A DNA stretch of 64,000 nt from Marinobacter maritimus (GTDB lineage: Bacteria; Pseudomonadota; Gammaproteobacteria; Pseudomonadales; Oleiphilaceae): positions 186,001-250,000 of the forward strand of contig NZ_VCGW01000002.1 in assembly GCF_007671675.1 (NCBI RefSeq). The letters are read 5' to 3'. The position numbers were made by a program, and so were the translations under genes. Under the pieces are notes generated by a model. The model made no database searches and had not been told where the DNA came from. It was given only the letters and a program-made list of their open reading frames with translations. Positions 1 to 64,000 of this stretch are shown in pieces. The stretch's first letter is position 1. Every line of letters begins with the position of its first letter.

Positions 1-518
1 AGCTTGTTCAGTGTTTCCACATAGCTGGAGTCAGCTGTTACGGAAATGCCAACGTTGGCTATGCTGTCAGGTTTGCGGGGCATTGGGCGCAGTTCCCGGT
101 GACACACCAGTTGTTCGATAATTTCGGTATGGGCCGGGCCACGCGTGAACTTTTTTGTGCGCGATGGCAGGTGAGTCAGCCCGGCCGCGGCCATGTGAGT
201 GTTGCCGGATTCCAGTGCTTTCAGAACGGCGGCGGTTGAATCGTACTGGGTCCAGTTAACCGTCCATCCCTTGCTGGCGGCGAACTGTGATACCAGGCTG
301 TATTCCGGGCCTATCGGGTTTTCATTGCGGTCGAGGTAGTAAGTAGTGGCGCCATTGCGCGTGGCAACTTCCAATATGCCTGTTTGCTCGGGAGGTGCCA
401 GCTGGTCTGTTGGCTTGGCACCGGTGTCAGAACCAGAGTTGCTCTGGTTGCAGCCAGTCGTAATAATGAAAGCCAGCGGAAGAAGCACTCCCCCCAACAT
501 GCGCAGCTTATGAGCCAT
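1..518 (-). CDS. mltF: Membrane-bound lytic murein transglycosylase F, N-terminal part (cut by window edge)
   Basis: The gene runs off the left edge; 172 codons are visible. It begins with a short hydrophobic leader ending in a lipobox-like TTGC at residue 23, then a spacer, then a solute-binding-protein type 3 fold: a start like LEVATRNGATTYY, the segment AAGLTHLPSRTKKFTRGP, and EQLVCHRELRPMP. This order matches the regulatory domain of MltF, which precedes a C-terminal SLT lysozyme-like domain (outside the window). MltF cleaves peptidoglycan at the outer membrane and releases 1,6-anhydro products. The first ATG of the frame was taken as the start. An amino-acid ABC binding protein is the alternative, but the AAGL and QLVC segments favour MltF. 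Confidence 0.8.
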   Translation of the reverse strand, partial: MAHKLRMLGGVLLPLAFIITTGCNQSNSGSDTGAKPTDQLAPPEQTGILEVATRNGATTYYLDRNENPIGPEYSLVSQFAASKGWTVNWTQYDSTAAVLKALESGNTHMAAAGLTHLPSRTKKFTRGPAHTEIIEQLVCHRELRPMPRKPDSIANVGISVTADSSYVETLNK

Positions 519-705
519 GAAAGACCTCGGCGTTTGATTTCTCAATGTATAAGTAGTTTTACGTGCCTTAAAGGACAACATATCACATTGATTTCAAGCG
601 GCGTAAGCGGTGGAATGTTGCAACTGAACTTGAAAGAGCGCGAGCGCCAAAGCACTTTCGCGCCATAATTAACCGCCATACCAGCCAGGTGAAAAATTCA
701 ATCCG

Positions 706-2580
706 ATGGATTTGTTCTCGAAAGTCAGCACCAAGCCACACTACGAATCCTATACCTGGGGTAAGCACCGCAGCATCTTTGCATCGATTATTTACTGGCT
801 GATTTTTGTTCTCAGAATCTTGTCGCCGCTACAGTGGATAAAACTCATCTTCCGGAAACGGCAGGCGGCTCTTAACGATGAGAAAGAGCGGGTTGATTTC
901 CATGCAATGCACTCAGAGCGCTATTTGCTGGTTGTGCTGGGCCTGTCGCTGGTCTTTTATTTTGTACTGTCTGCCACGCCGGCCCTGCCCGGCATTCCAG
1001 ACTCGGTAAACGCACATCTGAGCCTGGTGTCGGATTTCATTGCCGCATTGCTGTTGTTTGAATCGGTGATGTGGGTTTTTTACTACATGCTGCTTCGGAT
1101 TCTTATCGAAAAACACCTGACCATATTCAACGAGGCCGAGTATTTCATTGCATTGCCATTTGTACTGGCGACCCAGTTTTTCCTTTTGGCGGGGCTTCTC
1201 GGAGTCAGTGTGTCTGAAGTGCTGGCCCTCGCGCTGAACCTGGATTTCGAGGGGTATCAGGCAACTCAGGCGGCACAGCTGACGATAGGCACGTTCGGAT
1301 ACATCTACACGGCACTCATTATTGCCAACATTATTAATCTGATTCCTGCAATTCCCGTTGGCCGGCGACCGAACATCACGATTATCGGCGCGGGTGATGT
1401 GGTTCAGCATCGCATGCTCCCCGCGCTGATCGGGAAGAATCTATACTCACCCGGCCAGGTGGCCATCATCAGCGATTGCATTGATGAGAGCTTTCGAGAG
1501 CAGCTCAGGAAAGATGGCGTGGCTTTTCAGTTATTGACGAGTGGTTCGAGCAGTGAAAAAAAGATACAGGAGGTGGTCAAGTTCATCAAAAAACGATCGT
1601 CTTACGCGATTGTTGCAACGCCTACTGCGAGCCATCTCGGATACGTTTCAGCTATGGCAAAGGAAGGTATAGTTTTTGGCGTTGAAAAGCCTTTGGTCGG
1701 CACAGCAGCAGAGCTGGCGGTTCTCCGCCAGTGTCAGGATCAGTTGATGGAACGAGGGTTTTTGTTCAGTTATTACTGGCTGGAAAAAGCACTGCCCCTC
1801 AACTATTTCCTTACGTTGAATCCGCAGTATCACCGGTTCCTCGATATAAACGTGAAAAGCAGCCCGGAAGATCGTACTGCAGGGGCCGATGCGCTTGCTT
1901 ATTTGCGCCTGCAGCTCGGGAAGCTTGTTGGCGTTGATATCACCTTTTTTGAAGGTGAGGACCCCCGCGAGTGGAGTCTGGCAAAGGAGACCGGTGGCCT
2001 GTTCTTTGAGACCCTGATACACCCCATAACGCTACTGAGTCATGTGCTGGACGAGCCATTGCAACTGGAAGGTTTGCTGGCTGAGTGGCACGTACTTGCA
2101 AACTTGCCTGAGCGGTTGGGCAGCAAATCGCTTGCCCTGAATGACTATGGCGCCAGCTACGTCTCATTGCGCTCAAGGCCCGGTGCTGCCACTGCAATCA
2201 ATGTGCGCACAGGTAAGTTTATGGCGGTGAAAGAGCGTTCGATGTTGGTGCGGTACAAAAACGGCGTTATCCGGGTGGACCTGGATGCCCGACAGTGTTC
2301 AATCAGCTGCCCCCAGGCAGGATCGCTGGCAGAAGTAACGATTCAGGTTCATGAGGAGTTAGCGGACGGGGAAAGCACTCCCAAATACGATATTCAGATG
2401 ACGCTCTTCGACAGTTTTGTTCACAACCAAGGGCAATGGAGCGCGCAACGCTATGATGATTATCCCAGCCAGATTGACGTGCTCTCTGCGATGACAGGCT
2501 GGCTCAAAGCCGACAAAGGAGAATCGCACTTTTACCGGCCAATACCTCTGAGCGAAATGGATTACAGAAAACTCGGGTGA
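706..2580 (+). CDS. Membrane-anchored Gfo/Idh/MocA-like oxidoreductase (two-part protein)
   Basis: The 624-residue protein has two parts. Residues about 20-215 hold roughly five hydrophobic segments (near 24-44, 73-90, 106-130, 144-175 and 188-215). The rest is a Gfo/Idh/MocA-type NAD(P)-binding protein: Rossmann start IIGAGDVVQH at about 226-235 and the family's EKP motif at 327-329, where the Lys is normally catalytic. Soluble family members are about 350 residues, so this is a natural fusion to a membrane domain. The last membrane segment carries TIGTFGY, which faintly recalls a potassium-channel filter but lacks the GYGD signature. It is divergent from mltF, with a weak ribosome site before the ATG. 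The substrate is unknown; sugars or polyols are typical of the family. Confidence 0.7.
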   Translation: MDLFSKVSTKPHYESYTWGKHRSIFASIIYWLIFVLRILSPLQWIKLIFRKRQAALNDEKERVDFHAMHSERYLLVVLGLSLVFYFVLSATPALPGIPDSVNAHLSLVSDFIAALLLFESVMWVFYYMLLRILIEKHLTIFNEAEYFIALPFVLATQFFLLAGLLGVSVSEVLALALNLDFEGYQATQAAQLTIGTFGYIYTALIIANIINLIPAIPVGRRPNITIIGAGDVVQHRMLPALIGKNLYSPGQVAIISDCIDESFREQLRKDGVAFQLLTSGSSSEKKIQEVVKFIKKRSSYAIVATPTASHLGYVSAMAKEGIVFGVEKPLVGTAAELAVLRQCQDQLMERGFLFSYYWLEKALPLNYFLTLNPQYHRFLDINVKSSPEDRTAGADALAYLRLQLGKLVGVDITFFEGEDPREWSLAKETGGLFFETLIHPITLLSHVLDEPLQLEGLLAEWHVLANLPERLGSKSLALNDYGASYVSLRSRPGAATAINVRTGKFMAVKERSMLVRYKNGVIRVDLDARQCSISCPQAGSLAEVTIQVHEELADGESTPKYDIQMTLFDSFVHNQGQWSAQRYDDYPSQIDVLSAMTGWLKADKGESHFYRPIPLSEMDYRKLG

Positions 2581-2603
2581 TAACCGGGCCAGCCGAATGC
2601 GTT

Positions 2604-3059
2604 TCAGTTACCCTTGATAACCTCATGCTCGAACCGGCCGAGTACCGCCATGATAATCAGTGCCATCAAGGTCACCATGCCAGCCAGGGCAAAGATGCCC
2701 AGGCCGCAGGCCACGCCAACGGCGCCGGCCATCCAGATTGAAGCTCCGGTGGTGATGCCCTGAACGCTGCCACGGCTCTGGATAATGCTGCCGGCCCCGA
2801 GAAACCCTATGCCACCTATGACACCTTCCACTATGCGGGTTGGATCGACACGGGCTGAGGGGTCGCCTTCTGCCGTGGCGAACAGAATGTGCATACCCAT
2901 AATAATAAAAGCCGAAGCGCCCAACGAAACAAGCATGTGGGAGCGCAAGCCTGCGGCCTTGCCTCTTAGCTCTCTCTCCAGCCCCAGTATCAGCGCCAGG
3001 CCAGCCGCCGCAAGAAGCCGGATAAACATGTCCAGTACAGGGATTTGAGTATCGAGCAT
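2604..3059 (-). CDS. MgtC/SapB family inner-membrane protein
   Basis: The protein has 151 residues and is mostly hydrophobic, with about four membrane segments. The stretch GLERELRGKAAGLRSHMLVSLG is the hallmark of the MgtC/SapB family, followed by the conserved GVIGGIGFLGAG segment. Many short members lack the cytosolic C-terminal ACT-like domain of Salmonella MgtC, as here. Family members bind or modulate membrane ATPases and are often linked to magnesium limitation or acid stress; the role here is not visible. The start has a GGGAG ribosome site. The next gene upstream, an AI-2E family protein, is on the same strand about 40 bp away, so the two may be co-transcribed. Confidence 0.85.
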   Translation of the reverse strand: MLDTQIPVLDMFIRLLAAAGLALILGLERELRGKAAGLRSHMLVSLGASAFIIMGMHILFATAEGDPSARVDPTRIVEGVIGGIGFLGAGSIIQSRGSVQGITTGASIWMAGAVGVACGLGIFALAGMVTLMALIIMAVLGRFEHEVIKGN

Positions 3060-3099
3060 GTTGAGTCTCCCGATTTTTATTCAGCCGTTTGTTTTGGTT

Positions 3100-4299
3100 C
3101 TATTTGCCCAGCAATTCCCCTACCGGGCGAAGATTTACAACGTGGTCGCACAGGGATTTAATAATCATCAGAATTGGCGTCGCGATGATCAGCCCCACGG
3201 GCCCCCAGAGCCAGCCCCAGAAAAGCAGCCCGATAAAAATAACCACGGCATTGAGGCTCGAAACCTGGCTGGTTAGCCAGGGGGTCAGCAGGTATCCCTG
3301 AATGCTTGTGATCCCCAGTGACGTTCCAGCGACGATGATCGCCATGTCGGCCTCACCAAACTGGATAAATGCTGCTACGCCGGTAGCAACCAGCACCAGA
3401 AATGGCCCGAGATAGGGGATGCCGCTGGCTACACCGGCAACCACGCCCCATAACATAGCCTGTTCCACGCCCATGGCGAGAAAAGCCACCCAGGTCAATA
3501 TGCCGACAAAAAGGGCGCCGAGCAGCATTACGAAAAGGAATCGCCGCACCTGATGGTGAAAGTCGTTCATGATCCGGGCGGCCTTGCGCATTCGCCCGAA
3601 GGAAGGGCCAGAGATTTTCACGATTTTGCGCTTGTACAGCGACCCTATGGCTAATATGAAGTACACCAGCAATAACACTGAGAAACACTGGGATATCAGC
3701 ACCAGCGCGGCAGGCGAGCGCTTCAAAACGTATTGCTGGATATCCATGGGGTTGTCTACCACGCGCACGGGCGTTACACCTTGATGTGCGGTTTGAGTGT
3801 CACTTTGTTCCTGCGCTGCAGATTCCTCGATCTTCTTCGCAGCTGCCTGAGCTTTTTCCACCAGGCCTTCCTCTTTATTCGGTCTGGCTGCTTCGTTGCG
3901 TTGAAATTTGTTGATGGCGACCGGGATTTTATCCAGCATCGCCATGGCTTCACGCTGCAGGGGAATGCTTGTCGCCCCAATAGCGCCGAGCAAGGTAATC
4001 AATACGATTGCCGCACTCAGTGGCCGGGGCATTCTCAAGCGATCAAGCATCGATACCAGGGGATCCAGCGCGTAGCTGATTAATACGGCAACCACCAGTG
4101 GAAGCAGTACCGATTGTGCCCAGTTAATGAAATAAATCGTGGCTATGCTGGAGAGGATCACCAGTGACATGCTGCGGACATTAACCGCTTCAATCAGCGC
4201 CTTCTCGGATGAAATTCTATTGTCTGGGTTGCTCGGGCTGCGTTCGTATTGATCTTCGCTTTCCATGGCTGCCACTGTTGGTTGGTGTCGGCGATACAT
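3100..4299 (-). CDS. AI-2E family transporter (PerM/YdiK/TqsA-like)
   Basis: The 399-residue protein has an early hydrophobic pair, a long charged loop (about residues 130-180, rich in Glu, Ala and Lys), and then five or six membrane segments. Features typical of the AI-2E exporter family are the SYALDPLVSML region after the first segments and the GIPYLGPFLV and GLLFWGWLWGPVGLIIATP segments near the end. Members export AI-2 (TqsA) or act as Na+/H+ antiporters or general permeases, so the substrate is open. The first ATG sits almost on top of a GAAGGG sequence; the ATG at 4266 is an alternative start. Confidence 0.85.
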   Translation of the reverse strand: MYRRHQPTVAAMESEDQYERSPSNPDNRISSEKALIEAVNVRSMSLVILSSIATIYFINWAQSVLLPLVVAVLISYALDPLVSMLDRLRMPRPLSAAIVLITLLGAIGATSIPLQREAMAMLDKIPVAINKFQRNEAARPNKEEGLVEKAQAAAKKIEESAAQEQSDTQTAHQGVTPVRVVDNPMDIQQYVLKRSPAALVLISQCFSVLLLVYFILAIGSLYKRKIVKISGPSFGRMRKAARIMNDFHHQVRRFLFVMLLGALFVGILTWVAFLAMGVEQAMLWGVVAGVASGIPYLGPFLVLVATGVAAFIQFGEADMAIIVAGTSLGITSIQGYLLTPWLTSQVSSLNAVVIFIGLLFWGWLWGPVGLIIATPILMIIKSLCDHVVNLRPVGELLGK

Positions 4300-4407
4300 C
4301 CCTTCAATTGTAGACGGCTATGGAGGTGCGTGAACAAAAACAACAGATCTGTAATGGGGCGGCAATTTCTATTTCTGTGTGTTTGGCCTTTCTCCGTGGT
4401 TTTTGTT

Positions 4408-4437
4408 TTGCGTCGCAACAACACCCACTCCTATAAT
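4408..4437 (+). promoter_or_regulatory. Sigma-70-type promoter for the dctPQM operon
   Basis: A perfect TATAAT lies at 4432-4437, 18 bp after TTGCGT at 4408-4413. It is 68 bp upstream of the dctP start and is the only consensus -10 box in this intergenic region. Confidence 0.5.
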
Positions 4438-4505
4438 CCTCTATTGCTGCGACGTGTCCATTGCTCCGCCGCAGACTCTCCCTTGCTAATAAAAAGGAAA
4501 ACAAG

Positions 4506-5516
4506 ATGCTGAAATCCCGTTCTTTGATCGCCGTTGCTGCGGCCACTTTGCTGCTCAGCTCCGCGGTGAACGCACAATACAAAGATGAATACACGGTTTC
4601 TACCGTACTGCCGTCGGCGTTTCCCTGGGGTCAGGCTGCCGATAAATGGGTCGAGCTGGTGAAAGAGCGCTCGGAAGGGCGCATTAACATGAAGATTTAC
4701 AGCAATTCCCAGCTGGTCTCCGGGGATCAGACCAAAGAGTTTTCTGCCATGCGTTCAGGGCTGATCGATATGGCCGTGGGCTCTACCATCAACTGGTCGC
4801 CTCAGGTTCCGGAACTGAACCTGTTTTCCCTGCCATTCCTGATGCCGGATAACGCGGCCATCGATGCCATCACTCAGGGCGATGCTGGTAAAGCCGTATT
4901 CGAAGCGATTGAAAAGCGCGGCGTAACACCGTTGGCATGGGGCGAGAACGGCTTTCGTGAACTGTCCAATTCCAAGCGCGCTATCAGCGAGCCGGCGGAT
5001 CTGGAAGGCCTGAAAATCCGTGTTGTGGGCTCGCCACTGTTCCAGGACACCTTCTCCGAGCTGGGCGCTAACCCGACACAGATGAGCTGGGCGGATGCCA
5101 AGCCAGCACTGACCACCGGTGCGGTCGATGGCCAGGAAAACCCGCTGTCGGTTTTTGACGTGGCGCGTATTGACCAGGTAGGGCAGGAGCATCTCACATT
5201 GTGGCACTACATGGCCGATCCGCTGGTGTTTGCGGTCAGCAACCGTGTTTGGGGCCAGTTCAATGCAGAAGACCAGGCACTTCTGAAGCAGGCGGCTGTC
5301 GATGCCGGCAAGTGGGAGATTGAAAAATCCCGCGCCGAGCTTGAGGAAACGCTGCAGGCCATCAAGGAGCGTGGTGTAACCGTAACTGAACTGACCCAGG
5401 CGCAGCACGATGCGTTTGTTGGGGCGACTCGTTCAGTCTATGAAAAGTGGACACCGCGCATCGGTGAAGACCTGGTTAAGCAGGCTCAGTCTGCTGTCGC
5501 CAACCGCAAGCAGTAA
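4506..5516 (+). CDS. dctP: TRAP transporter solute-binding protein, DctP type
   Basis: The 336-residue protein starts with a clear Sec signal peptide ending near VNAQ at about residue 23. It is the periplasmic subunit of a tripartite ATP-independent transporter. Family features include the GMxS-type body with GIKI-like EGLKIRVVGSPLFQDTFSELGANPTQMSW and the ligand-contacting Arg in GFREL (GENGFRELSNSKRAI). An in-frame ATG lies 45 bp further upstream, but the chosen ATG has an AAGGAAA ribosome site and gives an intact signal peptide. It is followed by a hairpin and then dctQ and dctM. The ligand is probably a carboxylate; this cannot be read from the sequence. Confidence 0.9.
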   Translation: MLKSRSLIAVAAATLLLSSAVNAQYKDEYTVSTVLPSAFPWGQAADKWVELVKERSEGRINMKIYSNSQLVSGDQTKEFSAMRSGLIDMAVGSTINWSPQVPELNLFSLPFLMPDNAAIDAITQGDAGKAVFEAIEKRGVTPLAWGENGFRELSNSKRAISEPADLEGLKIRVVGSPLFQDTFSELGANPTQMSWADAKPALTTGAVDGQENPLSVFDVARIDQVGQEHLTLWHYMADPLVFAVSNRVWGQFNAEDQALLKQAAVDAGKWEIEKSRAELEETLQAIKERGVTVTELTQAQHDAFVGATRSVYEKWTPRIGEDLVKQAQSAVANRKQ

Positions 5517-5531
5517 CTCGCTGCTGTATAG

Positions 5532-5560
5532 GCACCCGCCGGCTCCGGTGGGTGCTTTTT
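5532..5560 (+). terminator. Intrinsic terminator/attenuator between dctP and dctQ
   Basis: A 10-bp GC-rich stem with a 4-nt loop (GCACCC outer arm at 5532-5537, GGGTGC at 5550-5555) is followed directly by five T. It lies inside the dctPQM operon, before dctQ, and would lower expression of the membrane subunits relative to the abundant binding protein. Confidence 0.8.
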
Positions 5561-5576
5561 CTGAAACGGAGTAATC

Positions 5577-6071
5577 ATGCCCTCCCGTCCCCCGAAGTTC
5601 CGGCCGGAAGCCTGGCTGGCATCCCTGGCCTTGATCGCAATCTGTGTCATCAGCCTGGGTAATGTGATTGTCCGCTATACCACCGATGCCTCCTTTGCGT
5701 TCACCGAAGAGTTCTCTGTCTTTCTTCTGGTGTTGCTTACGTTCGCCGGCGCAGCCGTGGCCGCCCGCAGTAATCAACACATCCGGATCGAGCTGATTGA
5801 GCATTATCTGCCGCCCGCTGCGCTGAAGGGCCTGTTTGTTGTGCAGTGGCTGGTGGGTGTGTCGGTTATGGGGGTAACCACCTGGTATGGCGCTATTTTT
5901 GCGATGCAGGAATACGACTGGGAGTCTTTATCTCCGGGGTTGGGCTTACCAAACTGGATTTATGTGATCTGGCTGCCGCTGATGTCGGCGGCGATTATTT
6001 TCCGGATGACTCAGAACTTCATTGACCGCATGCGCGGCAAGAAAGACCCGGAGGTCATCCATGAGTCCTGA
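5577..6071 (+). CDS. dctQ: TRAP transporter small membrane subunit, DctQ type
   Basis: The 164-residue protein has about four predicted membrane segments and the usual DctQ signature region: the first segment ending in GNVIVRYTTDASFAFTEEFSVFLLV, then AAVAARSNQHIRIELI. The subunit pairs with DctM to form the sodium-driven permease. An ACGGAG ribosome site lies just before the ATG. Its last 11 bp overlap the start of dctM, which suggests translational coupling. Confidence 0.9.
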   Translation: MPSRPPKFRPEAWLASLALIAICVISLGNVIVRYTTDASFAFTEEFSVFLLVLLTFAGAAVAARSNQHIRIELIEHYLPPAALKGLFVVQWLVGVSVMGVTTWYGAIFAMQEYDWESLSPGLGLPNWIYVIWLPLMSAAIIFRMTQNFIDRMRGKKDPEVIHES

Positions 6072-7365
6072 CCTGCTGATGGTCGGCAGTTTTCTGGTGG
6101 CCTTGTTGTTGGGCGTTCCCGTCGCCATTGCGTTGGGGTTTGGTGGGTTGGTGGGGATCGTCGCTGGCTTGTCGCCCGACATGCTTGCCACCTTTGGCAC
6201 CAATACCTACAACAGTGTGTCGAAGTATCCGCTGATCGCGATACCCCTGTTTATCCTCACCGGTCTTATTTTTGAGCGTGCTGGTGTAGCGGCCAGCCTG
6301 GTGCGCTTTGCCCAGGCGATCATCGGCCCTCGCCACGGCAGCCTGACGGTTGTTGCGGTGCTGGTATGCCTGATCATGGGCGGAATGAGTGGTTCGGGGC
6401 CGGCAGATGCGGCAGCGGTGGCCATGGTGATGCTACCCAGTATGCGCAAAGCCGGTTACCCGCAGCCTTTTTCTGCCGCGTTGATCGCGGCGTCGTCTTC
6501 TACCGCCATCCTGATTCCGCCCTCCATTGCGCTGATTCTCTATTCCATTGTGGTGCCTGGCGTGGATTTGCGAGCGTTGTTTGCCGCCGGATTGTTTCCG
6601 GGCATTCTGGCCGGGTTGTCGTTGCTGGTGCCGGCGCTGTACCTCGCTCGAAAATTTGGCTGGGAGAACCCCGAAACTTCTGAGCGCCCGCCATTCTGGC
6701 CCAGCTTCAAGGCGGCCCTGCCGGCCCTGTTTGCCCCGGTAATTATTCTGGGTGGCCTGCGCTCAGGCTTGTTTACACCCACAGAAGCCGCTGTGGTTGC
6801 AGTGGCTTACGGCGTGATTGTAGGCTGCCTGGTATACCGAAATCTGAGTTTGCGCAGCCTGTTTGATCTGATGACCGACGCGGCGGTGACGTCTGGTGTC
6901 GTCATGCTCATTATTGCGCTGGCAGGCATTTTTGCCTGGGCGGGCACTACGCTGGGTACCTTCCAGCACCTCGCAGATGCGCTGCTGTCTCTTTCGGACA
7001 ACGGCTGGGTGTTGCTGGGCCTGGTGATGGTGCTTGTGTTGATCGCCGGTATGCTGCTGGATGCGGTGTCGATCTACCTGATCCTCATCCCCATCGTCTT
7101 GCCATTGATGAACCATTTTGGCTGGAACCCGGTGTGGTTTGGTATTTTGCTGGCCATGAACATCGCCATTGGCCAATTTACCCCGCCGGTAGCGGTCAAC
7201 CTGATGGTTACAACACGTATTGCAAATATTCGCCTGGAGCATACAGTGGGCTGGGCTTTGGTGTTTATTGCCGCGATGAGCGTGAGCTTGCTGCTGGTGA
7301 TGCTGATCCCCGGAATTGCGCTCTGGCTTCCCGAGAAGCTTGGCTATGTAGTGGGGCCTTGGTAG
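6061..7365 (+). CDS. dctM: TRAP transporter large permease subunit, DctM type
   Basis: The 434-residue protein is very hydrophobic, with about 12 membrane segments, and belongs to the ion transporter superfamily. It carries the DctM landmarks GMSGSGPADAAAVAMVMLPSM near residue 105-125 and TPTEAAVVAVAYG near 240. This subunit moves the solute using a sodium gradient. The ATG at 6061 lies inside the end of dctQ and is preceded by GGAGG; a longer in-frame start at 6022 would overlap dctQ much further and is unlikely. Confidence 0.93.
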   Translation: MSPDLLMVGSFLVALLLGVPVAIALGFGGLVGIVAGLSPDMLATFGTNTYNSVSKYPLIAIPLFILTGLIFERAGVAASLVRFAQAIIGPRHGSLTVVAVLVCLIMGGMSGSGPADAAAVAMVMLPSMRKAGYPQPFSAALIAASSSTAILIPPSIALILYSIVVPGVDLRALFAAGLFPGILAGLSLLVPALYLARKFGWENPETSERPPFWPSFKAALPALFAPVIILGGLRSGLFTPTEAAVVAVAYGVIVGCLVYRNLSLRSLFDLMTDAAVTSGVVMLIIALAGIFAWAGTTLGTFQHLADALLSLSDNGWVLLGLVMVLVLIAGMLLDAVSIYLILIPIVLPLMNHFGWNPVWFGILLAMNIAIGQFTPPVAVNLMVTTRIANIRLEHTVGWALVFIAAMSVSLLLVMLIPGIALWLPEKLGYVVGPW

Positions 7366-7394
7366 AAGCTGGTGAAGCACAGCAGCAACAGTCG

Positions 7395-7460
7395 ATAGAT
7401 ACCCCCTATAGCTAGATTGAAGATAATCAATTTTACTGAATTTGGCTCATTGGCTACTAT
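7395..7460 (+). promoter_or_regulatory. OxyR-type operator and promoter of ahpC
   Basis: ATAG-N7-CTAT lies at 7395-7409 with the T at position 6 of the OxyR consensus. Exactly 7 bp later a weaker second half follows at 7417-7431 (ending CAAT, with A at position 10). The 37-bp total equals the classic OxyR footprint. It abuts a -35-like TTTACT (7432-7437), with TACTAT (7455-7460) 17 bp downstream, the geometry of OxyR-activated promoters. ahpC starts 51 bp later. Confidence 0.6.
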
Positions 7461-7510
7461 GGGCGCCGTAGATTCATTAACACGCAAACTAACCAACAGG
7501 AGTGTTTCTA

Positions 7511-8074
7511 ATGGGCGTGATCAATAGCGAAATCAAACCGTTTAACGCAACCGCCTTCAAACGGGGCGAGTTTGTAGAAATTTCCGAAGCGGATGTGAAA
7601 GGCAAGTGGGCGATCTTTTTCTTCTATCCTGCAGATTTCACCTTCGTTTGCCCCACCGAGCTGGGCGACGTAGCAGACCATTACGAAGAACTGCAGAAAA
7701 TGGGTGTTGAAGTATTCTCCGTGTCCACCGACACGCACTTTACCCACAAAGCATGGCACGACAGCTCTGAGACCATTGGTAAGATCAACTACTTCATGGT
7801 TGGCGACCAGAACGGTAGCATTACCAACAACTTTGGCGTAATGCGTGAAGGCCAAGGCCTTGCAGACCGCGCTACTTTCCTGATTGATCCGGACGGCGTG
7901 ATTCAGGCGATGGAAATCACTGCAGAAGGTATTGGACGTGATGCTAGCGAACTGATGCGTAAAGTGAAGGCTGCCCAGTACGTGCGCAAGCACCCCGGCG
8001 AAGTTTGCCCGGCCAAGTGGAAGGAAGGCGAAGCGACACTGTCTCCTTCACTGGATCTGGTTGGCAAGATCTAA
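7511..8074 (+). CDS. ahpC: Alkyl hydroperoxide reductase C, typical 2-Cys peroxiredoxin
   Basis: The 187-residue protein has the peroxidatic Cys47 in FVCPTE and the resolving Cys166 in VCPAKW, matching the E. coli AhpC layout. AhpC reduces hydrogen peroxide and organic hydroperoxides in the cytosol and is recycled by AhpF, found about 1.1 kb downstream. The ATG at 7511 follows a CAGGAG ribosome site; an in-frame ATG 9 bp upstream is poorly placed. It is followed by two hairpins and stands as its own transcription unit. Confidence 0.97.
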
Positions 8075-8101
8075 GTTTTCATTCAGCCGAAAGCACGCAG
8101 T

Positions 8102-8157
8102 GCAGGCCCGTGTAACGGGCCTGCTACTGATAGAAAACCCCGGGCCTCCGGGGTTTT
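8102..8157 (+). terminator. Double terminator after ahpC
   Basis: There are two consecutive hairpins. A perfect 9-bp stem lies at 8102-8110/8116-8124. A perfect 10-bp stem with A-rich 5' and T-rich 3' sides lies at 8134-8143/8148-8157. The second can end transcription from both sides (ahpC on plus, the DUF3581 gene on minus). Confidence 0.85.
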
Positions 8158-8170
8158 TAGCGTCTGCGGT

Positions 8171-8902
8171 TTACGAATCTACGGTGTCGATACCGTAGTG
8201 GGAGCCACGTGCTTTAAGGCGATAAAATTCTTCAACGATACCGGCCATGGCATCCGGGCAGTAAGGTCTCAGCCCGCCCAGAACCAGATGCTTCGACACT
8301 TCACCCACCGGCTTGCCGTCAGAAATCAGTCGGTATTCAAGCATGACATTGCCACGCTTGCCGTTCGCCTCAAGGTCGGCATTGTGTAGTTCCAGCTCCG
8401 GGGATGCAGCATCCAGGCTGTCCATGGTCAGGCTCATGCTCGCATACATCACCATGGGGCGGTCCGGGTTGAACATTACACCCTTCGATTCCATCAACGG
8501 TTTCATGGTGTGGGGGAAGTTTTTGCCAGAGGCTGCCACGTAGCAGCGAATAAATTCTTCGATAACTTGCTTATCCCGGGTTACGTCGCCACTGCGGGTT
8601 ACTTCGAGATAGACCTTGCCACCTTGATCGCACACTTCAATGGTTTCTTCACCGCTTTCCCGGAATTCCAGAGGTATTCCGTCCCCCAGCAGGGCGCGGA
8701 ACTGGAAGGTCATGTGTCGGGAGAGCCCGAAACGTGAAACCACTACGGCGAAAAGCAGGTCTCCGGGGACACAGAACCGGCGCGCATCGGGGTCGTGAAT
8801 CGGATTGAAATCTCCGGCCACCTCCTTGGCGAACAGGCTGGCCTGAGATGCAGAAATATGTACGCGTCCGTCCTGGATTGAGTGAAAGCGGTCTGGAAAC
8901 AT
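8171..8902 (-). CDS. DUF3581 family protein
   Basis: The 243-residue protein has no signal peptide or membrane segment. The N-terminal region ISASQASLFAKEVAGDFNPIHDPDARRFCVPGDLLFAVV recalls the hot-dog fold of MaoC-like hydratases: NPIHDPDARRF is like the NPLHxDPEFA catalytic segment of that fold. I recognise it as DUF3581, a family found in marine gammaproteobacteria. Its function is unknown; the MaoC-like segment suggests an acyl-thioester-binding role, which is inference. It lies between ahpC and ahpF but on the opposite strand. Confidence 0.75.
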   Translation of the reverse strand: MFPDRFHSIQDGRVHISASQASLFAKEVAGDFNPIHDPDARRFCVPGDLLFAVVVSRFGLSRHMTFQFRALLGDGIPLEFRESGEETIEVCDQGGKVYLEVTRSGDVTRDKQVIEEFIRCYVAASGKNFPHTMKPLMESKGVMFNPDRPMVMYASMSLTMDSLDAASPELELHNADLEANGKRGNVMLEYRLISDGKPVGEVSKHLVLGGLRPYCPDAMAGIVEEFYRLKARGSHYGIDTVDS

Positions 8903-9021
8903 GTGTTGCTTGTCCTGGGTGCAAGGGGTGGCGTAGCAGTGCCTCTTGATATGGTACCGGGGTCGGGCGTTTATGGATATGCGCTATTTGTTCATTTACA
9001 GGCGAGGTAAGTGATCGGTCT

Positions 9022-9087
9022 ATAGCGGTTTGCTATCAATTGGTTTGAATCAATTAATTTGAGCATTTTTTTGCCAACCCGTATCTT
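9022..9087 (+). promoter_or_regulatory. OxyR-type operator and promoter of ahpF
   Basis: ATAG-N7-CTAT lies at 9022-9036, followed 7 bp later by a degenerate second half at 9044-9058, again 37 bp in all. A -35-like TTGAGC (9059-9064) abuts it and TATCTT (9082-9087) lies 17 bp further on. ahpF starts at 9170. The layout is the same as at ahpC, which supports both calls. Confidence 0.6.
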
Positions 9088-9169
9088 TTGAACATATCCG
9101 AATCAAAGATCATTTTGAATCCAGAAATTCAGACTGTCGGTTTAAAGAGTCTTACAGGGGAATCGTTAC

Positions 9170-10735
9170 ATGTTGGATGCCAATATCAAGCAGCAACTGA
9201 AAGCCTACATGGAAAAATTGCAGCAGCCAATTGAGATAGTTGCTGCCTATGATGACGGTGATAAGTCCCAGGAGCTGAGACAGCTTCTGGAAGAAATCGA
9301 GCCGATGTCCGAGAAGATCAGTCTGCGCACGGAAGAATCGACGGACGTGCGTCGCCCGTCTTTTGCTATAAACCGCGTGGGCACTGACATGGGTGTTCGC
9401 TTCGCGGGCATTCCCATGGGCCATGAGTTTACGTCTCTGGTTCTGGCCTTGCTTCAAGTGGGCGGCCATCCATCCAAGGCGTCGCAGGACGTAATCGAGC
9501 AAATTCAGCAGTTGGACGGCAACTTCGAGTTTGAGACCTACTTCTCGCTTTCATGCCAGAACTGTCCTGACGTGGTCCAGGCTCTGAACCTGATGAGCGT
9601 TCTGAACCCGGGCGTGCGTCACACGGCGATAGACGGAGCCCTGTTCCAGGACGAAGTGGAAAAGCGCGAAATCATGTCTGTACCCAGCGTTTACCTGAAT
9701 GGTGAGCCTTGGGGGCAGGGCCGTATGACCCTGGAAGAAATTGTGGCCAGGCTGGATACCAAATCCGACGAGAAAGAGGCCGAGAGGATCAACCAGAAAG
9801 ATACCTTTGAGGTTTTGGTGATCGGTGGCGGTCCGGCTGGCTCCGCAGCGGCTATTTACGCAGCTCGTAAAGGCATTTCCACTGGCTTGGCAGCTGATCG
9901 TTTCGGCGGGCAGGTAGCGGATACCATGAGTATCGAAAACCTGATTTCTGTGCCCTACACCGAGGGCCCGAAGCTGGTTGCAGCCATGGAACAACACGTT
10001 AAAGAATACGACGTGGACATCATGAACATGCAACACGCAGAAAAGCTGATTCCGGCTACCAAGCGCGGAATGCCCCATGAGATTCGCCTGGCGAACGGTG
10101 CGTCGCTCAAGGCCCGTACGGTTGTGCTTTCCACTGGCGCTCGCTGGCGCCCTCTGGGTGTTCCAGGCGAAGATGAATACCGCAACAAAGGCGTGGCTTA
10201 CTGCCCGCACTGTGACGGCCCGTTGTTCAAGGGCAAGCATGTTGCGGTGATTGGCGGCGGTAACTCCGGTGTAGAAGCGGCGATCGACCTGGCAGGCATT
10301 GTGGGCCATGTGACGTTAATCGAGTTTGGAGCTGAATTGCGCGCAGACGATGTGCTGCAGAAAAAGCTGCGCAGCCTCAACAATGTGGACATTATTACGT
10401 CTGGCCAAACCACTGAAGTGGTTGGTGAAAACGGAAGGGTGAATGGCCTGAACTACACAGACCGCAACACCGGTGAAAACCACCATGTGGCTCTGGAAGG
10501 CGTGTTTATTCAGATCGGTCTGGTGCCCAACACTGAATGGTTGAAAGGCGATATCGAGCTGAGCCAGCACGGTGAAATCATCATTAACGACCGTAACGAA
10601 ACCTCAATTCCGGGAGTTTTTGCGGCCGGCGACGCCACCACGGTGCCTTACAAGCAGATTGTGATTTCCATGGGCGAAGGCTCGAAAGCCGCACTGAGTG
10701 CGTTTGACTTCCTGATTCGCAATTCTGTGGATTAA
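9170..10735 (+). CDS. ahpF: Alkyl hydroperoxide reductase subunit F
   Basis: The 521-residue flavoprotein passes electrons from NADH to AhpC. The N-terminal double-thioredoxin domain carries the redox pair Cys129/Cys132 (SCQNC). The thioredoxin-reductase-like core has an FAD-binding [16 protein letters not shown] near 218-233 and the second redox pair Cys345/Cys348 in YCPHCDGP. Length and cysteine positions match E. coli AhpF. Unlike the usual ahpCF operon, it is separated from ahpC by a minus-strand gene and has its own promoter. A hairpin with a T run follows. Confidence 0.97.
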
Positions 10736-10761
10736 AGCGAGAGCGCTACAGAGCAAAGCTG

Positions 10762-10792
10762 AAAGGGTGCTGGAGAGATCCTGCGCCCTTTT
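10762..10792 (+). terminator. Intrinsic terminator after ahpF
   Basis: A 9-bp stem (AAAGGGTGC with GCGCCCTTT, one G-T wobble) encloses a 12-nt loop and is followed by a short T run, 27 bp after the ahpF stop. Confidence 0.7.
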
Positions 10793-10941
10793 CTGGTATA
10801 GGCGCTTCCTTCTTTCCTCAACAGAGTTTGTGAAATGAGGCATTCATTCGGATTTGCTGCTTGCGTGGGCTTGCGCTGCTCGGTAATTTAGGCGCATCTA
10901 TTTGATATCGTTGCAGGACTGCATGGAGGGTGAGTGTTTAT

Positions 10942-12156
10942 ATGGTGCATCGCCTAGCCCTGCTGCTGATTTTTTTTCTGTTTCTCTTAATGGGCTTTTT
11001 CCATATGGTACGGGTGGCCCAGGCCAACCCGGGCCCCAGTGTTGTGTTTTTGTCGCCGGATGACTCCCGTTTCTGGTACCTGGTTTCGGAGTTCATGGTG
11101 GAAGTGGCAGCCGACCTGGATCTGAATCTTGAGGTCCTGTTCGACCATGACAGCCACCGGTACAGCTATCTTCGTATCGCCGAAGACGTGCTCGGACGTG
11201 AAAACAAACCGGATTACCTTGTGTTCATGTTCAAGGAGCAGGTATCTACCCGGATGCTCACATACGCGAATGAGATGGGCGTCAAGGTGTTCACGATCGA
11301 TACGGGAGTTCCGGCTGCTACCAAGGCCTCCGTCGGGGGGCCAAGAGAAACGCTTCCGAACTGGATTGGGCATTTGGCACCTGACAACGTTGGTGCCGGC
11401 CGCACGCTAACAACCATTCTTGAGCAGCAGGCACAACGTTTGGGCTTGGCCGGGCCAGGGCAGTCGCTGCCGCTCGTCGCGCTCTCGGGAACACTGGATT
11501 CGTCTGCCGCCAAGGACCGGCAGCAGGGGCTTGTAGACGCTGCTAGTGCCAATCGAAGCTATATCTTGCAGCTGGTGGATGCAGAATGGAGCCGTAAATT
11601 GGCAAAGACAAAAACGCGTGTATTGCTAAAGCGCTATCCGCAGGTTGCGGCAATCTGGAGTGCCAGTGACGGCATGGCGCTGGGTGCTATTGACGCGGCG
11701 AAGCAGGCGGGAAAACGTCCCGGTGAAGATGTTCTGGTCGGTGGTGTGGATTGGGAGCCCGAGGCTCTTGAGGCGATCCGGAGCGGTGAGTTGGCTGTCA
11801 GTCTTGGTCGCCATTTTATGGGTGGCGGGCTGGCCCTCCTGTTGCTGCACGATTATCACCATGGGTTCGACTTTTCGGACGATACATCCCCTCCGGTACT
11901 CAGCTACCAGCTTAAACCTGCCACCATCGATAACGTCGACATCGTAGAGAAGATTATGGAGCCGGAACACTGGCGAAACGTGGATTTTCGTCGTTTCAGC
12001 CGCGTGGTTGATGTTGGGGAACCTGGCGCCCGGCAAAGCGCCGATGACCTGATGGACGGGTTCACCAATGCTCTCGTTGCGGCTTACTCTAGATCAGCTT
12101 CCAAGCTATCGGTCGGTGCCCGTGCGGGCTCATCGCCCGATTCGGGGAACAAATGA
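10942..12156 (+). CDS. Periplasmic binding protein, type 1 (sugar-binding/LacI-like fold)
   Basis: The protein has about 404 residues with a signal peptide or N-terminal anchor ending near VAQAN. The body follows the ribose/galactose-binding fold: SVVFLSPDDSRFWYLVSEFMVEVAADL at the start, DYLVFMF in the first lobe, and the hinge-side segment VAAIWSASDGMALGAIDAAKQAGKRPGEDVLVGGVDW. No ABC permease or ATPase gene is near, so it may feed a signalling partner rather than a transporter. A GTG at 10930 is in frame, but GGAGG at 10925-10929 better serves the ATG at 10942. The last 73 bp overlap the end of the converging transglutaminase gene. Confidence 0.75.
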   Translation: MVHRLALLLIFFLFLLMGFFHMVRVAQANPGPSVVFLSPDDSRFWYLVSEFMVEVAADLDLNLEVLFDHDSHRYSYLRIAEDVLGRENKPDYLVFMFKEQVSTRMLTYANEMGVKVFTIDTGVPAATKASVGGPRETLPNWIGHLAPDNVGAGRTLTTILEQQAQRLGLAGPGQSLPLVALSGTLDSSAAKDRQQGLVDAASANRSYILQLVDAEWSRKLAKTKTRVLLKRYPQVAAIWSASDGMALGAIDAAKQAGKRPGEDVLVGGVDWEPEALEAIRSGELAVSLGRHFMGGGLALLLLHDYHHGFDFSDDTSPPVLSYQLKPATIDNVDIVEKIMEPEHWRNVDFRRFSRVVDVGEPGARQSADDLMDGFTNALVAAYSRSASKLSVGARAGSSPDSGNK

Positions 12157-12752
12157 GAATAAGCGTTCCGTATTCCAGATAAAATAAAATCGTGGGGGAC
12201 GTCGTGGAAAACCCCATGATCGTTCACGTATTCCATGTGTGCTTCCCCTGCCTCGGTGTATTCCTGAAAAATGGAGTCGTTCACACCGTCGAACTCCAGT
12301 GGCTCTACGTTCATTAGTTCGCACAGCTGCTTGTTGAAAGCAGGGGTGGCCTTCACCCAGCGGCCGTTGAGATAAAGCTCGATAAACCCATGCATGCGGA
12401 AAATGTCCGAGCGCAGCCATTCGATCAGCTTTGGGCTTGAGAGGTGATTGCGCACATCGGCGAGACCCAAGCGGCTGGGTATACCAATTGATCTTGCCGC
12501 TGCGCCAAGCAATACAGCTTTTGGAATGCAGTAGCTTTCGCCGGTTTTGAGCGCATAGCTGGCGCTGAAGGTTTCGGGTTCGGGGCGGAAAACGTAGGGG
12601 TTGTAGCTCACGTTGTCCCGGGCTGCCAGATACAGGGCCTTCGCCTGCTCTACCTTATTTTCGGGTACGCCCTCCAGCCGGGCCGCAATCCAGGCTTTCA
12701 GTTCGGGCTGGTTGTAGTCAAAAAATTCAGTTGGCTGGAGGTAGTGTTCCAT
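12084..12752 (-). CDS. Transglutaminase-like family protein
   Basis: The 222-residue cytosolic protein has a transglutaminase-like core. The catalytic Cys is in GESYCIPKAVLLGAAARSIGIPSRLGLADVRNHLSS. The His is probably in MHGFIELYLNGRWVKATPAFN, where the usual Asp position reads TPAFN. Such bacterial proteins are usually cysteine peptidases or amidases of unknown substrate. Its 3' end overlaps the converging binding-protein gene by 73 bp, so one of the two C-termini may be shorter than called. No operon partner is evident. Confidence 0.8.
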   Translation of the reverse strand: MEHYLQPTEFFDYNQPELKAWIAARLEGVPENKVEQAKALYLAARDNVSYNPYVFRPEPETFSASYALKTGESYCIPKAVLLGAAARSIGIPSRLGLADVRNHLSSPKLIEWLRSDIFRMHGFIELYLNGRWVKATPAFNKQLCELMNVEPLEFDGVNDSIFQEYTEAGEAHMEYVNDHGVFHDVPHDFILSGIRNAYSHLFPESGDEPARAPTDSLEADLE

Positions 12753-12863
12753 TGTTGTTGTCTATCCAGTTAGGGAACAGACCCCGGATCATCGCTGATT
12801 AGCAAGCTACAGGCAATGGCGATAACGACCACGGTGATTGCCGAAATGCATCATGCTTGCCGG

Positions 12864-13598
12864 TCAGCCGCCCCGAAACAGCTCATAAGCACACATGTTG
12901 ACTGCGGAAGCCAAATTAAGTGACTCGATTTCGCCTTTGCCCGGGATGGTGTAAGGCGTTGCGCCCAGCTGGGCCAGTGCTTCCGGCGGAACGCCGCGGG
13001 CTTCGTTACCAAACAGGTAGCAGTCGTGCTGGTGGAATGATTCTGCTGTGAGTTTGTCCCCGTTCAGGTCCAGACAGGCAACCGAGTGGTAACGGCTGCT
13101 CAAGCTGCCCAAGGGCACCTCTGTTTCCAGCGGTACGTGGAAGATAGCGCCCATGCTGGCGCGCACCACTTTCGGGTTGTATGGGTCTACACTGCCGGGG
13201 CTTAGCAGGCAGCGAAAACCGCCAAACCAGGCCAGAGTGCGTAAAATTGTTCCGAGGTTGCCAGGGTCCTGAACCTCATGCAGGTAAACCGCTTTTTCGC
13301 CGGGTTTCGATGCAGGCTCAATGTCTTTGTCCGGCATGGGCACTACGGCGAGAATCCCCTGGGGCGTTTGGGTATCGGCGAGCAGAGCCATCTGGCGCTC
13401 GTTGACATGATGGGTTCTGAACGAGCTTGGCCAATGCTCATACGCACCGGTTACATACAGCTCGGCCGCGTTCAGCTCGGGCTGGCGCATCGCAGCTTTC
13501 TGCAGTTCCAGCACCAGGTGTTCGCCTTCAACCAGATAGTGGCCCAACGCCTGACGGTATTTTTTCTGGTGCAGTTTTTTGATGTCCTCCAGCTTCAC
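12864..13598 (-). CDS. TrmH/SpoU family RNA 2'-O-methyltransferase
   Basis: The 244-residue protein has an N-terminal substrate-binding segment (KLHQKKYRQALGHYLVEGEHLV) and a C-terminal SPOUT domain. Motif 1 is VQDPGNLGTILRTLAWFG, motif 2 is the LFGNEARGVPPEAL segment, and motif 3 is IPGKGEIESLNLASAVNMCAYELFR. These make the trefoil-knot SAM site. It methylates a ribose in tRNA or rRNA; the exact nucleotide cannot be told. It overlaps the upstream FAD-protein gene by 4 bp (ATGA), so the two are translationally coupled. Confidence 0.9.
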   Translation of the reverse strand: MKLEDIKKLHQKKYRQALGHYLVEGEHLVLELQKAAMRQPELNAAELYVTGAYEHWPSSFRTHHVNERQMALLADTQTPQGILAVVPMPDKDIEPASKPGEKAVYLHEVQDPGNLGTILRTLAWFGGFRCLLSPGSVDPYNPKVVRASMGAIFHVPLETEVPLGSLSSRYHSVACLDLNGDKLTAESFHQHDCYLFGNEARGVPPEALAQLGATPYTIPGKGEIESLNLASAVNMCAYELFRGG

Positions 13599-15232
13599 GA
13601 TGGGGCTCCGCTGTTCGTGTCCAGATCTTCCAGCATGGCCAGGGCCAGTGCTTCGGCCACCTTGATGCCGTCTACGCCGGCCGAAAGAATGCCACCGGCA
13701 TAGCCTGCGCCTTCGCCTGCCGGATAAAGGCCGCGAGTATTCAGGCTTTGCAGACTGGTGCGATCGCGGGTGATGCGCACCGGTGAGGACGTGCGGGTTT
13801 CGATGCCGGTCAGGATGGCGTCCTTCCGGTCAAAGCCCCGGATCTGCTTGCCGAAAGCCGGCAATGCCTCGCGAATGGCTTCGATGGCATACGCCGGCAG
13901 GGAAGGCGCCAGGTCCCCCAGTTTGATGCCGGGCTTGTAGGACGGCTCGACGTCGCCCAACTCGGTGGAGGGTTTGCGTTTGATGAAATCTCCCACCAGC
14001 TGGGCAGGCGCGCAGTAATCACTGCCGCCGAGCGTATAGGCCAGGGACTCCAGGGCCTCCTGAAATTCCACTCCGGCCAGCGGGCCGCCTGGAAAGTCTT
14101 CTTCGGGATGCACGGCCACTACAATGCCGGCATTGGCGTTGCGCTCATTGCGGGAATACTGGCTCATGCCGTTGGTGACAACCCGCTCGGGTTCGGAGGT
14201 CGCAGCCACCACCGTGCCTCCCGGGCACATGCAGAAACTGTAGACTGCGCGCCCGTTGCTCGCGTGGTACACCAGTTTGTAGTCCGCTGCGCCCAAGGCG
14301 GGGTGTCCGGCGTATTTGCCCAGGCGAGCGTTGTCGATAAGCGATTGCGGGTGCTCGATACGAAAGCCGATGGCAAAGGGTTTGGCTTCAATAAACACAT
14401 CGTTGCGCTGGAGCATGCGAAAGGTATCGCGCGCGCTGTGACCGAGCGCCAGAATCACATACCGGCTATCCAGGCGCTCGCCGCTGGCCAACTCTACGCC
14501 TTCAACGCGGCCATTGCGGGTGCGCAGGTTAGTGACCTTGCTTTCAAAGCGGATCTCGCCACCGAGGCGGATAATTTCCTCACGCATGGTGGCTACCACG
14601 CCGGTCAGCCTGAAGGTGCCGATGTGGGGTTTGCTGACATACATAATTTCTTCGGCGGCACCGGCACGGATAAATTCACGCATCACTTGGCGGCCGTAGA
14701 ACTTCGGATCTTTGATCTGGCTGTAAAGCTTGCCGTCCGAGAACAGGCCCGCACCGCCTTCACCAAACTGCACGTTGGATTCCGGTGACAGCTGCTTTTT
14801 CCGCCACAAGGCCCAGGTGTCCTTGGTGCGACGGCGTACGTCAGTGCCGCGCTCCAGCACAATGGGCCGGAACCCCATTTGGGCCAGAATCAGGGCGGCA
14901 AACAGGCCACACGGGCCGAACCCGATCACCACCGGGCGTTCGGTGAGGCCAGCGGGTGCCTGTGCGACCGGGTAATAAGCGGTATCCGGTGCCGGCCGCA
15001 CGTGCTGATCTTTTTCAAAGCGGGCCAGAATGGCGTCTTCGTTGCGCGCCTTCAGATCAACAATGTAAACGAACTTGATCTCGGTGTTTTTCTTGCGGGC
15101 ATCGTAGCTGCGCTTGAACACGGTGAACTCCGCCAGATCGGCGTCGGCAATGCCCAGACGCTCGATAATAGCGGCTCTCAAGGCACTTTCGGGATGCTCC
15201 AGCGGCAGCGCCAGTTCGGTAAGGCGGATCAT
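13595..15232 (-). CDS. FAD-dependent oxidoreductase (COG2509-type)
   Basis: The 545-residue flavoprotein has an N-terminal domain of about 90 residues (SYDARKKNTEIKFVYIVD) before the FAD-binding VIGFGPCGLFAALILAQMG, and the C-terminal GLYPAGEGAGYAGGILSAGVDGIKVAEAL closing the FAD site. It belongs to a widespread uncharacterised family of NAD(P)/FAD-dependent dehydrogenases. The motif PCG--FAALILAQ and an ERG acid-ribose segment are present. It is the first gene of a pair with the TrmH-type methyltransferase. No specific substrate is known to me. Confidence 0.88.
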   Translation of the reverse strand: MIRLTELALPLEHPESALRAAIIERLGIADADLAEFTVFKRSYDARKKNTEIKFVYIVDLKARNEDAILARFEKDQHVRPAPDTAYYPVAQAPAGLTERPVVIGFGPCGLFAALILAQMGFRPIVLERGTDVRRRTKDTWALWRKKQLSPESNVQFGEGGAGLFSDGKLYSQIKDPKFYGRQVMREFIRAGAAEEIMYVSKPHIGTFRLTGVVATMREEIIRLGGEIRFESKVTNLRTRNGRVEGVELASGERLDSRYVILALGHSARDTFRMLQRNDVFIEAKPFAIGFRIEHPQSLIDNARLGKYAGHPALGAADYKLVYHASNGRAVYSFCMCPGGTVVAATSEPERVVTNGMSQYSRNERNANAGIVVAVHPEEDFPGGPLAGVEFQEALESLAYTLGGSDYCAPAQLVGDFIKRKPSTELGDVEPSYKPGIKLGDLAPSLPAYAIEAIREALPAFGKQIRGFDRKDAILTGIETRTSSPVRITRDRTSLQSLNTRGLYPAGEGAGYAGGILSAGVDGIKVAEALALAMLEDLDTNSGAPS

Positions 15233-15415
15233 AATCAGTCCTGCGCGGCTCTGGCCGCCGATGGCGGGCTGGTTGCCGGGTATAAAGAAATCGGAAAATG
15301 TTGCGGCAATTGTACGTGCGCCCGGCCCGGATGTCAGGGTTTTGCCGGAAGGGCGCGCGACACGTACAATGAAGCCTTGATTGCCCCTTTTTGACGACCC
15401 TTTTTAAGAGCCCCT

Positions 15416-16036
15416 ATGGCCCGATCCAAAAGCAGTAACCGTTGGCTTGAAGAGCACGTGAACGACCCCTTCGTGAAACAGGCGCAGGTCGACGGCTATC
15501 GCTCACGGGCCAGCTACAAACTTCTTGAAATCAACAAGAAGGACCGGCTGATTCACCCCAACATGGTGGTAATGGATCTCGGCTCTGCTCCGGGTGGCTG
15601 GTCGCAAGTGGCGGTTAATCTGGTGGGCCATAAGGGCAGGGTGCTGGCTTCTGACATACTGCCCATGGATGCCATTGCCGGTGTGGAGTTCATTCAGGGT
15701 GACTTTACTGAAAATTCGGTGTTTGAAGAAATCATGACAACTCTGGGCGATGGCCAGGTGGATGTGGTGATTTCCGATATGGCTCCGAATATCAGCGGGG
15801 TGACGGTTTCCGACCAGGCATCTTCGATGTATCTGGTAGAGTTGGCGCTGGATATGGCCAGCCAGGTGCTCAAACCCAAAGGCAGCTTTGTGGCCAAGGT
15901 GTTTCAGGGTGAAGGTTACGATGAGTATCTGAAAGCCGTCAGAGCCGTGTTCGATAAAGTTGTGACGCGAAAGCCGGACTCTTCCCGCTCTCGCTCCCGG
16001 GAAGTCTATATCGTTGGCAAGGGTTTCAAGGGCTGA
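15416..16036 (+). CDS. rlmE: 23S rRNA U2552 2'-O-methyltransferase
   Basis: The 206-residue protein is RlmE/FtsJ, which methylates the ribose of U2552 in the A loop of 23S rRNA and aids late 50S assembly. The SAM-binding motif [13 protein letters not shown] is near residue 58, the catalytic Asp is in [12 protein letters not shown], and the catalytic Lys is in [15 protein letters not shown]. The N-terminal [12 protein letters not shown] supplies the other conserved Lys. In many gammaproteobacteria ftsH follows, but here a converging acetylpolyamine amidohydrolase gene follows instead. Confidence 0.97.
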
Positions 16037-16062
16037 ACCGCATCCCGGCCAGCCCCGGTTAA

Positions 16063-17091
16063 TCATTGGCCTTCGAAGCTCTTGAGCACGTTTACAACAT
16101 TCACGCCAATGGCGTCCACATCGTACCCGCCTTCCATAGTGAATACTGTGGGCAGCCCCAGCTGTTCAATTCGTTTACCCAGAGACACGTAGTCTGCCGA
16201 TTTCAGTTTAAAGAACGAGATCGGATCTTCTTCAAAGGTATCCACACCCAGAGCGATGACTAACGCGTCCGGCTGAAAGGCCGCAATGCGCTCGCAGGCG
16301 GTTTCGAGCCCCCGGCACCAAACGCTGTAGGGTGTTCCCGGAGGATAAACAATGTTGAGGTTATAGTCGTCACCTTCGCCTTCTCCGGTTTCATCTTCAA
16401 ACCCGAGGAAGTGTGGGAAAACCAGGTCGGGATCGCCGTGCAGGCTGATGGTCAGTACATCGCTGCGATCATAGAAGATGGCCTGGGTGCCGTTACCGTG
16501 GTGGAAGTCCACATCCAGAATTGCAACCCGTTGGTAGCCCTGATCTCGAAACGCCTGCGCGGTGATAGCGGCGTTGTTGAAAAAACAGTAACCGCCAAAC
16601 AGGTCGGCGTGGGCGTGGTGGCCAGGCGGCCGGCACAGGGCAAAGGCGGCGCGCTCGCCATTGGCGACGAGCTTCTGAGCGGACAGTGCAACGTTGGCAG
16701 AGGCACACACGGCTTCCCATGTGCCATCAGAGATCGAGGTTTCGGCCGCAAAACTGTAATAACCAAGCCGGCCGTCAATATCTTTGGGTACACGGGGCCG
16801 CATGCCACGGCCACACCACACAGCGGGGATAGCTTCGCCGGGCTTGCCTTCAGCCACCCAGTCAGCCCAACAGTGTTGCAGAAACGCTACATAATCTGCG
16901 TTGTGCACCCTTCTGACCGGATCAAGGCCAAACTCTTCCGGCTCGAGCACTTCACCAAGAACCTGGGATTTTACTCGCGCCAGAATGGTCTCTGCACGGG
17001 AGGGCTTCTCATGGGGCTCAATCAGAACACCGCCATCCAGTTCGGTTTTGACGGAGCGACGACTGTGCAGAGGTGAAAAAACGGTTTTCAT
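16063..17091 (-). CDS. Acetylpolyamine amidohydrolase (histone-deacetylase fold)
   Basis: The 342-residue protein is a zinc-dependent class II HDAC-like deacetylase. The active site shows the tandem His of RPPGHHAH, the zinc ligands in LDVDFHHGNGTQ, the substrate-side HGDPDLVFPHFLG and EGGYDVDAIGVN at the end. The wording of N-terminal and central segments matches Pseudomonas AphA/AphB enzymes, which deacetylate acetyl-putrescine or acetyl-cadaverine so they can be used as carbon and nitrogen. A longer open frame continues upstream over the divergent ferritin-like gene; the internal ATG at 17091 aligns with the family start and is preceded by GGAG-like bases. Confidence 0.9.
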   Translation of the reverse strand: MKTVFSPLHSRRSVKTELDGGVLIEPHEKPSRAETILARVKSQVLGEVLEPEEFGLDPVRRVHNADYVAFLQHCWADWVAEGKPGEAIPAVWCGRGMRPRVPKDIDGRLGYYSFAAETSISDGTWEAVCASANVALSAQKLVANGERAAFALCRPPGHHAHADLFGGYCFFNNAAITAQAFRDQGYQRVAILDVDFHHGNGTQAIFYDRSDVLTISLHGDPDLVFPHFLGFEDETGEGEGDDYNLNIVYPPGTPYSVWCRGLETACERIAAFQPDALVIALGVDTFEEDPISFFKLKSADYVSLGKRIEQLGLPTVFTMEGGYDVDAIGVNVVNVLKSFEGQ

Positions 17092-17188
17092 GGAGTGGCT
17101 ACCCGGGCTGTTTTGGCATCTGACTTTGCCACAGGAAGCGAAGTTGCTCAAATGGACGCCGGGTGTTTCAGCGGCTGTTTTTCGGTTA

Positions 17189-17217
17189 TTGTCAAAGCGT
17201 ATCATTGTGATAAAACG
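17189..17217 (+). promoter_or_regulatory. Candidate promoter and operator of the ferritin-like gene
   Basis: TTGTCA (17189-17194) is a -35 candidate. A perfect TATCA-TTG-TGATA inverted repeat (17200-17212) lies where a repressor would block the promoter, overlapping a TGATAAAA -10-like stretch. It is 39 bp before the EncFtn start. A Fur-like metal regulator is one possibility, but the match to the Fur consensus is poor. Confidence 0.35.
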
Positions 17218-17250
17218 ATACCTCACTGACCTGAAAATAAGGAACCCGTT

Positions 17251-17541
17251 ATGGCGAACGACAGTTACCACGAACCGGTAGGCGAACTGACGGATGAAAC
17301 CCGCGAAATGCATCGCGCGGTCAGTTCTCTGATGGAAGAATTTGAAGCGGTGGACTGGTACAACCAGCGAGTGGATGCCTGCAAGGATCCTGAATTGAAA
17401 GCGATTCTTGAACACAACCGCGATGAAGAAAAGGAACACGCAGCCATGGTGCTGGAATGGATTCGCCGCAAGGATCCTGTGATGGACAAGCACTTGCGCG
17501 AGTTCCTGTTTACTGAAGGTCCCATCGGCCACCACGACTGA
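17251..17541 (+). CDS. Encapsulated-ferritin (EncFtn) family protein without a cargo tag
   Basis: The 96-residue protein is a close match in length and wording to the encapsulin-associated ferritin of Rhodospirillum rubrum. Ferroxidase ligands equivalent to Glu32, Glu62 and His65 are present as Glu30, Glu60 and His63 (RDEEKEHAAM). Trp36-Tyr37 and the entry-site Glu29 and Glu32 are also kept. The family forms a decamer of dimers that oxidises Fe(II) and usually sits inside an encapsulin shell, guided by a C-terminal tag such as LxIGSLR. Here the chain ends in GPIGHHD with no such tag, and no encapsulin gene lies within the window. It is divergent from the amidohydrolase gene. AAGGA precedes the ATG. 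Confidence 0.85.
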   Translation: MANDSYHEPVGELTDETREMHRAVSSLMEEFEAVDWYNQRVDACKDPELKAILEHNRDEEKEHAAMVLEWIRRKDPVMDKHLREFLFTEGPIGHHD

Positions 17542-17751
17542 TCGGGCGGGCATGGTTTCTACACTGTGCCTCTTTGTCGATGCTTGCGCTGGCAGGGCAG
17601 CTGGTCAGGGAACTGGCCAATGCTGTCCGCAGACTGGCCCAAACAACCGCGACCTGAGAACGTGCAGGCCAATTTCGCCGGATACCCGGCTGCGCTATCT
17701 TGATTTCCAACGCGTTACCAGAATAACGACAGTGAAATTGAGAGATTGGTT

Positions 17752-19278
17752 ATGAGCGAACAGCATTTTGACGTTTTGATCATTGGAGCCGGGGTGTCCG
17801 GCATCGGCATGGCCTGCCATCTGAAGCAAAAGTGCCCGGGCAAATCTTTCACCATTCTGGAGCGGCGCCAGTCACTCGGAGGCACCTGGGACTTGTTCCG
17901 CTATCCTGGCATTCGCTCGGATTCCGACATGTTTACCTTCGGCTACAATTTCCGCCCCTGGACAGGTGGCAAGGTGCTGGCGGACGGCGCTTCCATTAAA
18001 AATTACGTCAGTGAAACTGCAAAAGAACATGATGTTGAGCGGCATATTCGCTATGGTCTTTCGGTGCAAACCGCTGACTGGTCCAGCCTGGATAAATGCT
18101 GGAAACTGACTGCGGTGAATGAGGCGACTGGCGAGACGGAAGCCTATACCGCGAGCTTTCTGATCGGGTGTACCGGCTACTACAACTATGACCAGGGCTA
18201 TAAACCGGATTTTCCCGGTGAGGCGGATTTCAAAGGCCAGATCGTTCATCCGCAGCATTGGCCCGAATCCCTGGATTACGCCAGCAAGAAGGTGGTGGTT
18301 ATCGGCAGCGGTGCAACGGCGATTACACTGGTGCCAACCATGGCCGAGAAAGCGGGCCATGTGACCATGTTGCAGCGCTCACCGACCTACCTGATGCCGC
18401 TGCCCTCAACGGACAAAATGGCACTCACCCTGCAGAAGGCATTGCCCGCCAGAGCTGCTTATCGGCTGACCCGGGCTCGCAACATCTCGATTTCCCGGTT
18501 TCTGTATCAGCGCTCCCGCAAAAGCCCGAAAGCTATGCGCCGCTTGTTCCTGAGCATTATCAAACGTCAGGTGGATGACCAGACCAACATGCGTCATTTC
18601 ACGCCAGACTATAATCCCTGGGATCAGCGTCTGTGTGTGGTAAAAGATGGCGACCTGTTCAAAGCAATGAAAGCGGGCCGGGCGTCGATTGCGACCGATC
18701 ATATTGAGCGTTTCACCGAGACCGGTATTCAACTGAAGTCTGGTGAGCACCTGGATGCTGACATCATCATTCCGGCCACTGGCCTGGATATTCAGATGCT
18801 CGGTGGGATCAAGCCGAAGGTAGACGGCGAGGACGTCGTTCTGAAAGACAAGGTTGTCTACAAGAGTCTGATGGTTGAAGGCGTACCAAATGCGGGGATG
18901 ATCTTTGGTTACACCAATATTTCCTGGACCCTGAAAGTGGATATCGCCAGTGAGTACCTGTGCCGCCTGATTAACCACATGGATCGGCGCGGGATTCGCG
19001 TGGCCGTGGCCAGAGATACCGGGAACAGTCTGGGTGAGGATACCGTAATGGGCTCACTGGACGCCGGTTACATCAAGCGCGCTGCTGATCGTCTTCCGCG
19101 CCAAGGCACACACGGCCCGTGGAAATCTTCTCAAAATTACCTGGAGGATGTAAAAACTCTGCGGTTTGACTCAATTGAAGACGGCTACATCGAGTTTGAT
19201 GGCAGGCTGACCGCAAACCGGAAGGGCGAATCCCGTGGGTTTTTCCGGCCCCTGCGCTCGGCACTGTTTGGTGGCTGA
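17752..19278 (+). CDS. Flavin monooxygenase with Baeyer-Villiger fingerprint
   Basis: The protein has about 508 residues. It has an FAD-binding IIGAGVSGIGMACHL at residues 10-24, the type I Baeyer-Villiger fingerprint FxGxxxHxxxW at 160-170 (FKGQIVHPQHW), and an NADPH-binding VVVIGSGATAITLVP soon after. Such enzymes insert oxygen next to ketones or oxidise N and S atoms. The overall wording (GGTWDLFRYPGIRSDSDMFTFGY) matches the EtaA-like group, which activates ethionamide in mycobacteria. A TTG at 17746 is in frame, but the ATG is preferred. The natural substrate is unknown; a role in ketone or hydrocarbon breakdown is inference. Confidence 0.9.
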   Translation: MSEQHFDVLIIGAGVSGIGMACHLKQKCPGKSFTILERRQSLGGTWDLFRYPGIRSDSDMFTFGYNFRPWTGGKVLADGASIKNYVSETAKEHDVERHIRYGLSVQTADWSSLDKCWKLTAVNEATGETEAYTASFLIGCTGYYNYDQGYKPDFPGEADFKGQIVHPQHWPESLDYASKKVVVIGSGATAITLVPTMAEKAGHVTMLQRSPTYLMPLPSTDKMALTLQKALPARAAYRLTRARNISISRFLYQRSRKSPKAMRRLFLSIIKRQVDDQTNMRHFTPDYNPWDQRLCVVKDGDLFKAMKAGRASIATDHIERFTETGIQLKSGEHLDADIIIPATGLDIQMLGGIKPKVDGEDVVLKDKVVYKSLMVEGVPNAGMIFGYTNISWTLKVDIASEYLCRLINHMDRRGIRVAVARDTGNSLGEDTVMGSLDAGYIKRAADRLPRQGTHGPWKSSQNYLEDVKTLRFDSIEDGYIEFDGRLTANRKGESRGFFRPLRSALFGG

Positions 19279-19318
19279 GTAATTGCAGGAAGCAGTCTTT
19301 TCTGTGTCTTGCAACGAG

Positions 19319-20386
19319 TTATTTCTTGCCGAGATAAGCCGCCCGGATGCCTTCCCAGCTTTCGCCTTCTGTTACCCGGAGAACCTGCTGGGATATTGGC
19401 CCCCGAAGCGGGCTGTCATCCGGCAGCGCCAGTGCGTAAAGCTGCTCTGCAAACACCCCCGGGAGGACCGTCAGCTTTTGTTGGCCCAGCTGCAGGTTCC
19501 GATACTGCATCAGTGCGCGGTCATACACGATGGCATCGGTTTCGCCTTTGGCTACTGACACCATGGCGGACGTGAGATCCGGGTAAGTCTGGTAGCGAAC
19601 CCGTTGTTCCTCCAGATAACGCTGGCTGGCGGTATTGGCAATGGTGGCCACCACTTTGCCGGGCAGATCATCCGCGCCCTGAATGCCCGAACGCAGGTTG
19701 CTTACGGTCAATGAAGAGGTAATGGCTGCGGTAAAGCTTGCCACCATGATCAAACCTGCGAACATCCAGACCAGGCCGATCAGCCGGCCTGCAAGTGATA
19801 CCGGTGCCTTGTCACCGTAGCCCACCGTTGTCATGGTGACCGCCGCCCACCAGAAGCTTGAGCCAATACCCTCTGCAGTTGACCCCCCGAATTGCTCCGG
19901 GTTACGGCGTCGCTCAACCAGCCAAAGTAGAAAACCGACGCCCAACAACAGGGCGCCCAGGGCGAGTACCACGCTGAGAAACTTCCAGCTTATTAGCGCC
20001 TTAAGGCTGCTTAGTAGACTCGTTTCCGGCACGGGAGGAACAGCAATAGACAGGCCTGTCTGATAGAAAGGGTGGCTGAAATCGAAACGGGCTTCGCGGT
20101 CGGCCGTCATGGTCAAAGCACCGACCGCCACGTCGATATCACCGCTCTCTACGGCCCCGAGCAGCTCATTGAAGCTCAGGGGGACCCATTCAAACTCCCG
20201 CTCCATGCCTGCAGCAATATCTTCCCAGAGGTCGATGCTGATTCCCTCCCAGCGACCATCGTCTGTTTGCATGACAAACGGTGGAACCTTGGTGATGCCT
20301 ATTTTCAGAGGCTGCTCCTGGGCGTGAATCTGGCTGGAGATACCCAACGCGAGTAAGAAAAGACACGACAGAATTCGTATAAACAT
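19319..20386 (-). CDS. Prokaryotic ionotropic glutamate receptor-like channel (GluR0 type)
   Basis: The 355-residue protein has a split ligand-binding domain around a two-helix pore. The order is: signal peptide (1-22); ligand lobe S1 (about 25-118) with VGALTMTADREARFDFSHPF, typical of amino-acid binding; membrane helix (133-157); pore loop ending in TVGYGD (187-192), the potassium-channel filter; second helix (203-226); lobe S2 (237-355). This is the architecture of Synechocystis GluR0, a glutamate-gated potassium channel. In S1 the Arg of TADREARFDFS is the expected alpha-carboxyl contact. A GTG at 20404 is an alternative start. No partner gene is evident: the FMO gene converges and a DUF302 gene diverges. 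Confidence 0.88.
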   Translation of the reverse strand: MFIRILSCLFLLALGISSQIHAQEQPLKIGITKVPPFVMQTDDGRWEGISIDLWEDIAAGMEREFEWVPLSFNELLGAVESGDIDVAVGALTMTADREARFDFSHPFYQTGLSIAVPPVPETSLLSSLKALISWKFLSVVLALGALLLGVGFLLWLVERRRNPEQFGGSTAEGIGSSFWWAAVTMTTVGYGDKAPVSLAGRLIGLVWMFAGLIMVASFTAAITSSLTVSNLRSGIQGADDLPGKVVATIANTASQRYLEEQRVRYQTYPDLTSAMVSVAKGETDAIVYDRALMQYRNLQLGQQKLTVLPGVFAEQLYALALPDDSPLRGPISQQVLRVTEGESWEGIRAAYLGKK

Positions 20387-20582
20387 AGCTGTGTTCAGCC
20401 CCACGGTGGGGCTGAGCTCCTTGTTGTCTGTTAGCGACCCTTTTTAAAGGCGAAACGCGGGAGGCCTACGTATTAACACGTAGTTAGATGAAATTATACT
20501 CCCCGATTGATTATCCGGATCGCTTGATAGGGTCTGATTGGTCTAGTATGAAGTTTGTACGTCGCCAAAAGGAACCCCCCCA

Positions 20583-21038
20583 ATGAACGTCTTCAGGATT
20601 ATTATTTTACCTCTCATTTTATTGCTGTGCTGGGGCGTGACCCAAGCCGCAGATGGCTTGGTTGTGGTGAAAAGTAACCACAGCGTAGCGGCTACCGCCG
20701 ACAAGCTTGAAGCGGTTTTGAGTGAAAATGGCATGAAAATCATGAACAGGATCAATCATGCCGCCGGCGCCGAGTCAGCAGGTTTGGAACTGCGACCGAC
20801 CGAGGTGGTGATTTTTGGTAACCCGAAAGTGGGAACACCCTTGATGCAGTGCGCGCAGAGTGTCGCAGTGGATCTGCCCCAGAAAGCTCTGATATGGGAG
20901 GATGAAGGTGGTCAGGTCTGGCTGGGTTACAACGACCCAGAATATCTGAAAACCAGGCATTCCATTGAAGGCTGTGACGCTGTGTTGGAAAAAGTGAGCG
21001 GTGCCCTTGCGAAATTCTCCAGCGCCGCAACCCGTTGA
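20583..21038 (+). CDS. Secreted DUF302 family protein
   Basis: The 151-residue protein has a signal peptide (cleavage near TQAADG), then the DUF302 fold: SVAATADKLEAVLSENGMKIMNRINHAAGAESAGLELRPTEVVIFGNPKVGTPLMQCAQSVAVDLP. The family is common next to thiol-redox and heavy-metal genes, but no biochemical role is firmly set. A Cys in the LMQC segment and one in IEGCDAV could form a disulfide in the periplasm. An AGGAACC ribosome site precedes the ATG. The gene is divergent from the GluR0-like gene. Confidence 0.85.
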   Translation: MNVFRIIILPLILLLCWGVTQAADGLVVVKSNHSVAATADKLEAVLSENGMKIMNRINHAAGAESAGLELRPTEVVIFGNPKVGTPLMQCAQSVAVDLPQKALIWEDEGGQVWLGYNDPEYLKTRHSIEGCDAVLEKVSGALAKFSSAATR

Positions 21039-21158
21039 CAGCGCAACCTTCAGACAAATAAAGCCACAAGCAAGCTACGGGTATCGCCATGGTTGCGGAT
21101 ACCCGGTAGTGCACTGAGCCCTTAGCTCCCCTGGTTTTGCCGTTTAGGAAGTGCATCC

Positions 21159-22463
21159 TTGCAGCCGATACGTTCCGCTTTAGCCTATATCGCCCTCATA
21201 GCCGCCATTCTTGCGTTGCTTCCCGGTATGGCAGGTCTTGGCGCCGGGGCGGTCAGCCTGGCTGTCGTTTTGGGGTGGCAGGACATGCGTCGTGTACCCA
21301 AGGCCGTTTTTCTCGTGGCGGGACTGGCGCTGGTGTTCGCTTTGGGGCGTGATCCTGGCCTGATCGGCGCGGCGGCGGGGAATATGAGCCGTCTTGCGGG
21401 GCTGGTACTGGCGGTGATGATCTTGTCCTCCGTGCTTGGTCGCACCAGTGACTTACAACAAATTTCCATCAGCCTGTTCGGAGGCAACCCAGTCGTTCGA
21501 TACCTGAGTCTTGCATTCGGTACCTCGGTTGTTTCCATACCTCTGAATTTCGGTTCTGTGGCCATCGTCGGCAGCCTGGTGGGTGAGCGAGTTCGCAGCA
21601 ACGGAGACTCGCCAGCTACTCGTAACGCGGCCCGTGCGGTTTTAAGAGGCTTTGGTGTATCGCCTACGTTTTCTCCGCTATCGATTTCTGTGGTGCTGAC
21701 ACTTACGCTTTTGCCTGGCCTCGGCAGCCTTGATTTGTTGTTATTTACCGTTCCGTTCTCGGCCGCGCTCGTTCTTTGCGGGCTGATCTGGCGTGAGTCA
21801 GAAAGCGTTCAGCAAATGGATGCCCCCGTGAACAAAGCTGGCGTGGCGCCCTGGTTACGATTTGGCACTCTCATCCTGGCTATCTGCGCTGGCGTGTTCC
21901 TGTTCAGTCAGCGGTATCAGCTCAGTTATGCCCATGCGGTTACGCTCAGTTGTATGGTTGCGGTGATTGGCGCGAGGTTATTGGCCTGGATACGTAAAAC
22001 AAACCCACCCCTGGTTAATATGTCCAGCGTCAGCAATGAGTTGGCGATTGTGGGCGGGTCTGCGTTTCTTGGCTCGGTTATCAGCGGGGCAGTGTTGGGG
22101 CAGATCAGTGGGGATCCGACGTTGCCCAACTGGCTTTGGCCTGTGATCGCAGCCTGTGTACCCTGGGTTTTCTTTGCGGCCGGCCTGGCCGGCATTAACC
22201 CCATTGTAGTTGGTACCCTTGCAGGGGGCATTCTCGGAGCCATCTGGCCGGAAAGGGCGCTGCTTGGCTTGGGTATTGGCATGGTAACGGGGTGGGGGCT
22301 TACCGCTTTCGGTACGCCGTTTGCCGCCAATGCGCTTATTATGGAGCGTTTGACGGGCTATGCAGCCATGGATGCCTCATTCCGCTGGAATCTCCGGCTG
22401 TCCCTTGTCGGGCTGATTGCTGCCAGCCTGCTTGCCGCGGGTGTCACGGCGGTGAGGGTATAA
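21159..22463 (+). CDS. Polytopic membrane transporter of the ion-transporter type, TTG start
   Basis: The 434-residue protein has about 11 hydrophobic segments and no soluble domain. Segments such as SIPLNFGSVAIVGSLVGERV, GFGVSPTFSPLSISVVLTLTLLPGLG and GLAGINPIVVGTLAGGIL resemble anion permeases and the DctM branch of the ion-transporter superfamily. The best-placed start is TTG at 21159, with AGGAA 8 bp upstream; no ATG lies near the N-terminal hydrophobic segment. The substrate is unknown. The stretch of 247 bp after it carries no gene I can support and would be the leader of the helicase gene. Confidence 0.7.
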   Translation: MQPIRSALAYIALIAAILALLPGMAGLGAGAVSLAVVLGWQDMRRVPKAVFLVAGLALVFALGRDPGLIGAAAGNMSRLAGLVLAVMILSSVLGRTSDLQQISISLFGGNPVVRYLSLAFGTSVVSIPLNFGSVAIVGSLVGERVRSNGDSPATRNAARAVLRGFGVSPTFSPLSISVVLTLTLLPGLGSLDLLLFTVPFSAALVLCGLIWRESESVQQMDAPVNKAGVAPWLRFGTLILAICAGVFLFSQRYQLSYAHAVTLSCMVAVIGARLLAWIRKTNPPLVNMSSVSNELAIVGGSAFLGSVISGAVLGQISGDPTLPNWLWPVIAACVPWVFFAAGLAGINPIVVGTLAGGILGAIWPERALLGLGIGMVTGWGLTAFGTPFAANALIMERLTGYAAMDASFRWNLRLSLVGLIAASLLAAGVTAVRV

Positions 22464-22710
22464 GGCTACAATCCCCTATGGCTAATTCCGCAAGCCTCTG
22501 TTAAGGTTTGCCGCATCCTGCCTCTAGGGATTCCGCAGTTCCAGGCTTTGAGCCTTTTTGCGAACCATCCATACGACCTGTCAGAGGACGTCACCCCGAT
22601 TACCGGCGCGTGACTGTAGTCGTCTTTTATTCCATGAATCTTCATGGCATCTGCCCACATTCGCCGAGAACGGTGTTCGTGGAGGCAGAACAATCAAGAG
22701 TTAATCCTAT

Positions 22711-24024
22711 ATGAGTTTTTCTTCACTCGGTCTTTCCGAGCAGCTGGTCCGTGCCACCGCCGACCAGGGTTACGATACCCCGTCTCCCATTCAGCTCCAG
22801 GCCATTCCTGCCGTACTTTCCGGTAAGGATGTTATGGCTGCAGCCCAGACGGGCACAGGCAAGACTGCGGGCTTTACACTGCCATTGCTGCAGCGCCTGG
22901 CGGATAAGCCTCGCACAGGTAAGGGCCCCCGCGTACTTATCCTGGCGCCCACACGGGAACTGGCCGCGCAGGTTCACGACAGCGTAAATCTTTACAGCAA
23001 ATATGTTCCCACCAAGGCCGCTGTGGTTTTTGGTGGTGTAAAAATCAACCCGCAGATGATGAAGCTGCGCAAAGGCCTGGATGTGCTGGTTGCCACACCT
23101 GGCCGCTTGATGGATCTGTATCAGCAGAACGCTGTGAAGTTCAATGAAGTGGAAATCCTGGTGCTGGACGAAGCCGACCGCATGCTGGATATGGGCTTTA
23201 TCCGTGACATCAAGAAGATTCTTGCGCTCTTGCCAGCCAAGCGTCAGAACCTGCTGTTCTCGGCGACTTTCTCCGGTGAGATTCGTGCGCTAGCTCAAGG
23301 ACTGTTGAATAACCCGGTACAAATCGATGTGGCGGTCAGAAACACCACCGCTGAGACGGTAAAACAGTCTGTGTACGCTGTTGATCAGAGCCAGAAAACT
23401 GCGCTGTTGAGTAAGCTGGTTCGTGATAACAGCTGGGAACAGGTGCTGGTATTTACCCGCACCAAGCACGGCGCCAACCGCCTGACCCAGAAGTTGGAAA
23501 AAGACGGCATCACGGCAGCGGCCATACACGGCAATAAATCCCAGGGCGCCCGCACACGCGCTCTGGCAGACTTCAAGCAGGGCCAGGTGCGCGTACTGGT
23601 TGCCACTGATATCGCAGCCCGTGGTCTGGATATCAAACAGCTACCGCAAGTGGTTAACTTTGAGTTGCCTAACGTGCCGGAAGACTATGTGCACCGCATC
23701 GGCCGGACCGGCCGCGCTGGTGAAAGTGGCCACGCGTTGTCATTGGTAAGTGCCGATGAACTCAAGATGCTGGTAGGTATCGAGAAGCTGATCAAGAAGC
23801 AGCTGCCGCGCAAGGAAATGGAAGGTTTTGAGCCCAAGAACAATGTGGCGCTCAAACCGAAAGCCAAGGCGGATCCGAGCAAGGCTCGCAATCGCAGCGG
23901 TGGTAACGGTCGGCCGGCAGGTAAACCCCGCAGCTTTGGCGATAAGCCCGGCGGGCGTAGCGGGGGTCGTAGCCAGAGTGGCAATGGTCAGCGTGGACGT
24001 TCTGCCCAGAGCCAGACTTCATAA
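22711..24024 (+). CDS. rhlE: DEAD-box ATP-dependent RNA helicase, RhlE type
   Basis: The 437-residue helicase carries all core motifs: Q motif ([11 protein letters not shown]), Walker A AQTGTGKT at 45-52, PTRELA, DEAD at 153-156, SAT in FSATFSGEI, and [18 protein letters not shown]. The C-terminal tail of about 60 residues is rich in Gly, Arg, Ser and Lys, as in RhlE, and probably binds RNA unspecifically. The protein remodels RNA duplexes, for instance in rRNA maturation or mRNA decay. A terminator with a perfect 10-bp stem follows. The long leader (from 22464) could allow cold or autoregulation, but I see no defined element. Confidence 0.92.
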
Positions 24025-24066
24025 AGAGTGTTTGAAGCCTTTCAGGCAACAGGCAACTGATTAAAC

Positions 24067-24090
24067 AATGCGGAGCTTCGGCTCCGCATT
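24067..24090 (+). terminator. Terminator between rhlE and ompW
   Basis: A perfect 10-bp stem AATGCGGAGC/GCTCCGCATT with a UUCG tetraloop and a short T-rich tail lies between two converging genes and probably serves both. Confidence 0.85.
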
Positions 24091-24104
24091 GTCGTTTTCG
24101 GGAA

Positions 24105-24764
24105 TCAGAACTTGTAGGTGAAACCTACCATGTAGACCATGGGGTCGATCTCGACGTCGAATTCGTCCAGAGTTTCAACTTTTGCCGTGGTATCAATGTC
24201 TGCCCACCACACAGCTGCGTTCAAACCGAAGTTTTCACTAAGCATATAGTCCAGCCCGATTTCAGCAGCAACGCCTACGCTGTCATCCAGTTCGATATCC
24301 AGGCCGGATAGAGCGCCAGTAGTCTTTTCTTCAAAGAAGTTAGTGTAGTTCACACCCACGCCTACGAAAGGCTGTAGTGCGGACGAACTGTGCATCGGGA
24401 AATATTGCAGTGTCAGGGTTGGTGGCAGGTGCTTGGTTTCAGCAAGCTTGCCCGCTGCTTCAAGATCCCCGGCCCCGCTGATGTTGTGTTTGAACGGAGT
24501 CGCCCCCAACAGGCCCAGACCGATATTGCTTGTAAACATATAAGTTGCGCGAATACCGAGCTGAGTATTGGAATCCACTGCGACACGAGCATCGGTTCCG
24601 AGTGCGGGTAAGCCGCCAACAGTGATTGCATCGCTTGAATCATCCGGCGCCACGTGCACAGCACCTGCGCGCAGAATGAAATCACCGGCTTCGAAAGCCT
24701 GAGCGGCGGGTGCAACGGCCATAACGGCGGCTGCGATAACACTGAGTTTGAACGTACGGGACAT
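24105..24764 (-). CDS. ompW: OmpW family outer-membrane beta-barrel protein
   Basis: The 219-residue protein has a Sec signal peptide (cleavage near AQAFEAG) and an 8-stranded small barrel ending in YMVGFTYKF; a terminal Phe is typical of Bam-assembled porins. EAGDFILRAGAVHVAPDDSS and LGLLGATPFKHNI are OmpW signatures. OmpW forms a narrow channel for hydrophobic compounds; its Pseudomonas relatives respond to hydrocarbons and salt. A longer open frame upstream is rejected: the ATG at 24764 has an AAGGAG site and begins the signal peptide. Confidence 0.92.
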   Translation of the reverse strand: MSRTFKLSVIAAAVMAVAPAAQAFEAGDFILRAGAVHVAPDDSSDAITVGGLPALGTDARVAVDSNTQLGIRATYMFTSNIGLGLLGATPFKHNISGAGDLEAAGKLAETKHLPPTLTLQYFPMHSSSALQPFVGVGVNYTNFFEEKTTGALSGLDIELDDSVGVAAEIGLDYMLSENFGLNAAVWWADIDTTAKVETLDEFDVEIDPMVYMVGFTYKF

Positions 24765-24921
24765 ATCTATCTCCTTAACCTGAATCGTTGTTGCGCCCAG
24801 ATTAAAGGCCTCAGAGATAGGGAACTTGATATAGCGCAATAATCGCGAATGGATGATTTGAGTTAGCGCGACGGATTGACGCAACTCAAGAAATTGGTGA
24901 GCAGTGTATTTTTTCGGATTG

Positions 24922-25392
24922 TCACGCGGGGCTTTTTTTGCTGCCGGGCAAGTCGACGCCAGGCACAAACACGTCTCGTACCGTGATGGTTTCACCTTTC
25001 GCGTTTAGTACCTGAACGGTCTGGACAGGTTGCCCGGTTGCCCGATCGCGCAAATCCAGTGGTGACTCATCCGGTGCAGGGTTCCACTTGTCTCCCCACT
25101 GGCGCAGGGCAATAACCACCGGGAACAGATCCCGGCCTTTTTCGGTAAGCCGGTACTCGAAGCGGGACCCGTGCTCGCCAACTTCCACTTTTTTCAGCAC
25201 CCCGTTGTCCACGAGGCGGGCAAGACGGTCGCACAGGATGTTCTTGGCGATACCCAGCTCCTGCTGAAAATCCACAAAACGCCTGGTGCCGTACATGGCG
25301 TGCAGCACTATAAGCAGCGACCACCAGTCCCCCACCTGATTCAGGGCGCGGGCGACGGAGCAATTGGAGTCATCAAAACGTTTTCTGGCCAT
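24922..25392 (-). CDS. HxlR family transcriptional regulator
   Basis: The 156-residue protein is a winged-helix regulator of the HxlR type: NCSVARALNQVGDWWSLLIVLHAMYGTRRFVDFQQELGIAKNILCDRLARLVDNGVL, then the wing KKVEVGEHGSRFEYRLTEKGRDL. The Cys in the SNCSVARAL segment matches the redox- or electrophile-sensing Cys of YodB-, HypR- and QorR-like members. It diverges from the old yellow enzyme gene, and a pair of direct repeats lies between them, so it probably controls that gene. The C-terminal 45 residues extend beyond the usual family length. Confidence 0.9.
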   Translation of the reverse strand: MARKRFDDSNCSVARALNQVGDWWSLLIVLHAMYGTRRFVDFQQELGIAKNILCDRLARLVDNGVLKKVEVGEHGSRFEYRLTEKGRDLFPVVIALRQWGDKWNPAPDESPLDLRDRATGQPVQTVQVLNAKGETITVRDVFVPGVDLPGSKKSPA

Positions 25393-25414
25393 GAGATGAA
25401 GTGTACAGAATAAG

Positions 25415-25464
25415 GTTGCATCTTAAAACCAGATTAAATAGAGTTGCGTTAAGAGACCAGATTA
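25415..25464. promoter_or_regulatory. Direct-repeat operator candidate for the HxlR regulator
   Basis: Two 22-bp direct repeats, starting 28 bp apart (25415-25436 and 25443-25464), share GTTGC at one end and ACCAGATTA at the other (16 of 22 identical). They lie in the HxlR/OYE divergent region, 23 bp from the regulator start. Confidence 0.5.
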
Positions 25465-25545
25465 GTGAGGTAGCTATCAAGGCTACCGAGTCGCTGTAAT
25501 CAACATCAATCGCTAACATCGATTCTTTTCAGGGAGTAGTTACTG

Positions 25546-26658
25546 ATGACCATGAATCTTGGCCCCATGTTTGAGCCATTCGAAATTCACAACCTCACGC
25601 TTCGCAACCGGGTTGCTATGGCGCCCATGACCCGTAACTTCTCACCTAAGGGTGTTCCCGGTGAGAACGTGGTCGCCTACTATCGGCGGCGCGCAGAGGC
25701 CGGTGTGGGCCTTGTCATTACCGAGGGCACGACAGTGAATCATCCCGGTGCCAACGGCTACCCGAATGTGCCCGCCTTTCACGGTGACGAGGCGCTCTCA
25801 GGCTGGAAAAAGGTGGTAGATGCAGTGCACGAAGCCGGTGGTGCAATCTTCCCGCAGCTTTGGCATGTCGGTTCCGTGCGCAAGGAAGGCACTGACCCCG
25901 ATCCGTCTGTTCCCGGCTATAGCCCGTCTGGCCTGTTTGCGCCTGGCAAGCCTAATGGCAAGGCAATGAGCAAAGGGGACATCGAGGACGTAGTCACTGC
26001 GTTTGCCGATGCCGCGCAGGATGCCAAAGCGCTCGGGTTTGACGGCGTAGAGATTCATGGCGCCCACGGTTATCTGTTGGACCAGTTTCTCTGGGAAGGC
26101 ACGAACCAGCGGGATGACGAGTATGGCGGTAGCATGGAAAACCGCCTGCGCTTTGTCGTAGAGATTGTGTCAGCGGTTCGTCACCAGGTGGGGCCTGATT
26201 TCCCGATCATGCTGCGCTTTTCCCAATGGAAGCAGCAGGATTACGATGCCAGGTTGGTAAATAGCCCGGAAGAACTCGAACAGTTCCTCAAGCCGCTGGT
26301 TGAAGCAGGCGTGGATATTTTCCATGCCTCAACCCGCCGTTTCTGGGAGCCGGAGTTTGAAGGTTCCAACCTTAATCTGGCAGGCTGGACGCAGAAGCTG
26401 TCCGGCAAGCCCGCCATGTCTGTTGGCAGCGTTGGACTGACCGAAGATTTCATCAGCGGCACCATGGCCAGTAAGCAAGAGTCGGTTGAGCAGTCGGGTA
26501 TCGACGAACTGGCAGAGCGCATGAACAATCATGAGTTCGAATTGATTGCTGTCGGTCGGGCGCTGCTGCAGGATCCGGAGTGGCTCACAAAGGTGAAGGA
26601 AGGACGGCTTGGTGAAGTGGACGACTTTGCCCGCAAATCCCTAGCCAAACTGTACTGA
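25546..26658 (+). CDS. Old yellow enzyme family NADH:flavin oxidoreductase
   Basis: The 370-residue protein is an FMN-binding TIM barrel. It carries NRVAMAPMTRNFSPKGVPGENVVAYYRRRAEAGVGLVITEG at the FMN edge, the substrate-binding His pair in EIHGAHGYLLDQFLW, and the GGSMENRLRFVVEIV phosphate-side segment. Such enzymes reduce activated C=C bonds of enals, enones and nitro compounds with NAD(P)H. It is next to an HxlR regulator with a Cys in the sensing position, so the pair looks like an electrophile-response module. It ends with a strong terminator at 26691. Confidence 0.92.
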   Translation: MTMNLGPMFEPFEIHNLTLRNRVAMAPMTRNFSPKGVPGENVVAYYRRRAEAGVGLVITEGTTVNHPGANGYPNVPAFHGDEALSGWKKVVDAVHEAGGAIFPQLWHVGSVRKEGTDPDPSVPGYSPSGLFAPGKPNGKAMSKGDIEDVVTAFADAAQDAKALGFDGVEIHGAHGYLLDQFLWEGTNQRDDEYGGSMENRLRFVVEIVSAVRHQVGPDFPIMLRFSQWKQQDYDARLVNSPEELEQFLKPLVEAGVDIFHASTRRFWEPEFEGSNLNLAGWTQKLSGKPAMSVGSVGLTEDFISGTMASKQESVEQSGIDELAERMNNHEFELIAVGRALLQDPEWLTKVKEGRLGEVDDFARKSLAKLY

Positions 26659-26690
26659 ACCCGGACAGAATATTTCCTCTCTGTAACAGC

Positions 26691-26730
26691 ACACCCCCAT
26701 TGCCTGAGCGTATGATGGGGGTGTTTTTTT
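26691..26730 (+). terminator. Terminator after the old yellow enzyme gene
   Basis: A perfect 10-bp stem ACACCCCCAT/ATGGGGGTGT (26691-26700/26715-26724) with a 14-nt loop is followed by seven T. Confidence 0.88.
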
Positions 26731-26759
26731 ATGGCTAGAAGTTTACAGGAGGGAAGGCA

Positions 26760-27068
26760 ATGTCTTTGAAGAACAGTCTTTCAGTTTTGATGCTTGCGAG
26801 CCTGCTGGCGTTTGCCGGTTGTGCCACCGTAGGCAAAGACTTTTCCACGCACAATATCGATCAGATTACGGTGAATGAAACCACCCGGGCGGACATTCAG
26901 GAAATGTTTGGTGAGCCCTGGCGCACCGGTGTTGAAGACGGGAAACGCACCTGGACCTACGGCAAATACCGTTGGTCAGCCTTCGGTGATGCGGAAACCA
27001 CGGATCTGGTTGTACGCTTCAATCCCGACGGCACGGTGTCGTCCTACGTTTACAACACCACCGAGTAA
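26760..27068 (+). CDS. Small BamE/SmpA-like lipoprotein
   Basis: The 102-residue protein has a lipobox (LAFAGC, Cys21). The mature part resembles the BamE/OmlA fold: ITVNETTRADIQEMFGEPWRTGVEDGKRTWTYGKYRW, with T-K/R-xxV/I--xFGxP-R and W-Y elements. BamE proper stabilises the outer-membrane assembly machine, but several small lipoproteins share the fold, so this is not necessarily bamE. A strong GGAGG precedes the ATG. A hairpin follows, then the converging pntB. Confidence 0.75.
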   Translation: MSLKNSLSVLMLASLLAFAGCATVGKDFSTHNIDQITVNETTRADIQEMFGEPWRTGVEDGKRTWTYGKYRWSAFGDAETTDLVVRFNPDGTVSSYVYNTTE

Positions 27069-27080
27069 CGATTCTGTTGA

Positions 27081-27109
27081 TGCGGTATCCGGAAGATCCG
27101 GGTACCGCA
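27081..27109. terminator. Hairpin between the lipoprotein gene and pntB
   Basis: TGCGGTA (27081-27087) and TACCGCA (27103-27109) pair, with an inner CCGG/CCGG. There is no clear T run on either side, so termination is likely but weak; it serves two converging genes. Confidence 0.5.
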
Positions 27110-27129
27110 TATATCAGGGTTTATTTGGC

Positions 27130-28527
27130 TTAGTTTCTCAGCCCGCTCACCAGCTTGTCGATGCTGTCTTTGGCATCTCCGAACAGCATGCGGGCGTTGT
27201 CCTTGAAGAACAGAGGGTTTTCCACCCCGGAATAGCCTGTGGCCATACCCCGTTTGAGAATGACCACCTGCCGTGCCTTCCAGACTTCAAGCACTGGCAT
27301 GCCGGCGATCGGGCTGCCCGGGTCTTCTGCTGCGGCGGGGTTCACCGTGTCGTTGGCGCCGATAACCAGCACCACGTCTGTCGCCGGGAAGTCCGCGTTG
27401 ATTTCGTCCATTTCCAGCACTATGTCGTAGGGCACATGGGCCTCTGCCAACAACACGTTCATGTGGCCGGGTAGGCGGCCGGCAACCGGGTGAATGCCAA
27501 AACGCACATTCACGCCGCGCTCTCTCAGCAGTTTGGTCATATCACTGACCCCGCTCTGGGCCTGAGCCACGGCCATGCCGTAACCCGGCACGATAATCAC
27601 TGAATCGGCATTGCGCAGTTCCTCGCACACCTCGTCTGCACTGATCTCCACGGCCATCTGATCGTCAGAGCCCGCTGCGGCAGAGTTGCTGCTGGTCTGG
27701 CCAAAACCGCCAAGGATAACGCTGATAAATGACCGGTTCATGGCCTTGCACATGATGTAGCTTAGAATGGCACCGCTGCTGCCCACCAGCGCGCCGGTTA
27801 CGATCAGCAGGTCATTGCCCAGCATGAAGCCTATGGACGCTGCGGCCCATCCGGAATAGCTGTTGAGCATGGACACCACCACCGGCATGTCGGCACCGCC
27901 AATGGCCATGATCAGATGAACCCCCAAAACGGCGGCTATTACAGTCATCAGCACCAGGGCAAGTATGCCCAACGCCATACTGTCGGTACCCAGGAACCAG
28001 GCACCAAGTAGCACCGATACCGCGATTGCAGCGAGGTTCATCAGGTGTCGGCCTGGCAAGGTGAGGGCTTTGCTGTCGATACGGCCATCCAGCTTGCCGC
28101 AGGCCACCAATGAGCCAGTGAAGGTCACGGCGCCGATAAAGATGCCCACAAACACTTCCACCAACTTGATGGTGTGCTCGGCACCTGTGGTGTGAATCAA
28201 CGGGTCTATGTAGCCGGAAAAGCCCACCAACACAGCCGCCAGACCCACAAAGCTGTGCAGCAGCGCAACCAGTTGCGGCATCTGGGTCATTTCCACCTTG
28301 TTGGCGATGACAATGCCGATACTGGCGCCAGCCAACACCGAGATCACGATGGCGATGAGCCCGCTGTCACTGACACTGGCCATGGTCGCCACCAGCGCAA
28401 TGAGAATGCCGGCTACCCCGTAAAGGTTGCCCCGGCGCGCCGATTCCTGATGGCTCAAGCCTCCGAGGCTGAGAATAAACAATACACTGGCGACCACGTA
28501 GGCCACACTGACGAGTCCTGTACTCAT
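27130..28527 (-). CDS. pntB: NAD(P) transhydrogenase beta subunit
   Basis: The 465-residue protein has about nine membrane segments (residues 1-270) followed by the cytosolic NADP(H)-binding domain III. That domain includes [15 protein letters not shown], the [19 protein letters not shown] loop, [15 protein letters not shown] and the [16 protein letters not shown] segment. Together with PntA it uses the proton gradient to reduce NADP+ with NADH. It lies 12 bp after pntA on the same strand, one operon. Confidence 0.97.
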
Positions 28528-28539
28528 GGTGGTCGCCTC

Positions 28540-30117
28540 CTATCTGCGGAACATTTTGAGCATGCGATGGGTAACCCGGAAGCCACCCCCTACGTTGATG
28601 CTGGCAATCAGCACCGCCACAAACGCCATGATTCCGACCGCGACGTTTTCTGCCTGGGCCAGGTGCAACATGGCACCAATCACGATAATGCCGCTGATGG
28701 CGTTGGTTACACTCATCAGGGGTGTGTGCAGGGAGGCGGTTACGTTCCAGACAACCTGCCAGCCAATGAAGCAGGCCAGCACAAACACCGTAAAGTGCCT
28801 GAGAAAGCTCTCCGGTGCGTGAGCGCCAACGCCATACAGCGCAGCAAGGGTGACAATCAATACAGCACCCTTGCCAATCAGGCTGCGGCGCTGAGACTCC
28901 TTGTGCGCGGCCGCTTTCTGTTCTGCTGACGGCTCCTCAGTGCCCGGCGCGGGTTTGGGGCTCGTTGGTGTCTGCGGTTGTGGCGGTGGCCAGGTCACAT
29001 CCTGATCCAGCACAACGGTAAGACCCCGAATCACGTCGTCGTCCATATTCACCTGGGGCTGGCCGTCTTTCTCTGGCGTCAGTTCAGTCATCAGGTGGAA
29101 AAGGTTGGTGGCGTAGAGATCACTGGCCACTTTGGCCATGCGACTGGGCAGATCCGTGTAGCCAATCAACGTGACGTCGTGCTGCTCGACAATTTTGCCC
29201 GGCTCGGTGAGTTCGCAGTTACCGCCGCGTTCTGATGCCAGATCGACTATCACACTGCCGGGCTTCATGGATTTCACCATCTCGGCAGTGATCAGCTTGG
29301 GCGCCGGCTTGCCGGGAATCAGAGCGGTGGTGATGATGATGTCGACTTCTTTGGCCTGCTCGGCAAACAGCGCCATTTCTGCCTTGATGAACTCATCGCT
29401 CATCTGCTTGGCGTAACCGCCTGTGCCGCTGCCTTCTTCCTCACCAAAATCCAGCTGCAAAAATTCGGCACCCATGCTTTCAATCTGTTCCTTCACTTCC
29501 AGCCGGGTATCAAACGCCCGCACGATAGCTCCCAGGCTGTTAGCTGCGCCCACCGCCGCAAGCCCTGCTACACCAGCCCCGATAACCATTACCTTGGCTG
29601 GCGGCACCTTGCCTGCTGCCGTTATCTGGCCGGTGAAAAAGCGCCCGAAGTGATTGGCCGCCTCCACCACAGCGCGGTATCCGGCGATGTTGGCCATGGC
29701 GCTCAGTGCATCCATTTTCTGGGCGCGGCTGATCCGGGGCAGGCTGTCGATGGCGAATGTGGTGATTTTTCGGGCCGCAAGTTTACTCAGAAGTTCAGAG
29801 TTCTGAGCAGGCCAGATATAACTGATGAGAAAGCCACCCTCTTTCATCAGATCGGCTTCATGCTTGCCCAGCGCCGGGTTCTCCATGGGAGCGCGAACCT
29901 TCAGAATGAAATCCGCGCCGCTCCACAACGAGTGGGCATCGGCGGCAATGGTCGCACCAACGGCTTCATAGGCTTCATCGCGGTAATGCGCCGCTTCGCC
30001 CGCACCGGACTCAACCGCGACTTCGTAGCCCAAAGCAATCAGCTTGTGTACCGATGGCGGTGTTGCTGCAACCCGTCGCTCGTCTGTAAATATCTCTTTC
30101 GGAATACCAATCTTCAT
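28540..30117 (-). CDS. pntA: NAD(P) transhydrogenase alpha subunit
   Basis: The 525-residue protein is the full-length alpha subunit. The NAD(H)-binding domain I (1-380) carries the Rossmann [20 protein letters not shown], a RxxDVI-like stretch and the [13 protein letters not shown] segment. A proline-rich linker (about 385-410) leads to four C-terminal membrane helices. Some bacteria split this subunit in two (PntAA/PntAB); here it is fused as in E. coli. It is divergent from marC, with about 160 bp between the starts. Confidence 0.97.
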
Positions 30118-30276
30118 GATGCAAACGCCCTCTGTTTGGACCCCTGAAACAAATGTGAGCTACCTACATCCTAGTGCAAGTTCAAGACTTTGCCTGCCAT
30201 ACGTTCTGTTGCGTACGGCAGGCATCCGGATAAGGCGCTATGCTTCGCGTTTTTGCACCCGCCAGGACTTTTTTCG

Positions 30277-30915
30277 ATGTTCGAGATGTTTTTCAGTACG
30301 TATATCAGTAGTACGATCCGCTTTCTGTTTCTGCTGGCCCCTTTCTTTGCGGTATCCATGTTTATCGCGTTGACCCGTGGGCTGCCTGCGGCCGAAAAAG
30401 TCTCGATTATTCGCCGGGCATGCATCGCGGCCTCCGTTATGGGCGTAATATTGTTCTTTGGTGGGCCGGTGCTGTTCAGTGCCATTGGTATTACTCTGGA
30501 TTCCTTTCGCATTGGTGCCGGCACTCTGCTGTTCCTGACCGCCATCAGCCTGGTCACTAGCGGCACCCGCAACCACGCCACTGGCCTGCCGGAGGAAGAT
30601 CGCGACGACATCGCTGTGGTGCCACTGGCGGTTCCGGTGATGATTGGTCCCGCCACCATCGGTGCCATTCTGGTATACGGCGCTGAGCTCAAGAATGTAC
30701 CGGAAGTCGCCGGGGGCCTGTTTGGGCTACTTTCCGGTCTGCTGATCCTGGGTATCTTGCTGCATCTGTCCGGGTATCTGGAAAAGGCCCTGGGTAAAAC
30801 TGGCCTCAACATTCTCTCTAAAATCAGCGGCCTGGTACTCTCGGCCATGGCCGCAGAAATTGTTCTGACAGGCATTACCGGCTTTATCTCCAGTACGGGT
30901 CTGATAGGAGCCTAA
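30277..30915 (+). CDS. MarC family (UPF0056) inner-membrane protein
   Basis: The 212-residue protein has six predicted membrane segments and the family's conserved LAPFFAVSMFIALTRG at the start and VPLAVPVMIGPATIGAILV in the middle. MarC proteins were once thought to give multiple antibiotic resistance, but that has been withdrawn; function is unknown. A longer in-frame ATG at 30190 gives a polar leader that does not fit, and AGGA at 30264 precedes the chosen start. It ends 9 bp before chaC, so the two are likely co-transcribed. Confidence 0.88.
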   Translation: MFEMFFSTYISSTIRFLFLLAPFFAVSMFIALTRGLPAAEKVSIIRRACIAASVMGVILFFGGPVLFSAIGITLDSFRIGAGTLLFLTAISLVTSGTRNHATGLPEEDRDDIAVVPLAVPVMIGPATIGAILVYGAELKNVPEVAGGLFGLLSGLLILGILLHLSGYLEKALGKTGLNILSKISGLVLSAMAAEIVLTGITGFISSTGLIGA

Positions 30916-30924
30916 GGAGGCGCG

Positions 30925-31488
30925 ATGTCCAACGACACCATAGAGCGCAACCGAAACCGGCAGGACTTCTCCGGCATAGAATCGATCTGGCTGTTCGGTT
31001 ATGGCTCGCTGATTTACAAAGTGGATTTCCCGTTTCTGGAACAACGCCCCGCTTCAATCCACGGCTGGGCACGTCGGTTCTGGCAGGGATCTCACGATCA
31101 CCGCGGTACGCCGGAAGCTCCGGGCCGTGTGGTTACGCTTATTGAACAGCCCGGAGCCATATGCAAAGGCATGGCTTTCCGGGTGTCACCGATAGTGTTT
31201 GAGTATTTGGATGTGCGGGAGAAGAATGGCTACCTGCGATTCACCACAACCCTGACGTTCAATAACGGCAGTCATGGCGAGGGGTTGGTTTACATTGCCA
31301 CAGAGGACAATGAAGCGTTCCTTGGCCATGCTCCGGAAGCGGATATAGCCCGTCAGATTGCTTCAGCCGTTGGCCCTAGCGGCCTTAATTCTGAATATTT
31401 GTTGAGACTTGCAGAATCTTTGCGTGCACTGGGTGATGAGTGTTCGCACACATTTTCTATAGAGGCATTCTTAAAGGCAGACTCTTGA
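30925..31488 (+). CDS. chaC: Gamma-glutamylcyclotransferase, ChaC family
   Basis: The 187-residue cytosolic enzyme carries the family's LFGYGSLIYKVDFPF loop at residue 22-37, which holds the gamma-glutamyl group, and the FWQGSHDHRGTPEAPGRVVTL segment. The catalytic Glu lies in YLDVREKNGY. ChaC-type enzymes cleave glutathione to 5-oxoproline and Cys-Gly. A GGAGG precedes the ATG. It is the last core gene before the accessory block; the tRNA-Leu-like fragment starts 12 bp after its stop. Confidence 0.92.
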   Translation: MSNDTIERNRNRQDFSGIESIWLFGYGSLIYKVDFPFLEQRPASIHGWARRFWQGSHDHRGTPEAPGRVVTLIEQPGAICKGMAFRVSPIVFEYLDVREKNGYLRFTTTLTFNNGSHGEGLVYIATEDNEAFLGHAPEADIARQIASAVGPSGLNSEYLLRLAESLRALGDECSHTFSIEAFLKADS

Positions 31489-31499
31489 GCCAGCCATCG

Positions 31500-31525
31500 T
31501 GGGCGAGGGGCGGGATTGAACCCCC
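31500..31525 (-). other. Fragment resembling the 3' end of tRNA-Leu (possible attachment-site scar)
   Basis: Read on the minus strand, this stretch follows the last 28 nt of a bacterial tRNA-Leu (T-stem and TTCAA loop, acceptor CCCTCGC, CCA end), as I recall E. coli leu tRNA, with about 25 of 28 positions kept: two single-base losses and one G/C change. The tRNA body is missing; only 7 bp separate it from the left end of the IS remnant. 3' ends of tRNA-Leu are common phage and island insertion sites. Confidence 0.45.
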
Positions 31526-31599
31526 GGGCAGGTGTAGTGGTTCAATGATTCCGGACACCAACGTAGGTGGTAAGATCGCCACCATAAACGAGGTGTCTG

Positions 31600-31869
31600 A
31601 TGACCAGAAAGCGACGTTCTTTTTCTCCTGAGTTCAAACAGGAAGCAGCCAGCTTGGTGCTGGATCAAGGTTACACGATTCCCCAGGCGAGCGTGTCCCT
31701 GGGAATTGGTGAAAGCGCTATCCGGCGCTGGGTTAACCAACTGACCGAGGAGCGTGACGGTGTCACTCCGAAGGGCAAGGCGTTAACCCCGGAGCAGCGC
31801 CGTATTCAGGAGCTGGAAGCCCGCTGCAAGCGTCTTGAACAGGAGAAAGACATACTAAAAAAGCACCGC
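31600..31869 (+). pseudogene. IS3-family transposase OrfA, frameshifted
   Basis: The frame starts at the ATG at 31600 with a helix-turn-helix of the IS3 type (RSFSPEFKQEAASLVLDQGY, then SLGIGESAIRRWVNQ) and a leucine-zipper-like C-part (RIQELEARCKRLEQEKDILKK). After the A6G run near 31857 the usual ending TALLMSDDMNRTC reads in another frame, so one base has been lost next to the normal programmed-frameshift site. The open frame then continues by chance into OrfB-like sequence to 31995. Confidence 0.8.
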
Positions 31870-31894
31870 TCTCTTGATGTCGGACGACATGAAT

Positions 31895-32347
31895 CGTACG
31901 TGCTGATAGACCAGTTGAGTGAGCGAATGCCTGTTGAAATGGTCTGCTCAGCGAGGAAGGCGTTGTCGTCGGCCGCTTCAAGGTTCGACGATTGATGAGT
32001 GAGCTGGGGCTGATCTGTAAGCAGCCGGGCCCTCACGCCTACAAGCAGGCGACCGTTGAGCGACCGGATGTCCCGAACCATCTGGCTCGTGAGTTTACGG
32101 TAAACCGGCCGAATCAGGCGTGGTGTGGTGACATAGGAGCGTCAACGCACCGATAGAGAGGCTGTTCCGGAGCCTGAAATCTGAATGGATACCGGCCCTG
32201 GGATATCGGAATCTACCTGAGGCCAAAAAAGATGTTGGTGGCTATCTAATGGACTATTACAACCGGCAGCGACCTCACACATTCAATGATGGCATTCCGC
32301 CCGTTGCAGCTGAGGAAAACCTCAAAATACTGTCCGGGATTAGTTGA
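31895..32347 (+). pseudogene. IS3-family transposase OrfB, remnant with internal deletions
   Basis: Three disconnected pieces of the DDE integrase can be read. These are an N-terminal piece (LIDQLSERMPVEMVCSA), a middle piece ending in PNQAWCGDI, which contains the first catalytic Asp, and a C-terminal piece from IERLFRSLKSEW to the TGA at 32345, with the LGYRNLPEAKKDVGGYLMDYYN segment and the typical RPH motif. The central part with the second Asp is deleted. It cannot make an active transposase. Confidence 0.8.
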
Positions 32348-32565
32348 CCACTACAATTACATCCGCCTTTAAACAAAAGCGAACCTTGGTAATAAAGGTG
32401 CTGGGGTAGGGCAGGGTACTAGACGGTCCTGGTTGAACCGAAGGCTGCCTAATGAACAGTCAGAGATCTGTTTGAGGCTGTGAGCATGTGGGAAATTGGG
32501 TTATGCCTCCTTAGAGTCTTAAGTAACTGCCCTGGCTCAAGAACAGGGAGTGCCTACTTTAAAAC

Positions 32566-33651
32566 ATGGTTTTAAAAAAGCTCTTAAAAACAATATCTCG
32601 CGCGGCTATAAGAACAGTATGCGACAAGCGACTGGCGGAGAATAATCTAGGATTGGAACCTCATATCCTCGTCGTTCGATGGGATAACAAATTAGGGGAT
32701 GCTATAGTTTCATCCTTCTTCTATAGAGAAGCGAAAAAACTGAACGCCAAAGTTACGGTTCTTACCACACCTGAGCTAGAACCTTTATATACCAAGGACT
32801 TTGGGGTAGAGCACATTATCGCAACTAGTCCAAATCCCAGTTTTGGTGAGCTCCGGACAATAGCTAAACAACTGGAGCAAGTAGATGCGGTGGTTCATTT
32901 GGTTGGTAGAGTTCAGCCGAGTGAAATATTGTTTTTCTATTTGCTCCAACCTGTGCTCATTTATTCACTGGACGATGCGCTGCTATGTGTGAACCGTAAG
33001 TTCAATGCGCGAACTGCAGGGCAATCATTTGCCTTAAAGTATGAAGCAATACTTCGTGATCTGGGTTTGAAATCGGTTAACAACGAGTATGTGATACCTT
33101 GGCCTGAGAACCCCAAGCGATTGGTAGATGTGCCAGAAATTTTGTTCAACCCGTACGCAAGCCGTCCGGATAAGAGTATCAGCCACGAAAAATCGCTAGA
33201 GCTGCTTTGCAGAGTCGCCAAAAAATACCCGCAACAAATTATCGGCGTCCTCAGCAATAATTCGGACAGACCAAAGGCTGAGAAACTTGTTGAGGAAATC
33301 AATCTCTCGAATGTACTTGCTTTGAGCGATGTTGATACGCCTCAGGATGTCGCCTTTTTGATGAGTCAGGTTGAAGTCGTAATTTCCGTAGACACCGCAA
33401 TTGTTCATTTAGCGGTGGGGCTGGGGAAGAAGTTAATTGCCATATACCCTTATACAAAAGAGCCCAACCCTTGGCTGCCACCGCTATGTGACAATGTTGC
33501 GGTTGTTCTTAGCTATCATGATACCTCTCGCTACGATCGAACTGGCGTTAAAAATATGAATTTATTCAGTAGCCTAGAGGTAATGAGTACGCTAGAGCCT
33601 TGGATTAAGTTCGAGAAACGAGAACTCAATGTGGACTTGGATTCCTACTAG
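32566..33651 (+). CDS. GT9-family glycosyltransferase (heptosyltransferase-like)
   Basis: The 361-residue protein has the two-lobe GT-B layout of LPS heptosyltransferases: HILVVRWDNKLGDAIVSSFFYREAKKL in the N-lobe and, in the C-lobe, VEVVISVDTAIVHLAVGLGKKLIAIYPYTKEPNPWLPP. The SVDTAIVHLAxGLGKK motif is diagnostic. Codon use is clearly AT-richer than in flanking core genes. The ribosome site is weak. It faces the minus-strand operon that follows and lies directly after the IS remnant. It would add a sugar to LPS core or another envelope glycan; the substrate is unknown. Confidence 0.85.
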   Translation: MVLKKLLKTISRAAIRTVCDKRLAENNLGLEPHILVVRWDNKLGDAIVSSFFYREAKKLNAKVTVLTTPELEPLYTKDFGVEHIIATSPNPSFGELRTIAKQLEQVDAVVHLVGRVQPSEILFFYLLQPVLIYSLDDALLCVNRKFNARTAGQSFALKYEAILRDLGLKSVNNEYVIPWPENPKRLVDVPEILFNPYASRPDKSISHEKSLELLCRVAKKYPQQIIGVLSNNSDRPKAEKLVEEINLSNVLALSDVDTPQDVAFLMSQVEVVISVDTAIVHLAVGLGKKLIAIYPYTKEPNPWLPPLCDNVAVVLSYHDTSRYDRTGVKNMNLFSSLEVMSTLEPWIKFEKRELNVDLDSY

Positions 33652-33676
33652 GAATGGCATTCCTGTTGTCCGTAAC

Positions 33677-34483
33677 TTATCGGCTCACCAGTTGTTCCAG
33701 TCGTTCAGCTTCTCCGATCCAGTAACCCGGATCGCCGTCAATGTGAAGGAATAGCTTGGAAAGTAGCGTCCCACCCTCCAAAAAATCTGAAACGGACTCA
33801 ATGTGATTGGAGGTGCGAGTGAAATAGGTGTTATAGAGTTTGAGCAATGATGGCTTCGCTAAGAGGAAGTCTTCCGGTTCGACATCTCGGCGGCTCATAA
33901 CCTCGCAAGTAGAGAAGTTATAGGAAGGTCTGTAGCCTGGATCCACGTTGGAATGAGGGATTGGATGCAAATTGCTTTCCTGCTCAGCGATTATCTCTCG
34001 GATTTCTCCCGGATTACCCCAGTCGTGCTTGTTTTTAATAAACCCCTTTTCAATAGCTTCACCGAGGATTGGATTGCCTGGCTTGGACCCGAATAGCGCT
34101 TCGCTGTACCAATGAAGCTCTTCCGTGAGCCCGTTGGGGAAAAGATTGCCGCTTGGGTCATGGAATAAGAGCGTATCGGCATCCAACCACGCACCTCCAT
34201 GCCTATAGACAAATGCCAGCCGAATGTAGTCGCTTTTGGCAACAATCGATTCGATTCCAGAGTTCATTTTAAAGGGAAGAGGGTTGAATGCCCAATTGGT
34301 TTCTAGGGTGGTGGAGTCAATATACTGTGAAGCATTGGAGGTGGTAAGTAGAAGAAACTTATCTCCTAAAGCCCTTCGCATAGATGCGATAGCTAACGCG
34401 ACCCAGGGAGGAATGCGGCTCCCGGGGGCCGTTTCCCAATACGTCACATATTTTGGGATGGCGTTCCCTGCTGAAGTTACCAT
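33677..34483 (-). CDS. GT32-like glycosyltransferase with DxD motif
   Basis: The 268-residue protein resembles capsule-type glycosyltransferases of the GT32/Gly_transf_sug group: KYVTYWETAPGSRIPPWVALAIASMRR (like the common IPKxIHxxW opening), then SDYIRLAFVYRHGGAWLDADTLLF, with the metal-binding DAD at 101-103. The family moves a sugar from a nucleotide-sugar in the cytosol. It is the last gene of the four-gene minus-strand operon and overlaps the phosphoribosyltransferase-like gene by 7 bp. An acceptor made by the operon is plausible but unproven. Confidence 0.75.
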   Translation of the reverse strand: MVTSAGNAIPKYVTYWETAPGSRIPPWVALAIASMRRALGDKFLLLTTSNASQYIDSTTLETNWAFNPLPFKMNSGIESIVAKSDYIRLAFVYRHGGAWLDADTLLFHDPSGNLFPNGLTEELHWYSEALFGSKPGNPILGEAIEKGFIKNKHDWGNPGEIREIIAEQESNLHPIPHSNVDPGYRPSYNFSTCEVMSRRDVEPEDFLLAKPSLLKLYNTYFTRTSNHIESVSDFLEGGTLLSKLFLHIDGDPGYWIGEAERLEQLVSR

Positions 34484-35613
34484 TCAGTAGACAGTCCTTT
34501 TGAATCGAGTAGTCCAGCGTCATAGAGATATTTCCTCAGCAATCTAAGAGATGGTCTTGTGTCCTCTCTCCTCATGAGCTCGCTTCCTAGTGCCGCTTTG
34601 TAGAGCTCCAGCAGATTTTTTATAGGTAATTGCGGCAAAAACTCACTGAGCTTGGCCTGATTCTTCTTTGAAAAGACTAAGCGAACGGTTCGAAGAATTG
34701 GTTGGAAATCTGAACTGCTGAGTATTGAGTAAACTGTTTCATCAAGAACTTCTTTAACTAAAGCGGTGTTAAGTCTTTCCTCAATATTTGCTTGTGAAAG
34801 TGATAGCCGTGGGTCGATAGCGATTGGGTAGATTGATTGGAAGGACTTGGCTCCATTGATAGTGGATTCATAAAGAACCTTATCTGCCGTGGCCCCGGTA
34901 ACCAGAACATCGTCTCCGAAAATTACGTGCACCCCTCCCCAGCGATAAAAATTTTCTGCAGGGATAACGTGATCTTGGGTACGATTCACGATTTCGCGCT
35001 CTTCCGCCGAGAGAGCTCCGTAGTTCTCACAGGGAGGTGCGATTCTAGGCAGCCTCACCTCGACAATTGTGGGAAGTTCAAGATTAGCGAGTTTGAGATT
35101 GATCTCTCGGACGACAATGGAATAGAGGACGTTCGAAGTTGAAGGAACATTTCGCCAACCCGTCGTCATCATAACGACCGTATCGTTTCGTTCTTTGGCT
35201 TCGCGAAAGAGCCTAGCCCAATGGGATTCTGGCTGATCCAGTTGAGCTGAGAGGTAATTGATTATTGAAAAGGCGAGTGCATTGATGTCTTGTATGCTTC
35301 CATGCTTTGCTCGGCTGTACGATACTACCAGTTCGTCCGCGTCCAATCCGGTACCCATGTAATTAAAGGCACCGGGAGCTACCTCGGTCAAATAGTTCAA
35401 AGCGTGGCCACCAAAAATGGAGACGTATTGATCCATGCTGATATGTTCGCTGGCAAACAATCCCGCAGCCAAAGATCGGAAGCCTTTCTCAGCGTAGCTA
35501 GGATCGTTTTTGGATCGGTTATGCTCAAAGAACTCGAGTTGAACATGAGAGGGCTTTTCCAAAATCTCGTATAAGCTTGGTTGACTGCCCGTGTCCGGAT
35601 TTTTGATTGTCAC
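34477..35613 (-). CDS. Phosphoribosyltransferase-like protein of unknown role
   Basis: The 378-residue soluble protein has a PRPP-binding-type motif at about 228-242: VHVIFGDDVLVTGAT, close to the V-x-DDV-xTGAT loop of type I phosphoribosyltransferases. Upstream, VSIFGGHALNYLTEVAPGAFNYMG and ADELVVSYSRAKHGS are unusual for purine or pyrimidine salvage enzymes, and the family is longer than the normal 180-240 residues. PRTases of this larger type occur in uncharacterised biosynthetic and tellurite-linked clusters, as I recall. The start is GTG at 35613 with an AAGTGA-like site. It follows the PHP gene by 18 bp and overlaps the GT32 gene. Confidence 0.6.
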   Translation of the reverse strand: MTIKNPDTGSQPSLYEILEKPSHVQLEFFEHNRSKNDPSYAEKGFRSLAAGLFASEHISMDQYVSIFGGHALNYLTEVAPGAFNYMGTGLDADELVVSYSRAKHGSIQDINALAFSIINYLSAQLDQPESHWARLFREAKERNDTVVMMTTGWRNVPSTSNVLYSIVVREINLKLANLELPTIVEVRLPRIAPPCENYGALSAEEREIVNRTQDHVIPAENFYRWGGVHVIFGDDVLVTGATADKVLYESTINGAKSFQSIYPIAIDPRLSLSQANIEERLNTALVKEVLDETVYSILSSSDFQPILRTVRLVFSKKNQAKLSEFLPQLPIKNLLELYKAALGSELMRREDTRPSLRLLRKYLYDAGLLDSKGLSTEW

Positions 35614-35631
35614 AATTTAGTCACTTACTAG

Positions 35632-36483
35632 TTAGGCGATTGGTTTTCTGGTAGATGCGTCTGGTCTCAGGCGGTTTACCGGCACGTCGACTCGCCTTCG
35701 GCGTTCGTAGTAACTCACTGTGTGAAGCCCAGCTGGCTGGAGAACGTTTAGCATCTCTTGGATGCCGGCACCTACGTCTCGGGGGGTGTGGGCGTCTGCC
35801 CCGATGGTGAACGAGGTATGATGAGAGATTAGTTTTGGTAAAAGGCCCAAACTTGGGTATGACCACAATCCAGCTATTTTTGCGCCACTACAAGGGTCGA
35901 ACGAAGATTTTCGGAGTCCTGAGGCATTGAGTTCGAACGATATATCGTATTCACGAAAAAGAGGCAAAAGCCTTTCGAATCTCTGATCGACTACATTGGC
36001 CTGAACCCCTCTTAGTAATGTGTCTGCATGCCCTACTGCATCAAAAAGACCACAGCTCAGCAACCCTTCCATATTATCAAAGTAATGATCCACGAAATCT
36101 GGATCCGCGAGTCGAGGTAAGTCCCAAACTCTTACCAGTTCGCCTGTTGAAAGGCGAACATAGTGAATTGAACCGATGGCAAAATCTATGTCATATCTGC
36201 TTTGTAAGTTCCGATTATATTCATCTGTGCCCGGCATATAGTCGAACTCAAGTCCTGAAAGAATTTGAATCCGTCCTCTGAAGTTTTGTCTAGCCTGCTC
36301 GATATCCTCGAAATACCGGTCGAGTTCCGTCTCTAGGAGACGATTGTCGGAATCGACGGGGAATGGCGCATGGTCTGTGATCGTGAGGACTTCGATCCCC
36401 GCAGATATGGCTGCACATACCAAGTCATCGACAGTGCCTTCTGCGTGCTTCGAGTACATGGTGTGCGAGTGAGAGTCGATCAT
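35632..36483 (-). CDS. PHP-domain phosphoesterase (HisK-type histidinol-phosphatase-like)
   Basis: The 283-residue protein has all the metal-site signatures of the PHP fold: HSH at 5-7, DH at 37-38 (TITDHAPF), Glu79, His107 (GSIHYV), His152 (VGHADTLL) and DAH at 230-232. Stand-alone members of this size include HisK histidinol phosphatases, which hydrolyse a phosphate monoester with a trinuclear metal centre. It is unlikely to serve histidine synthesis here, since no his gene is near and the neighbours are a radical SAM and a PRTase-like protein. Its start overlaps the radical SAM stop by 4 bp (ATGA). Confidence 0.82.
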   Translation of the reverse strand: MIDSHSHTMYSKHAEGTVDDLVCAAISAGIEVLTITDHAPFPVDSDNRLLETELDRYFEDIEQARQNFRGRIQILSGLEFDYMPGTDEYNRNLQSRYDIDFAIGSIHYVRLSTGELVRVWDLPRLADPDFVDHYFDNMEGLLSCGLFDAVGHADTLLRGVQANVVDQRFERLLPLFREYDISFELNASGLRKSSFDPCSGAKIAGLWSYPSLGLLPKLISHHTSFTIGADAHTPRDVGAGIQEMLNVLQPAGLHTVSYYERRRRVDVPVNRLRPDASTRKPIA

Positions 36484-37508
36484 AATGATTCGATTTCTGC
36501 CAGCAGCCCCTTATGGTGCTCAATTTCTTTGATCAGCCAATACGGGTTATTCGCTTTCTCAACGATTGACCGAACGAGATGTTGATCGCTTAGCTGATCA
36601 AGGACATCAGCCAAAGGCTGCGTGTACAAATTTCTGACTAAAGGAGTGCAAGTGACATGGTTTGAAAGAGCCTCCCAATCCAGTTCATCGCTATGAATGT
36701 TGCCTATAGACCTATTTTCAAGGCCGTAAAAGTAGACGTTTCCATCCGGCTTTACAGTAACATCCATCCCGTTTGCCGTGGGCGCTTTGTTCATGCTTCC
36801 TAGTGTGAATCGTTTCTTAGTCTTATTTTCAATTGCTTCTATGTATCCATACAAATCTAGATATCCAGCTGGGGTGTTCGGCAATGGATGCACCAGGTTT
36901 TTGTAGTCAATAGAGAAGGTAGTACCCCCAACCACTAAGGCGTCTTCCAAGGCACCGCGGGGCTCGATCGTCGATTGCATCCCCCAGTCATTTAGCTCGG
37001 ATATGAGATAGTCACGCGCAAAGCTGCGGTCGGCATCGATTGATCGGAAGGAGAAGGTTAGATTCGATGGTCGATGAGTTAGTAGATAGTTGATGCTGAA
37101 ACCATGTGCCCGCCACTTCACTCTTTCGATATGATGGCTGTCGGTGCTCAATCGAATGTTGCATGTGTCGCCTTGGCTAGCAGCGATTCGATTGGTTCTT
37201 TCGTAAAACTCAGCCATCTTGTCGTGCGGGAAGAATCCACTTGTGATGAATTCAAAAGCTTTGCCACCTCCGGACAGACCCAGGATCTCGTGAAACGTCT
37301 TAATGTTGTTGAGTGGCTCTCCCTCTCCGCTGATCGAGATACGCTTAACTGAGGGGGAGTTGATTAACCTACCAAGATTCTCTCTGGCCAGAATAGAGAG
37401 TTCCATGTTGCTGCCGGTTTCGTGCTTATCAGCATACATGCAGAACGCACAGCCGATTCCACATATCTGAGTGATATCGACATACAAAAGGTGATCTTCA
37501 AGAATCAT
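36480..37508 (-). CDS. Radical SAM protein, first gene of the four-gene operon
   Basis: The protein has about 342 residues. The cluster-binding motif CxxxCxxC is at 16, 20 and 23 (CGIGCAFC), followed by the GEGEP-like SISGEGEPLNN at about 58-68, which binds SAM. The C-terminal half has the shape of a minor-type SPASM-less family: GMDVTVKPDGNVYFYGLENRSIGNI resembles the C-terminal region of radical SAM enzymes that modify peptides or sugars, but without added cysteines. A TTG 3 bp upstream is in frame; the ATG at 37508 with GGAAGG is better. It probably catalyses a radical step on a small molecule or peptide; the substrate is unknown. Confidence 0.8.
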   Translation of the reverse strand: MILEDHLLYVDITQICGIGCAFCMYADKHETGSNMELSILARENLGRLINSPSVKRISISGEGEPLNNIKTFHEILGLSGGGKAFEFITSGFFPHDKMAEFYERTNRIAASQGDTCNIRLSTDSHHIERVKWRAHGFSINYLLTHRPSNLTFSFRSIDADRSFARDYLISELNDWGMQSTIEPRGALEDALVVGGTTFSIDYKNLVHPLPNTPAGYLDLYGYIEAIENKTKKRFTLGSMNKAPTANGMDVTVKPDGNVYFYGLENRSIGNIHSDELDWEALSNHVTCTPLVRNLYTQPLADVLDQLSDQHLVRSIVEKANNPYWLIKEIEHHKGLLAEIESL

Positions 37509-37511
37509 CAA

Positions 37512-37987
37512 CTGCCTTCCGTTTTTGTGGTGTTTTTGATAGCCAAGACTCTGATCTTGATGCCTTTGATAGCAAGCTATCTGCCCTCTGGGAGGCTGTC
37601 AAAGGATTTCGGTTGAACTTATGTTATTGCACTATGTGGCATCAGCATTCAGATCGTTGTTAAGAGCGCCTCCGATCAAAAGGGGTTCTACCCCGCTTCC
37701 ATGGACGCTTTTGAAACGGGTGTGGACTTCCCCCGGTGCAGTGGACACTCCTAGTCTATGATTGGACTTCCCCTATTAATTTAAGACACCTGCGGGCCTC
37801 AAACGAAGGCCGCTTAACACGCATTTATCGGCAGACCGGAATGTTCGCTTTGCGACCAATACCGCTTGGATAGTCAACCATATTTGCGTGCTTAGATCGC
37901 ATCAAGTGGCGGTTCCCGGCGGTCCGTTCAAAAGGCTCCGCTGTCGCGGCCGCCCATGAAGTCTCGACCTATTTCAGACATTGCCTT
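37512..37987. other. 476-bp intergenic stretch with repeats and no gene
   Basis: I see no open frame with a plausible product. It holds the TGGACTTCCCCC/GTGGACACTCC-like half repeats near 37727-37750, repeat copy A (37764-37859) and an imperfect hairpin GCGGGCCT/AGGCCGC around 37793-37813 with one bulged base. The composition suggests remnant mobile-element ends. Confidence 0.55.
37764..37859 (+). repeat. Intergenic repeat, copy A
   Basis: It shares with copy B (40076-40158) the order GGACTTCC, GACAC, TCAAAC-GA-GGCC and GAATGTTCGYTTTGCGACC. The last 20 bp also occur at 40899-40918 with two changes and one extra base. The copies bracket a module of three genes (DUF2306-like, lipoprotein, LysR). 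Confidence 0.65.
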
Positions 37988-38674
37988 TTATCCAGTTGGA
38001 TTGCCGGATAACGTAAGCCTCTTGTCGGAAAAAAACAGGATTCTGGTTACCCAATATAAAGTGGTAATCAGTATGAGCATGGTTGGTATCCCCACGATGA
38101 GTAACAGCTGTTCTCCCTGCATGCTCTTGATATTAGCGCCCATCATTTTTACGATTTTATCGGTGAATGCTAATGCTGCCCATACCAGTGAAAAGCCAAT
38201 GCGCCAGACATGGCGAATAATACGTTGAGTGCCAGAAAGCCCTGAATGGTAAAGGTTACGAATATCCCCCAATGCAAGCAGAATCGCCAAACCACCCCAC
38301 ATCACATAGGCAATGGGCGCCTGTACCTCTCGCCAACCCATACTGATAAAAAATGCGGTAACGGCGAAACCGATAACCCAGATCAAAGCAGTTATTTCCA
38401 TCAGACCAGGTTCATTCTTTTTATGGCGGGCGGCTAACCAGGCGGTGAACACGGTATACATCACTATTCCGCCCAACATCATGTCATCAATTGAATTTTT
38501 GAGGTAAGCCGTTGCAATACCCGAAGCCAACATGATCATCATGGATACCGTAAACCAGGAACCTGCTTTCTTATGGTGTGCACTCCCTTTCTTAACGAAC
38601 ATGGCAAGGACAGCTGTCACCAATACGACCGTTCCCGCAGGTGCATGTATGGCCCAAACAATGATGTCTTTCAT
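37988..38674 (-). CDS. DUF2306-like integral membrane protein
   Basis: The 228-residue protein has about six membrane segments. The N-terminal HAPAGTVVLVTAVLAMFVKKGSAHHKKAGSWF matches the DUF2306 type (HxxxG then G-x-HRxxG-like GSAHHKKAGSW), whose His residues may bind haem or quinone. The middle and the C-terminal HVWRIGFSLVWAALAFTDKIV keep this character. No function is established for the family. The gene is AT-richer than the core, in the accessory block, and about 50 bp from the lipoprotein gene on the same strand. Confidence 0.7.
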   Translation of the reverse strand: MKDIIVWAIHAPAGTVVLVTAVLAMFVKKGSAHHKKAGSWFTVSMMIMLASGIATAYLKNSIDDMMLGGIVMYTVFTAWLAARHKKNEPGLMEITALIWVIGFAVTAFFISMGWREVQAPIAYVMWGGLAILLALGDIRNLYHSGLSGTQRIIRHVWRIGFSLVWAALAFTDKIVKMMGANIKSMQGEQLLLIVGIPTMLILITTLYWVTRILFFSDKRLTLSGNPTG

Positions 38675-38724
38675 CTGAAGAGTCTCGGGTAACTGTTTGC
38701 TAGAAATTGGATGACTGACGTTGA

Positions 38725-39048
38725 TTAGTTGCCATTCAATTTCTTGATAGCCATGTACCCGTATTGCGAATTGCTGTGCTCCTGGGCCAGGTATTCGTAA
38801 AGGGTGTTGGCGGTCTCTCCGTCACCGAGACCCTCGTAAGTCATTGCTTTTAAATAGGTCAATTCTGCTTTCGTTTCATCTGACATTGCCTCTGCGTTTT
38901 CTGCCTGTGTGATCAGTTCCAACGTACGATCGTATTGTTCACGCTGGTAATGTTTATAGGCTTCGGAAATGGAGGCAGTTTGAATCAGGCTCGCACATGC
39001 GCCGAGCGATAGTGTTACTGCTAGCAGTGCGATAATAGGTGATTTCAT
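38725..39048 (-). CDS. Small tetratricopeptide-like lipoprotein
   Basis: The 107-residue protein has a lipobox (SLGACAS, Cys near residue 18) and two short helical repeats, SEAYKHYQREQYDRTLELITQAENA and AELTYLKAMTYEGLGDGETANTLYEYLAQEH, of TPR type. The ATG at 39048 with GAGGA upstream is the start; a TTG 9 bp earlier is in frame but unlikely. It is divergent from the LysR gene and lies upstream of the DUF2306-like gene on the same strand. A role as an outer-membrane or periplasmic scaffold is likely. Confidence 0.72.
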   Translation of the reverse strand: MKSPIIALLAVTLSLGACASLIQTASISEAYKHYQREQYDRTLELITQAENAEAMSDETKAELTYLKAMTYEGLGDGETANTLYEYLAQEHSNSQYGYMAIKKLNGN

Positions 39049-39135
39049 CGCTACCAATCCTCTTAATGTGATTTGAAGTCGACAATCCTACCAATGCATC
39101 AATGAAACCAATACAATGAATTTTGGACTTCAGGT

Positions 39136-40053
39136 ATGCATATTTGTATGGATTGGAAATCAATAACATTCGACTGGAACCGTGCTCGGGCTTTTTTGGT
39201 TACGGCGGAAGAAGGCTCCCTGGCCGCGGCAGCCCGGTCAATGGGAATGACGCAACCTACCCTTGGGCGACAGGTAGCGGCGCTGGAGAGTGAAATTGGA
39301 TTCGATTTATTTACCAGAAGAGGTCGAGGCCTGGAGCTAACGCCCAATGGCATCAAATTGTTAGAACATGTGCGACTGATGGGTGATGCCGCTAACCAGT
39401 TTTCTTTATCAGCTTCGGGTAAATCAGACCAAATCGAGGGCGACGTTAGCATTACCGCTTCAGAACTCCTTTCCACGTTTATGCTGCCATCCATGATCAA
39501 GGCGTTGCGGAAGCTGGAGCCTGGCATCGAGATCGAAATACATTCAACTAACGAACAACGTGACATCAATCGAAGAGAGGCTGATATTGCTATCCGGAGT
39601 GTTCGTCCGACACAGCCGGAGTTGATTGCAAAACGACTGTGCAGTGTTCAAGGCCATCTTTACGCCGCAAAAAGCTATCTGAAGCAACTGGGTGATCCTC
39701 CTACGATCGACGAGTTGAACAAGGCCCACTTCATTGATACTGAGAATCCTGGCCGCCTCATGGAGTTGCTTAATTCTCAAGGGCTTACCCTAACCAAGCA
39801 GAATTTTCCCGTTATTTCAAATAGTCACATGGTTCAGTGGGAATTGGTCAAACAAGGAGTGGCCATCACTGTAACCTTAGAGGAAATCGGAGATAACGAG
39901 CCACTGGTTGAGCGTGTCGTTATCTCCGACTTGCCCCTGATAAACATTGACCTATGGCTAGTTACTCACAATGAATTACGAACTAACCGTCGAATCAGGC
40001 GAGTCTTTGATTTCCTCGTATCGGCGTTTGCTGGCCAAGTTACCCAAGAATAG
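39136..40053 (+). CDS. LysR-family transcriptional regulator
   Basis: The 305-residue protein has an N-terminal HTH (RARAFLVTAEEGSLAAAARSMGMTQPTLGRQVAALESEIGFDLFTRRGRG) and a periplasmic-binding-like effector domain from about 95. It is divergent from the lipoprotein/DUF2306 pair, so it probably regulates them and itself. The ATG at 39148 (MDWKSITFDW) is an alternative start. It ends just before repeat copy B and converges with the ccdAB pair. Confidence 0.9.
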   Translation: MHICMDWKSITFDWNRARAFLVTAEEGSLAAAARSMGMTQPTLGRQVAALESEIGFDLFTRRGRGLELTPNGIKLLEHVRLMGDAANQFSLSASGKSDQIEGDVSITASELLSTFMLPSMIKALRKLEPGIEIEIHSTNEQRDINRREADIAIRSVRPTQPELIAKRLCSVQGHLYAAKSYLKQLGDPPTIDELNKAHFIDTENPGRLMELLNSQGLTLTKQNFPVISNSHMVQWELVKQGVAITVTLEEIGDNEPLVERVVISDLPLINIDLWLVTHNELRTNRRIRRVFDFLVSAFAGQVTQE

Positions 40054-40075
40054 TTGGCACCTCTGATAGTTAGGT

Positions 40076-40158
40076 GGACTTCCTCCGATATGCATGACAC
40101 ACCCTAGCGTCAAACCGAGGCCTTCGGACTCGGATCTGAATGTTCGTTTTGCGACCAA
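40076..40158 (+). repeat. Intergenic repeat, copy B
   Basis: This is the counterpart of copy A. It has GGACTTCC at 40076, TCAAAC-CGAGGCC in the middle with a CCGAG/CTCGG hairpin, and GAATGTTCGTTTTGCGACC at 40138-40156. It lies between the LysR stop and the ccdB stop. Confidence 0.65.
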
Positions 40159-40190
40159 GACGATTGACTGACCTCAGCTAAACAAAAATG

Positions 40191-40508
40191 TTAAATGCCA
40201 GTGACAGCAAGGTCCAGAGCTCCGACAACCTGGTCTCTGAAATGCGAGAGGGAACCAACCGGGTTTTTGAGATGCTTTTTTGGCACAGAGGAAATTTGTG
40301 GGGTTAGCAGTAAAAGTTCTTGATTGGCAAAGCTGATTCCCGGCGTGAGTCCTTGCATGGATTCGCCACCAAAGGCGGAGCGTTTGCCCAAAGGGATAAC
40401 GATTCGAGTTGCCAATTCGCTCAGGAGGCTGCTTTGAATATCGACAAGGTAAGGATAATGAGCTTTGCTGACTTTGCTTGGGTTGGGGTACACATCGAAC
40501 TGTGACAT
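40191..40508 (-). CDS. ccdB: CcdB-family toxin, gyrase poison type
   Basis: The 105-residue protein aligns with CcdB: MSQFDVYPNPSKVSKAHYPYLVDIQSSLL, ATRIVIPL, then MQGLTPGISFANQELLLLTPQISSVP and a helical end FRDQVVGALDLAVTGI. It ends TGI as I recall for the Vibrio fischeri integron type, not WGI of the F plasmid, whose last three residues poison DNA gyrase. Its start ATG shares an A with the ccdA stop (TAATG), which couples translation. An upstream ATG adds ten residues and is rejected. Confidence 0.9.
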   Translation of the reverse strand: MSQFDVYPNPSKVSKAHYPYLVDIQSSLLSELATRIVIPLGKRSAFGGESMQGLTPGISFANQELLLLTPQISSVPKKHLKNPVGSLSHFRDQVVGALDLAVTGI

Positions 40509-40753
40509 TAGAACTCCCTGAATTCGTCGCCGAAGCATCCATGTTGTTCGACAAAATCGTTGTAATTTTTTATTGCAGCGCGATTTTCTTCAACCCATTG
40601 TGCTGCTTCGCGTTTGGAAAGCTCTTCTTTCAGGGCTCGCTCCAGAGTAGCAGACAGGTTGATGTTGAGTTCCCGAGTTTTGCGCAGTAGATCGCTATTG
40701 ATGGAGAGGTTAGCTGCCTTTTTGGGTGCGGTTGCATTGTAGAGTTCGGCCAT
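40508..40753 (-). CDS. ccdA: CcdA-family antitoxin
   Basis: The 81-residue protein has a ribbon-helix-helix N-terminus (KKAANLSINSDLLRKTRELNINLSATLERALKEELS) and a disordered, acidic C-terminal toxin-binding tail (AQWVEENRAAIKNYNDFVEQHGCFGDEFREF), the CcdA layout. The RHH part binds the operon promoter and represses it. An upstream ATG at 40828 is open but a strong GGAGG site lies just before 40753. The pair stabilises the DNA that carries it. Confidence 0.9.
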   Translation of the reverse strand: MAELYNATAPKKAANLSINSDLLRKTRELNINLSATLERALKEELSKREAAQWVEENRAAIKNYNDFVEQHGCFGDEFREF

Positions 40754-40818
40754 CAGAGCCTCCAGGTAACTGTTTAATGCACGACTTATTGTATGCGCAC
40801 GCCAATGCGCATTCAAGT

Positions 40819-40890
40819 ATTTAACCAACGGCTGCTGTCGGACGCGCCTTAGCTAGCGCTCCGGCACGCCGCAAAGCCACGGCGTTATTC
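40819..40890 (+). repeat. attC-like folded site next to ccdAB
   Basis: The left core ATTTAAC fits RYYYAAC. The right end reads GTTATTC, which keeps GTT but not the full GTTRRRY. Between them the two halves pair as an imperfect stem (GGCT/AGCC, TG/CA, CGG/CCG, CG/CG, GCC/GGC) with extra unpaired bases on one side and a 14-nt loop, as in integron cassette sites. No integrase gene is in the window. Confidence 0.4.
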
Positions 40891-40898
40891 CCAAATCT

Positions 40899-40918
40899 GA
40901 ACGTTCGCTTTAGCGACC
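40899..40918 (+). repeat. Intergenic repeat, short copy C
   Basis: GAACGTTCGCTTTAGCGACC matches the 3' end of copies A and B with two substitutions and one inserted base. It lies just after the attC-like site, so the ccdAB module is bracketed by copies B and C. Confidence 0.55.
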
Positions 40919-41071
40919 GTAGCTTCAGTTGTGTGCCTCCGCAAATCAACCTTTGGCACGTTGCATTCAGCTTTGGTGTCACCTCCTACGCTGAGAAGTG
41001 ATCCGGACCCCGTATCAGGTCCTGCCAGTTAGTAGCAGGTTATTCCTTGGCATCTCTATGTGCCGAGGGTA

Positions 41072-41962
41072 TCAACCATTCAGCGGTTGAGCTCGTAATA
41101 CTCGGTGGCTCCGCTGACGGGAACGCATCCCCACCATAATCAGCGGCACTATAATCATGACGCTGCCTACAGCGAACCAAAGGTCTGGCACCTCATTGAA
41201 ACCTATCCAGCCAATCAGCACCGCCCAGATCAGGCCAGTGTATTCGGCGCTGGTGACCTGATTGGCGTCTACTTGATGGTAGGCCAGCAGCACAGCGATG
41301 TTGTAACCCAAAATGAAAAATGCAGACGCAGCTGCGGTAAACAGGATTGCCGGATCCCAGGACGCGCCCTGCTGCCACTCCCACAAGGCAAGCAGTCCCG
41401 ATGCCGGAATCACCAGCAAGTAGTTGAGAAACAGCTTGTGTACCGTGGTCTGGGTTTTTGGCAGTTTGCGGACCATGACCGCATTTATGGCCAGTGTGAT
41501 CGCCGACCCAAGCGCAGCAACAGCCGCCCAGTTGAACTCCACCGGGCGAAGGATAACGATAATGCCGGCAAAACCACTGAACACCGCAAACACATTCAGG
41601 GGTGACAGGACTTCCCGGAAGATAAACACCGAGAACACCATCACCAGAATCGGGGCTGCATAAAATACGGCGTTGGCGGTGGCGAGTGGCAGGTTGCTCA
41701 GGGCTACTATCATGCACAACAGTCCCACCAGGTGCACGTGAGCCCTTATGGCATGTACCTTTATGCCGGCAAACAGGTTGGTTCGGTCGATCTTGCGCGC
41801 CAGTGGCAGCAGGAGCACAAGAGTGAGCATGCAGCGTACAAACGCAAACTGAAAAATCGGCGCGCCCGGCTCCAGAAGCTTGATGAACACGTCGGAGACC
41901 AGTGCCATGGCATTGCCGATCACTAGAAGCAGTATGGCGCTGTTGACGGTTTTCCCTGACAT
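41072..41962 (-). CDS. EamA/DMT family transporter
   Basis: The 296-residue protein has ten membrane segments in two EamA repeats (residues about 8-135 and 150-285), with PLATANAVFYAAPILVMVFSVFIFREVL as the typical end of the first. The family exports metabolites or amino-acid derivatives. It diverges from the LysR gene at 42310, its likely regulator. Composition has returned to the core level, marking the right end of the accessory block. Confidence 0.88.
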   Translation of the reverse strand: MSGKTVNSAILLLVIGNAMALVSDVFIKLLEPGAPIFQFAFVRCMLTLVLLLPLARKIDRTNLFAGIKVHAIRAHVHLVGLLCMIVALSNLPLATANAVFYAAPILVMVFSVFIFREVLSPLNVFAVFSGFAGIIVILRPVEFNWAAVAALGSAITLAINAVMVRKLPKTQTTVHKLFLNYLLVIPASGLLALWEWQQGASWDPAILFTAAASAFFILGYNIAVLLAYHQVDANQVTSAEYTGLIWAVLIGWIGFNEVPDLWFAVGSVMIIVPLIMVGMRSRQRSHRVLRAQPLNG

Positions 41963-42309
41963 GATGACCTCTGATGTTCCAACTTCGACAGGTGTGAGCT
42001 GTATCGAGCCTGGGTGAATGTAATTTAGTGCCGCTTACTGTCAGATAATCCGGTTCACAACAGCGGACTGACACAAGCCAAAACGAGACAAAAACAGCCT
42101 GAATCTCACGTTAAAATTGTGAGGCACTTATCCTGATATGACAGAAATGGTCGCCCAAGGCTTGGTAGCGCTGGCCTGGAGCAATACCACTCTTCGTGAG
42201 ATCGAATCTCAATCTCGAGTTGGAATGACACAAGTGACAGATTGAGTCTATTTGAGTTTTAATATCCGATAAAATGATGTTTATTCTTCACCTATTAGAT
42301 AAATAGATA
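41963..42309. promoter_or_regulatory. 347-bp divergent control region of EamA and LysR genes
   Basis: No gene is seen. A perfect GAGAT-CGA-ATCTC inverted repeat lies at 42198-42210 and is the best operator candidate. AT-rich stretches near 42260-42305 can hold the LysR promoter. Confidence 0.4.
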
Positions 42310-43257
42310 ATGAAGCTGCCACCTCTCAAAGCCCTGCCCGTATTCGAAGCGGTTGCCCGCCTCAACAGCTTTTCCATGGCTGCCGAGGAGCTGGCGGTAA
42401 GCCAGAGCGCGGTGAGCCATCAGATCAAACAGCTGGAAACCTATCTGGGTGAAAAACTGTTCTGGCGCAGTGGCCGCACGCTCGCGCTGACGGATGAAGG
42501 CCGCCAGTATCTGGACGCCATCAGTACCGCCTTGCTTCAGATCGAGCGGGCCAGTGAGCAAGTGCTGGGGCATGAAGAGTCCCGGCTACGGTTGTCGCTG
42601 TTCAGTTCTTTCGCCGTGCGCTGGCTGGTGCCCCGATTACCCGATTTGCAGCGGCTGCACCCCCAGGTAGAGCTGGCCTTGGAAATGAGCAGTGAAAACC
42701 CGGTGTTGTCAGACCGGGTTGCGGATTGTTTTATCACCATTCACAGAGACTCACCGGCCTACAGTTACGAGCTCTTGTACGTGGAACGGCTTTTCCCCGT
42801 GTGCAGTCAGGATTACTGGCAGCGCATCCGTCGGGAGCTGGGACGAGAGACTGGGGAAACCGGGCTCGACGAACTCGCCATGACCACAGCTGAGATAGCG
42901 CGATTCCCTTTGTTGTCTACCCACAGTATTTATGACAAGGCAGCGGGTGATTGGGAAGCCTGGTATCAAACGGTGAGCGAAACGATTCCTTCCGGAGCTC
43001 GCGTACAACACTTCAGCCATATGCTACTGGCACTGGAAGCTGCGCGCTTTCATCAGGGCATCGCCCTGACGAACGATTACATGCTTAGCACTCGCAAGGA
43101 TTCTGAAGACTTTGTACGCTTGCCCTGCCACCCGGTGATGACCGGCGACCGATTCTATTTCGCCTGGAAAACCAGCAGGCGCAGGGAGCGAAGCATACAA
43201 CTGTTAAGACGATGGCTGGTGGATGAGGCGATCAGAGGTGGGTTGAGATCCGAGTAA
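42310..43257 (+). CDS. LysR-family regulator, GcvA-like
   Basis: The 315-residue protein opens with LPVFEAVARLNSFSMAAEELAVSQSAVSHQIKQLETYLGEKLF, the HTH of the GcvA/AmpR branch, and has an effector domain whose end resembles GcvA (YFAWKTSRRRERSIQLLRRWL). It is divergent from the EamA gene and converges with the ABC transporter operon, so the EamA gene is its likely target. Confidence 0.9.
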   Translation: MKLPPLKALPVFEAVARLNSFSMAAEELAVSQSAVSHQIKQLETYLGEKLFWRSGRTLALTDEGRQYLDAISTALLQIERASEQVLGHEESRLRLSLFSSFAVRWLVPRLPDLQRLHPQVELALEMSSENPVLSDRVADCFITIHRDSPAYSYELLYVERLFPVCSQDYWQRIRRELGRETGETGLDELAMTTAEIARFPLLSTHSIYDKAAGDWEAWYQTVSETIPSGARVQHFSHMLLALEAARFHQGIALTNDYMLSTRKDSEDFVRLPCHPVMTGDRFYFAWKTSRRRERSIQLLRRWLVDEAIRGGLRSE

Positions 43258-43287
43258 TCTGATTGCGCAAGCCCGTGAGTTTCAGTA

Positions 43288-44058
43288 TCAAAGGTATTGA
43301 TAGCGAAGCAACCGGTGCTTGATGCGCTCCAGAATAACCTGGTCGATCACCGCTGCCAGAATTGCAATCACCAGAATGTTTGTCATCACACCGGTCATGT
43401 CCGCAATTTCGCCGGAATAGGCCAGGGATTTGCCAAGTCCGGCGCTGAATCCAACAATCATTTCCGCGGATATCAGTGCGCGCCAGGCATTACCAAACGC
43501 CAGCTGGGCCCCGGTAATGAGCTCTGGCGTAACGGCGGGGAAGTACACACGCTTCAGCATCTGTGCTTTTGATGCGCCCATTACCCGTGCCGCAGAGATA
43601 TGCACTTTCTCAACACTTTCCGTGGCGTTCATCACGCTCAACGCCGTGGGGAAGAACGCACCAATAGCCACAACAACAATGATAGGCAGGTTGCCGAAGC
43701 CCATCAGAATGAGGAACAGTGGCACCCAGGCAATCGACGGAATGGATTGCAGAATAATGATGGCCGCCTTCAGAGGGCTTCGCACCACATTGATCGTGCC
43801 GCCTACCAGTCCCAACAGGATTCCGAAGAACAGTGCCGCTCCGTAGCCGGCTCCGAGCCGTGTCATGCTGTTGCCAAGCCCTTCATAGAACTCGGCGCTG
43901 TTCAGTTCCTCCCACAACCTGAGAACGGCTGTGTGTACATCCGGCATCAAAAAGTCGGGCAGAAACCACGCCGCTACCTGCCAGAAAAACAGGATAACGG
44001 CGATGGCGACAACATAAGCCCGCTTGGTCGCGACGCCCATTGCCTGGCTATTGCTCAT
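43288..44058 (-). CDS. ABC transporter permease (SsuC/TauC/NrtB type)
   Basis: The 256-residue protein has six membrane segments and the permease-coupling EAA-like loop in TESVEKVHISAARVMGASKAQMLKRVYFPAVTPELITG, which contacts the ATPase. It is the last gene of a three-gene operon (ATPase, binding protein, permease). The type imports nitrate, sulfonates or taurine. No sulfonate or nitrate enzyme is near to settle the substrate. Confidence 0.9.
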   Translation of the reverse strand: MSNSQAMGVATKRAYVVAIAVILFFWQVAAWFLPDFLMPDVHTAVLRLWEELNSAEFYEGLGNSMTRLGAGYGAALFFGILLGLVGGTINVVRSPLKAAIIILQSIPSIAWVPLFLILMGFGNLPIIVVVAIGAFFPTALSVMNATESVEKVHISAARVMGASKAQMLKRVYFPAVTPELITGAQLAFGNAWRALISAEMIVGFSAGLGKSLAYSGEIADMTGVMTNILVIAILAAVIDQVILERIKHRLLRYQYL

Positions 44059-44060
44059 GA

Positions 44061-45041
44061 TTAAAGCTCACGAGTCTCTTGCCAGGTCAGGTCCAGCAAT
44101 GCGTCAACATCGAAAGCTTCTTCAGGAAGAATGCCTTGTTTTTGCATAATGCCTGCCAGCTCTTTCATGCGGTTAATATCGGCTTCGGTCAGTTTGGAGC
44201 TGAAATCGTTGGTCTGAATGGCCTGGGCGATTACCTTCTCTGAAGGAATGTCGCCGTCGTTGAGGGATTTAACAACATCTTCCTTAATGAAGTATTCGGT
44301 GATGTAGGTAGCGGCTTTCTCAGGCTGATTTTCCAGCATTTCGATGGCGTCACGCTGGGCGTCGAGCGCAGCCCAGATCACGTCTTTGCGGTTTTTCAGG
44401 GTATCGCCGGAGGTGATCACTACCATGCATGGGAAAGGCCATACTTCACCGATTTCATAAATCTGCTTTACCGGTGCAACCAGCTGGGCAATTCGATCAT
44501 AAGGTTCAAACAGGAAGGCGGCATCCACCCGACCACCCACCAGAGACTGAACCGCCACTGCCGGTGCCACACCCATAATATTCAGGTCGTCTGGCTGCAG
44601 GCCTGCATTGGCCAACATTACGCCTTTAAGGACGATGTCGGCTGTGCTGCCTTGTTTCTGGGAGGCGAGGTTGCTGCCCTTGAGGTCTTCAACCGTTTCA
44701 ATGCCCGAGTCGTTGCGCACGACCAGTGAGTGGTAACCACGCTGGGCGCCACCAACAATCTTCAGATCGGCTCCGCGAGATGACCAGGTGAAGGCATTTG
44801 AAAAGCCCAGCACGCCAATATCAAGTTGGCCGCCAACGATGCCCTTGATGAGATCGGTACCGGAGCTGAATTCAATCAGCTTGGCATCCAGGCCATACTT
44901 CTCATAAAGGCCTGCTTCGTGCGCGAGCATGGCCTGGGCATCGTCCATTACGCGAACATATCCCACGCGAAACTCTTCTTTTGCGGACACCGGCGCGGCA
45001 AGTGCCAGTGCCAGAACCGTTGTCATAAACCAGCGAATCAT
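44061..45041 (-). CDS. ABC transporter substrate-binding protein (NMT1/TauA-like)
   Basis: The 326-residue protein has a signal peptide (cleavage after VSAKE) and the NMT1-type fold: RVGYVRVMDDAQAMLAHEAGLYEKYGLDAKLIEFSSGTDLIKGIVGGQLDIGVLGFSNAF, then VWPFPCMVVITSGDTL. It overlaps the ATPase gene by 4 bp and precedes the permease by 2 bp. Related proteins bind taurine, alkanesulfonates, nitrate or pyrimidine precursors; the bound ligand cannot be told. Confidence 0.88.
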   Translation of the reverse strand: MIRWFMTTVLALALAAPVSAKEEFRVGYVRVMDDAQAMLAHEAGLYEKYGLDAKLIEFSSGTDLIKGIVGGQLDIGVLGFSNAFTWSSRGADLKIVGGAQRGYHSLVVRNDSGIETVEDLKGSNLASQKQGSTADIVLKGVMLANAGLQPDDLNIMGVAPAVAVQSLVGGRVDAAFLFEPYDRIAQLVAPVKQIYEIGEVWPFPCMVVITSGDTLKNRKDVIWAALDAQRDAIEMLENQPEKAATYITEYFIKEDVVKSLNDGDIPSEKVIAQAIQTNDFSSKLTEADINRMKELAGIMQKQGILPEEAFDVDALLDLTWQETREL

Positions 45042-45811
45042 ACAGCTTCTCCTGTGTCTTCGGCGTGAGCCTGTGTTGTGTCAGTGTCGATCCCCAACTT
45101 GTTCAGCACATCACGCCGGATATCGGCGAAGGCTGATAAATCGTGGGTTTTAGGCATGTGGCCAAGCTCGATTTCCCGCAACACGGTGGCAGGTCGGTTG
45201 CTGAATACCAGCACACGGTCGGCAAGGTACAGCGCTTCGTCTACATCGTGGGTAACCAGCACCACGGTAGGGCGCTCTTCTTCAATCAGATCTTTCAGAA
45301 CGCTTTGCAGGGTCATTCTTGTCAGTGCATCCAGTGCGCCAAAAGGTTCATCCAGCAACAGGACTTCTGGCCGCGCTATGAAGGCCCGGGCCAGAGCACA
45401 ACGCTGCCGCATGCCACCTGATACCTGATGCGGGTAGTAGTGTTCAAAGCCGGACAGCTCTACCTTTGCAAGCCATTTTTGCGCCTCTGCGAACGCTGTT
45501 TGCTTTGGGGTGTTCTGAAATTCCAGTGCGAGGGCTACGTTTCCGGCCAGTGTCAGCCAGGGGTACAGGGCATGTTCCTGGAATACCAGAGTGCGCCGTG
45601 GTGAGGGTTTTTCGATACGCTTGCCACCAGCGGTCAAGGTGCCGGTAGAGGGTGTTTGAAGGCCTGCGAGCATATGCAGTAACGTCGATTTCCCGCAGCC
45701 AGAGGGCCCGAGAAGAGCCACAATTTCTCCGGTTTTGATGGTTGTATTGAAGTGATCAATGACGTTGAGGTGGCCAAACGACTTTGTCACCTCGCTGAAT
45801 GTCAGTTCCAT
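45038..45811 (-). CDS. ABC transporter ATPase (SsuB/TauB/NrtD type)
   Basis: The 257-residue ATPase has Walker A GPSGCGKST, the signature VSGGMRQR (preceded by HQ), Walker B VLLLDEPFGALD and the switch His in LVTHDVDEALY. It is the first gene of the operon. The upstream stretch 45812-46074 shows no gene. Confidence 0.93.
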   Translation of the reverse strand: MELTFSEVTKSFGHLNVIDHFNTTIKTGEIVALLGPSGCGKSTLLHMLAGLQTPSTGTLTAGGKRIEKPSPRRTLVFQEHALYPWLTLAGNVALALEFQNTPKQTAFAEAQKWLAKVELSGFEHYYPHQVSGGMRQRCALARAFIARPEVLLLDEPFGALDALTRMTLQSVLKDLIEEERPTVVLVTHDVDEALYLADRVLVFSNRPATVLREIELGHMPKTHDLSAFADIRRDVLNKLGIDTDTTQAHAEDTGEAV

Positions 45812-45970
45812 ATAGCCCGCCGGTATATTGATATATTCTTTAATCGAATAACAATTATCTATTTTATTACCAAATTGAAATACGGAAAAGTGTTTTCCCT
45901 ACTTTTCACGGGATAAATTTCAGGCGGTGAGCTGTGGGCTGAAAAGGCAGCACTGGGTTTTGCGAGGAGA

Positions 45971-46028
45971 GTGTATTGAAAGCGTATTGAATAAAAGTGC
46001 ATTGAATAACCGCCGGGCAAGGCCCGGC
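45971..46028. repeat. Short tandem repeats and a hairpin between fadE and the ABC operon
   Basis: Three near copies of GYATTGAA (GTGTATTGAA, GCGTATTGAA, GTGCATTGAA) occur in 45970-46009 with about 12 bp spacing. They are followed by a perfect GCCGGGC-AAG-GCCCGGC hairpin (46012-46028), 47 bp beyond the fadE stop. The hairpin may end fadE transcription, though it lacks a T run. Confidence 0.45.
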
Positions 46029-46074
46029 AGTTATCAGTTAAGGGCTCGCTTACGTCGCCTTTTAATCAAGTGGT

Positions 46075-48576
46075 CTAATCCCTGGCAGGCCTTTCAACCA
46101 CTTTGCGTTTGCCCTTGGCGCACCGGGACAGCGCCTTCAGACCCTCCTCATCAAAGGCGTCCACGCGTATAACGTCGTACAGAGCAGTCAGTGCTTCCTC
46201 AAGTTTATCGCATTCATCTGCCTTTACGACGCCTTCAGCGCAGGCCCAATCTACAAGCTCTTTGCGCTGATGGCCCATCAGCAGTGCGATACCGTCCAGG
46301 TCGTCCTCGTCGCGATTGCGAACCGCATCATGTAAACGGCCGCGCATGTCGGCGGTTTCGTTTGCCAGTTTATAGGCATTCAGAACACGGCCAAGAGAAT
46401 CGTCGGGATCCATGGTGGTGTAGGCGCCGCGGCTGATGCGCTGGCGTAGCGGGGTGTCTTCAACAATGCTGGCGGCCACGCGGGTGCCCAGCTTGTCATC
46501 GGGCCCGTTAAGACCGGTGGCACCCAGTGGGAACACCAGCAGACGCAAAGGCCAGCGCAAGGCAGGTACCGGGAAGTTGATAATTGCCTCACGCATGGAG
46601 TGCTGCAGATCCCGCAGGCAGGTTTGCAGACACCACTCTACCAGCGGCCGCTGATCGTCCGGGTAGCCCTCTTCATGCCATTGCTTGATCACCGCCGACG
46701 CGTAATACAGCTGCACCAGGCAGTCCGCCATACGCCCGGACAGCCTCTGCCGGGCTTTGAGACCACCGCCTACGGACAGCAGAGTTACATCGGTCATCAG
46801 TGCAAACCCCGCCGAGAAGCGGGCAAGCTGACGATACGATGATTTGATGCCGCCCTGCCTGGGTACCGATTCCAGCAGCCCTCCGGTAAGGCCCAGAACC
46901 AGCGCCCGCAGAGCATTTCGAGTGGTATGGGCCAGATGCCGATAGAAGATGCCGTCGAACTTTTTCGCGGCGTTGTCCTCATCTTCCATACCGGCGGCTG
47001 CGATTTCTTCAACAATAAACGGATGGCAGCGAATGGCGCCCTGGCCAAACACCATCAGGCTGCGGGTCAGGATGTTTGCACCTTCTACCGTAATGCCAAT
47101 GGGCACTGCGTTGTAGGCGCGGGCCATGAAGTTGCGGGGGCCGGTAATCACGCCACGGCCTGCTACCACGTCCATGGCGTGGTTGATCACGATTCGCATA
47201 AGATCGGTGTTGCGGTATTTCAGCAACGCTGAAGGTACCGCCGGTCGCACGCCTCTATCCAGCATGCCGGAGGTCAACAGGCGGGCTGCATCCATCATGT
47301 AGGTATAGCCGGCGATGGGCTCTAGGGCTTCCTGTACACCTTCAAACTGACTGATGGAGCGGCCAAACTGCTCGCGGGTGTAGGCGTAGGAACCGGTCGC
47401 GAGGCTGGCAACCTTGCCAGCACCGGTACCCAGCGCGGGCAGGGAAATGGAGCGGCCAATGGAGAGACACTCCAGCAACATGGTCCAGCCCTTGCCGAGC
47501 ATATCCTGACCACCGATAACCTGATCCATGGGGATGAACACTTCGGTGCCCCAGGTCGGGCCGTTCATGAATACGGTGTTCATGGGCAGGTGTCGAGCGC
47601 CTGCGTGTACACCTTCGGTTTCGCGGGGAACCATCACGCAGGTCACGCCGATGTCGGCATTATCGCCCAGCAGTTTTTCCGGATCGTAAACCTTGATGGC
47701 CAGGCCAATCAGTGTGGCGACCGGAGCCAGGGTGATGTAACGCTTGTTCCAGGTGACTTTCAGGCCCAGCACTTCTTTGCCGTTCCACTCGCCCTTGCAC
47801 ACAATGCCTTTGTCCGGAATGGCGCCTGCATCGGAGCCCGCGATCGGGGAGGTAAGGGCAAAGCAGGGAATTTCCTCGCCACCGGCCAGCCGCGGCAGGT
47901 AGTGTTTTTTCTGTTCGTCAGTACCGTAATGCATCAGCAACTCACCCGGGCCGAGGGAGTTGGGTACCATCACGGTGACCGCCGCAGACACGCTGCGGGT
48001 AGAAATCTTCATCACGATTTCTGAATGGGCGGTGTTGGAGAAGCCCATGCCGCCGTCTTCTTTCGGAATCACCAAGCCGAAAAATCCGTTTTCACGGATA
48101 AACTTCCAGGCTTTGTCCGGCAGATCGTAGTGTTCGTGGGTAATCTTCCAGTCATCCAGCATGCCACAGAGTTTCTCCACCGGGCCATCGAGGAACGCCT
48201 GCTCTTCGCTGGTCAGGTGCGCAGGCTTGGCGTCGAGCAGCTTTGACCATTGCGGCTTGCCGGAGAACAGCTCGCCATCCCAGTCCACAGAGCCGGATTT
48301 CAGGGCTTCTTCTTCGGTGGACGATAGTTTGGGAAGGCGGCTGCGAACCCAGCCCAGTAGCGGTCGGCTGAACTTGTCGAGACGCAGCTCGCTGGGAATA
48401 ACCAGAATCAGAGCTAAGGCGAGAAAAAGGCCACCAAACAGGACACTGGCAAGATGCCACTCATCCTGGAACACGCCCACCAGAGTGGCGATGGACATCA
48501 CCAGAGCAGCGGTGGTGCCGCCAACTCCCAGATAGATCAAAATCAGGGCACTGATGAGCAGTAAAAGTACACTCAT
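46075..48576 (-). CDS. fadE: Acyl-CoA dehydrogenase, long FadE type
   Basis: The 833-residue protein is the long proteobacterial FadE. It has an N-terminal pair of membrane helices (about 1-60) absent from mitochondrial enzymes, then the acyl-CoA dehydrogenase core, with FALTSPIAGSDAGAIPDKG as the FAD-side segment, VEGANILTRSLMVFGQGAIRCHPF as part of the catalytic region and a C-terminal helical extension. It oxidises fatty acyl-CoA to trans-2-enoyl-CoA in beta-oxidation. It stands alone, with a 144-bp upstream region where fatty-acid regulators would act; I see no clear PsrA or FadR box. Confidence 0.95.
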   Translation of the reverse strand: MSVLLLLISALILIYLGVGGTTAALVMSIATLVGVFQDEWHLASVLFGGLFLALALILVIPSELRLDKFSRPLLGWVRSRLPKLSSTEEEALKSGSVDWDGELFSGKPQWSKLLDAKPAHLTSEEQAFLDGPVEKLCGMLDDWKITHEHYDLPDKAWKFIRENGFFGLVIPKEDGGMGFSNTAHSEIVMKISTRSVSAAVTVMVPNSLGPGELLMHYGTDEQKKHYLPRLAGGEEIPCFALTSPIAGSDAGAIPDKGIVCKGEWNGKEVLGLKVTWNKRYITLAPVATLIGLAIKVYDPEKLLGDNADIGVTCVMVPRETEGVHAGARHLPMNTVFMNGPTWGTEVFIPMDQVIGGQDMLGKGWTMLLECLSIGRSISLPALGTGAGKVASLATGSYAYTREQFGRSISQFEGVQEALEPIAGYTYMMDAARLLTSGMLDRGVRPAVPSALLKYRNTDLMRIVINHAMDVVAGRGVITGPRNFMARAYNAVPIGITVEGANILTRSLMVFGQGAIRCHPFIVEEIAAAGMEDEDNAAKKFDGIFYRHLAHTTRNALRALVLGLTGGLLESVPRQGGIKSSYRQLARFSAGFALMTDVTLLSVGGGLKARQRLSGRMADCLVQLYYASAVIKQWHEEGYPDDQRPLVEWCLQTCLRDLQHSMREAIINFPVPALRWPLRLLVFPLGATGLNGPDDKLGTRVAASIVEDTPLRQRISRGAYTTMDPDDSLGRVLNAYKLANETADMRGRLHDAVRNRDEDDLDGIALLMGHQRKELVDWACAEGVVKADECDKLEEALTALYDVIRVDAFDEEGLKALSRCAKGKRKVVERPARD

Positions 48577-48720
48577 GGGCAGACCTCCGTATCGTGGATT
48601 AAATCAGAGAATACCAGTTTTAACCTTCGGCCAAAGTACTCGCACATGCAAGAGCAGCGCGTGAGTACAGACTTGTCGCTGTATTTATTACTCGAACCTG
48701 ATTATTGCCTGACCCCAGGT

Positions 48721-49611
48721 TTACAGGCTCAAGCCAACAATCAGCAGCGCCAGTGTGGCCAAAAGAATCGCGACGTTGGTGCCTAGCAACACGTTGAGGG
48801 CGTCTGGCTGATCAATAGCTCCGGGTAGCTTGCAGGCAAGCCAGAGTGCGAAGGGAGCGGTTACCAGTGACAGTATCGACGGCCATGGCAACCAGCCGGC
48901 GAATATGCCCGTTATCAGAACGGCGTAGCCCGCAACAAACAGGGCGGACACCAGCCGCGCGGCGAAAAGCGTGCCGAAGGTGATGACAAGATGACGGCGA
49001 CCTATTTTGCGATCTGCCTCTGCATCCGGTATCTGGTTGATCAGTAGCAGCTCGCTCACCAGCAGCAGGCTGATCAGGGATACGGTAATGGCGGTGGCAT
49101 CAAGTTTTGCTCCAAGTGCTACCAGCGTGCCCAGAATCATCACCGGCCCAAACCCGATGCCTGGTGCAAGCAGGCACAGCAAGGGGGAACGGGTAATCCA
49201 GCGGGTATAAGTAAGCACAAGCGCCACTCCGGCGGTGCCCAGAACCAGCATCGGCAGACCGCGTTGCCAGAGAAAATACAGGCCAATAAGGATCACCAGG
49301 ACCAGAGTGCAAATGGCTGCCGCCAACACACGTTTTGCGGCCCGGGGAACCTCCGGAAGTGCGCCGCTGCCGCCGGAAAACGGTGTTCGGGTGGTGATCA
49401 GATCCAGCCCGGACTCGAAATCCTCGTATTCATTGAGCAGATTCACCGCCGCATGTGCCAGCAAGGCACCCACGAAGACTAACAGCGTGTCCAGCAACGC
49501 TGGTGGTTCGCCCTGTTGCCACGCCACTGCAACCCCCTGCCCGACACACAGAGGTGCAAGAACCAGAAAGTTGGGTCGGGAAGCGCGTACAACCGCGATG
49601 GCTTCAGACAT
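48721..49611 (-). CDS. UbiA-family prenyltransferase (MenA-like)
   Basis: The protein has about 296 residues and nine membrane segments. The two Asp-rich motifs of UbiA enzymes are LLNEYEDFESGLD (around 60-72) and IPDAEADRKIGRRHL (around 190-204), which bind the prenyl diphosphate via magnesium. It attaches a prenyl tail to an aromatic ring; GGSGALPE between them resembles MenA rather than UbiA. Whether it makes menaquinone is doubtful, since no men genes are near. A TTG 15 bp earlier is in frame; the ATG at 49611 with GAGGAAACC is chosen. Confidence 0.8.
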   Translation of the reverse strand: MSEAIAVVRASRPNFLVLAPLCVGQGVAVAWQQGEPPALLDTLLVFVGALLAHAAVNLLNEYEDFESGLDLITTRTPFSGGSGALPEVPRAAKRVLAAAICTLVLVILIGLYFLWQRGLPMLVLGTAGVALVLTYTRWITRSPLLCLLAPGIGFGPVMILGTLVALGAKLDATAITVSLISLLLVSELLLINQIPDAEADRKIGRRHLVITFGTLFAARLVSALFVAGYAVLITGIFAGWLPWPSILSLVTAPFALWLACKLPGAIDQPDALNVLLGTNVAILLATLALLIVGLSL

Positions 49612-49622
49612 GCATGGTTTCC

Positions 49623-50510
49623 TCAAAAATAATCTGCGGCAAAAACCAGCCCTAGCACGATCGGCATGACAATGAGGCTTCCCAAATTACTCAATAGTAC
49701 CAATGATGCGACTTTATGGGGTTCCTGCTGGTATTGCTCCGCGACCATATAGTTAAGCACTGCCGGTGGCAGAGCGGCGAATACCCAGAGTGCCGCAACC
49801 TGGAGGCCAGGCAAGTCCAGCAGATAAATCATGGGCCAGGCGAGCAGCAAACCACTTAGCGGGCAGGCGATGGCGCCGAGCATGCCCAGCTTCCAGTCGC
49901 TGAAGTCGACATCCAGCATGCGTACGCCCAAGGTAAACAGCATAAGCGGTATGCAGACTTCACCAAGCATGTTCAGGGTTTGCAGTAGCCAGTCTGGCAG
50001 CATTACGCCCCCAAGGTTCACGGTCAGTCCGGCGATGCTGGCAAACACAACTGGTAGTCTGAGGCGCTGAATAATGGAGGTGTGTGGATCAAGCATGTGC
50101 AGGCCCACGGAAAAGTGCAGTAGCATTTCCACGATAAACAGCACAACGGCTGCGGGCAGCGCCGCCTCGCCAAAGGCGAGAACCAGCAGTGGGAGCCCCA
50201 TGTTGCCTGAGTTGTTGAACATCATGGGCGGCAGAAAGGTTTTCGGATTCAGGTTAAGAAGCCGGGTCAGCGGATACAGAATGACTCCCGAGCCCAGAAC
50301 CACAACCGTTGCCGCCAGCGCAAGCCCGGCATAGTCCTGCAATGGCGCCTTCTGGTCTGCCAATACGGCGAAGATCAGCATGGGAACAAACAGTTCCATG
50401 TTCAGAACGTTCAGCCCGCGAATATCCGGCGTGCGAAATCGTCCGTACAGGGCTCCGCAGCCGGCAATGAGGAAGACAGGCAGCAGGGTCGACAGGATCT
50501 GACCAATCAT
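49623..50510 (-). CDS. AEC family transporter (auxin-efflux-carrier type)
   Basis: The protein has about 295 residues and ten membrane segments in two inverted halves. The family's features MLIFAVLADQKAPL, PPMMFNNSGNMGLPLLVLAFGE and PAVLNYMVAEQYQQE are present. Bacterial relatives carry malate or other organic acids. A longer ORF adds 25 polar residues; the ATG at 50510 with GGAGTTG is better. It ends 11 bp before the prenyltransferase start, so the two form an operon. Confidence 0.85.
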   Translation of the reverse strand: MIGQILSTLLPVFLIAGCGALYGRFRTPDIRGLNVLNMELFVPMLIFAVLADQKAPLQDYAGLALAATVVVLGSGVILYPLTRLLNLNPKTFLPPMMFNNSGNMGLPLLVLAFGEAALPAAVVLFIVEMLLHFSVGLHMLDPHTSIIQRLRLPVVFASIAGLTVNLGGVMLPDWLLQTLNMLGEVCIPLMLFTLGVRMLDVDFSDWKLGMLGAIACPLSGLLLAWPMIYLLDLPGLQVAALWVFAALPPAVLNYMVAEQYQQEPHKVASLVLLSNLGSLIVMPIVLGLVFAADYF

Positions 50511-50712
50511 TAACAACTCCAAAGGCGCGGGGAGGGTTTGCGCAGATAAACCGTTAGGTTCGCAAGTATGTGGGTAATTCGGCAAGTATTATTGCATCCT
50601 GTTCGACCAAAGAAGAATGCTTGTGTTCGAGGGCGCGGTTGCCGGGAGGACAATACCCCCCCACAATAAAAACAAGAGTTATCCAACTGTTTACCGATTG
50701 TGGAGTGCGCCA

Positions 50713-51915
50713 GTGACAGACTCTTTTGATCAGCCTCTTTCCCGAGAAAATACCTGCTCGGTCAAGTTTGATGCCCGCCGGGCGGTGTTTGGCCGTGAGG
50801 ATGTGATTCCGGTCTGGGTAGCGGACATGGATTTTGCCGCCCCAGAGGCCGTCACCCGGGCGCTTTCGAAGCGTGCCGCGCACCCGGTTTATGGCTATAC
50901 CCTGTTTCCAGACAGCCTGTTCGAGTCAATAATGGACTGGTTTCGTGAGCGACACGGCTGGAAAATCCAGCGCGAGTGGATATTGATGGCGCCGGGTGTG
51001 GTGCCGTCCTTGCATGCGGCCTGTATGGCCTATGCGGCCCCGGGTGAGGGGGTGATTGTGCAACCACCGGTATATCCACCGTTCTTCAGCTCCGTGCAGC
51101 TCAGTGGCCGGGTAGTGATTGAGAACCCGCTGGTCTGTGACGATGAAACCGGGGAATACCGGATGGATCTGGAGCATCTGGAAACCTGCGCTGCGCGCCC
51201 GGATGCCAGGCTTCTGATGCTGTGTTCGCCTCACAACCCGGTCGGACGTATCTGGTCGGAACCGGAGCTCAAGGCCGTGCTGGATATTGCCCGTCGCCAT
51301 GAGCTGACGGTGATTTCCGATGAAATCCACTGCGATCTCACCTTTACCGACAAACCCCGACACAAAATGCTGGCAACGCTTGCCGGGCGGGACGATGCCC
51401 TGATAACAGCGGTGGCGCCGAGCAAAAGCTTTAACTTGCCGGGGCTAGGTCTGTCTGCTCTGGTCATACCGGATCGCGAACAGCGCAATGCCATGAAAGC
51501 GGTGTTTGATTCCATGCATGTGCCGCAGTGTAATCCGTTCAGCATTGCAGGATTTGAAGCGGGTTATCGCTATGGTGCGCCCTGGCTGGATGACCTGATG
51601 GTGTATTTACGAAAGAACCGGGATTTTGTGGTGGAAACGGTTAACGCCCGCCTGCCTGGCATTCGTACCAGCGCGCCCGAAGGCACCTACCTCATGTGGC
51701 TCGATTGCCGAAACCTGGGCATGAATGATGCCGCTTTGAAACGGTTTTTTGTGGAAGACGCCGGCGTGGGTATGAATCCCGGCGTCTCATTTGGCGAGCA
51801 AGGCAGTGGTTTCATGCGGCTCAACATTGGCTGCCCCACGGCGGTACTGGCCGATGTGCTACAGCGTATTGAAGCGGCACTGCCAGCCATTCGGCGGACT
51901 ACTGGTCAACTATAG
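50713..51915 (+). CDS. MalY/PatB-type PLP-dependent C-S lyase
   Basis: The 400-residue protein is a fold-type I PLP enzyme: VWVADMDFAAPEAVTRAL near 35-52, LLMLCSPHNPVGRIW, VISDEIHCDLTF and the PLP Lys in VAPSKSFNLPGLGLSALVIP. It matches MalY and PatB, which split cystathionine or cysteine conjugates. GTG at 50713 has GGAG 7 bp upstream and gives the family length; an ATG at 50617 adds about 32 unlike residues. The end overlaps the small secreted protein gene by 17 bp. Confidence 0.9.
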   Translation: MTDSFDQPLSRENTCSVKFDARRAVFGREDVIPVWVADMDFAAPEAVTRALSKRAAHPVYGYTLFPDSLFESIMDWFRERHGWKIQREWILMAPGVVPSLHAACMAYAAPGEGVIVQPPVYPPFFSSVQLSGRVVIENPLVCDDETGEYRMDLEHLETCAARPDARLLMLCSPHNPVGRIWSEPELKAVLDIARRHELTVISDEIHCDLTFTDKPRHKMLATLAGRDDALITAVAPSKSFNLPGLGLSALVIPDREQRNAMKAVFDSMHVPQCNPFSIAGFEAGYRYGAPWLDDLMVYLRKNRDFVVETVNARLPGIRTSAPEGTYLMWLDCRNLGMNDAALKRFFVEDAGVGMNPGVSFGEQGSGFMRLNIGCPTAVLADVLQRIEAALPAIRRTTGQL

Positions 51916-52252
51916 AACAGTGGTCGTCGACAAGTTCCCAGCGCGATGGCTCACTCATCCCCGGCATATCTCCGCTGGTTTCTTCGACGGCTTTCCACAC
52001 TTTGCTGCCGTGGAAGGCCATTTCACCCTCTTGGTAGGTCTCGGCCCAAAGCCACTGTTCCGGGCGCTCGCATAGGCCAGACGCGCTTTCGCCAGATGTG
52101 CTGGTTGAGTTTGTGGCTGGGTCCGGTGTTTTAACCTGGGAGGTCTCACTGCTCTGGGCGTTGGCGGCAGAACCGAGTGCTGTAATACATAACACCAGCA
52201 GTAACGACGCCAGCGTGTGATGAAAGGATCTGAACGTGGATTTCATAAGCAT
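51899..52252 (-). CDS. Small secreted protein with chitin-binding-like (CBM5/12) domain
   Basis: The protein has about 117 residues with a signal peptide (cleavage near AANAQ), a Ser/Thr-rich linker, and the motif W-AETYQEGEMAFHGSKVWKAV-E--PG-S-PSRWELV. This resembles a CBM5/12-type carbohydrate-binding module (AWxxxxVYxxGDxVxYxGxxYxAxW with PxxxxxWxLV). A pair of Cys (ERPEQW neighbour and DHC) may form a disulfide. It could bind chitin or glycans; a catalytic domain is absent. AAAGGAG precedes the ATG. It overlaps the patB end by 17 bp. Confidence 0.62.
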   Translation of the reverse strand: MLMKSTFRSFHHTLASLLLVLCITALGSAANAQSSETSQVKTPDPATNSTSTSGESASGLCERPEQWLWAETYQEGEMAFHGSKVWKAVEETSGDMPGMSEPSRWELVDDHCSIVDQ

Positions 52253-52272
52253 GATGGGCTCCTTTACGTGTA

Positions 52273-53211
52273 TCAACGCAATTTGCTGTAATCCGGTGTA
52301 TGTCGGCCGGCTCGGGTTGCCAGTAGTAACCCGGCGAGGATAAACGCCCCGCCAATAACATGGAACAGCCCCAGCGATTCCCCCAGGAAAATGCTGGCGA
52401 GAATTGAGGCAAACACCGGTGTCAGGTAAATGAATATGGCCGCCCGTGACGGTCCTATGCTGTGCACCGCGTAATTCCAGAAACCGTAGGCGAGAATCCC
52501 CGGGAAGATCGCGAAGTAGGCAAGCGGCATGGCCGTTTGCCGGGTCAGCTCAAAGCCCCCTGAGAAGAACAGCAGGTCGCCCAGGTAAAACGGCAGGATA
52601 ACCAGAGTGCCAAGTAGAATCTGCGTGCTGAGGAAGGTAAACCCCGGCAGAGGCACGGCCTGGCGTCTGAGCAGTACGGAAAACAGGCCCCAGCTGAACA
52701 CGGCGGCCACCATAATCAGGTCCCCCGGTTGGGCTTGCAGGCCCGTGAGTACTGATAGATCCCCCCGTGCCACCACGGTGAGAATGCCAAAGATTGCCAG
52801 CGCGATTCCCAGAGCCTGAATTGGCCGTGTGCGATCGCCCAGAACAATCCACGCCAGCAGTGATACGAAAATCGGAATGGTGGCATTGATCAGGGCGATG
52901 TTGGTGGCGGTAGTGGTAACCGCAGCAACATACAGCAGTGAGTTAAAGGCGCCAACGCTGAACGTGGCGAGTACCAACATCGAGCCCAGATGCTGACGGA
53001 TCACACTACGGTGTCGCCAGATACCGGGTAGGGCGAAAGGCAGTAAAATCGCGAGCGCAATCACCCAGCGCCAGAACGCCATGGAAAAGGGCGGTATGCT
53101 GTCAACCGTGCCCCGTGCAACAACGGCATTGCCGGCCCAGAACAGTGGAGTCAGAACCAGGCCTGCGTAAGTGAGAGTGGCAGATCTGGCCGGACTGTTT
53201 CCTGAAGACAC
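52273..53211 (-). CDS. EamA/DMT family transporter
   Basis: The 312-residue protein has ten membrane segments and two EamA repeats. TPLFWAGNAVVARGTVDSIPPFSMAFWRWVIALAILLP is the usual opening and GPSRAAIFIYLTPVFASILASIFLGESLG the usual close. Substrate unknown; relatives export amino acids or drugs. It is upstream of the CBM-like gene on the same strand with about 20 bp spacing. Confidence 0.9.
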   Translation of the reverse strand: MSSGNSPARSATLTYAGLVLTPLFWAGNAVVARGTVDSIPPFSMAFWRWVIALAILLPFALPGIWRHRSVIRQHLGSMLVLATFSVGAFNSLLYVAAVTTTATNIALINATIPIFVSLLAWIVLGDRTRPIQALGIALAIFGILTVVARGDLSVLTGLQAQPGDLIMVAAVFSWGLFSVLLRRQAVPLPGFTFLSTQILLGTLVILPFYLGDLLFFSGGFELTRQTAMPLAYFAIFPGILAYGFWNYAVHSIGPSRAAIFIYLTPVFASILASIFLGESLGLFHVIGGAFILAGLLLATRAGRHTPDYSKLR

Positions 53212-53257
53212 ATCAGCTCCTGTCGGTCATTTGCGAAAGCGCAAAAACGATAGGGTA

Positions 53258-54694
53258 CTATTCTCCTGGAACTTTTGCCTTGGTACCAATGTGGTAGGCG
53301 GCAAAACCCGCCATAACCACCTGATCCACCGCCATGCCGATTATGCGGCCATCGCTACTGGCGTTAATAGGGTATTGGGCGTTGGTGATCGGATCCGCAA
53401 TATGCCCAAGAACCTGACCCTTGGAAACCTTTGCGCCCAGCTCAACCTTGCTGAACAGAATGCCGCCATAGTTTGCACGTACCCAGGCTGAATCGTAATA
53501 CACCGGCTCCGGATCCCCCCATACAAACATACGGGAGATCATCCCCTGTTTTTCCATCAGGCTGGTCAGGCTGTTTACGCCGGCATCAATCTGGTGCTCC
53601 TGAATGCGGTGGGATTCGCCGGCTTCCAGCGTGACTGCACGAATACCTGCATTGACGGCTGCGGTGCGAAGCATCCCGGGTGATCCACTGCTGTGTACCA
53701 CCGCCATGCGATCAAAGCCTCTGGTGAACTCTGCAACCGTCGGGTTGTTCATGTCTGCACGCAGTTGCGGCAGGTTGGTACGCTTCAAAGAGCCCGTGTG
53801 AATATCCACCAGCATGTCGCAGTGTCGGATAATGTTTTCGAAAAGCGAGTAGGCAATCCGATCAGCCAGGCTGCCATCTCTACTGCCGGGAAAGTGCCGG
53901 TTCAAATCACGGCGATCAGGCAGGTAACGGCTGCCCTGTTCGAAGCCGGGCAGGTTTACAATGGGGATGCCCACGACGCTGCCACTCAGCTTTTCCGGAT
54001 CAAGGTCGTACATGGTCTGGCGGATAATCTCGATGCCATTGAGTTCGTCGCCATGAATTGTACTTGTCAGGCACAGGGTCGGGCCTGCATTGGCGCCATT
54101 AACTACCAGTACCGGCGTGGGCTGCGAGAGGCCTGCAATCTGAATACCGGATGACCAGCCAAGGCGTGTGGATGTACCAGGCAGGACTTCACTGCCAAGC
54201 AACGCAAGATTTTTGGCGCGCGGTGGCTCTTTTGCCTCCGGTTCGGGGATCGGTTGCTCTTGGGGTTCCGTTGCAGCGTTGGGGGTGGCTTCTTCCGCGG
54301 CGTCTCGAGTTTCCTGGTCTTCGTTGTCTGGGCTTTTTTGACTGCCCGGATCCGCCGGTGGCTCCGGAGTTGGTGCCGGTGCTACGTCTTTAAGGTCTAT
54401 ATTGGGCGCTACTTTTTTTGGCTTCGGCGTGGGCGCAGGCTTTGGTTTCGGGCTTTCCGGCGCAGCATCTACGGCGGGCGCAGGCGCCTTGCGGGCTTTC
54501 CGCAGTGGCTCCGACTGCTCCACATCTTCAACGCTTTCGTCTTCTGCCAGCTCTGCCAGCAGAATCTCACGGGCGGCCTTCACCTGTTTTTTGTCGGCGG
54601 GCGGGTCTGCCAATGTTACGGCAGGTACAGCCAGCATCAGCAGACATAGAAAGGATTTGAACTCGGTCAGCTTTTGCAGCCTGGAAAACAGCAT
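53258..54694 (-). CDS. Periplasmic M14-family deacylase (succinylglutamate desuccinylase/aspartoacylase-like) with long linker
   Basis: The 478-residue protein has a signal peptide (to about residue 30), a disordered, Pro/Ala/Glu/Lys-rich linker of about 125 residues (about 40-165), then a zinc deacylase domain. Zn ligands are His214 and Glu217 in STIHGDELNG and His299 in VDIHTGS, with DLNRHFPGS as the carboxylate-binding loop. The C-terminal part (GGILFSKVELGAKVSKGQVLGHIADPI) is a biotinyl-like beta domain typical of the group. The domain order suggests an envelope-localised amidase or deacylase. The substrate is unknown. Confidence 0.8.
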   Translation of the reverse strand: MLFSRLQKLTEFKSFLCLLMLAVPAVTLADPPADKKQVKAAREILLAELAEDESVEDVEQSEPLRKARKAPAPAVDAAPESPKPKPAPTPKPKKVAPNIDLKDVAPAPTPEPPADPGSQKSPDNEDQETRDAAEEATPNAATEPQEQPIPEPEAKEPPRAKNLALLGSEVLPGTSTRLGWSSGIQIAGLSQPTPVLVVNGANAGPTLCLTSTIHGDELNGIEIIRQTMYDLDPEKLSGSVVGIPIVNLPGFEQGSRYLPDRRDLNRHFPGSRDGSLADRIAYSLFENIIRHCDMLVDIHTGSLKRTNLPQLRADMNNPTVAEFTRGFDRMAVVHSSGSPGMLRTAAVNAGIRAVTLEAGESHRIQEHQIDAGVNSLTSLMEKQGMISRMFVWGDPEPVYYDSAWVRANYGGILFSKVELGAKVSKGQVLGHIADPITNAQYPINASSDGRIIGMAVDQVVMAGFAAYHIGTKAKVPGE

Positions 54695-54897
54695 GATTCC
54701 TCGCGGGTCATTTTCAAGGGCCCAAGGATAAAGGTCGAGTGGTGTTCATGAATATGGCAATAACAAAGATTTAATGCCATTTTCATAGTGTTGCCATGAA
54801 CTTCAGACGAACTTGCGTAACATTATGGGTCTGGCCAGCCTGCTGGGATAATCTTTACAGGCAAGGTCAGTTATAACCGACGGAGAGAGTAAACAAT

Positions 54898-55056
54898 ATG
54901 GACCTTTTGCGAATTCTTATTGCTATTTTGTTACCGCCGCTGGGCGTGTTCCTGCAGGTAGGTATCGGGAAGCACTTCTGGATCAACATACTACTGACCC
55001 TTTTGGGCTATATCCCCGGCATAGTGCACGCTGTGTACATTATCGCCAAAAAATAG
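54898..55056 (+). CDS. PMP3/YqaE family small membrane peptide
   Basis: The 52-residue protein is two hydrophobic hairpin helices: MDLLRILIAILLPPLGVFLQVG, then HFWINILLTLLGYIPGIVHAVYII. The LLPPLGVF and LGYIPGIVHAVYII motifs are diagnostic of the PMP3/UPF0057 stress-induced proteolipids, which affect membrane potential. A GGAGAG site precedes the ATG by 9 bp. It is easily missed because of its length. It lies alone between minus-strand genes. Confidence 0.92.
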   Translation: MDLLRILIAILLPPLGVFLQVGIGKHFWINILLTLLGYIPGIVHAVYIIAKK

Positions 55057-55095
55057 AAGTCGGCAGATTCAGTTTGTATCTGCCGGGGGCGTGGC

Positions 55096-56733
55096 TCAGG
55101 TGGTGGGTGTTGCACGCCAGAGCCCGTCTTCCTGCAAGGCCCGGCCATCGGTCTCCAGTTTCAACAGGTGGGCCAGTGCGGAGCGGGCAGCGACACCGTG
55201 AATGGCCGTTGGCACATCACCATAGGCCTTGCTGGTCAGGTCTTTAAGGCTTACGGGGGACAGCGTGTCGAGAGCCTTGGCAACCTTGTGCTCCCGCGAC
55301 AGGCGGTGGGTGATCAGGTAATCGATGATGGCCTCCGGGTTGCCCATCAAAAAGCCGTGCGCTGGTGCTATATAACGAACGGGCTCAGCCAGCAGATCGT
55401 AGAGTGACTCCAGATAGGCTTTCATGTCTCCGTCTGGCGGGTTTATGACCACCGTTGAGCCTTGCATGATGTGATCTCCCGAAAACAGCAGCTCCTGGTC
55501 TCTCAGCAGAAAACAAAGGTGGTTAGAGGCGTGCCCCGGCGTGTGCAGCACTTTCAAGGTGCCGGCATCGGTTTTGATCAGATCGCCGTGCTCAGGCTGA
55601 TGGTCGGGCGCAAACTTCTGATCCTGTGAGGCACCTTCCGGGGCTGATTGGCCATAAACCTTGCAGCCGGTTTTTTCCTTCAGTGCACGGGTGCCAGGGG
55701 AATGGTCAAGATGGGTATGGGTGACGATGACAGCGTCAATCTGCCCGCCGGTAACCTCGAGAATCCGCTCAATATGACTCGCATGGTTCGGGCCGGGGTC
55801 CAGAACGGTAAAGCGCTCGTGGCCCAGAATGTAAGTGTTTGTGCCCGGGCCAGTCATCACGCCGGGGTTGGGTGCTGTAAGGCGAATCACGCCTGCGGCA
55901 ACCTCAACCGCTTCACCGGGGACAATCTCCGATTTTGTAGTGCCTTCAGCTTCCGGATCCAGCTTTGCAGCTTCATCGTAAGCAGGCGCACCAGGCTCCA
56001 GAATCACCGGTTTACCGCGCCGGATGGCCGGCCATGGCTGGCTGGGGTAGGATTCCGGCGGATTCGCCCAGGCGTAGCGCATCAGAGTTTCGACGGTCTC
56101 AAAGTCCCGCAGAACCCGCAGGGTTCTTATGGTCGGCAGTGTCATTAATCGATGGCCGGCACGATGCTCTTCCAGTGCTTGTGCGGGGCTGAGCCAAACG
56201 TGGCTGATGGTTTCTTCGCCATCATGGCTTACAGGCTGGTTCTCTGGTGCTGTAGTCACAAAAAAACGGGTATCGAAGCGCCGGGGAGGGCCGGGCGGGG
56301 TGATCCAGTGGCTGAGGTAGGCCATCCTGTCCAGCGGAATCGTCAGGTTGTGTTTTTGGCAAAGTTCAGCCAGAGACAGCTCGCCCCTGAACACGGCCTT
56401 GCGATCATCATGAGCGGCATGATCTCCGCTGATTGTGCGCCGCTCGGTATCGACGGCCAGCAGCACGCCGGCCTCTTCGAAGCATTCGCGGACGGCGGCA
56501 AGCATGTAATCCGTGCCGCCGTCGCTCAGACTCATGGTGTGGCTGATTTCAGTGTCTTCCAGGCCAGCTGCATGCATACGCCCGTGGGATTCCTTCTGAT
56601 CTACCGCGCCGCCAGGAAAAACGTAATAGCCGGGTAAAAACACCGCGTCCCAAGTGCGCTGTAGCAGCAGTATCTCAATACCATTCCGGGTATCTCTCAC
56701 CAGTGCCAGCGTGGCAGCAGGTCGAATATCCAT
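55096..56733 (-). CDS. Nudix hydrolase - metallo-beta-lactamase fusion
   Basis: The 545-residue protein is a fusion. The N-terminal Nudix domain (1-235) has LPGYYVFPGGAVDQKE, then an insert and the catalytic AVRECFEEAGVLL (Arg82, Glu83, Glu86, Glu87), as in NUDT19/RP2-like enzymes where the first Gly-Gly and the REXXEE box are spaced out. The C-terminal MBL domain (about 275-545) has HTHLDH at 339-344, LACTB2-like. A longer ORF runs upstream; the ATG at 56733 starts the Nudix fold. The Nudix part probably acts on CoA or nucleotide diphosphates; the MBL part on RNA or a thioester. Both are inference. Confidence 0.85.
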   Translation of the reverse strand: MDIRPAATLALVRDTRNGIEILLLQRTWDAVFLPGYYVFPGGAVDQKESHGRMHAAGLEDTEISHTMSLSDGGTDYMLAAVRECFEEAGVLLAVDTERRTISGDHAAHDDRKAVFRGELSLAELCQKHNLTIPLDRMAYLSHWITPPGPPRRFDTRFFVTTAPENQPVSHDGEETISHVWLSPAQALEEHRAGHRLMTLPTIRTLRVLRDFETVETLMRYAWANPPESYPSQPWPAIRRGKPVILEPGAPAYDEAAKLDPEAEGTTKSEIVPGEAVEVAAGVIRLTAPNPGVMTGPGTNTYILGHERFTVLDPGPNHASHIERILEVTGGQIDAVIVTHTHLDHSPGTRALKEKTGCKVYGQSAPEGASQDQKFAPDHQPEHGDLIKTDAGTLKVLHTPGHASNHLCFLLRDQELLFSGDHIMQGSTVVINPPDGDMKAYLESLYDLLAEPVRYIAPAHGFLMGNPEAIIDYLITHRLSREHKVAKALDTLSPVSLKDLTSKAYGDVPTAIHGVAARSALAHLLKLETDGRALQEDGLWRATPTT

Positions 56734-56907
56734 AGAGTTTCCGTTATTCAAAACTGTAACCCCAGCGCTAAAAGATCGAAAATGAAGATAAGCGATTTCG
56801 CAACCAGATCTTGAGGTGAACACCGCCACTAAACAGAGTATCATCCAGCTCCGCACCTCGACACTTTCCGATATTCCTCGACACTTTGCCAGGCAGGTAT
56901 CTTTCCA

Positions 56908-57333
56908 GTGGCCCGAATCGAACTTTCTTTCCCTGACGATGCATTCTGTTTTGAAACGCTCATGCAAGTTCGAACAACCGACATCAACGGCGCTAACCAC
57001 CTGGGCAACGATGCATTGGTATCCATGCTGTCTGAAGCGCGAGCCCAGTTCCTGATAAGTTACGACATTCCAGAGAGCGACAGCGGCGGTGAGGGTATTA
57101 TCGTGACCGATCTGGCCACCATGTATCAGTCGGAATCATTCTTTCCGGAAATGCTGCGCTTTGAGGTCGGTGTAATGGACTTCAACAAATACGGTGGCGA
57201 TTTTGTGTTTCGGGTGACCAAAGTCGGGAGCGGTCAGGCCGTTGCTCTGGCGAAGTACGGATTCGTGTTTTTTGATTATCTTCAAAAGAAAGTGGTGCCC
57301 ATGCCGGAAAGTTTCCGGTCACGCTTTGCCTGA
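56908..57333 (+). CDS. 4HBT hot-dog-fold thioesterase
   Basis: The 141-residue protein has the acyl-CoA thioesterase hot-dog fold: FETLMQVRTTDINGANHLGNDALVSMLSEARAQFLISY, with the catalytic acid of the YbgC/4HBT group (RTTDIN-) and the active-site helix. It hydrolyses acyl-CoA. GTG at 56908 is the start, with AGGCAGG upstream. It fits the fatty-acid theme of the region. Its 3' end overlaps the MATE gene by 15 bp. Confidence 0.85.
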   Translation: MARIELSFPDDAFCFETLMQVRTTDINGANHLGNDALVSMLSEARAQFLISYDIPESDSGGEGIIVTDLATMYQSESFFPEMLRFEVGVMDFNKYGGDFVFRVTKVGSGQAVALAKYGFVFFDYLQKKVVPMPESFRSRFA

Positions 57334-58659
57334 GTTTCCTCCGTTTTTTCGAAGTTGCTTCATGCCGGTGCGATAAAAGCTGTACGCCATGATTCCGGCG
57401 AGCAGGTTACCCACCAGAGCACCGCTCATCAGGCCATAGATGCCGTCGAGCTGACTGCCTAGCCACAGCAGTGGCAGGAAGCACAGAAACAACCGCAATG
57501 TCGAAACCAGTAGCGCCCTCATGGCCAGGCCAAGCGCGTTGCACACCGACACCATCAGCATACACACCCCAAGGCCGCTGTAGCTGAGCGGCACTCGCAC
57601 AAGGTAGGCTCCGAGCAAGTCCTGAACTTGTTGGTCGCTGCTGAACAGTTCGGAGACAAGGCCGGAGGCGATCAGCCAGAGCAGGCCAATGGCCAGTTGC
57701 CAGATCACCACAAAACGCACCGCCAGCCTTACCAGCGTGCGAATCTGTTCTATGTCTCCGGCACCCAGCATGCGGCCGATCATAGGTGGCATGGACATGG
57801 TGAGCGCGAGTACCACCACAATGGAGAAAAACTCGAGGCGTGTGCCCAGCCCCCAGGCGGCAACAGCGGCAGAACCGAAGCCCGCGACCATGGCAGTTGC
57901 CAGCATGGCTGACGCTGGCGGCATGAGCTGGCTGACCATGGCGGGGGCCATAATGTTGTTGAGCTGTTTCAGGGCGCGGCCAAGAGCGAGTTCGCGAAGG
58001 TCGAAGCGGGCCCAGCCGCGTTTCAGTAGCTTGGGGTATATAAACAGGCAGCCGACCCCAAAAGAGGTAGCCGTGGCCCAGGCGGCGCCGGGCAACCCCC
58101 AGTCGAAAACAAAGATATACAGCGGATCCAGGGCGATGTTGGAAAGGCTGGTGGCCACCATCATGTAGCCTGGCAATTTGGTGTTGCCGTGGGAGCGGCA
58201 AATGCTGTAGCCGAAGTAGAGAAATGCTCCGATCCAGGCAGAGAACAGCCAGGGTATCCAGTAGCTGCGCACGAGAGGAAGCAGGGCGTCTTCGGCCCCG
58301 AGGGCGGTCATGATCGGGCTTTGCAGGAGCCACAGGCCGATACAAAGTATAAACACCAGTGCACTGCCGACGGTAACAACCAAACCGCCCAGGCGAAACG
58401 CCCGGAGTTCGTCGCCGGTGCCGAGGGTTCGCGAAATGATCGCTGTGGTGGCAATGCCCAAGCCCACCTGTAGTCCGATGATGAGCTGATGCATTGGGAG
58501 CGTGAAGCCGAGAGCGGCCAGAGGGTCGCGGCCGAGCTGGCCGATAAAGGCGCTGTCAGCCAGCTGGAACGTCATCAGCGAGAGCACGCCAAACAGCATG
58601 GGCCAGGTCATGGTGTAGAGCTGGCGGGGGAGGCTGGCGTTGTGGGTGGTATTGCTCAC
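57319..58659 (-). CDS. MATE family multidrug efflux transporter
   Basis: The 446-residue protein has 12 membrane segments and the MATE signatures LADSAFIGQLGRDPLAALGFTLPMHQLIIGLQVGLGIATTAIISRTLGTG near the start and GFGSAAVAAWGLGTRLEFF in the second half. It extrudes cationic drugs with Na+ or H+. A foldback element lies 65 bp upstream of its start. Confidence 0.93.
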   Translation of the reverse strand: MSNTTHNASLPRQLYTMTWPMLFGVLSLMTFQLADSAFIGQLGRDPLAALGFTLPMHQLIIGLQVGLGIATTAIISRTLGTGDELRAFRLGGLVVTVGSALVFILCIGLWLLQSPIMTALGAEDALLPLVRSYWIPWLFSAWIGAFLYFGYSICRSHGNTKLPGYMMVATSLSNIALDPLYIFVFDWGLPGAAWATATSFGVGCLFIYPKLLKRGWARFDLRELALGRALKQLNNIMAPAMVSQLMPPASAMLATAMVAGFGSAAVAAWGLGTRLEFFSIVVVLALTMSMPPMIGRMLGAGDIEQIRTLVRLAVRFVVIWQLAIGLLWLIASGLVSELFSSDQQVQDLLGAYLVRVPLSYSGLGVCMLMVSVCNALGLAMRALLVSTLRLFLCFLPLLWLGSQLDGIYGLMSGALVGNLLAGIMAYSFYRTGMKQLRKNGGNSGKA

Positions 58660-58723
58660 GGGTTGGAGGTGGTGCCTTGGTCTGGAATGGGGTGCTGAAG
58701 TCTAACAGGTTTACTTTGCAGTT

Positions 58724-58836
58724 GGCCTTTCGGGCGGATCGGCCTCCGCAGACACGCCGTAAACCCATCCGTGGGGGCTTGGCATTGCCATCCCTGGCAA
58801 TGCACAGTCTGCGAAGGCCGATCCGCCCAAAAGGCC
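58724..58836. repeat. 113-bp foldback element 1 with conserved core
   Basis: Arms 58724-58753 and 58807-58836 are inverted copies (28 of 30). The 53-bp centre has ACGC at one end, GCTTGG, an inner perfect hairpin GCATTGCCA-TCCC-TGGCAATGC (58781-58803) and ACA at the end. The centre is shared with element 2 (60692-60805), while the arms are not. Confidence 0.8.
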
Positions 58837-58889
58837 CCGGGCCCGGGTAGTTCTCCTCCGGATTTCCTAATGCGGCTTTGAAAGCCTGA

Positions 58890-59387
58890 TCAGAGAACTT
58901 TCAGCGCTGCATCGTAGTCGGGCTCGTCTTTGATTTCGTTGACGAGCTGGCTGTGGATAACCTTGTTATCCTCATCTAGAACTACCACTGCGCGGGCGCA
59001 AAGGCCAGCCAGTGGGCCGGTCTGAATGCTGACGCCGTAGTCCTGCTGGAAGCTGTAGTTCCGGAAGGATGAAAGCGTTATGACGTTTTCCAGGCCTTCA
59101 GCGCCACAAAAGCGGGCTGCTGCAAACGGTAGGTCGGCGGAGACAACCAGCACAACGGTGTTATCCAGAGCGCCGGCTTTCTCGTTGAATTTGCGAGTGG
59201 AGGCGGCGCACACGCCCGTGTCGATGCTGGGGATGATGTTCAGGATTTTGCGCTTTCCCGCCCAGTTATCCAGTTTTACGTCTTCCAGGCCGCTGTTGGT
59301 CAGCGTGAAGGGCGGCACGTTGTCGCCGATCTGTGGAAACTTGCCGCTCAGTTCAATGGGGTTGCCGTCGAGAGTTACTGTGCTCAT
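58890..59387 (-). CDS. tpx: Thiol peroxidase, atypical 2-Cys peroxiredoxin
   Basis: The 165-residue protein has the peroxidatic Cys60 in [11 protein letters not shown] and the resolving Cys94 in ARFCGAEG, as in E. coli Tpx (C61/C95). Tpx reduces lipid and alkyl hydroperoxides with thioredoxin. The ATG at 59387 has GGAGCAA upstream and starts the [17 protein letters not shown] protein; an upstream start adds seven residues. It is the third peroxide reductase in the window. Confidence 0.97.
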
Positions 59388-59456
59388 GGGTTGCTCCTTG
59401 TTTTCCATAAATGTTCAGAACCAGCTTACTCTGTTTAGACCATTTTGGATGAGTTT

Positions 59457-60668
59457 TCATCCTGTCTGTGGCTCGAATCCTGGAGCAGGGTGGCGCTGAA
59501 CCAGCAGGAGGTAGCTGCCCAGAGACGCAACGGCGCAGATGGCAATGATGGCCGCCATCACCAGCGAAGTGCCGTCGTGCATATAACCCACAAGCATGCC
59601 GGCGAGGGCTGCGACGGACATTTGTGCGAAGCCGAACAGCGCCGAAGCGGAGCCAGCCATGCGCGGGAAGTTGGCCATGGCGCCAGCCATGGTTTGAGGC
59701 ATAACCATTCCGGTACCCGCCATAAACAGGGCCTGGGGCAGGATAACGGCCCACACACTGAAGACTTCAGCGAGCGCGAGTGCAACCATCAGGCCGCCAG
59801 CGGCAACGGCAATGACCAGTCCGCGAACGAGGATCTGATCCGGTACCATGCGGCTGCCAAGGCGGATCGCTAAAAGGTTTCCGGTTACATAGCCCACCAC
59901 GATGCCGGCGAAATAAAGGCCGAACTGTTGCGGTGGTATTTCAAGGAAATCAATCAGTACGAACGAGGAACCGGAAAGAAACGCAAACAGCCCGGAAAAA
60001 ATCAGAGCGTTGGTCAGGGTATAGCCGAGAAAGCTGATGTCGGTGCCTATGGCGCGATAGTTTCGCAGCAGGCTGCAGGGCTTCAACGGCTGACGGTATT
60101 CCGGGCGCATGGGTTCCGGGATGCCGAAGGCGACCACTACGGCCATGATCAGAGCGTAGCCGCCCAGTGCGAGAAAAATAGAGTGCCAGCCCAGCCCGGC
60201 TACCATCAAGCCGCCGAGTGTGGGTGCAACTGCAGGCGCAAGCGCCATGATACTGGCAAGAAGCGCCATGATTTTTGCAGCTTCGCGAGGTGTGTAGATG
60301 TCCCGGATGGCGGCACGCCCCAGAACTGGCCCGGCTGACCCGCCCAGCGCCTGCAAAAAGCGGCACAGGATGAGGGTTTCAATATTGCTGGCAAGTGCAC
60401 AGCCAATGCTGGCGATGGCAAACAGCACAAAACCGCCGATCATGATCGGTTTGCGGCCAAACCGGTCAGCCAGAGGGCCGCACACCAGCTGTGCTATGGC
60501 AAAACCGACCATGTACAGGCTCAGGGTTAGCTGAACCTGGCTGGTGCCTGTGCCGAAATCACTGCCGATTTGCGGCAGTGCCGGCAAATACATGTCGGTG
60601 GCCAGCGGCCCCAGGGCGACGGCGGCGGCGAGCAGTATCGTTGTCCATATACTGGTTAGTGCTAGCAT
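59457..60668 (-). CDS. Bcr/CflA family MFS drug transporter
   Basis: The 403-residue protein has 12 membrane segments. The Bcr/CflA opening LGPLATDMYLPALPQIGSDFGTGTSQVQLTLSLYMVGFAIAQLVCGPLADRFGRKP is diagnostic, with the MFS GPLADRFGRKP loop. It exports drugs such as bicyclomycin or sulfonamides. It is preceded by foldback element 2, 24 bp upstream, and lies downstream of a LysR gene on the same strand. Confidence 0.93.
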   Translation of the reverse strand: MLALTSIWTTILLAAAVALGPLATDMYLPALPQIGSDFGTGTSQVQLTLSLYMVGFAIAQLVCGPLADRFGRKPIMIGGFVLFAIASIGCALASNIETLILCRFLQALGGSAGPVLGRAAIRDIYTPREAAKIMALLASIMALAPAVAPTLGGLMVAGLGWHSIFLALGGYALIMAVVVAFGIPEPMRPEYRQPLKPCSLLRNYRAIGTDISFLGYTLTNALIFSGLFAFLSGSSFVLIDFLEIPPQQFGLYFAGIVVGYVTGNLLAIRLGSRMVPDQILVRGLVIAVAAGGLMVALALAEVFSVWAVILPQALFMAGTGMVMPQTMAGAMANFPRMAGSASALFGFAQMSVAALAGMLVGYMHDGTSLVMAAIIAICAVASLGSYLLLVQRHPAPGFEPQTG

Positions 60669-60691
60669 CTATCATCCATACCTTGGGGGAG

Positions 60692-60805
60692 GCGAACGAC
60701 GGGGTGAGGTTTCCAAAACACGCTCCTTGCGGCACGTTCATGTGACGCTTGGGCTCCGCCATCCATGGCTCCGCACAGTTTTGGAAACCTCACCCCGTCG
60801 CTCGC
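60692..60805. repeat. 114-bp foldback element 2 with conserved core
   Basis: Arms 60692-60719 and 60778-60805 are inverted copies (27 of 28). The 58-bp centre has ACGC, then GCTTGGGCTCC, GCCATCCATGGC and GCACA. It shares its centre with element 1 but the arms are unrelated. Confidence 0.8.
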
Positions 60806-60892
60806 GGTCAACTTTGGCTTGGATTCTAGGGGGTACCTCAATAAAAAATAACAGGGGCGCTGCTCATAGGATATATGAACAAAATTGATAGG

Positions 60893-61804
60893 TTAGTCGT
60901 TAAGGCCATTCATGGTAGCGGCGACGGCGTTCACCTGGTTTCGTAACCAGCGGTGAGCTGGGTCGTTCTGGTTGCGACGGTGCCAGACCATCAGCAAGGT
61001 AAAGGGTTTGTAGCTGAAGGGTAAAGGCACCCAGGCGAAGTCCCGGAGTAAGTGTTTGCTCATGAGCTCAGGGGCGGTAGCCAGCATGTCGCTGTCCCGA
61101 AGAAACTCTGGCAGGCCGGAGAAGTTGGAAACGGTAATCACGTTGCGACGGGTCAGTCCACGGGCAGTCAGCCCGGCTTCGATGGCTGGCTTTTCGCCGC
61201 TGCCGAAGACCAGGGCGATATGATCGGCCTGCAGGTAATCGGTCACGGTCTCTGGCGCTTCGCGCTGGCTTGGGTCGTAGAAAACTACCATGCGATCGGC
61301 CATCAGGCCTCTCTGCATGATGTCGGTGGCTTCCGGCGCGTGGGGTGAAATGATCAGGTCACAAATATCCTTGCGCAGCATGTCCGCGCTGGGAATCCCG
61401 GAGGCAATCACCTGCAGCACGATGCCTGGAGCCTGTTGTCGCAGGCGCTGCATCAGCGGAGGCAGGAGCAGGTCCCGCTCGTAGTCATTTGCCGCAACGG
61501 TGAAGGTGAATTCTGTGGTTTCCGGCGTGAAGGGCGGGCCGGATGCCAGCGAGTGCAGGTCGTCGAGAATCTGCCGAACGTGGGGGCCCGCCTGCACTGC
61601 ATATCGCGTGGGCGTAATGCCACGTCCGGATTTGACGAACAGCGGGTCACCCAGAGCGCTGCGCAGGCGATCCAGCGTATGGCTCACGGCCGACTGGCTG
61701 ACTCCAAGCTTGACTGCCGCACGGGAGACGCTGCCTTCGTCGAGCACGGCGACGAAGGTGAGGAGCGCGCGGATATCAAGATTGAATGTATCAATAAGGT
61801 TCAT
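60893..61804 (-). CDS. LysR-family transcriptional regulator
   Basis: The 303-residue protein has an HTH (LTFVAVLDEGSVSRAAVKLGVSQSAVSHTLDRLRSALGDPLFVKSGRG) of the type found in NodD- and PcaQ-like regulators. It is upstream of the Bcr/CflA gene in the same direction, so it may control that transporter. Its effector is unknown. Confidence 0.9.
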   Translation of the reverse strand: MNLIDTFNLDIRALLTFVAVLDEGSVSRAAVKLGVSQSAVSHTLDRLRSALGDPLFVKSGRGITPTRYAVQAGPHVRQILDDLHSLASGPPFTPETTEFTFTVAANDYERDLLLPPLMQRLRQQAPGIVLQVIASGIPSADMLRKDICDLIISPHAPEATDIMQRGLMADRMVVFYDPSQREAPETVTDYLQADHIALVFGSGEKPAIEAGLTARGLTRRNVITVSNFSGLPEFLRDSDMLATAPELMSKHLLRDFAWVPLPFSYKPFTLLMVWHRRNQNDPAHRWLRNQVNAVAATMNGLND

Positions 61805-62044
61805 GGATGGCAGTGTAATCCAGAACCGCCGTTCCCGGAACCGGGCGTTACATCAATCCGAACGCTCAGCCAGCCGCTGATTCAATTACCCCGGAACGGC
61901 CAGCCCCATCGCTATCGACAGGTGATCCCAGAACGATGGCGTTGCGCCCGGGTTGGCGATGCGGTCACAATCGACCACTGCCAATAGCCCTTGGTGATTG
62001 GTATGATTGCCCATCACTGGCCAAACAATCACAACAGGAATTGC

Positions 62045-62938
62045 ATGCTCAGCTTTCTACCTGCTTCCGTTATCGGCGTACTCAACTCCATTTTGCTGGC
62101 GATCAACACGCTGTTCTGGTGCCTGTTGCTCTATATACCAGCGCTGCTAAAACTTATTATCCCCCACAAAGGTTTCCGGGTTCTCTGCACACGCGTCATT
62201 ATCTGGATTTCGGAATCCTGGGTAGCCTGCAATACCGGCTGGATGAAACTGACCCACGGTACGCAATGGCAGGTTACCGGCGCAGAAAACCTGCGTCGTG
62301 AAAGCTGGTATCTGGTACTCAGCAATCACCAGAGCTGGGTGGACATTTTTGCAATGCAGCGAGTGTTCAACCGCCGTGCGCCTTTCCTGAAGTTCTTTTT
62401 GAAGCAACAGCTTATCTGGGTGCCGGTCATCGGGCTTGCCTGGTGGGGGCTGGATTTCCCGTTTATGAAGCGCTACACCCGGGAGTATCTGATCAAGCAT
62501 CCGGAAAAACGCGGAGAAGACCTGAAAGCCACCCGCCGCGCCTGCGAAAAGTTTCGCTACACCCCGGTGAGCGTGATGAACTTTGTGGAAGGCACGCGTT
62601 TTACCCAGGCCAAACACGACAAGCAGAAATCACGCTATACCCATCTGCTGACACCAAAAGCCGGTGGCGCGGCCTTTGTTCTGGACACCATGGGTGATTC
62701 GATACAGACGCTTGTTGACGTAACCATTGCCTATCCCGGCGGCGCGCCTTCGTTCTGGGACTTTATTTGTGGGCGGGTGCCGGAAGTGAAAATGGAGATT
62801 CAGACGGTTACTATCCCGGAGCACCTGAAAGGGCGGGACTACTCAACCGATGGCGAACACCGGCGCAACGTGAAGAACTGGCTGGCAGAGCAGTGGCAGG
62901 CCAAGGATGCCCGCCTGGAAGAAATGCTCCGCTCTTAG
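62045..62938 (+). CDS. 1-acyl-glycerol-3-phosphate acyltransferase-like protein (YihG type)
   Basis: The 297-residue protein has two N-terminal membrane helices and the PlsC motifs HX4D as NHQSWVDIF and EGTRFTQAKH. The layout and length match YihG-like acyltransferases. It adds an acyl chain to a lysophospholipid. AGGAA precedes the ATG; a longer ORF starting at 61991 is less likely. Confidence 0.88.
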   Translation: MLSFLPASVIGVLNSILLAINTLFWCLLLYIPALLKLIIPHKGFRVLCTRVIIWISESWVACNTGWMKLTHGTQWQVTGAENLRRESWYLVLSNHQSWVDIFAMQRVFNRRAPFLKFFLKQQLIWVPVIGLAWWGLDFPFMKRYTREYLIKHPEKRGEDLKATRRACEKFRYTPVSVMNFVEGTRFTQAKHDKQKSRYTHLLTPKAGGAAFVLDTMGDSIQTLVDVTIAYPGGAPSFWDFICGRVPEVKMEIQTVTIPEHLKGRDYSTDGEHRRNVKNWLAEQWQAKDARLEEMLRS

Positions 62939-62971
62939 ATCTCGCTAACACCCTGCCAGTCTGGAGCGACG

Positions 62972-63193
62972 TCAGCCTTCCCTGTCGTCGTTCTCCTTTT
63001 CGTCTGGCTCGACTTCATCGGGGTGTTCTTGTTTGTATCTTTCCCAGTCTTCCCAATCGTGAGGTGTGCCGGCATGTGGCCGGCGCAGGTGTTTTGCGTG
63101 CTCTCTCGCGTTGTGGCGAAGGCTGTGATCAGGGCTTTCTTCTTCCTTGTCAAAACCGTGTTTTTTCAAAAACTCGTCCGGGCTGATGGGCAT
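62972..63193 (-). CDS. Small charged protein of unknown function
   Basis: The 73-residue protein is extremely polar: about half its residues are Asp, Glu, Lys, Arg or His, with no hydrophobic segment, and the C-terminus is acidic. MPISPDEFLKKHGF may be amphipathic. GGAGG precedes the ATG with ideal spacing, which supports this frame over an overlapping one. I do not recognise it. Confidence 0.55.
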   Translation of the reverse strand: MPISPDEFLKKHGFDKEEESPDHSLRHNAREHAKHLRRPHAGTPHDWEDWERYKQEHPDEVEPDEKENDDREG

Positions 63194-63265
63194 GGCGCAC
63201 CTCCTTGAAGGATCAGATTACTTCTACTGGTACGATGCGCCTGCTCCTATGGTTTTTCAACCGGC

Positions 63266-64000
63266 TCAGGACCTGGTAGCTACAGGAATTTCCTCGGCAT
63301 CCACCAGCTTGAAGTTAATCTGCCGGCGCTCTTCTTCAACCCCGGAGAAACGGACTTTCACCGCCTGTTCCACCTGGAAGATGCGCCCATTCTTGTTGTG
63401 AATCAGGCGAAGAGTGACCGGATCAAAGCTGTATTTGCCGTTCAGATCCTTACAACTGACAAACCCTTCCAGCCCGTTCGCCTCCAGGCGTACAAAAAAG
63501 CCGGCAGGAATCGTCCGGCTGATCACGCCGTCCATCGGCTCCTCGCCCAGAGTTTTTGCAAAGTCGCTCTTGAGCCAGGTTTCCAGACTATTGGCCGCTT
63601 GGCGCGCTTTGAACTGAGTGCTCTGAAGTGCCGACAGCTGGTCGCTGCTTAACGCCTTCATCGGAGTGTCCCAGAGCGCAGCTTTGATCACGCGATGAAC
63701 ATACAGGTCAGAATATTTGCGCAAGGGTGATGTAAATGTCGTGTAGCCGTTCAGCCCCATGCCCTGGTGCGGGGCTGCGGTAAACGCCAGTTCAGCCCGG
63801 GCCAGCTGGCGTGAGAGTATAGCTTTCACCGGTAATTCCGCGTCCAGGTCTGTCGTTTGCTTCATCAGCGCCTTGAAGCCTTCCGGCTTGGTGGCATCAA
63901 TGTCCGCAAGATGCGGCGCATAGCCTTCGATCAGGGCGCGTATGTTGTCTGCGCGGTCGTCCCGAAGCCCTGTGTGCTGGATAAACAGACCTGATGGCTG
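63266..64000 (-). CDS. rnb: Exoribonuclease II/R family (RNB) enzyme, C-terminal part
   Basis: The frame is open to the right edge of the window; 245 codons including the stop are present. The RNB-domain ending GYTTFTSPLRKYSDLYVHRVI is the family signature, followed by a C-terminal S1-like RNA-binding domain (MDGVISRTIPAGFFVRLEANGLEGFVSCKDL). RNase II degrades RNA 3' to 5'. The short C-terminus, with no Lys-rich tail, favours RNase II over RNase R. The start lies outside the window. Confidence 0.88.
   Translation of the reverse strand, partial: QPSGLFIQHTGLRDDRADNIRALIEGYAPHLADIDATKPEGFKALMKQTTDLDAELPVKAILSRQLARAELAFTAAPHQGMGLNGYTTFTSPLRKYSDLYVHRVIKAALWDTPMKALSSDQLSALQSTQFKARQAANSLETWLKSDFAKTLGEEPMDGVISRTIPAGFFVRLEANGLEGFVSCKDLNGKYSFDPVTLRLIHNKNGRIFQVEQAVKVRFSGVEEERRQINFKLVDAEEIPVATRS

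What the first reader, a model, noticed from the sequence alone, without database searches (positions are those of the whole stretch)
33677..37511. Four-gene operon of radical SAM, PHP phosphoesterase, PRTase-like protein and GT32 glycosyltransferase in an accessory block
The four genes are on one strand with overlaps of 4 and 7 bp and an 18-bp gap, so they are made together. Each has intact active-site residues: CxxxCxxC, the PHP metal set, a DDVxxTGAT PRPP loop and DAD. A radical enzyme, a phosphatase, a phosphoribosyl transferase and a sugar transferase in one operon suggests synthesis of a ribosylated, glycosylated small molecule or a modified nucleoside. I know of no described system with this set.
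Basis: partly seen in the sequence, partly recalled or inferred. Interest (0 to 1): 0.85.

Follow-up and report, generated by a model that had tools for sequence, protein, structure and literature searches.

The report
Swappable five-gene phage-defence chemistry cassette
A block of five enzyme genes keeps its order across many Proteobacteria, lies mostly beside phage-defence genes and occurs nearly unchanged next to different kinds of them, and it likely makes a sugar-decorated, nucleoside-like molecule that would serve as the shared chemical output of several phage sensors.

Summary
In detail: four intact, tightly packed minus-strand genes (radical SAM, HisJ-type PHP phosphatase, ComF-like PRTase, DXD glycosyltransferase). 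In 37 related loci found with the PRTase, radical SAM and PHP are present in 36, all four genes in 27, all five in 23. Anchored on radical SAM instead, 9 of 398 genomes of one Pseudomonas group have it; all nine carry all five genes plus JukA. 28 of the 37 loci hold a phage-defence-type module: JukA in 20, a TerY-P/CoCoNuT-like operon in 5, a PIN/ClpB-like module in 3 more. Two copies 96% identical over 5.4 kb, matching nowhere else, lie beside different modules, so the cassette is exchanged as a unit. In the window it sits in a ~9.6 kb island missing from same-genus relatives, with no recognised sensor beside it. The PRTase model has a type I fold, best match ComF, with an intact PRPP loop. 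Best reading: an immune-linked biosynthetic cassette making a ribosylated, dephosphorylated, glycosylated nucleoside-like compound. Families, linkage and exchange are shown; product and antiviral role are inferred. No description found in the papers searched; the primary Juk paper was not readable.

The parts
31494..41134 (.). Accessory island between a ChaC-like gene and an EamA-type gene (ends approximate)
   Evidence: DNA alignment to five same-genus relatives breaks at 31415-31493 and resumes at 41112-41141; flank genes lie 0.7 kb or less apart in 10 of 17 relatives, 9.6 kb here; GC 46-49% in 32-41 kb
36480..37508 (-). Radical SAM enzyme, 342 aa from the conserved ATG
   Evidence: Pfam/NCBIfam; alignments; in 36 of 37 other loci
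37440..37463 (-). CxxxCxxC cluster motif (C16, C20, C23)
   Evidence: invariant in 23 rows; the loop itself is low-confidence in the model
35632..36483 (-). HisJ-type PHP phosphatase, 283 aa
   Evidence: metal ligands invariant in 13 sequences
34477..35613 (-). ComF-like PRTase (PRTase_3-related), 378 aa
34888..34914 (-). PRPP loop DDVLVTGAT (residues 234-242)
   Evidence: D234, D235, T239, G240, T242 invariant in 92 rows
33677..34483 (-). GT32-like (Caps_synth / Gly_transf_sug, DXD) glycosyltransferase, 268 aa
   Evidence: in 28 of 37 other loci
34175..34183 (-). DXD motif (DAD, residues 101-103)
   Evidence: sequence; same in 4 relatives looked at
32566..33651 (+). GT9 (heptosyltransferase-type) glycosyltransferase, 361 aa, convergent; fifth member of the unit
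   Evidence: PF01075 45.6 bits against 22; in 27 of 37 other loci; inside the exchanged block

Best explanation
This is a mobile five-gene cassette, conserved in order and found mostly beside anti-phage genes, that likely builds a ribosylated, dephosphorylated and glycosylated nucleoside-like compound which would act as the shared chemical output of interchangeable phage sensors. Shown: the gene families, the conserved order, the neighbouring JukA and TerY-P/CoCoNuT-like operons, and the exchange of the cassette as a block. Inferred pathway: the radical SAM enzyme makes or modifies an unusual base or precursor; the ComF-like PRTase attaches ribose-5-phosphate from PRPP; the HisJ-type PHP enzyme removes the phosphate; GT32 and GT9 add sugars. 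The product would poison phage replication or signal infection when the neighbouring sensor fires. In this window the cassette stands alone, so here it may answer to a sensor elsewhere in the genome, work by itself, or be a stranded copy.
For: Conserved unit: in 37 non-window loci (34, 3 plasmids) radical SAM 36, PHP 36, PRTase 37, GT32 28, GT9 27; all four 27, all five 23. Reverse anchor on radical SAM: 9 of 398 genomes, 8 of 8 fetched regions have all five genes and JukA, the ninth is L002, which also has them. Same 3 of 72,556 plasmids for PRTase and radical SAM. Defence neighbours: JukA by PADLOC at 2.6e-58, 2.6e-56 and 3e-55 for three representatives, in 20 of 37 loci by tblastn with these; UPF1-like helicase, wHTH+HEPN-type motif, coiled-coil AAA and DUF2357 genes in 5 loci, with VWA, PP2C and kinase genes before them in the 4 of 5 that I extended; BREX genes in L003. 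Exchange: L010 and L012 match only over 5.4 kb at 95.8% and carry different modules. Enzymes: type I PRTase fold with PRPP loop, HisJ-type PHP with metal set, radical SAM motif.
Confidence: 0.45

Rival explanations
1. The PRTase itself is a toxic effector (abortive infection, as recalled for ShosT and as reported for the PRTase domain of RqlH), and radical SAM, PHP and the transferases mature, restrain or detoxify it.
Against: No DprA-like partner gene in the island ORFs scanned; the tight radical SAM-PHP-PRTase coupling in 36 of 37 loci looks like a pathway; two glycosyltransferases have no evident place in a toxin-antitoxin pair.
Confidence: 0.18
2. The cassette modifies a macromolecule (phage or host RNA, DNA or a protein) by phosphoribosylation and glycosylation rather than making a free small molecule.
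For: Neighbour modules carry RNA-active families: HEPN-type motif, PIN_4, weak NYN-like match, helicases; ComF-type PRTases can handle DNA (PMC9005727, abstract start seen in the listing).
Against: The PHP enzyme is of the HisJ type, whose solved members act on small phosphate esters; no nucleic-acid-binding domain was named in the five window proteins.
Confidence: 0.13
3. It is part of a surface polysaccharide (capsule or LPS) locus that alters phage adsorption.
For: Caps_synth/GT32 and heptosyltransferase-type GT9 matches.
Against: The transferases are the dispensable part (28 and 27 of 37) and radical SAM-PHP-PRTase the constant part (36 of 37); no flippase, polymerase or sugar-nucleotide gene among the island ORFs scanned.
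Confidence: 0.08
4. The radical SAM enzyme modifies a ribosomal peptide (EpeE-like epimerase) and the cassette is a peptide natural-product pathway.
Against: Only four cysteines are invariant, so no auxiliary cluster; only about 40-180 bp separate the preceding gene from radical SAM in L002, L006, L010 and L036, leaving no room for a precursor gene there; no peptidase or exporter was seen in the unit.
Confidence: 0.06
5. The cassette is only a passenger of defence islands and has no immune role.
For: 9 of 37 loci lack JukA and the two other module types; the window copy has no sensor in the 64 kb.
Against: A module adjoins it in 28 of 37 loci, in either orientation (inverted in L022 and L032); by my own estimate a passenger would lie within 10 kb of a one- or two-copy gene of a 5-Mb genome about 1% of the time, but genes of defence islands are clustered, so the true chance is higher.
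Confidence: 0.1

Closest known systems
Juk (jumbo phage killer) system: JukA sensor with varied effectors
   Same: JukA is encoded beside the cassette in 20 of 37 loci and in 8 of 8 radical-SAM-anchored regions. A review says that JukA works with a diverse set of effectors (PMC13282480, passages).
   Different: The passages name JukB, phospholipases and transcriptional regulators, no radical SAM-PRTase cassette. The window has no JukA. The primary Juk paper was not held.
TerY-P / CoCoNuT type II-like systems
   Same: Four extended loci have VWA, PP2C, kinase, UPF1-like helicase, wHTH protein with a HEPN-type motif, coiled-coil AAA and DUF2357 genes in the order described, directly followed by the cassette (PMC11090510, passages).
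   Different: The text of that paper has 0 occurrences of PRTase and phosphoribosyl and the listing shows 0 of radical SAM. Placement on its trees was not tested. Absent from the window.
Ter-associated PRTase / 'nucleoside-like metabolite' module (Anantharaman et al. 2012, recalled, not read)
   Same: PRTase_3-type PRTase near TerY-P genes in the module C loci; a nucleoside-like product was proposed there (recalled).
   Different: As recalled, its partners are ATP-grasp, HAD and other enzymes; none of those was seen in this cassette, which has radical SAM, PHP, GT32 and GT9 instead.
ComF and ShosT (PRTase-fold proteins)
   Different: About 10% sequence identity, different partners, and no PDB sequence relative by profile.
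Prokaryotic viperin
   Different: Far below the viperin model cut-off (11.6 against 180 bits); pVip only 0.0017; no PRTase partner in viperin systems (recalled).

Membership tests
Juk system | jukA sensor gene beside the effector genes | tested here: not met
   No JukA in the 64-kb window by tblastn with three representatives (the same queries find it in the eight regions). Own genome: no match (no inner control). Met in 20 of 37 relatives.
TerY-P / CoCoNuT | VWA-PP2C-kinase triad with helicase, wHTH-effector, McrB-like and DUF2357 genes | tested here: not met
   None of the representatives in the window. Met in the 4 extended relatives; tree placement not tested.
Type I PRTase, ComF-like (PRTase_3, PF15610) | PRPP-binding loop | tested here: met
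   DDVLVTGAT, key residues invariant in 92 rows.
Type I PRTase, ComF-like (PRTase_3, PF15610) | Pfam curated score | tested here: inconclusive
Type I PRTase, ComF-like (PRTase_3, PF15610) | PRPP-dependent catalysis | not testable with these tools
   Needs enzyme assays.
HisJ-type PHP phosphatase | Family score and metal ligands | tested here: met
   TIGR01856 123.7 bits against 90.2; ligands invariant in 13 sequences.
Radical SAM superfamily | CxxxCxxC motif and fold | tested here: met
EpeE-like peptide epimerase | Auxiliary 4Fe-4S cluster cysteines (recalled for EpeE) | tested here: not met
   Only C16, C20, C23 and C116 are invariant.
GT32-like DXD glycosyltransferase | Family score and DXD | tested here: met
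   PF05704 32.6 against 24.5, PF04488 26.7 against 23; DAD at residues 101-103.
GT9 glycosyltransferase | Family score | tested here: met
   PF01075 45.6 against 22.
ShosTA toxin-antitoxin | DprA-like antitoxin partner (recalled) | tested here: not met
   None among the island ORFs scanned with Pfam.
Prokaryotic viperin | NCBIfam viperin model score | tested here: not met
   11.6 bits against 180.
Capsule or LPS polysaccharide locus | Flippase, polymerase or transport and sugar-nucleotide genes with the transferases | tested here: not met
   None among the island ORFs scanned; the rest of the window was not annotated gene by gene.

The most novel reading that the evidence does not exclude
A plug-in immune metabolite cassette: one conserved radical-SAM/PRTase/phosphatase/glycosyltransferase pathway makes a new antiviral or signalling nucleoside that serves as the common output of mechanistically unrelated phage sensors (JukA, TerY-P/CoCoNuT helicase systems, PIN/ClpB-like systems), and evolution swaps the sensor while keeping the chemistry.
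Probability: 0.35. Interest if true: 0.92.

Novelty: new variant of a known kind. Interest (0 to 1): 0.74.

Why it matters
Known bacterial immune systems that make small molecules mostly do so with one or two enzymes (recalled). A multi-enzyme pathway kept nearly unchanged while the sensor beside it is exchanged would show that immune chemistry and immune sensing evolve as separate plug-in parts. It gives a testable prediction: the same compound should appear with JukA-linked and TerY-P-linked copies. It may help explain how JukA and TerY-P systems act, and it offers a radical SAM-PRTase pathway for natural-product chemistry.

Tried and rejected

Rejected: viperin, peptide (RiPP) pathway and polysaccharide locus (see rivals).

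Dropped or uneven rows: L016 has PRTase, GT32 and GT9 but no radical SAM or PHP and is counted as a miss. The tree used 35 of 38 rows, quick method: L016 has no radical SAM; L025 and L035 were left out because their genes are cut by contig ends. GT9 in L003, L004 and L007 is a distant form (29%) and in L029 lies upstream (35%); all are counted as GT9 present. Two glycosyltransferase misses (L025, L035) lie at contig ends. The flank genes are not close together in all relatives: 10 of 17 have them 0.7 kb or less apart; in the other 7 they are farther apart or on another contig.

Full report
Observation. The four minus-strand genes are intact and packed as described. The relatives' radical SAM begins at the residue aligned with the ATG at 37508, so that is the better start. 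A GT9 gene runs towards them at 32566-33651.

The place. The block lies in an accessory island. The ChaC-like gene before it and the EamA-type gene after it have matches in all 18 same-genus genomes examined, own included; they lie 0.7 kb or less apart in 10 of the 17 relatives (about 0.2 kb in G022) and 9.6 kb apart here; in the other 7 they are not so close. DNA alignment to five relatives breaks at 31415-31493 and resumes at 41112-41141. GC drops to 46-49% between 32 and 41 kb. The PRTase is absent from the other 57 relatives searched. The radical SAM is absent, at 1e-30, from the other 397 and 368 genomes of two wider, overlapping draws.

The unit. The PRTase alignment fetched 34 loci from species genomes and a protein search found three plasmids. 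In these 37 non-window loci, tblastn with the window proteins finds radical SAM in 36, PHP in 36, PRTase in 37, GT32 in 28 and GT9 in 27 (its printed totals count the window's own locus as well). By my count from that table all four genes of the finding are in 27 of 37 and all five in 23 of 37. The exception to the core is L016. These loci are not independent: 38 PRTases, own included, form 20 clusters at 90% identity.

Because those loci were anchored on the PRTase, I also anchored on the radical SAM. Of 398 genomes from the genus group of L002's genome, 9 have it, once each. The eight regions fetched hold all five genes and JukA; four of them repeat loci already seen and four are new. The ninth is L002 itself, which has them too. 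In ten genomes of known loci, searched whole, the radical SAM occurs once. In plasmids both proteins hit the same 3 of 72,556 records. In the large protein set the listed best 120 of each family share 27 longest-contig lengths, against 0-2 when the lengths are shifted.

The neighbours. In the three annotated plasmids the cassette is preceded by a WYL gene, a 'ubiquinol-cytochrome C chaperone family' gene and a gene annotated as membrane or hypothetical protein; DUF262 and helicase genes lie nearby in all three, AbpA in two, and a DNA methyltransferase in one. PADLOC names the chaperone-like protein JukA (2.6e-58) and the next one PDC-M40B; two other forms of the former are JukA too. JukA occurs in 20 of 37 loci. 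Five further loci have a UPF1-like helicase (MkoA-like in PADLOC), a wHTH protein ending in a HEPN-type RN..H motif, a coiled-coil AAA/McrB-like protein and a DUF2357 protein. The four of these five that I extended have VWA, PP2C and kinase genes before the helicase, by Pfam or by tblastn. That is the make-up described for TerY-P CoCoNuTs (PMC11090510, passages read). Three more loci (L021, L022, L035), and L034 which also has JukA, carry a PIN/coiled-coil/ClpB-like module, with an NrdG-like radical SAM gene in three of the four. Together 28 of 37 have at least one of these. The other nine are L003 (BREX genes upstream), L027 (PDC-M16 genes downstream), L007 (a fragment of the NrdG-like gene), L004 and L025 (contig ends), and L016, L019, L026, L030 (none of these modules).

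Exchange. L010 (CoCoNuT-like side) and L012 (JukA side) match only from 8009 to 13412 at 95.8% identity, that is from about 75 bp before radical SAM to about 75 bp before the start of GT9; no other BLAST match at 1e-10 joins the two 21-kb loci. Their PRTases are 98.9% identical. L022 (PIN/ClpB-like module, inverted) and L018 (WYL-JukA) match from 8081 to near a contig end at 95.9%. On a quick tree of 35 rows the module label changes at least 8 times (27 rows labelled, no shuffled control). So the five-gene cassette is the conserved, exchanged unit and the neighbouring sensor is the variable part. No terminal repeats were found.

Reading. A PRTase, a HisJ-type phosphatase and two glycosyltransferases suggest ribosylation, dephosphorylation and glycosylation of a small molecule, with a radical step before or after. 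This order is inference. The defence linkage suggests that the product is an immune effector or signal; this too is inference. The window copy lacks a recognised sensor, so its own role is the least certain point.

Known or not. Library searches found no description of the set (mostly listings seen). The library lacks most subscription papers, and the primary Juk paper could not be read. The 2012 Ter analysis that predicted a nucleoside-like metabolite around PRTase genes is recalled, not read. I therefore rate this a new variant of a known kind, with a possible categorically new reading in the section on the most novel reading.

Noticed in passing
window 31600-32376 (+): Remains of an IS3-type element at the left end of the island: an orfA-like frame (PF01527) and short pieces after it.
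   Followed up: partly
window 40191-40828 (-): CcdB and CcdA toxin-antitoxin pair, both frames open, near the right end of the island.
   Followed up: partly
window 32566-33651; compare L002, L010, L036: The window's GT9 is 361 aa; GT9 of L002, L010 and L036 are 488-524 aa with an extra C-terminal part. In L003 and L007 a distant GT9 sits in a frame of about 690-700 aa.
   Followed up: no
L021:12-7770, L034:12272-21061, L022:26-7823, L035: A PIN / coiled-coil / ClpB-like AAA / NrdG-like radical SAM gene set beside the cassette; PADLOC sees only candidate families (PDC-M37B, DolB) in its AAA protein. It may be a defence system of its own.
   Followed up: partly
L013:2197-3711: The wHTH protein matches PF24409 'wHTH-PRTase associated' and, weakly, PADLOC's retron PRTase_III-A model: a possible second link between this wHTH and PRTases.
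   Followed up: no
L007:7622-7870: A fragment 83% identical to the NrdG-like gene lies before the cassette where no module is left, as if a module had been lost.
   Followed up: no
protein search, (P0043): One PRTase cluster stands for 507 contigs and bears the source name Pseudomonas aeruginosa, so the family may be common in that species.
   Followed up: no
L016: PRTase, GT32 and GT9 without radical SAM and PHP in a 7.1-kb metagenome-derived contig: misassembly or a real reduced form.
   Followed up: no
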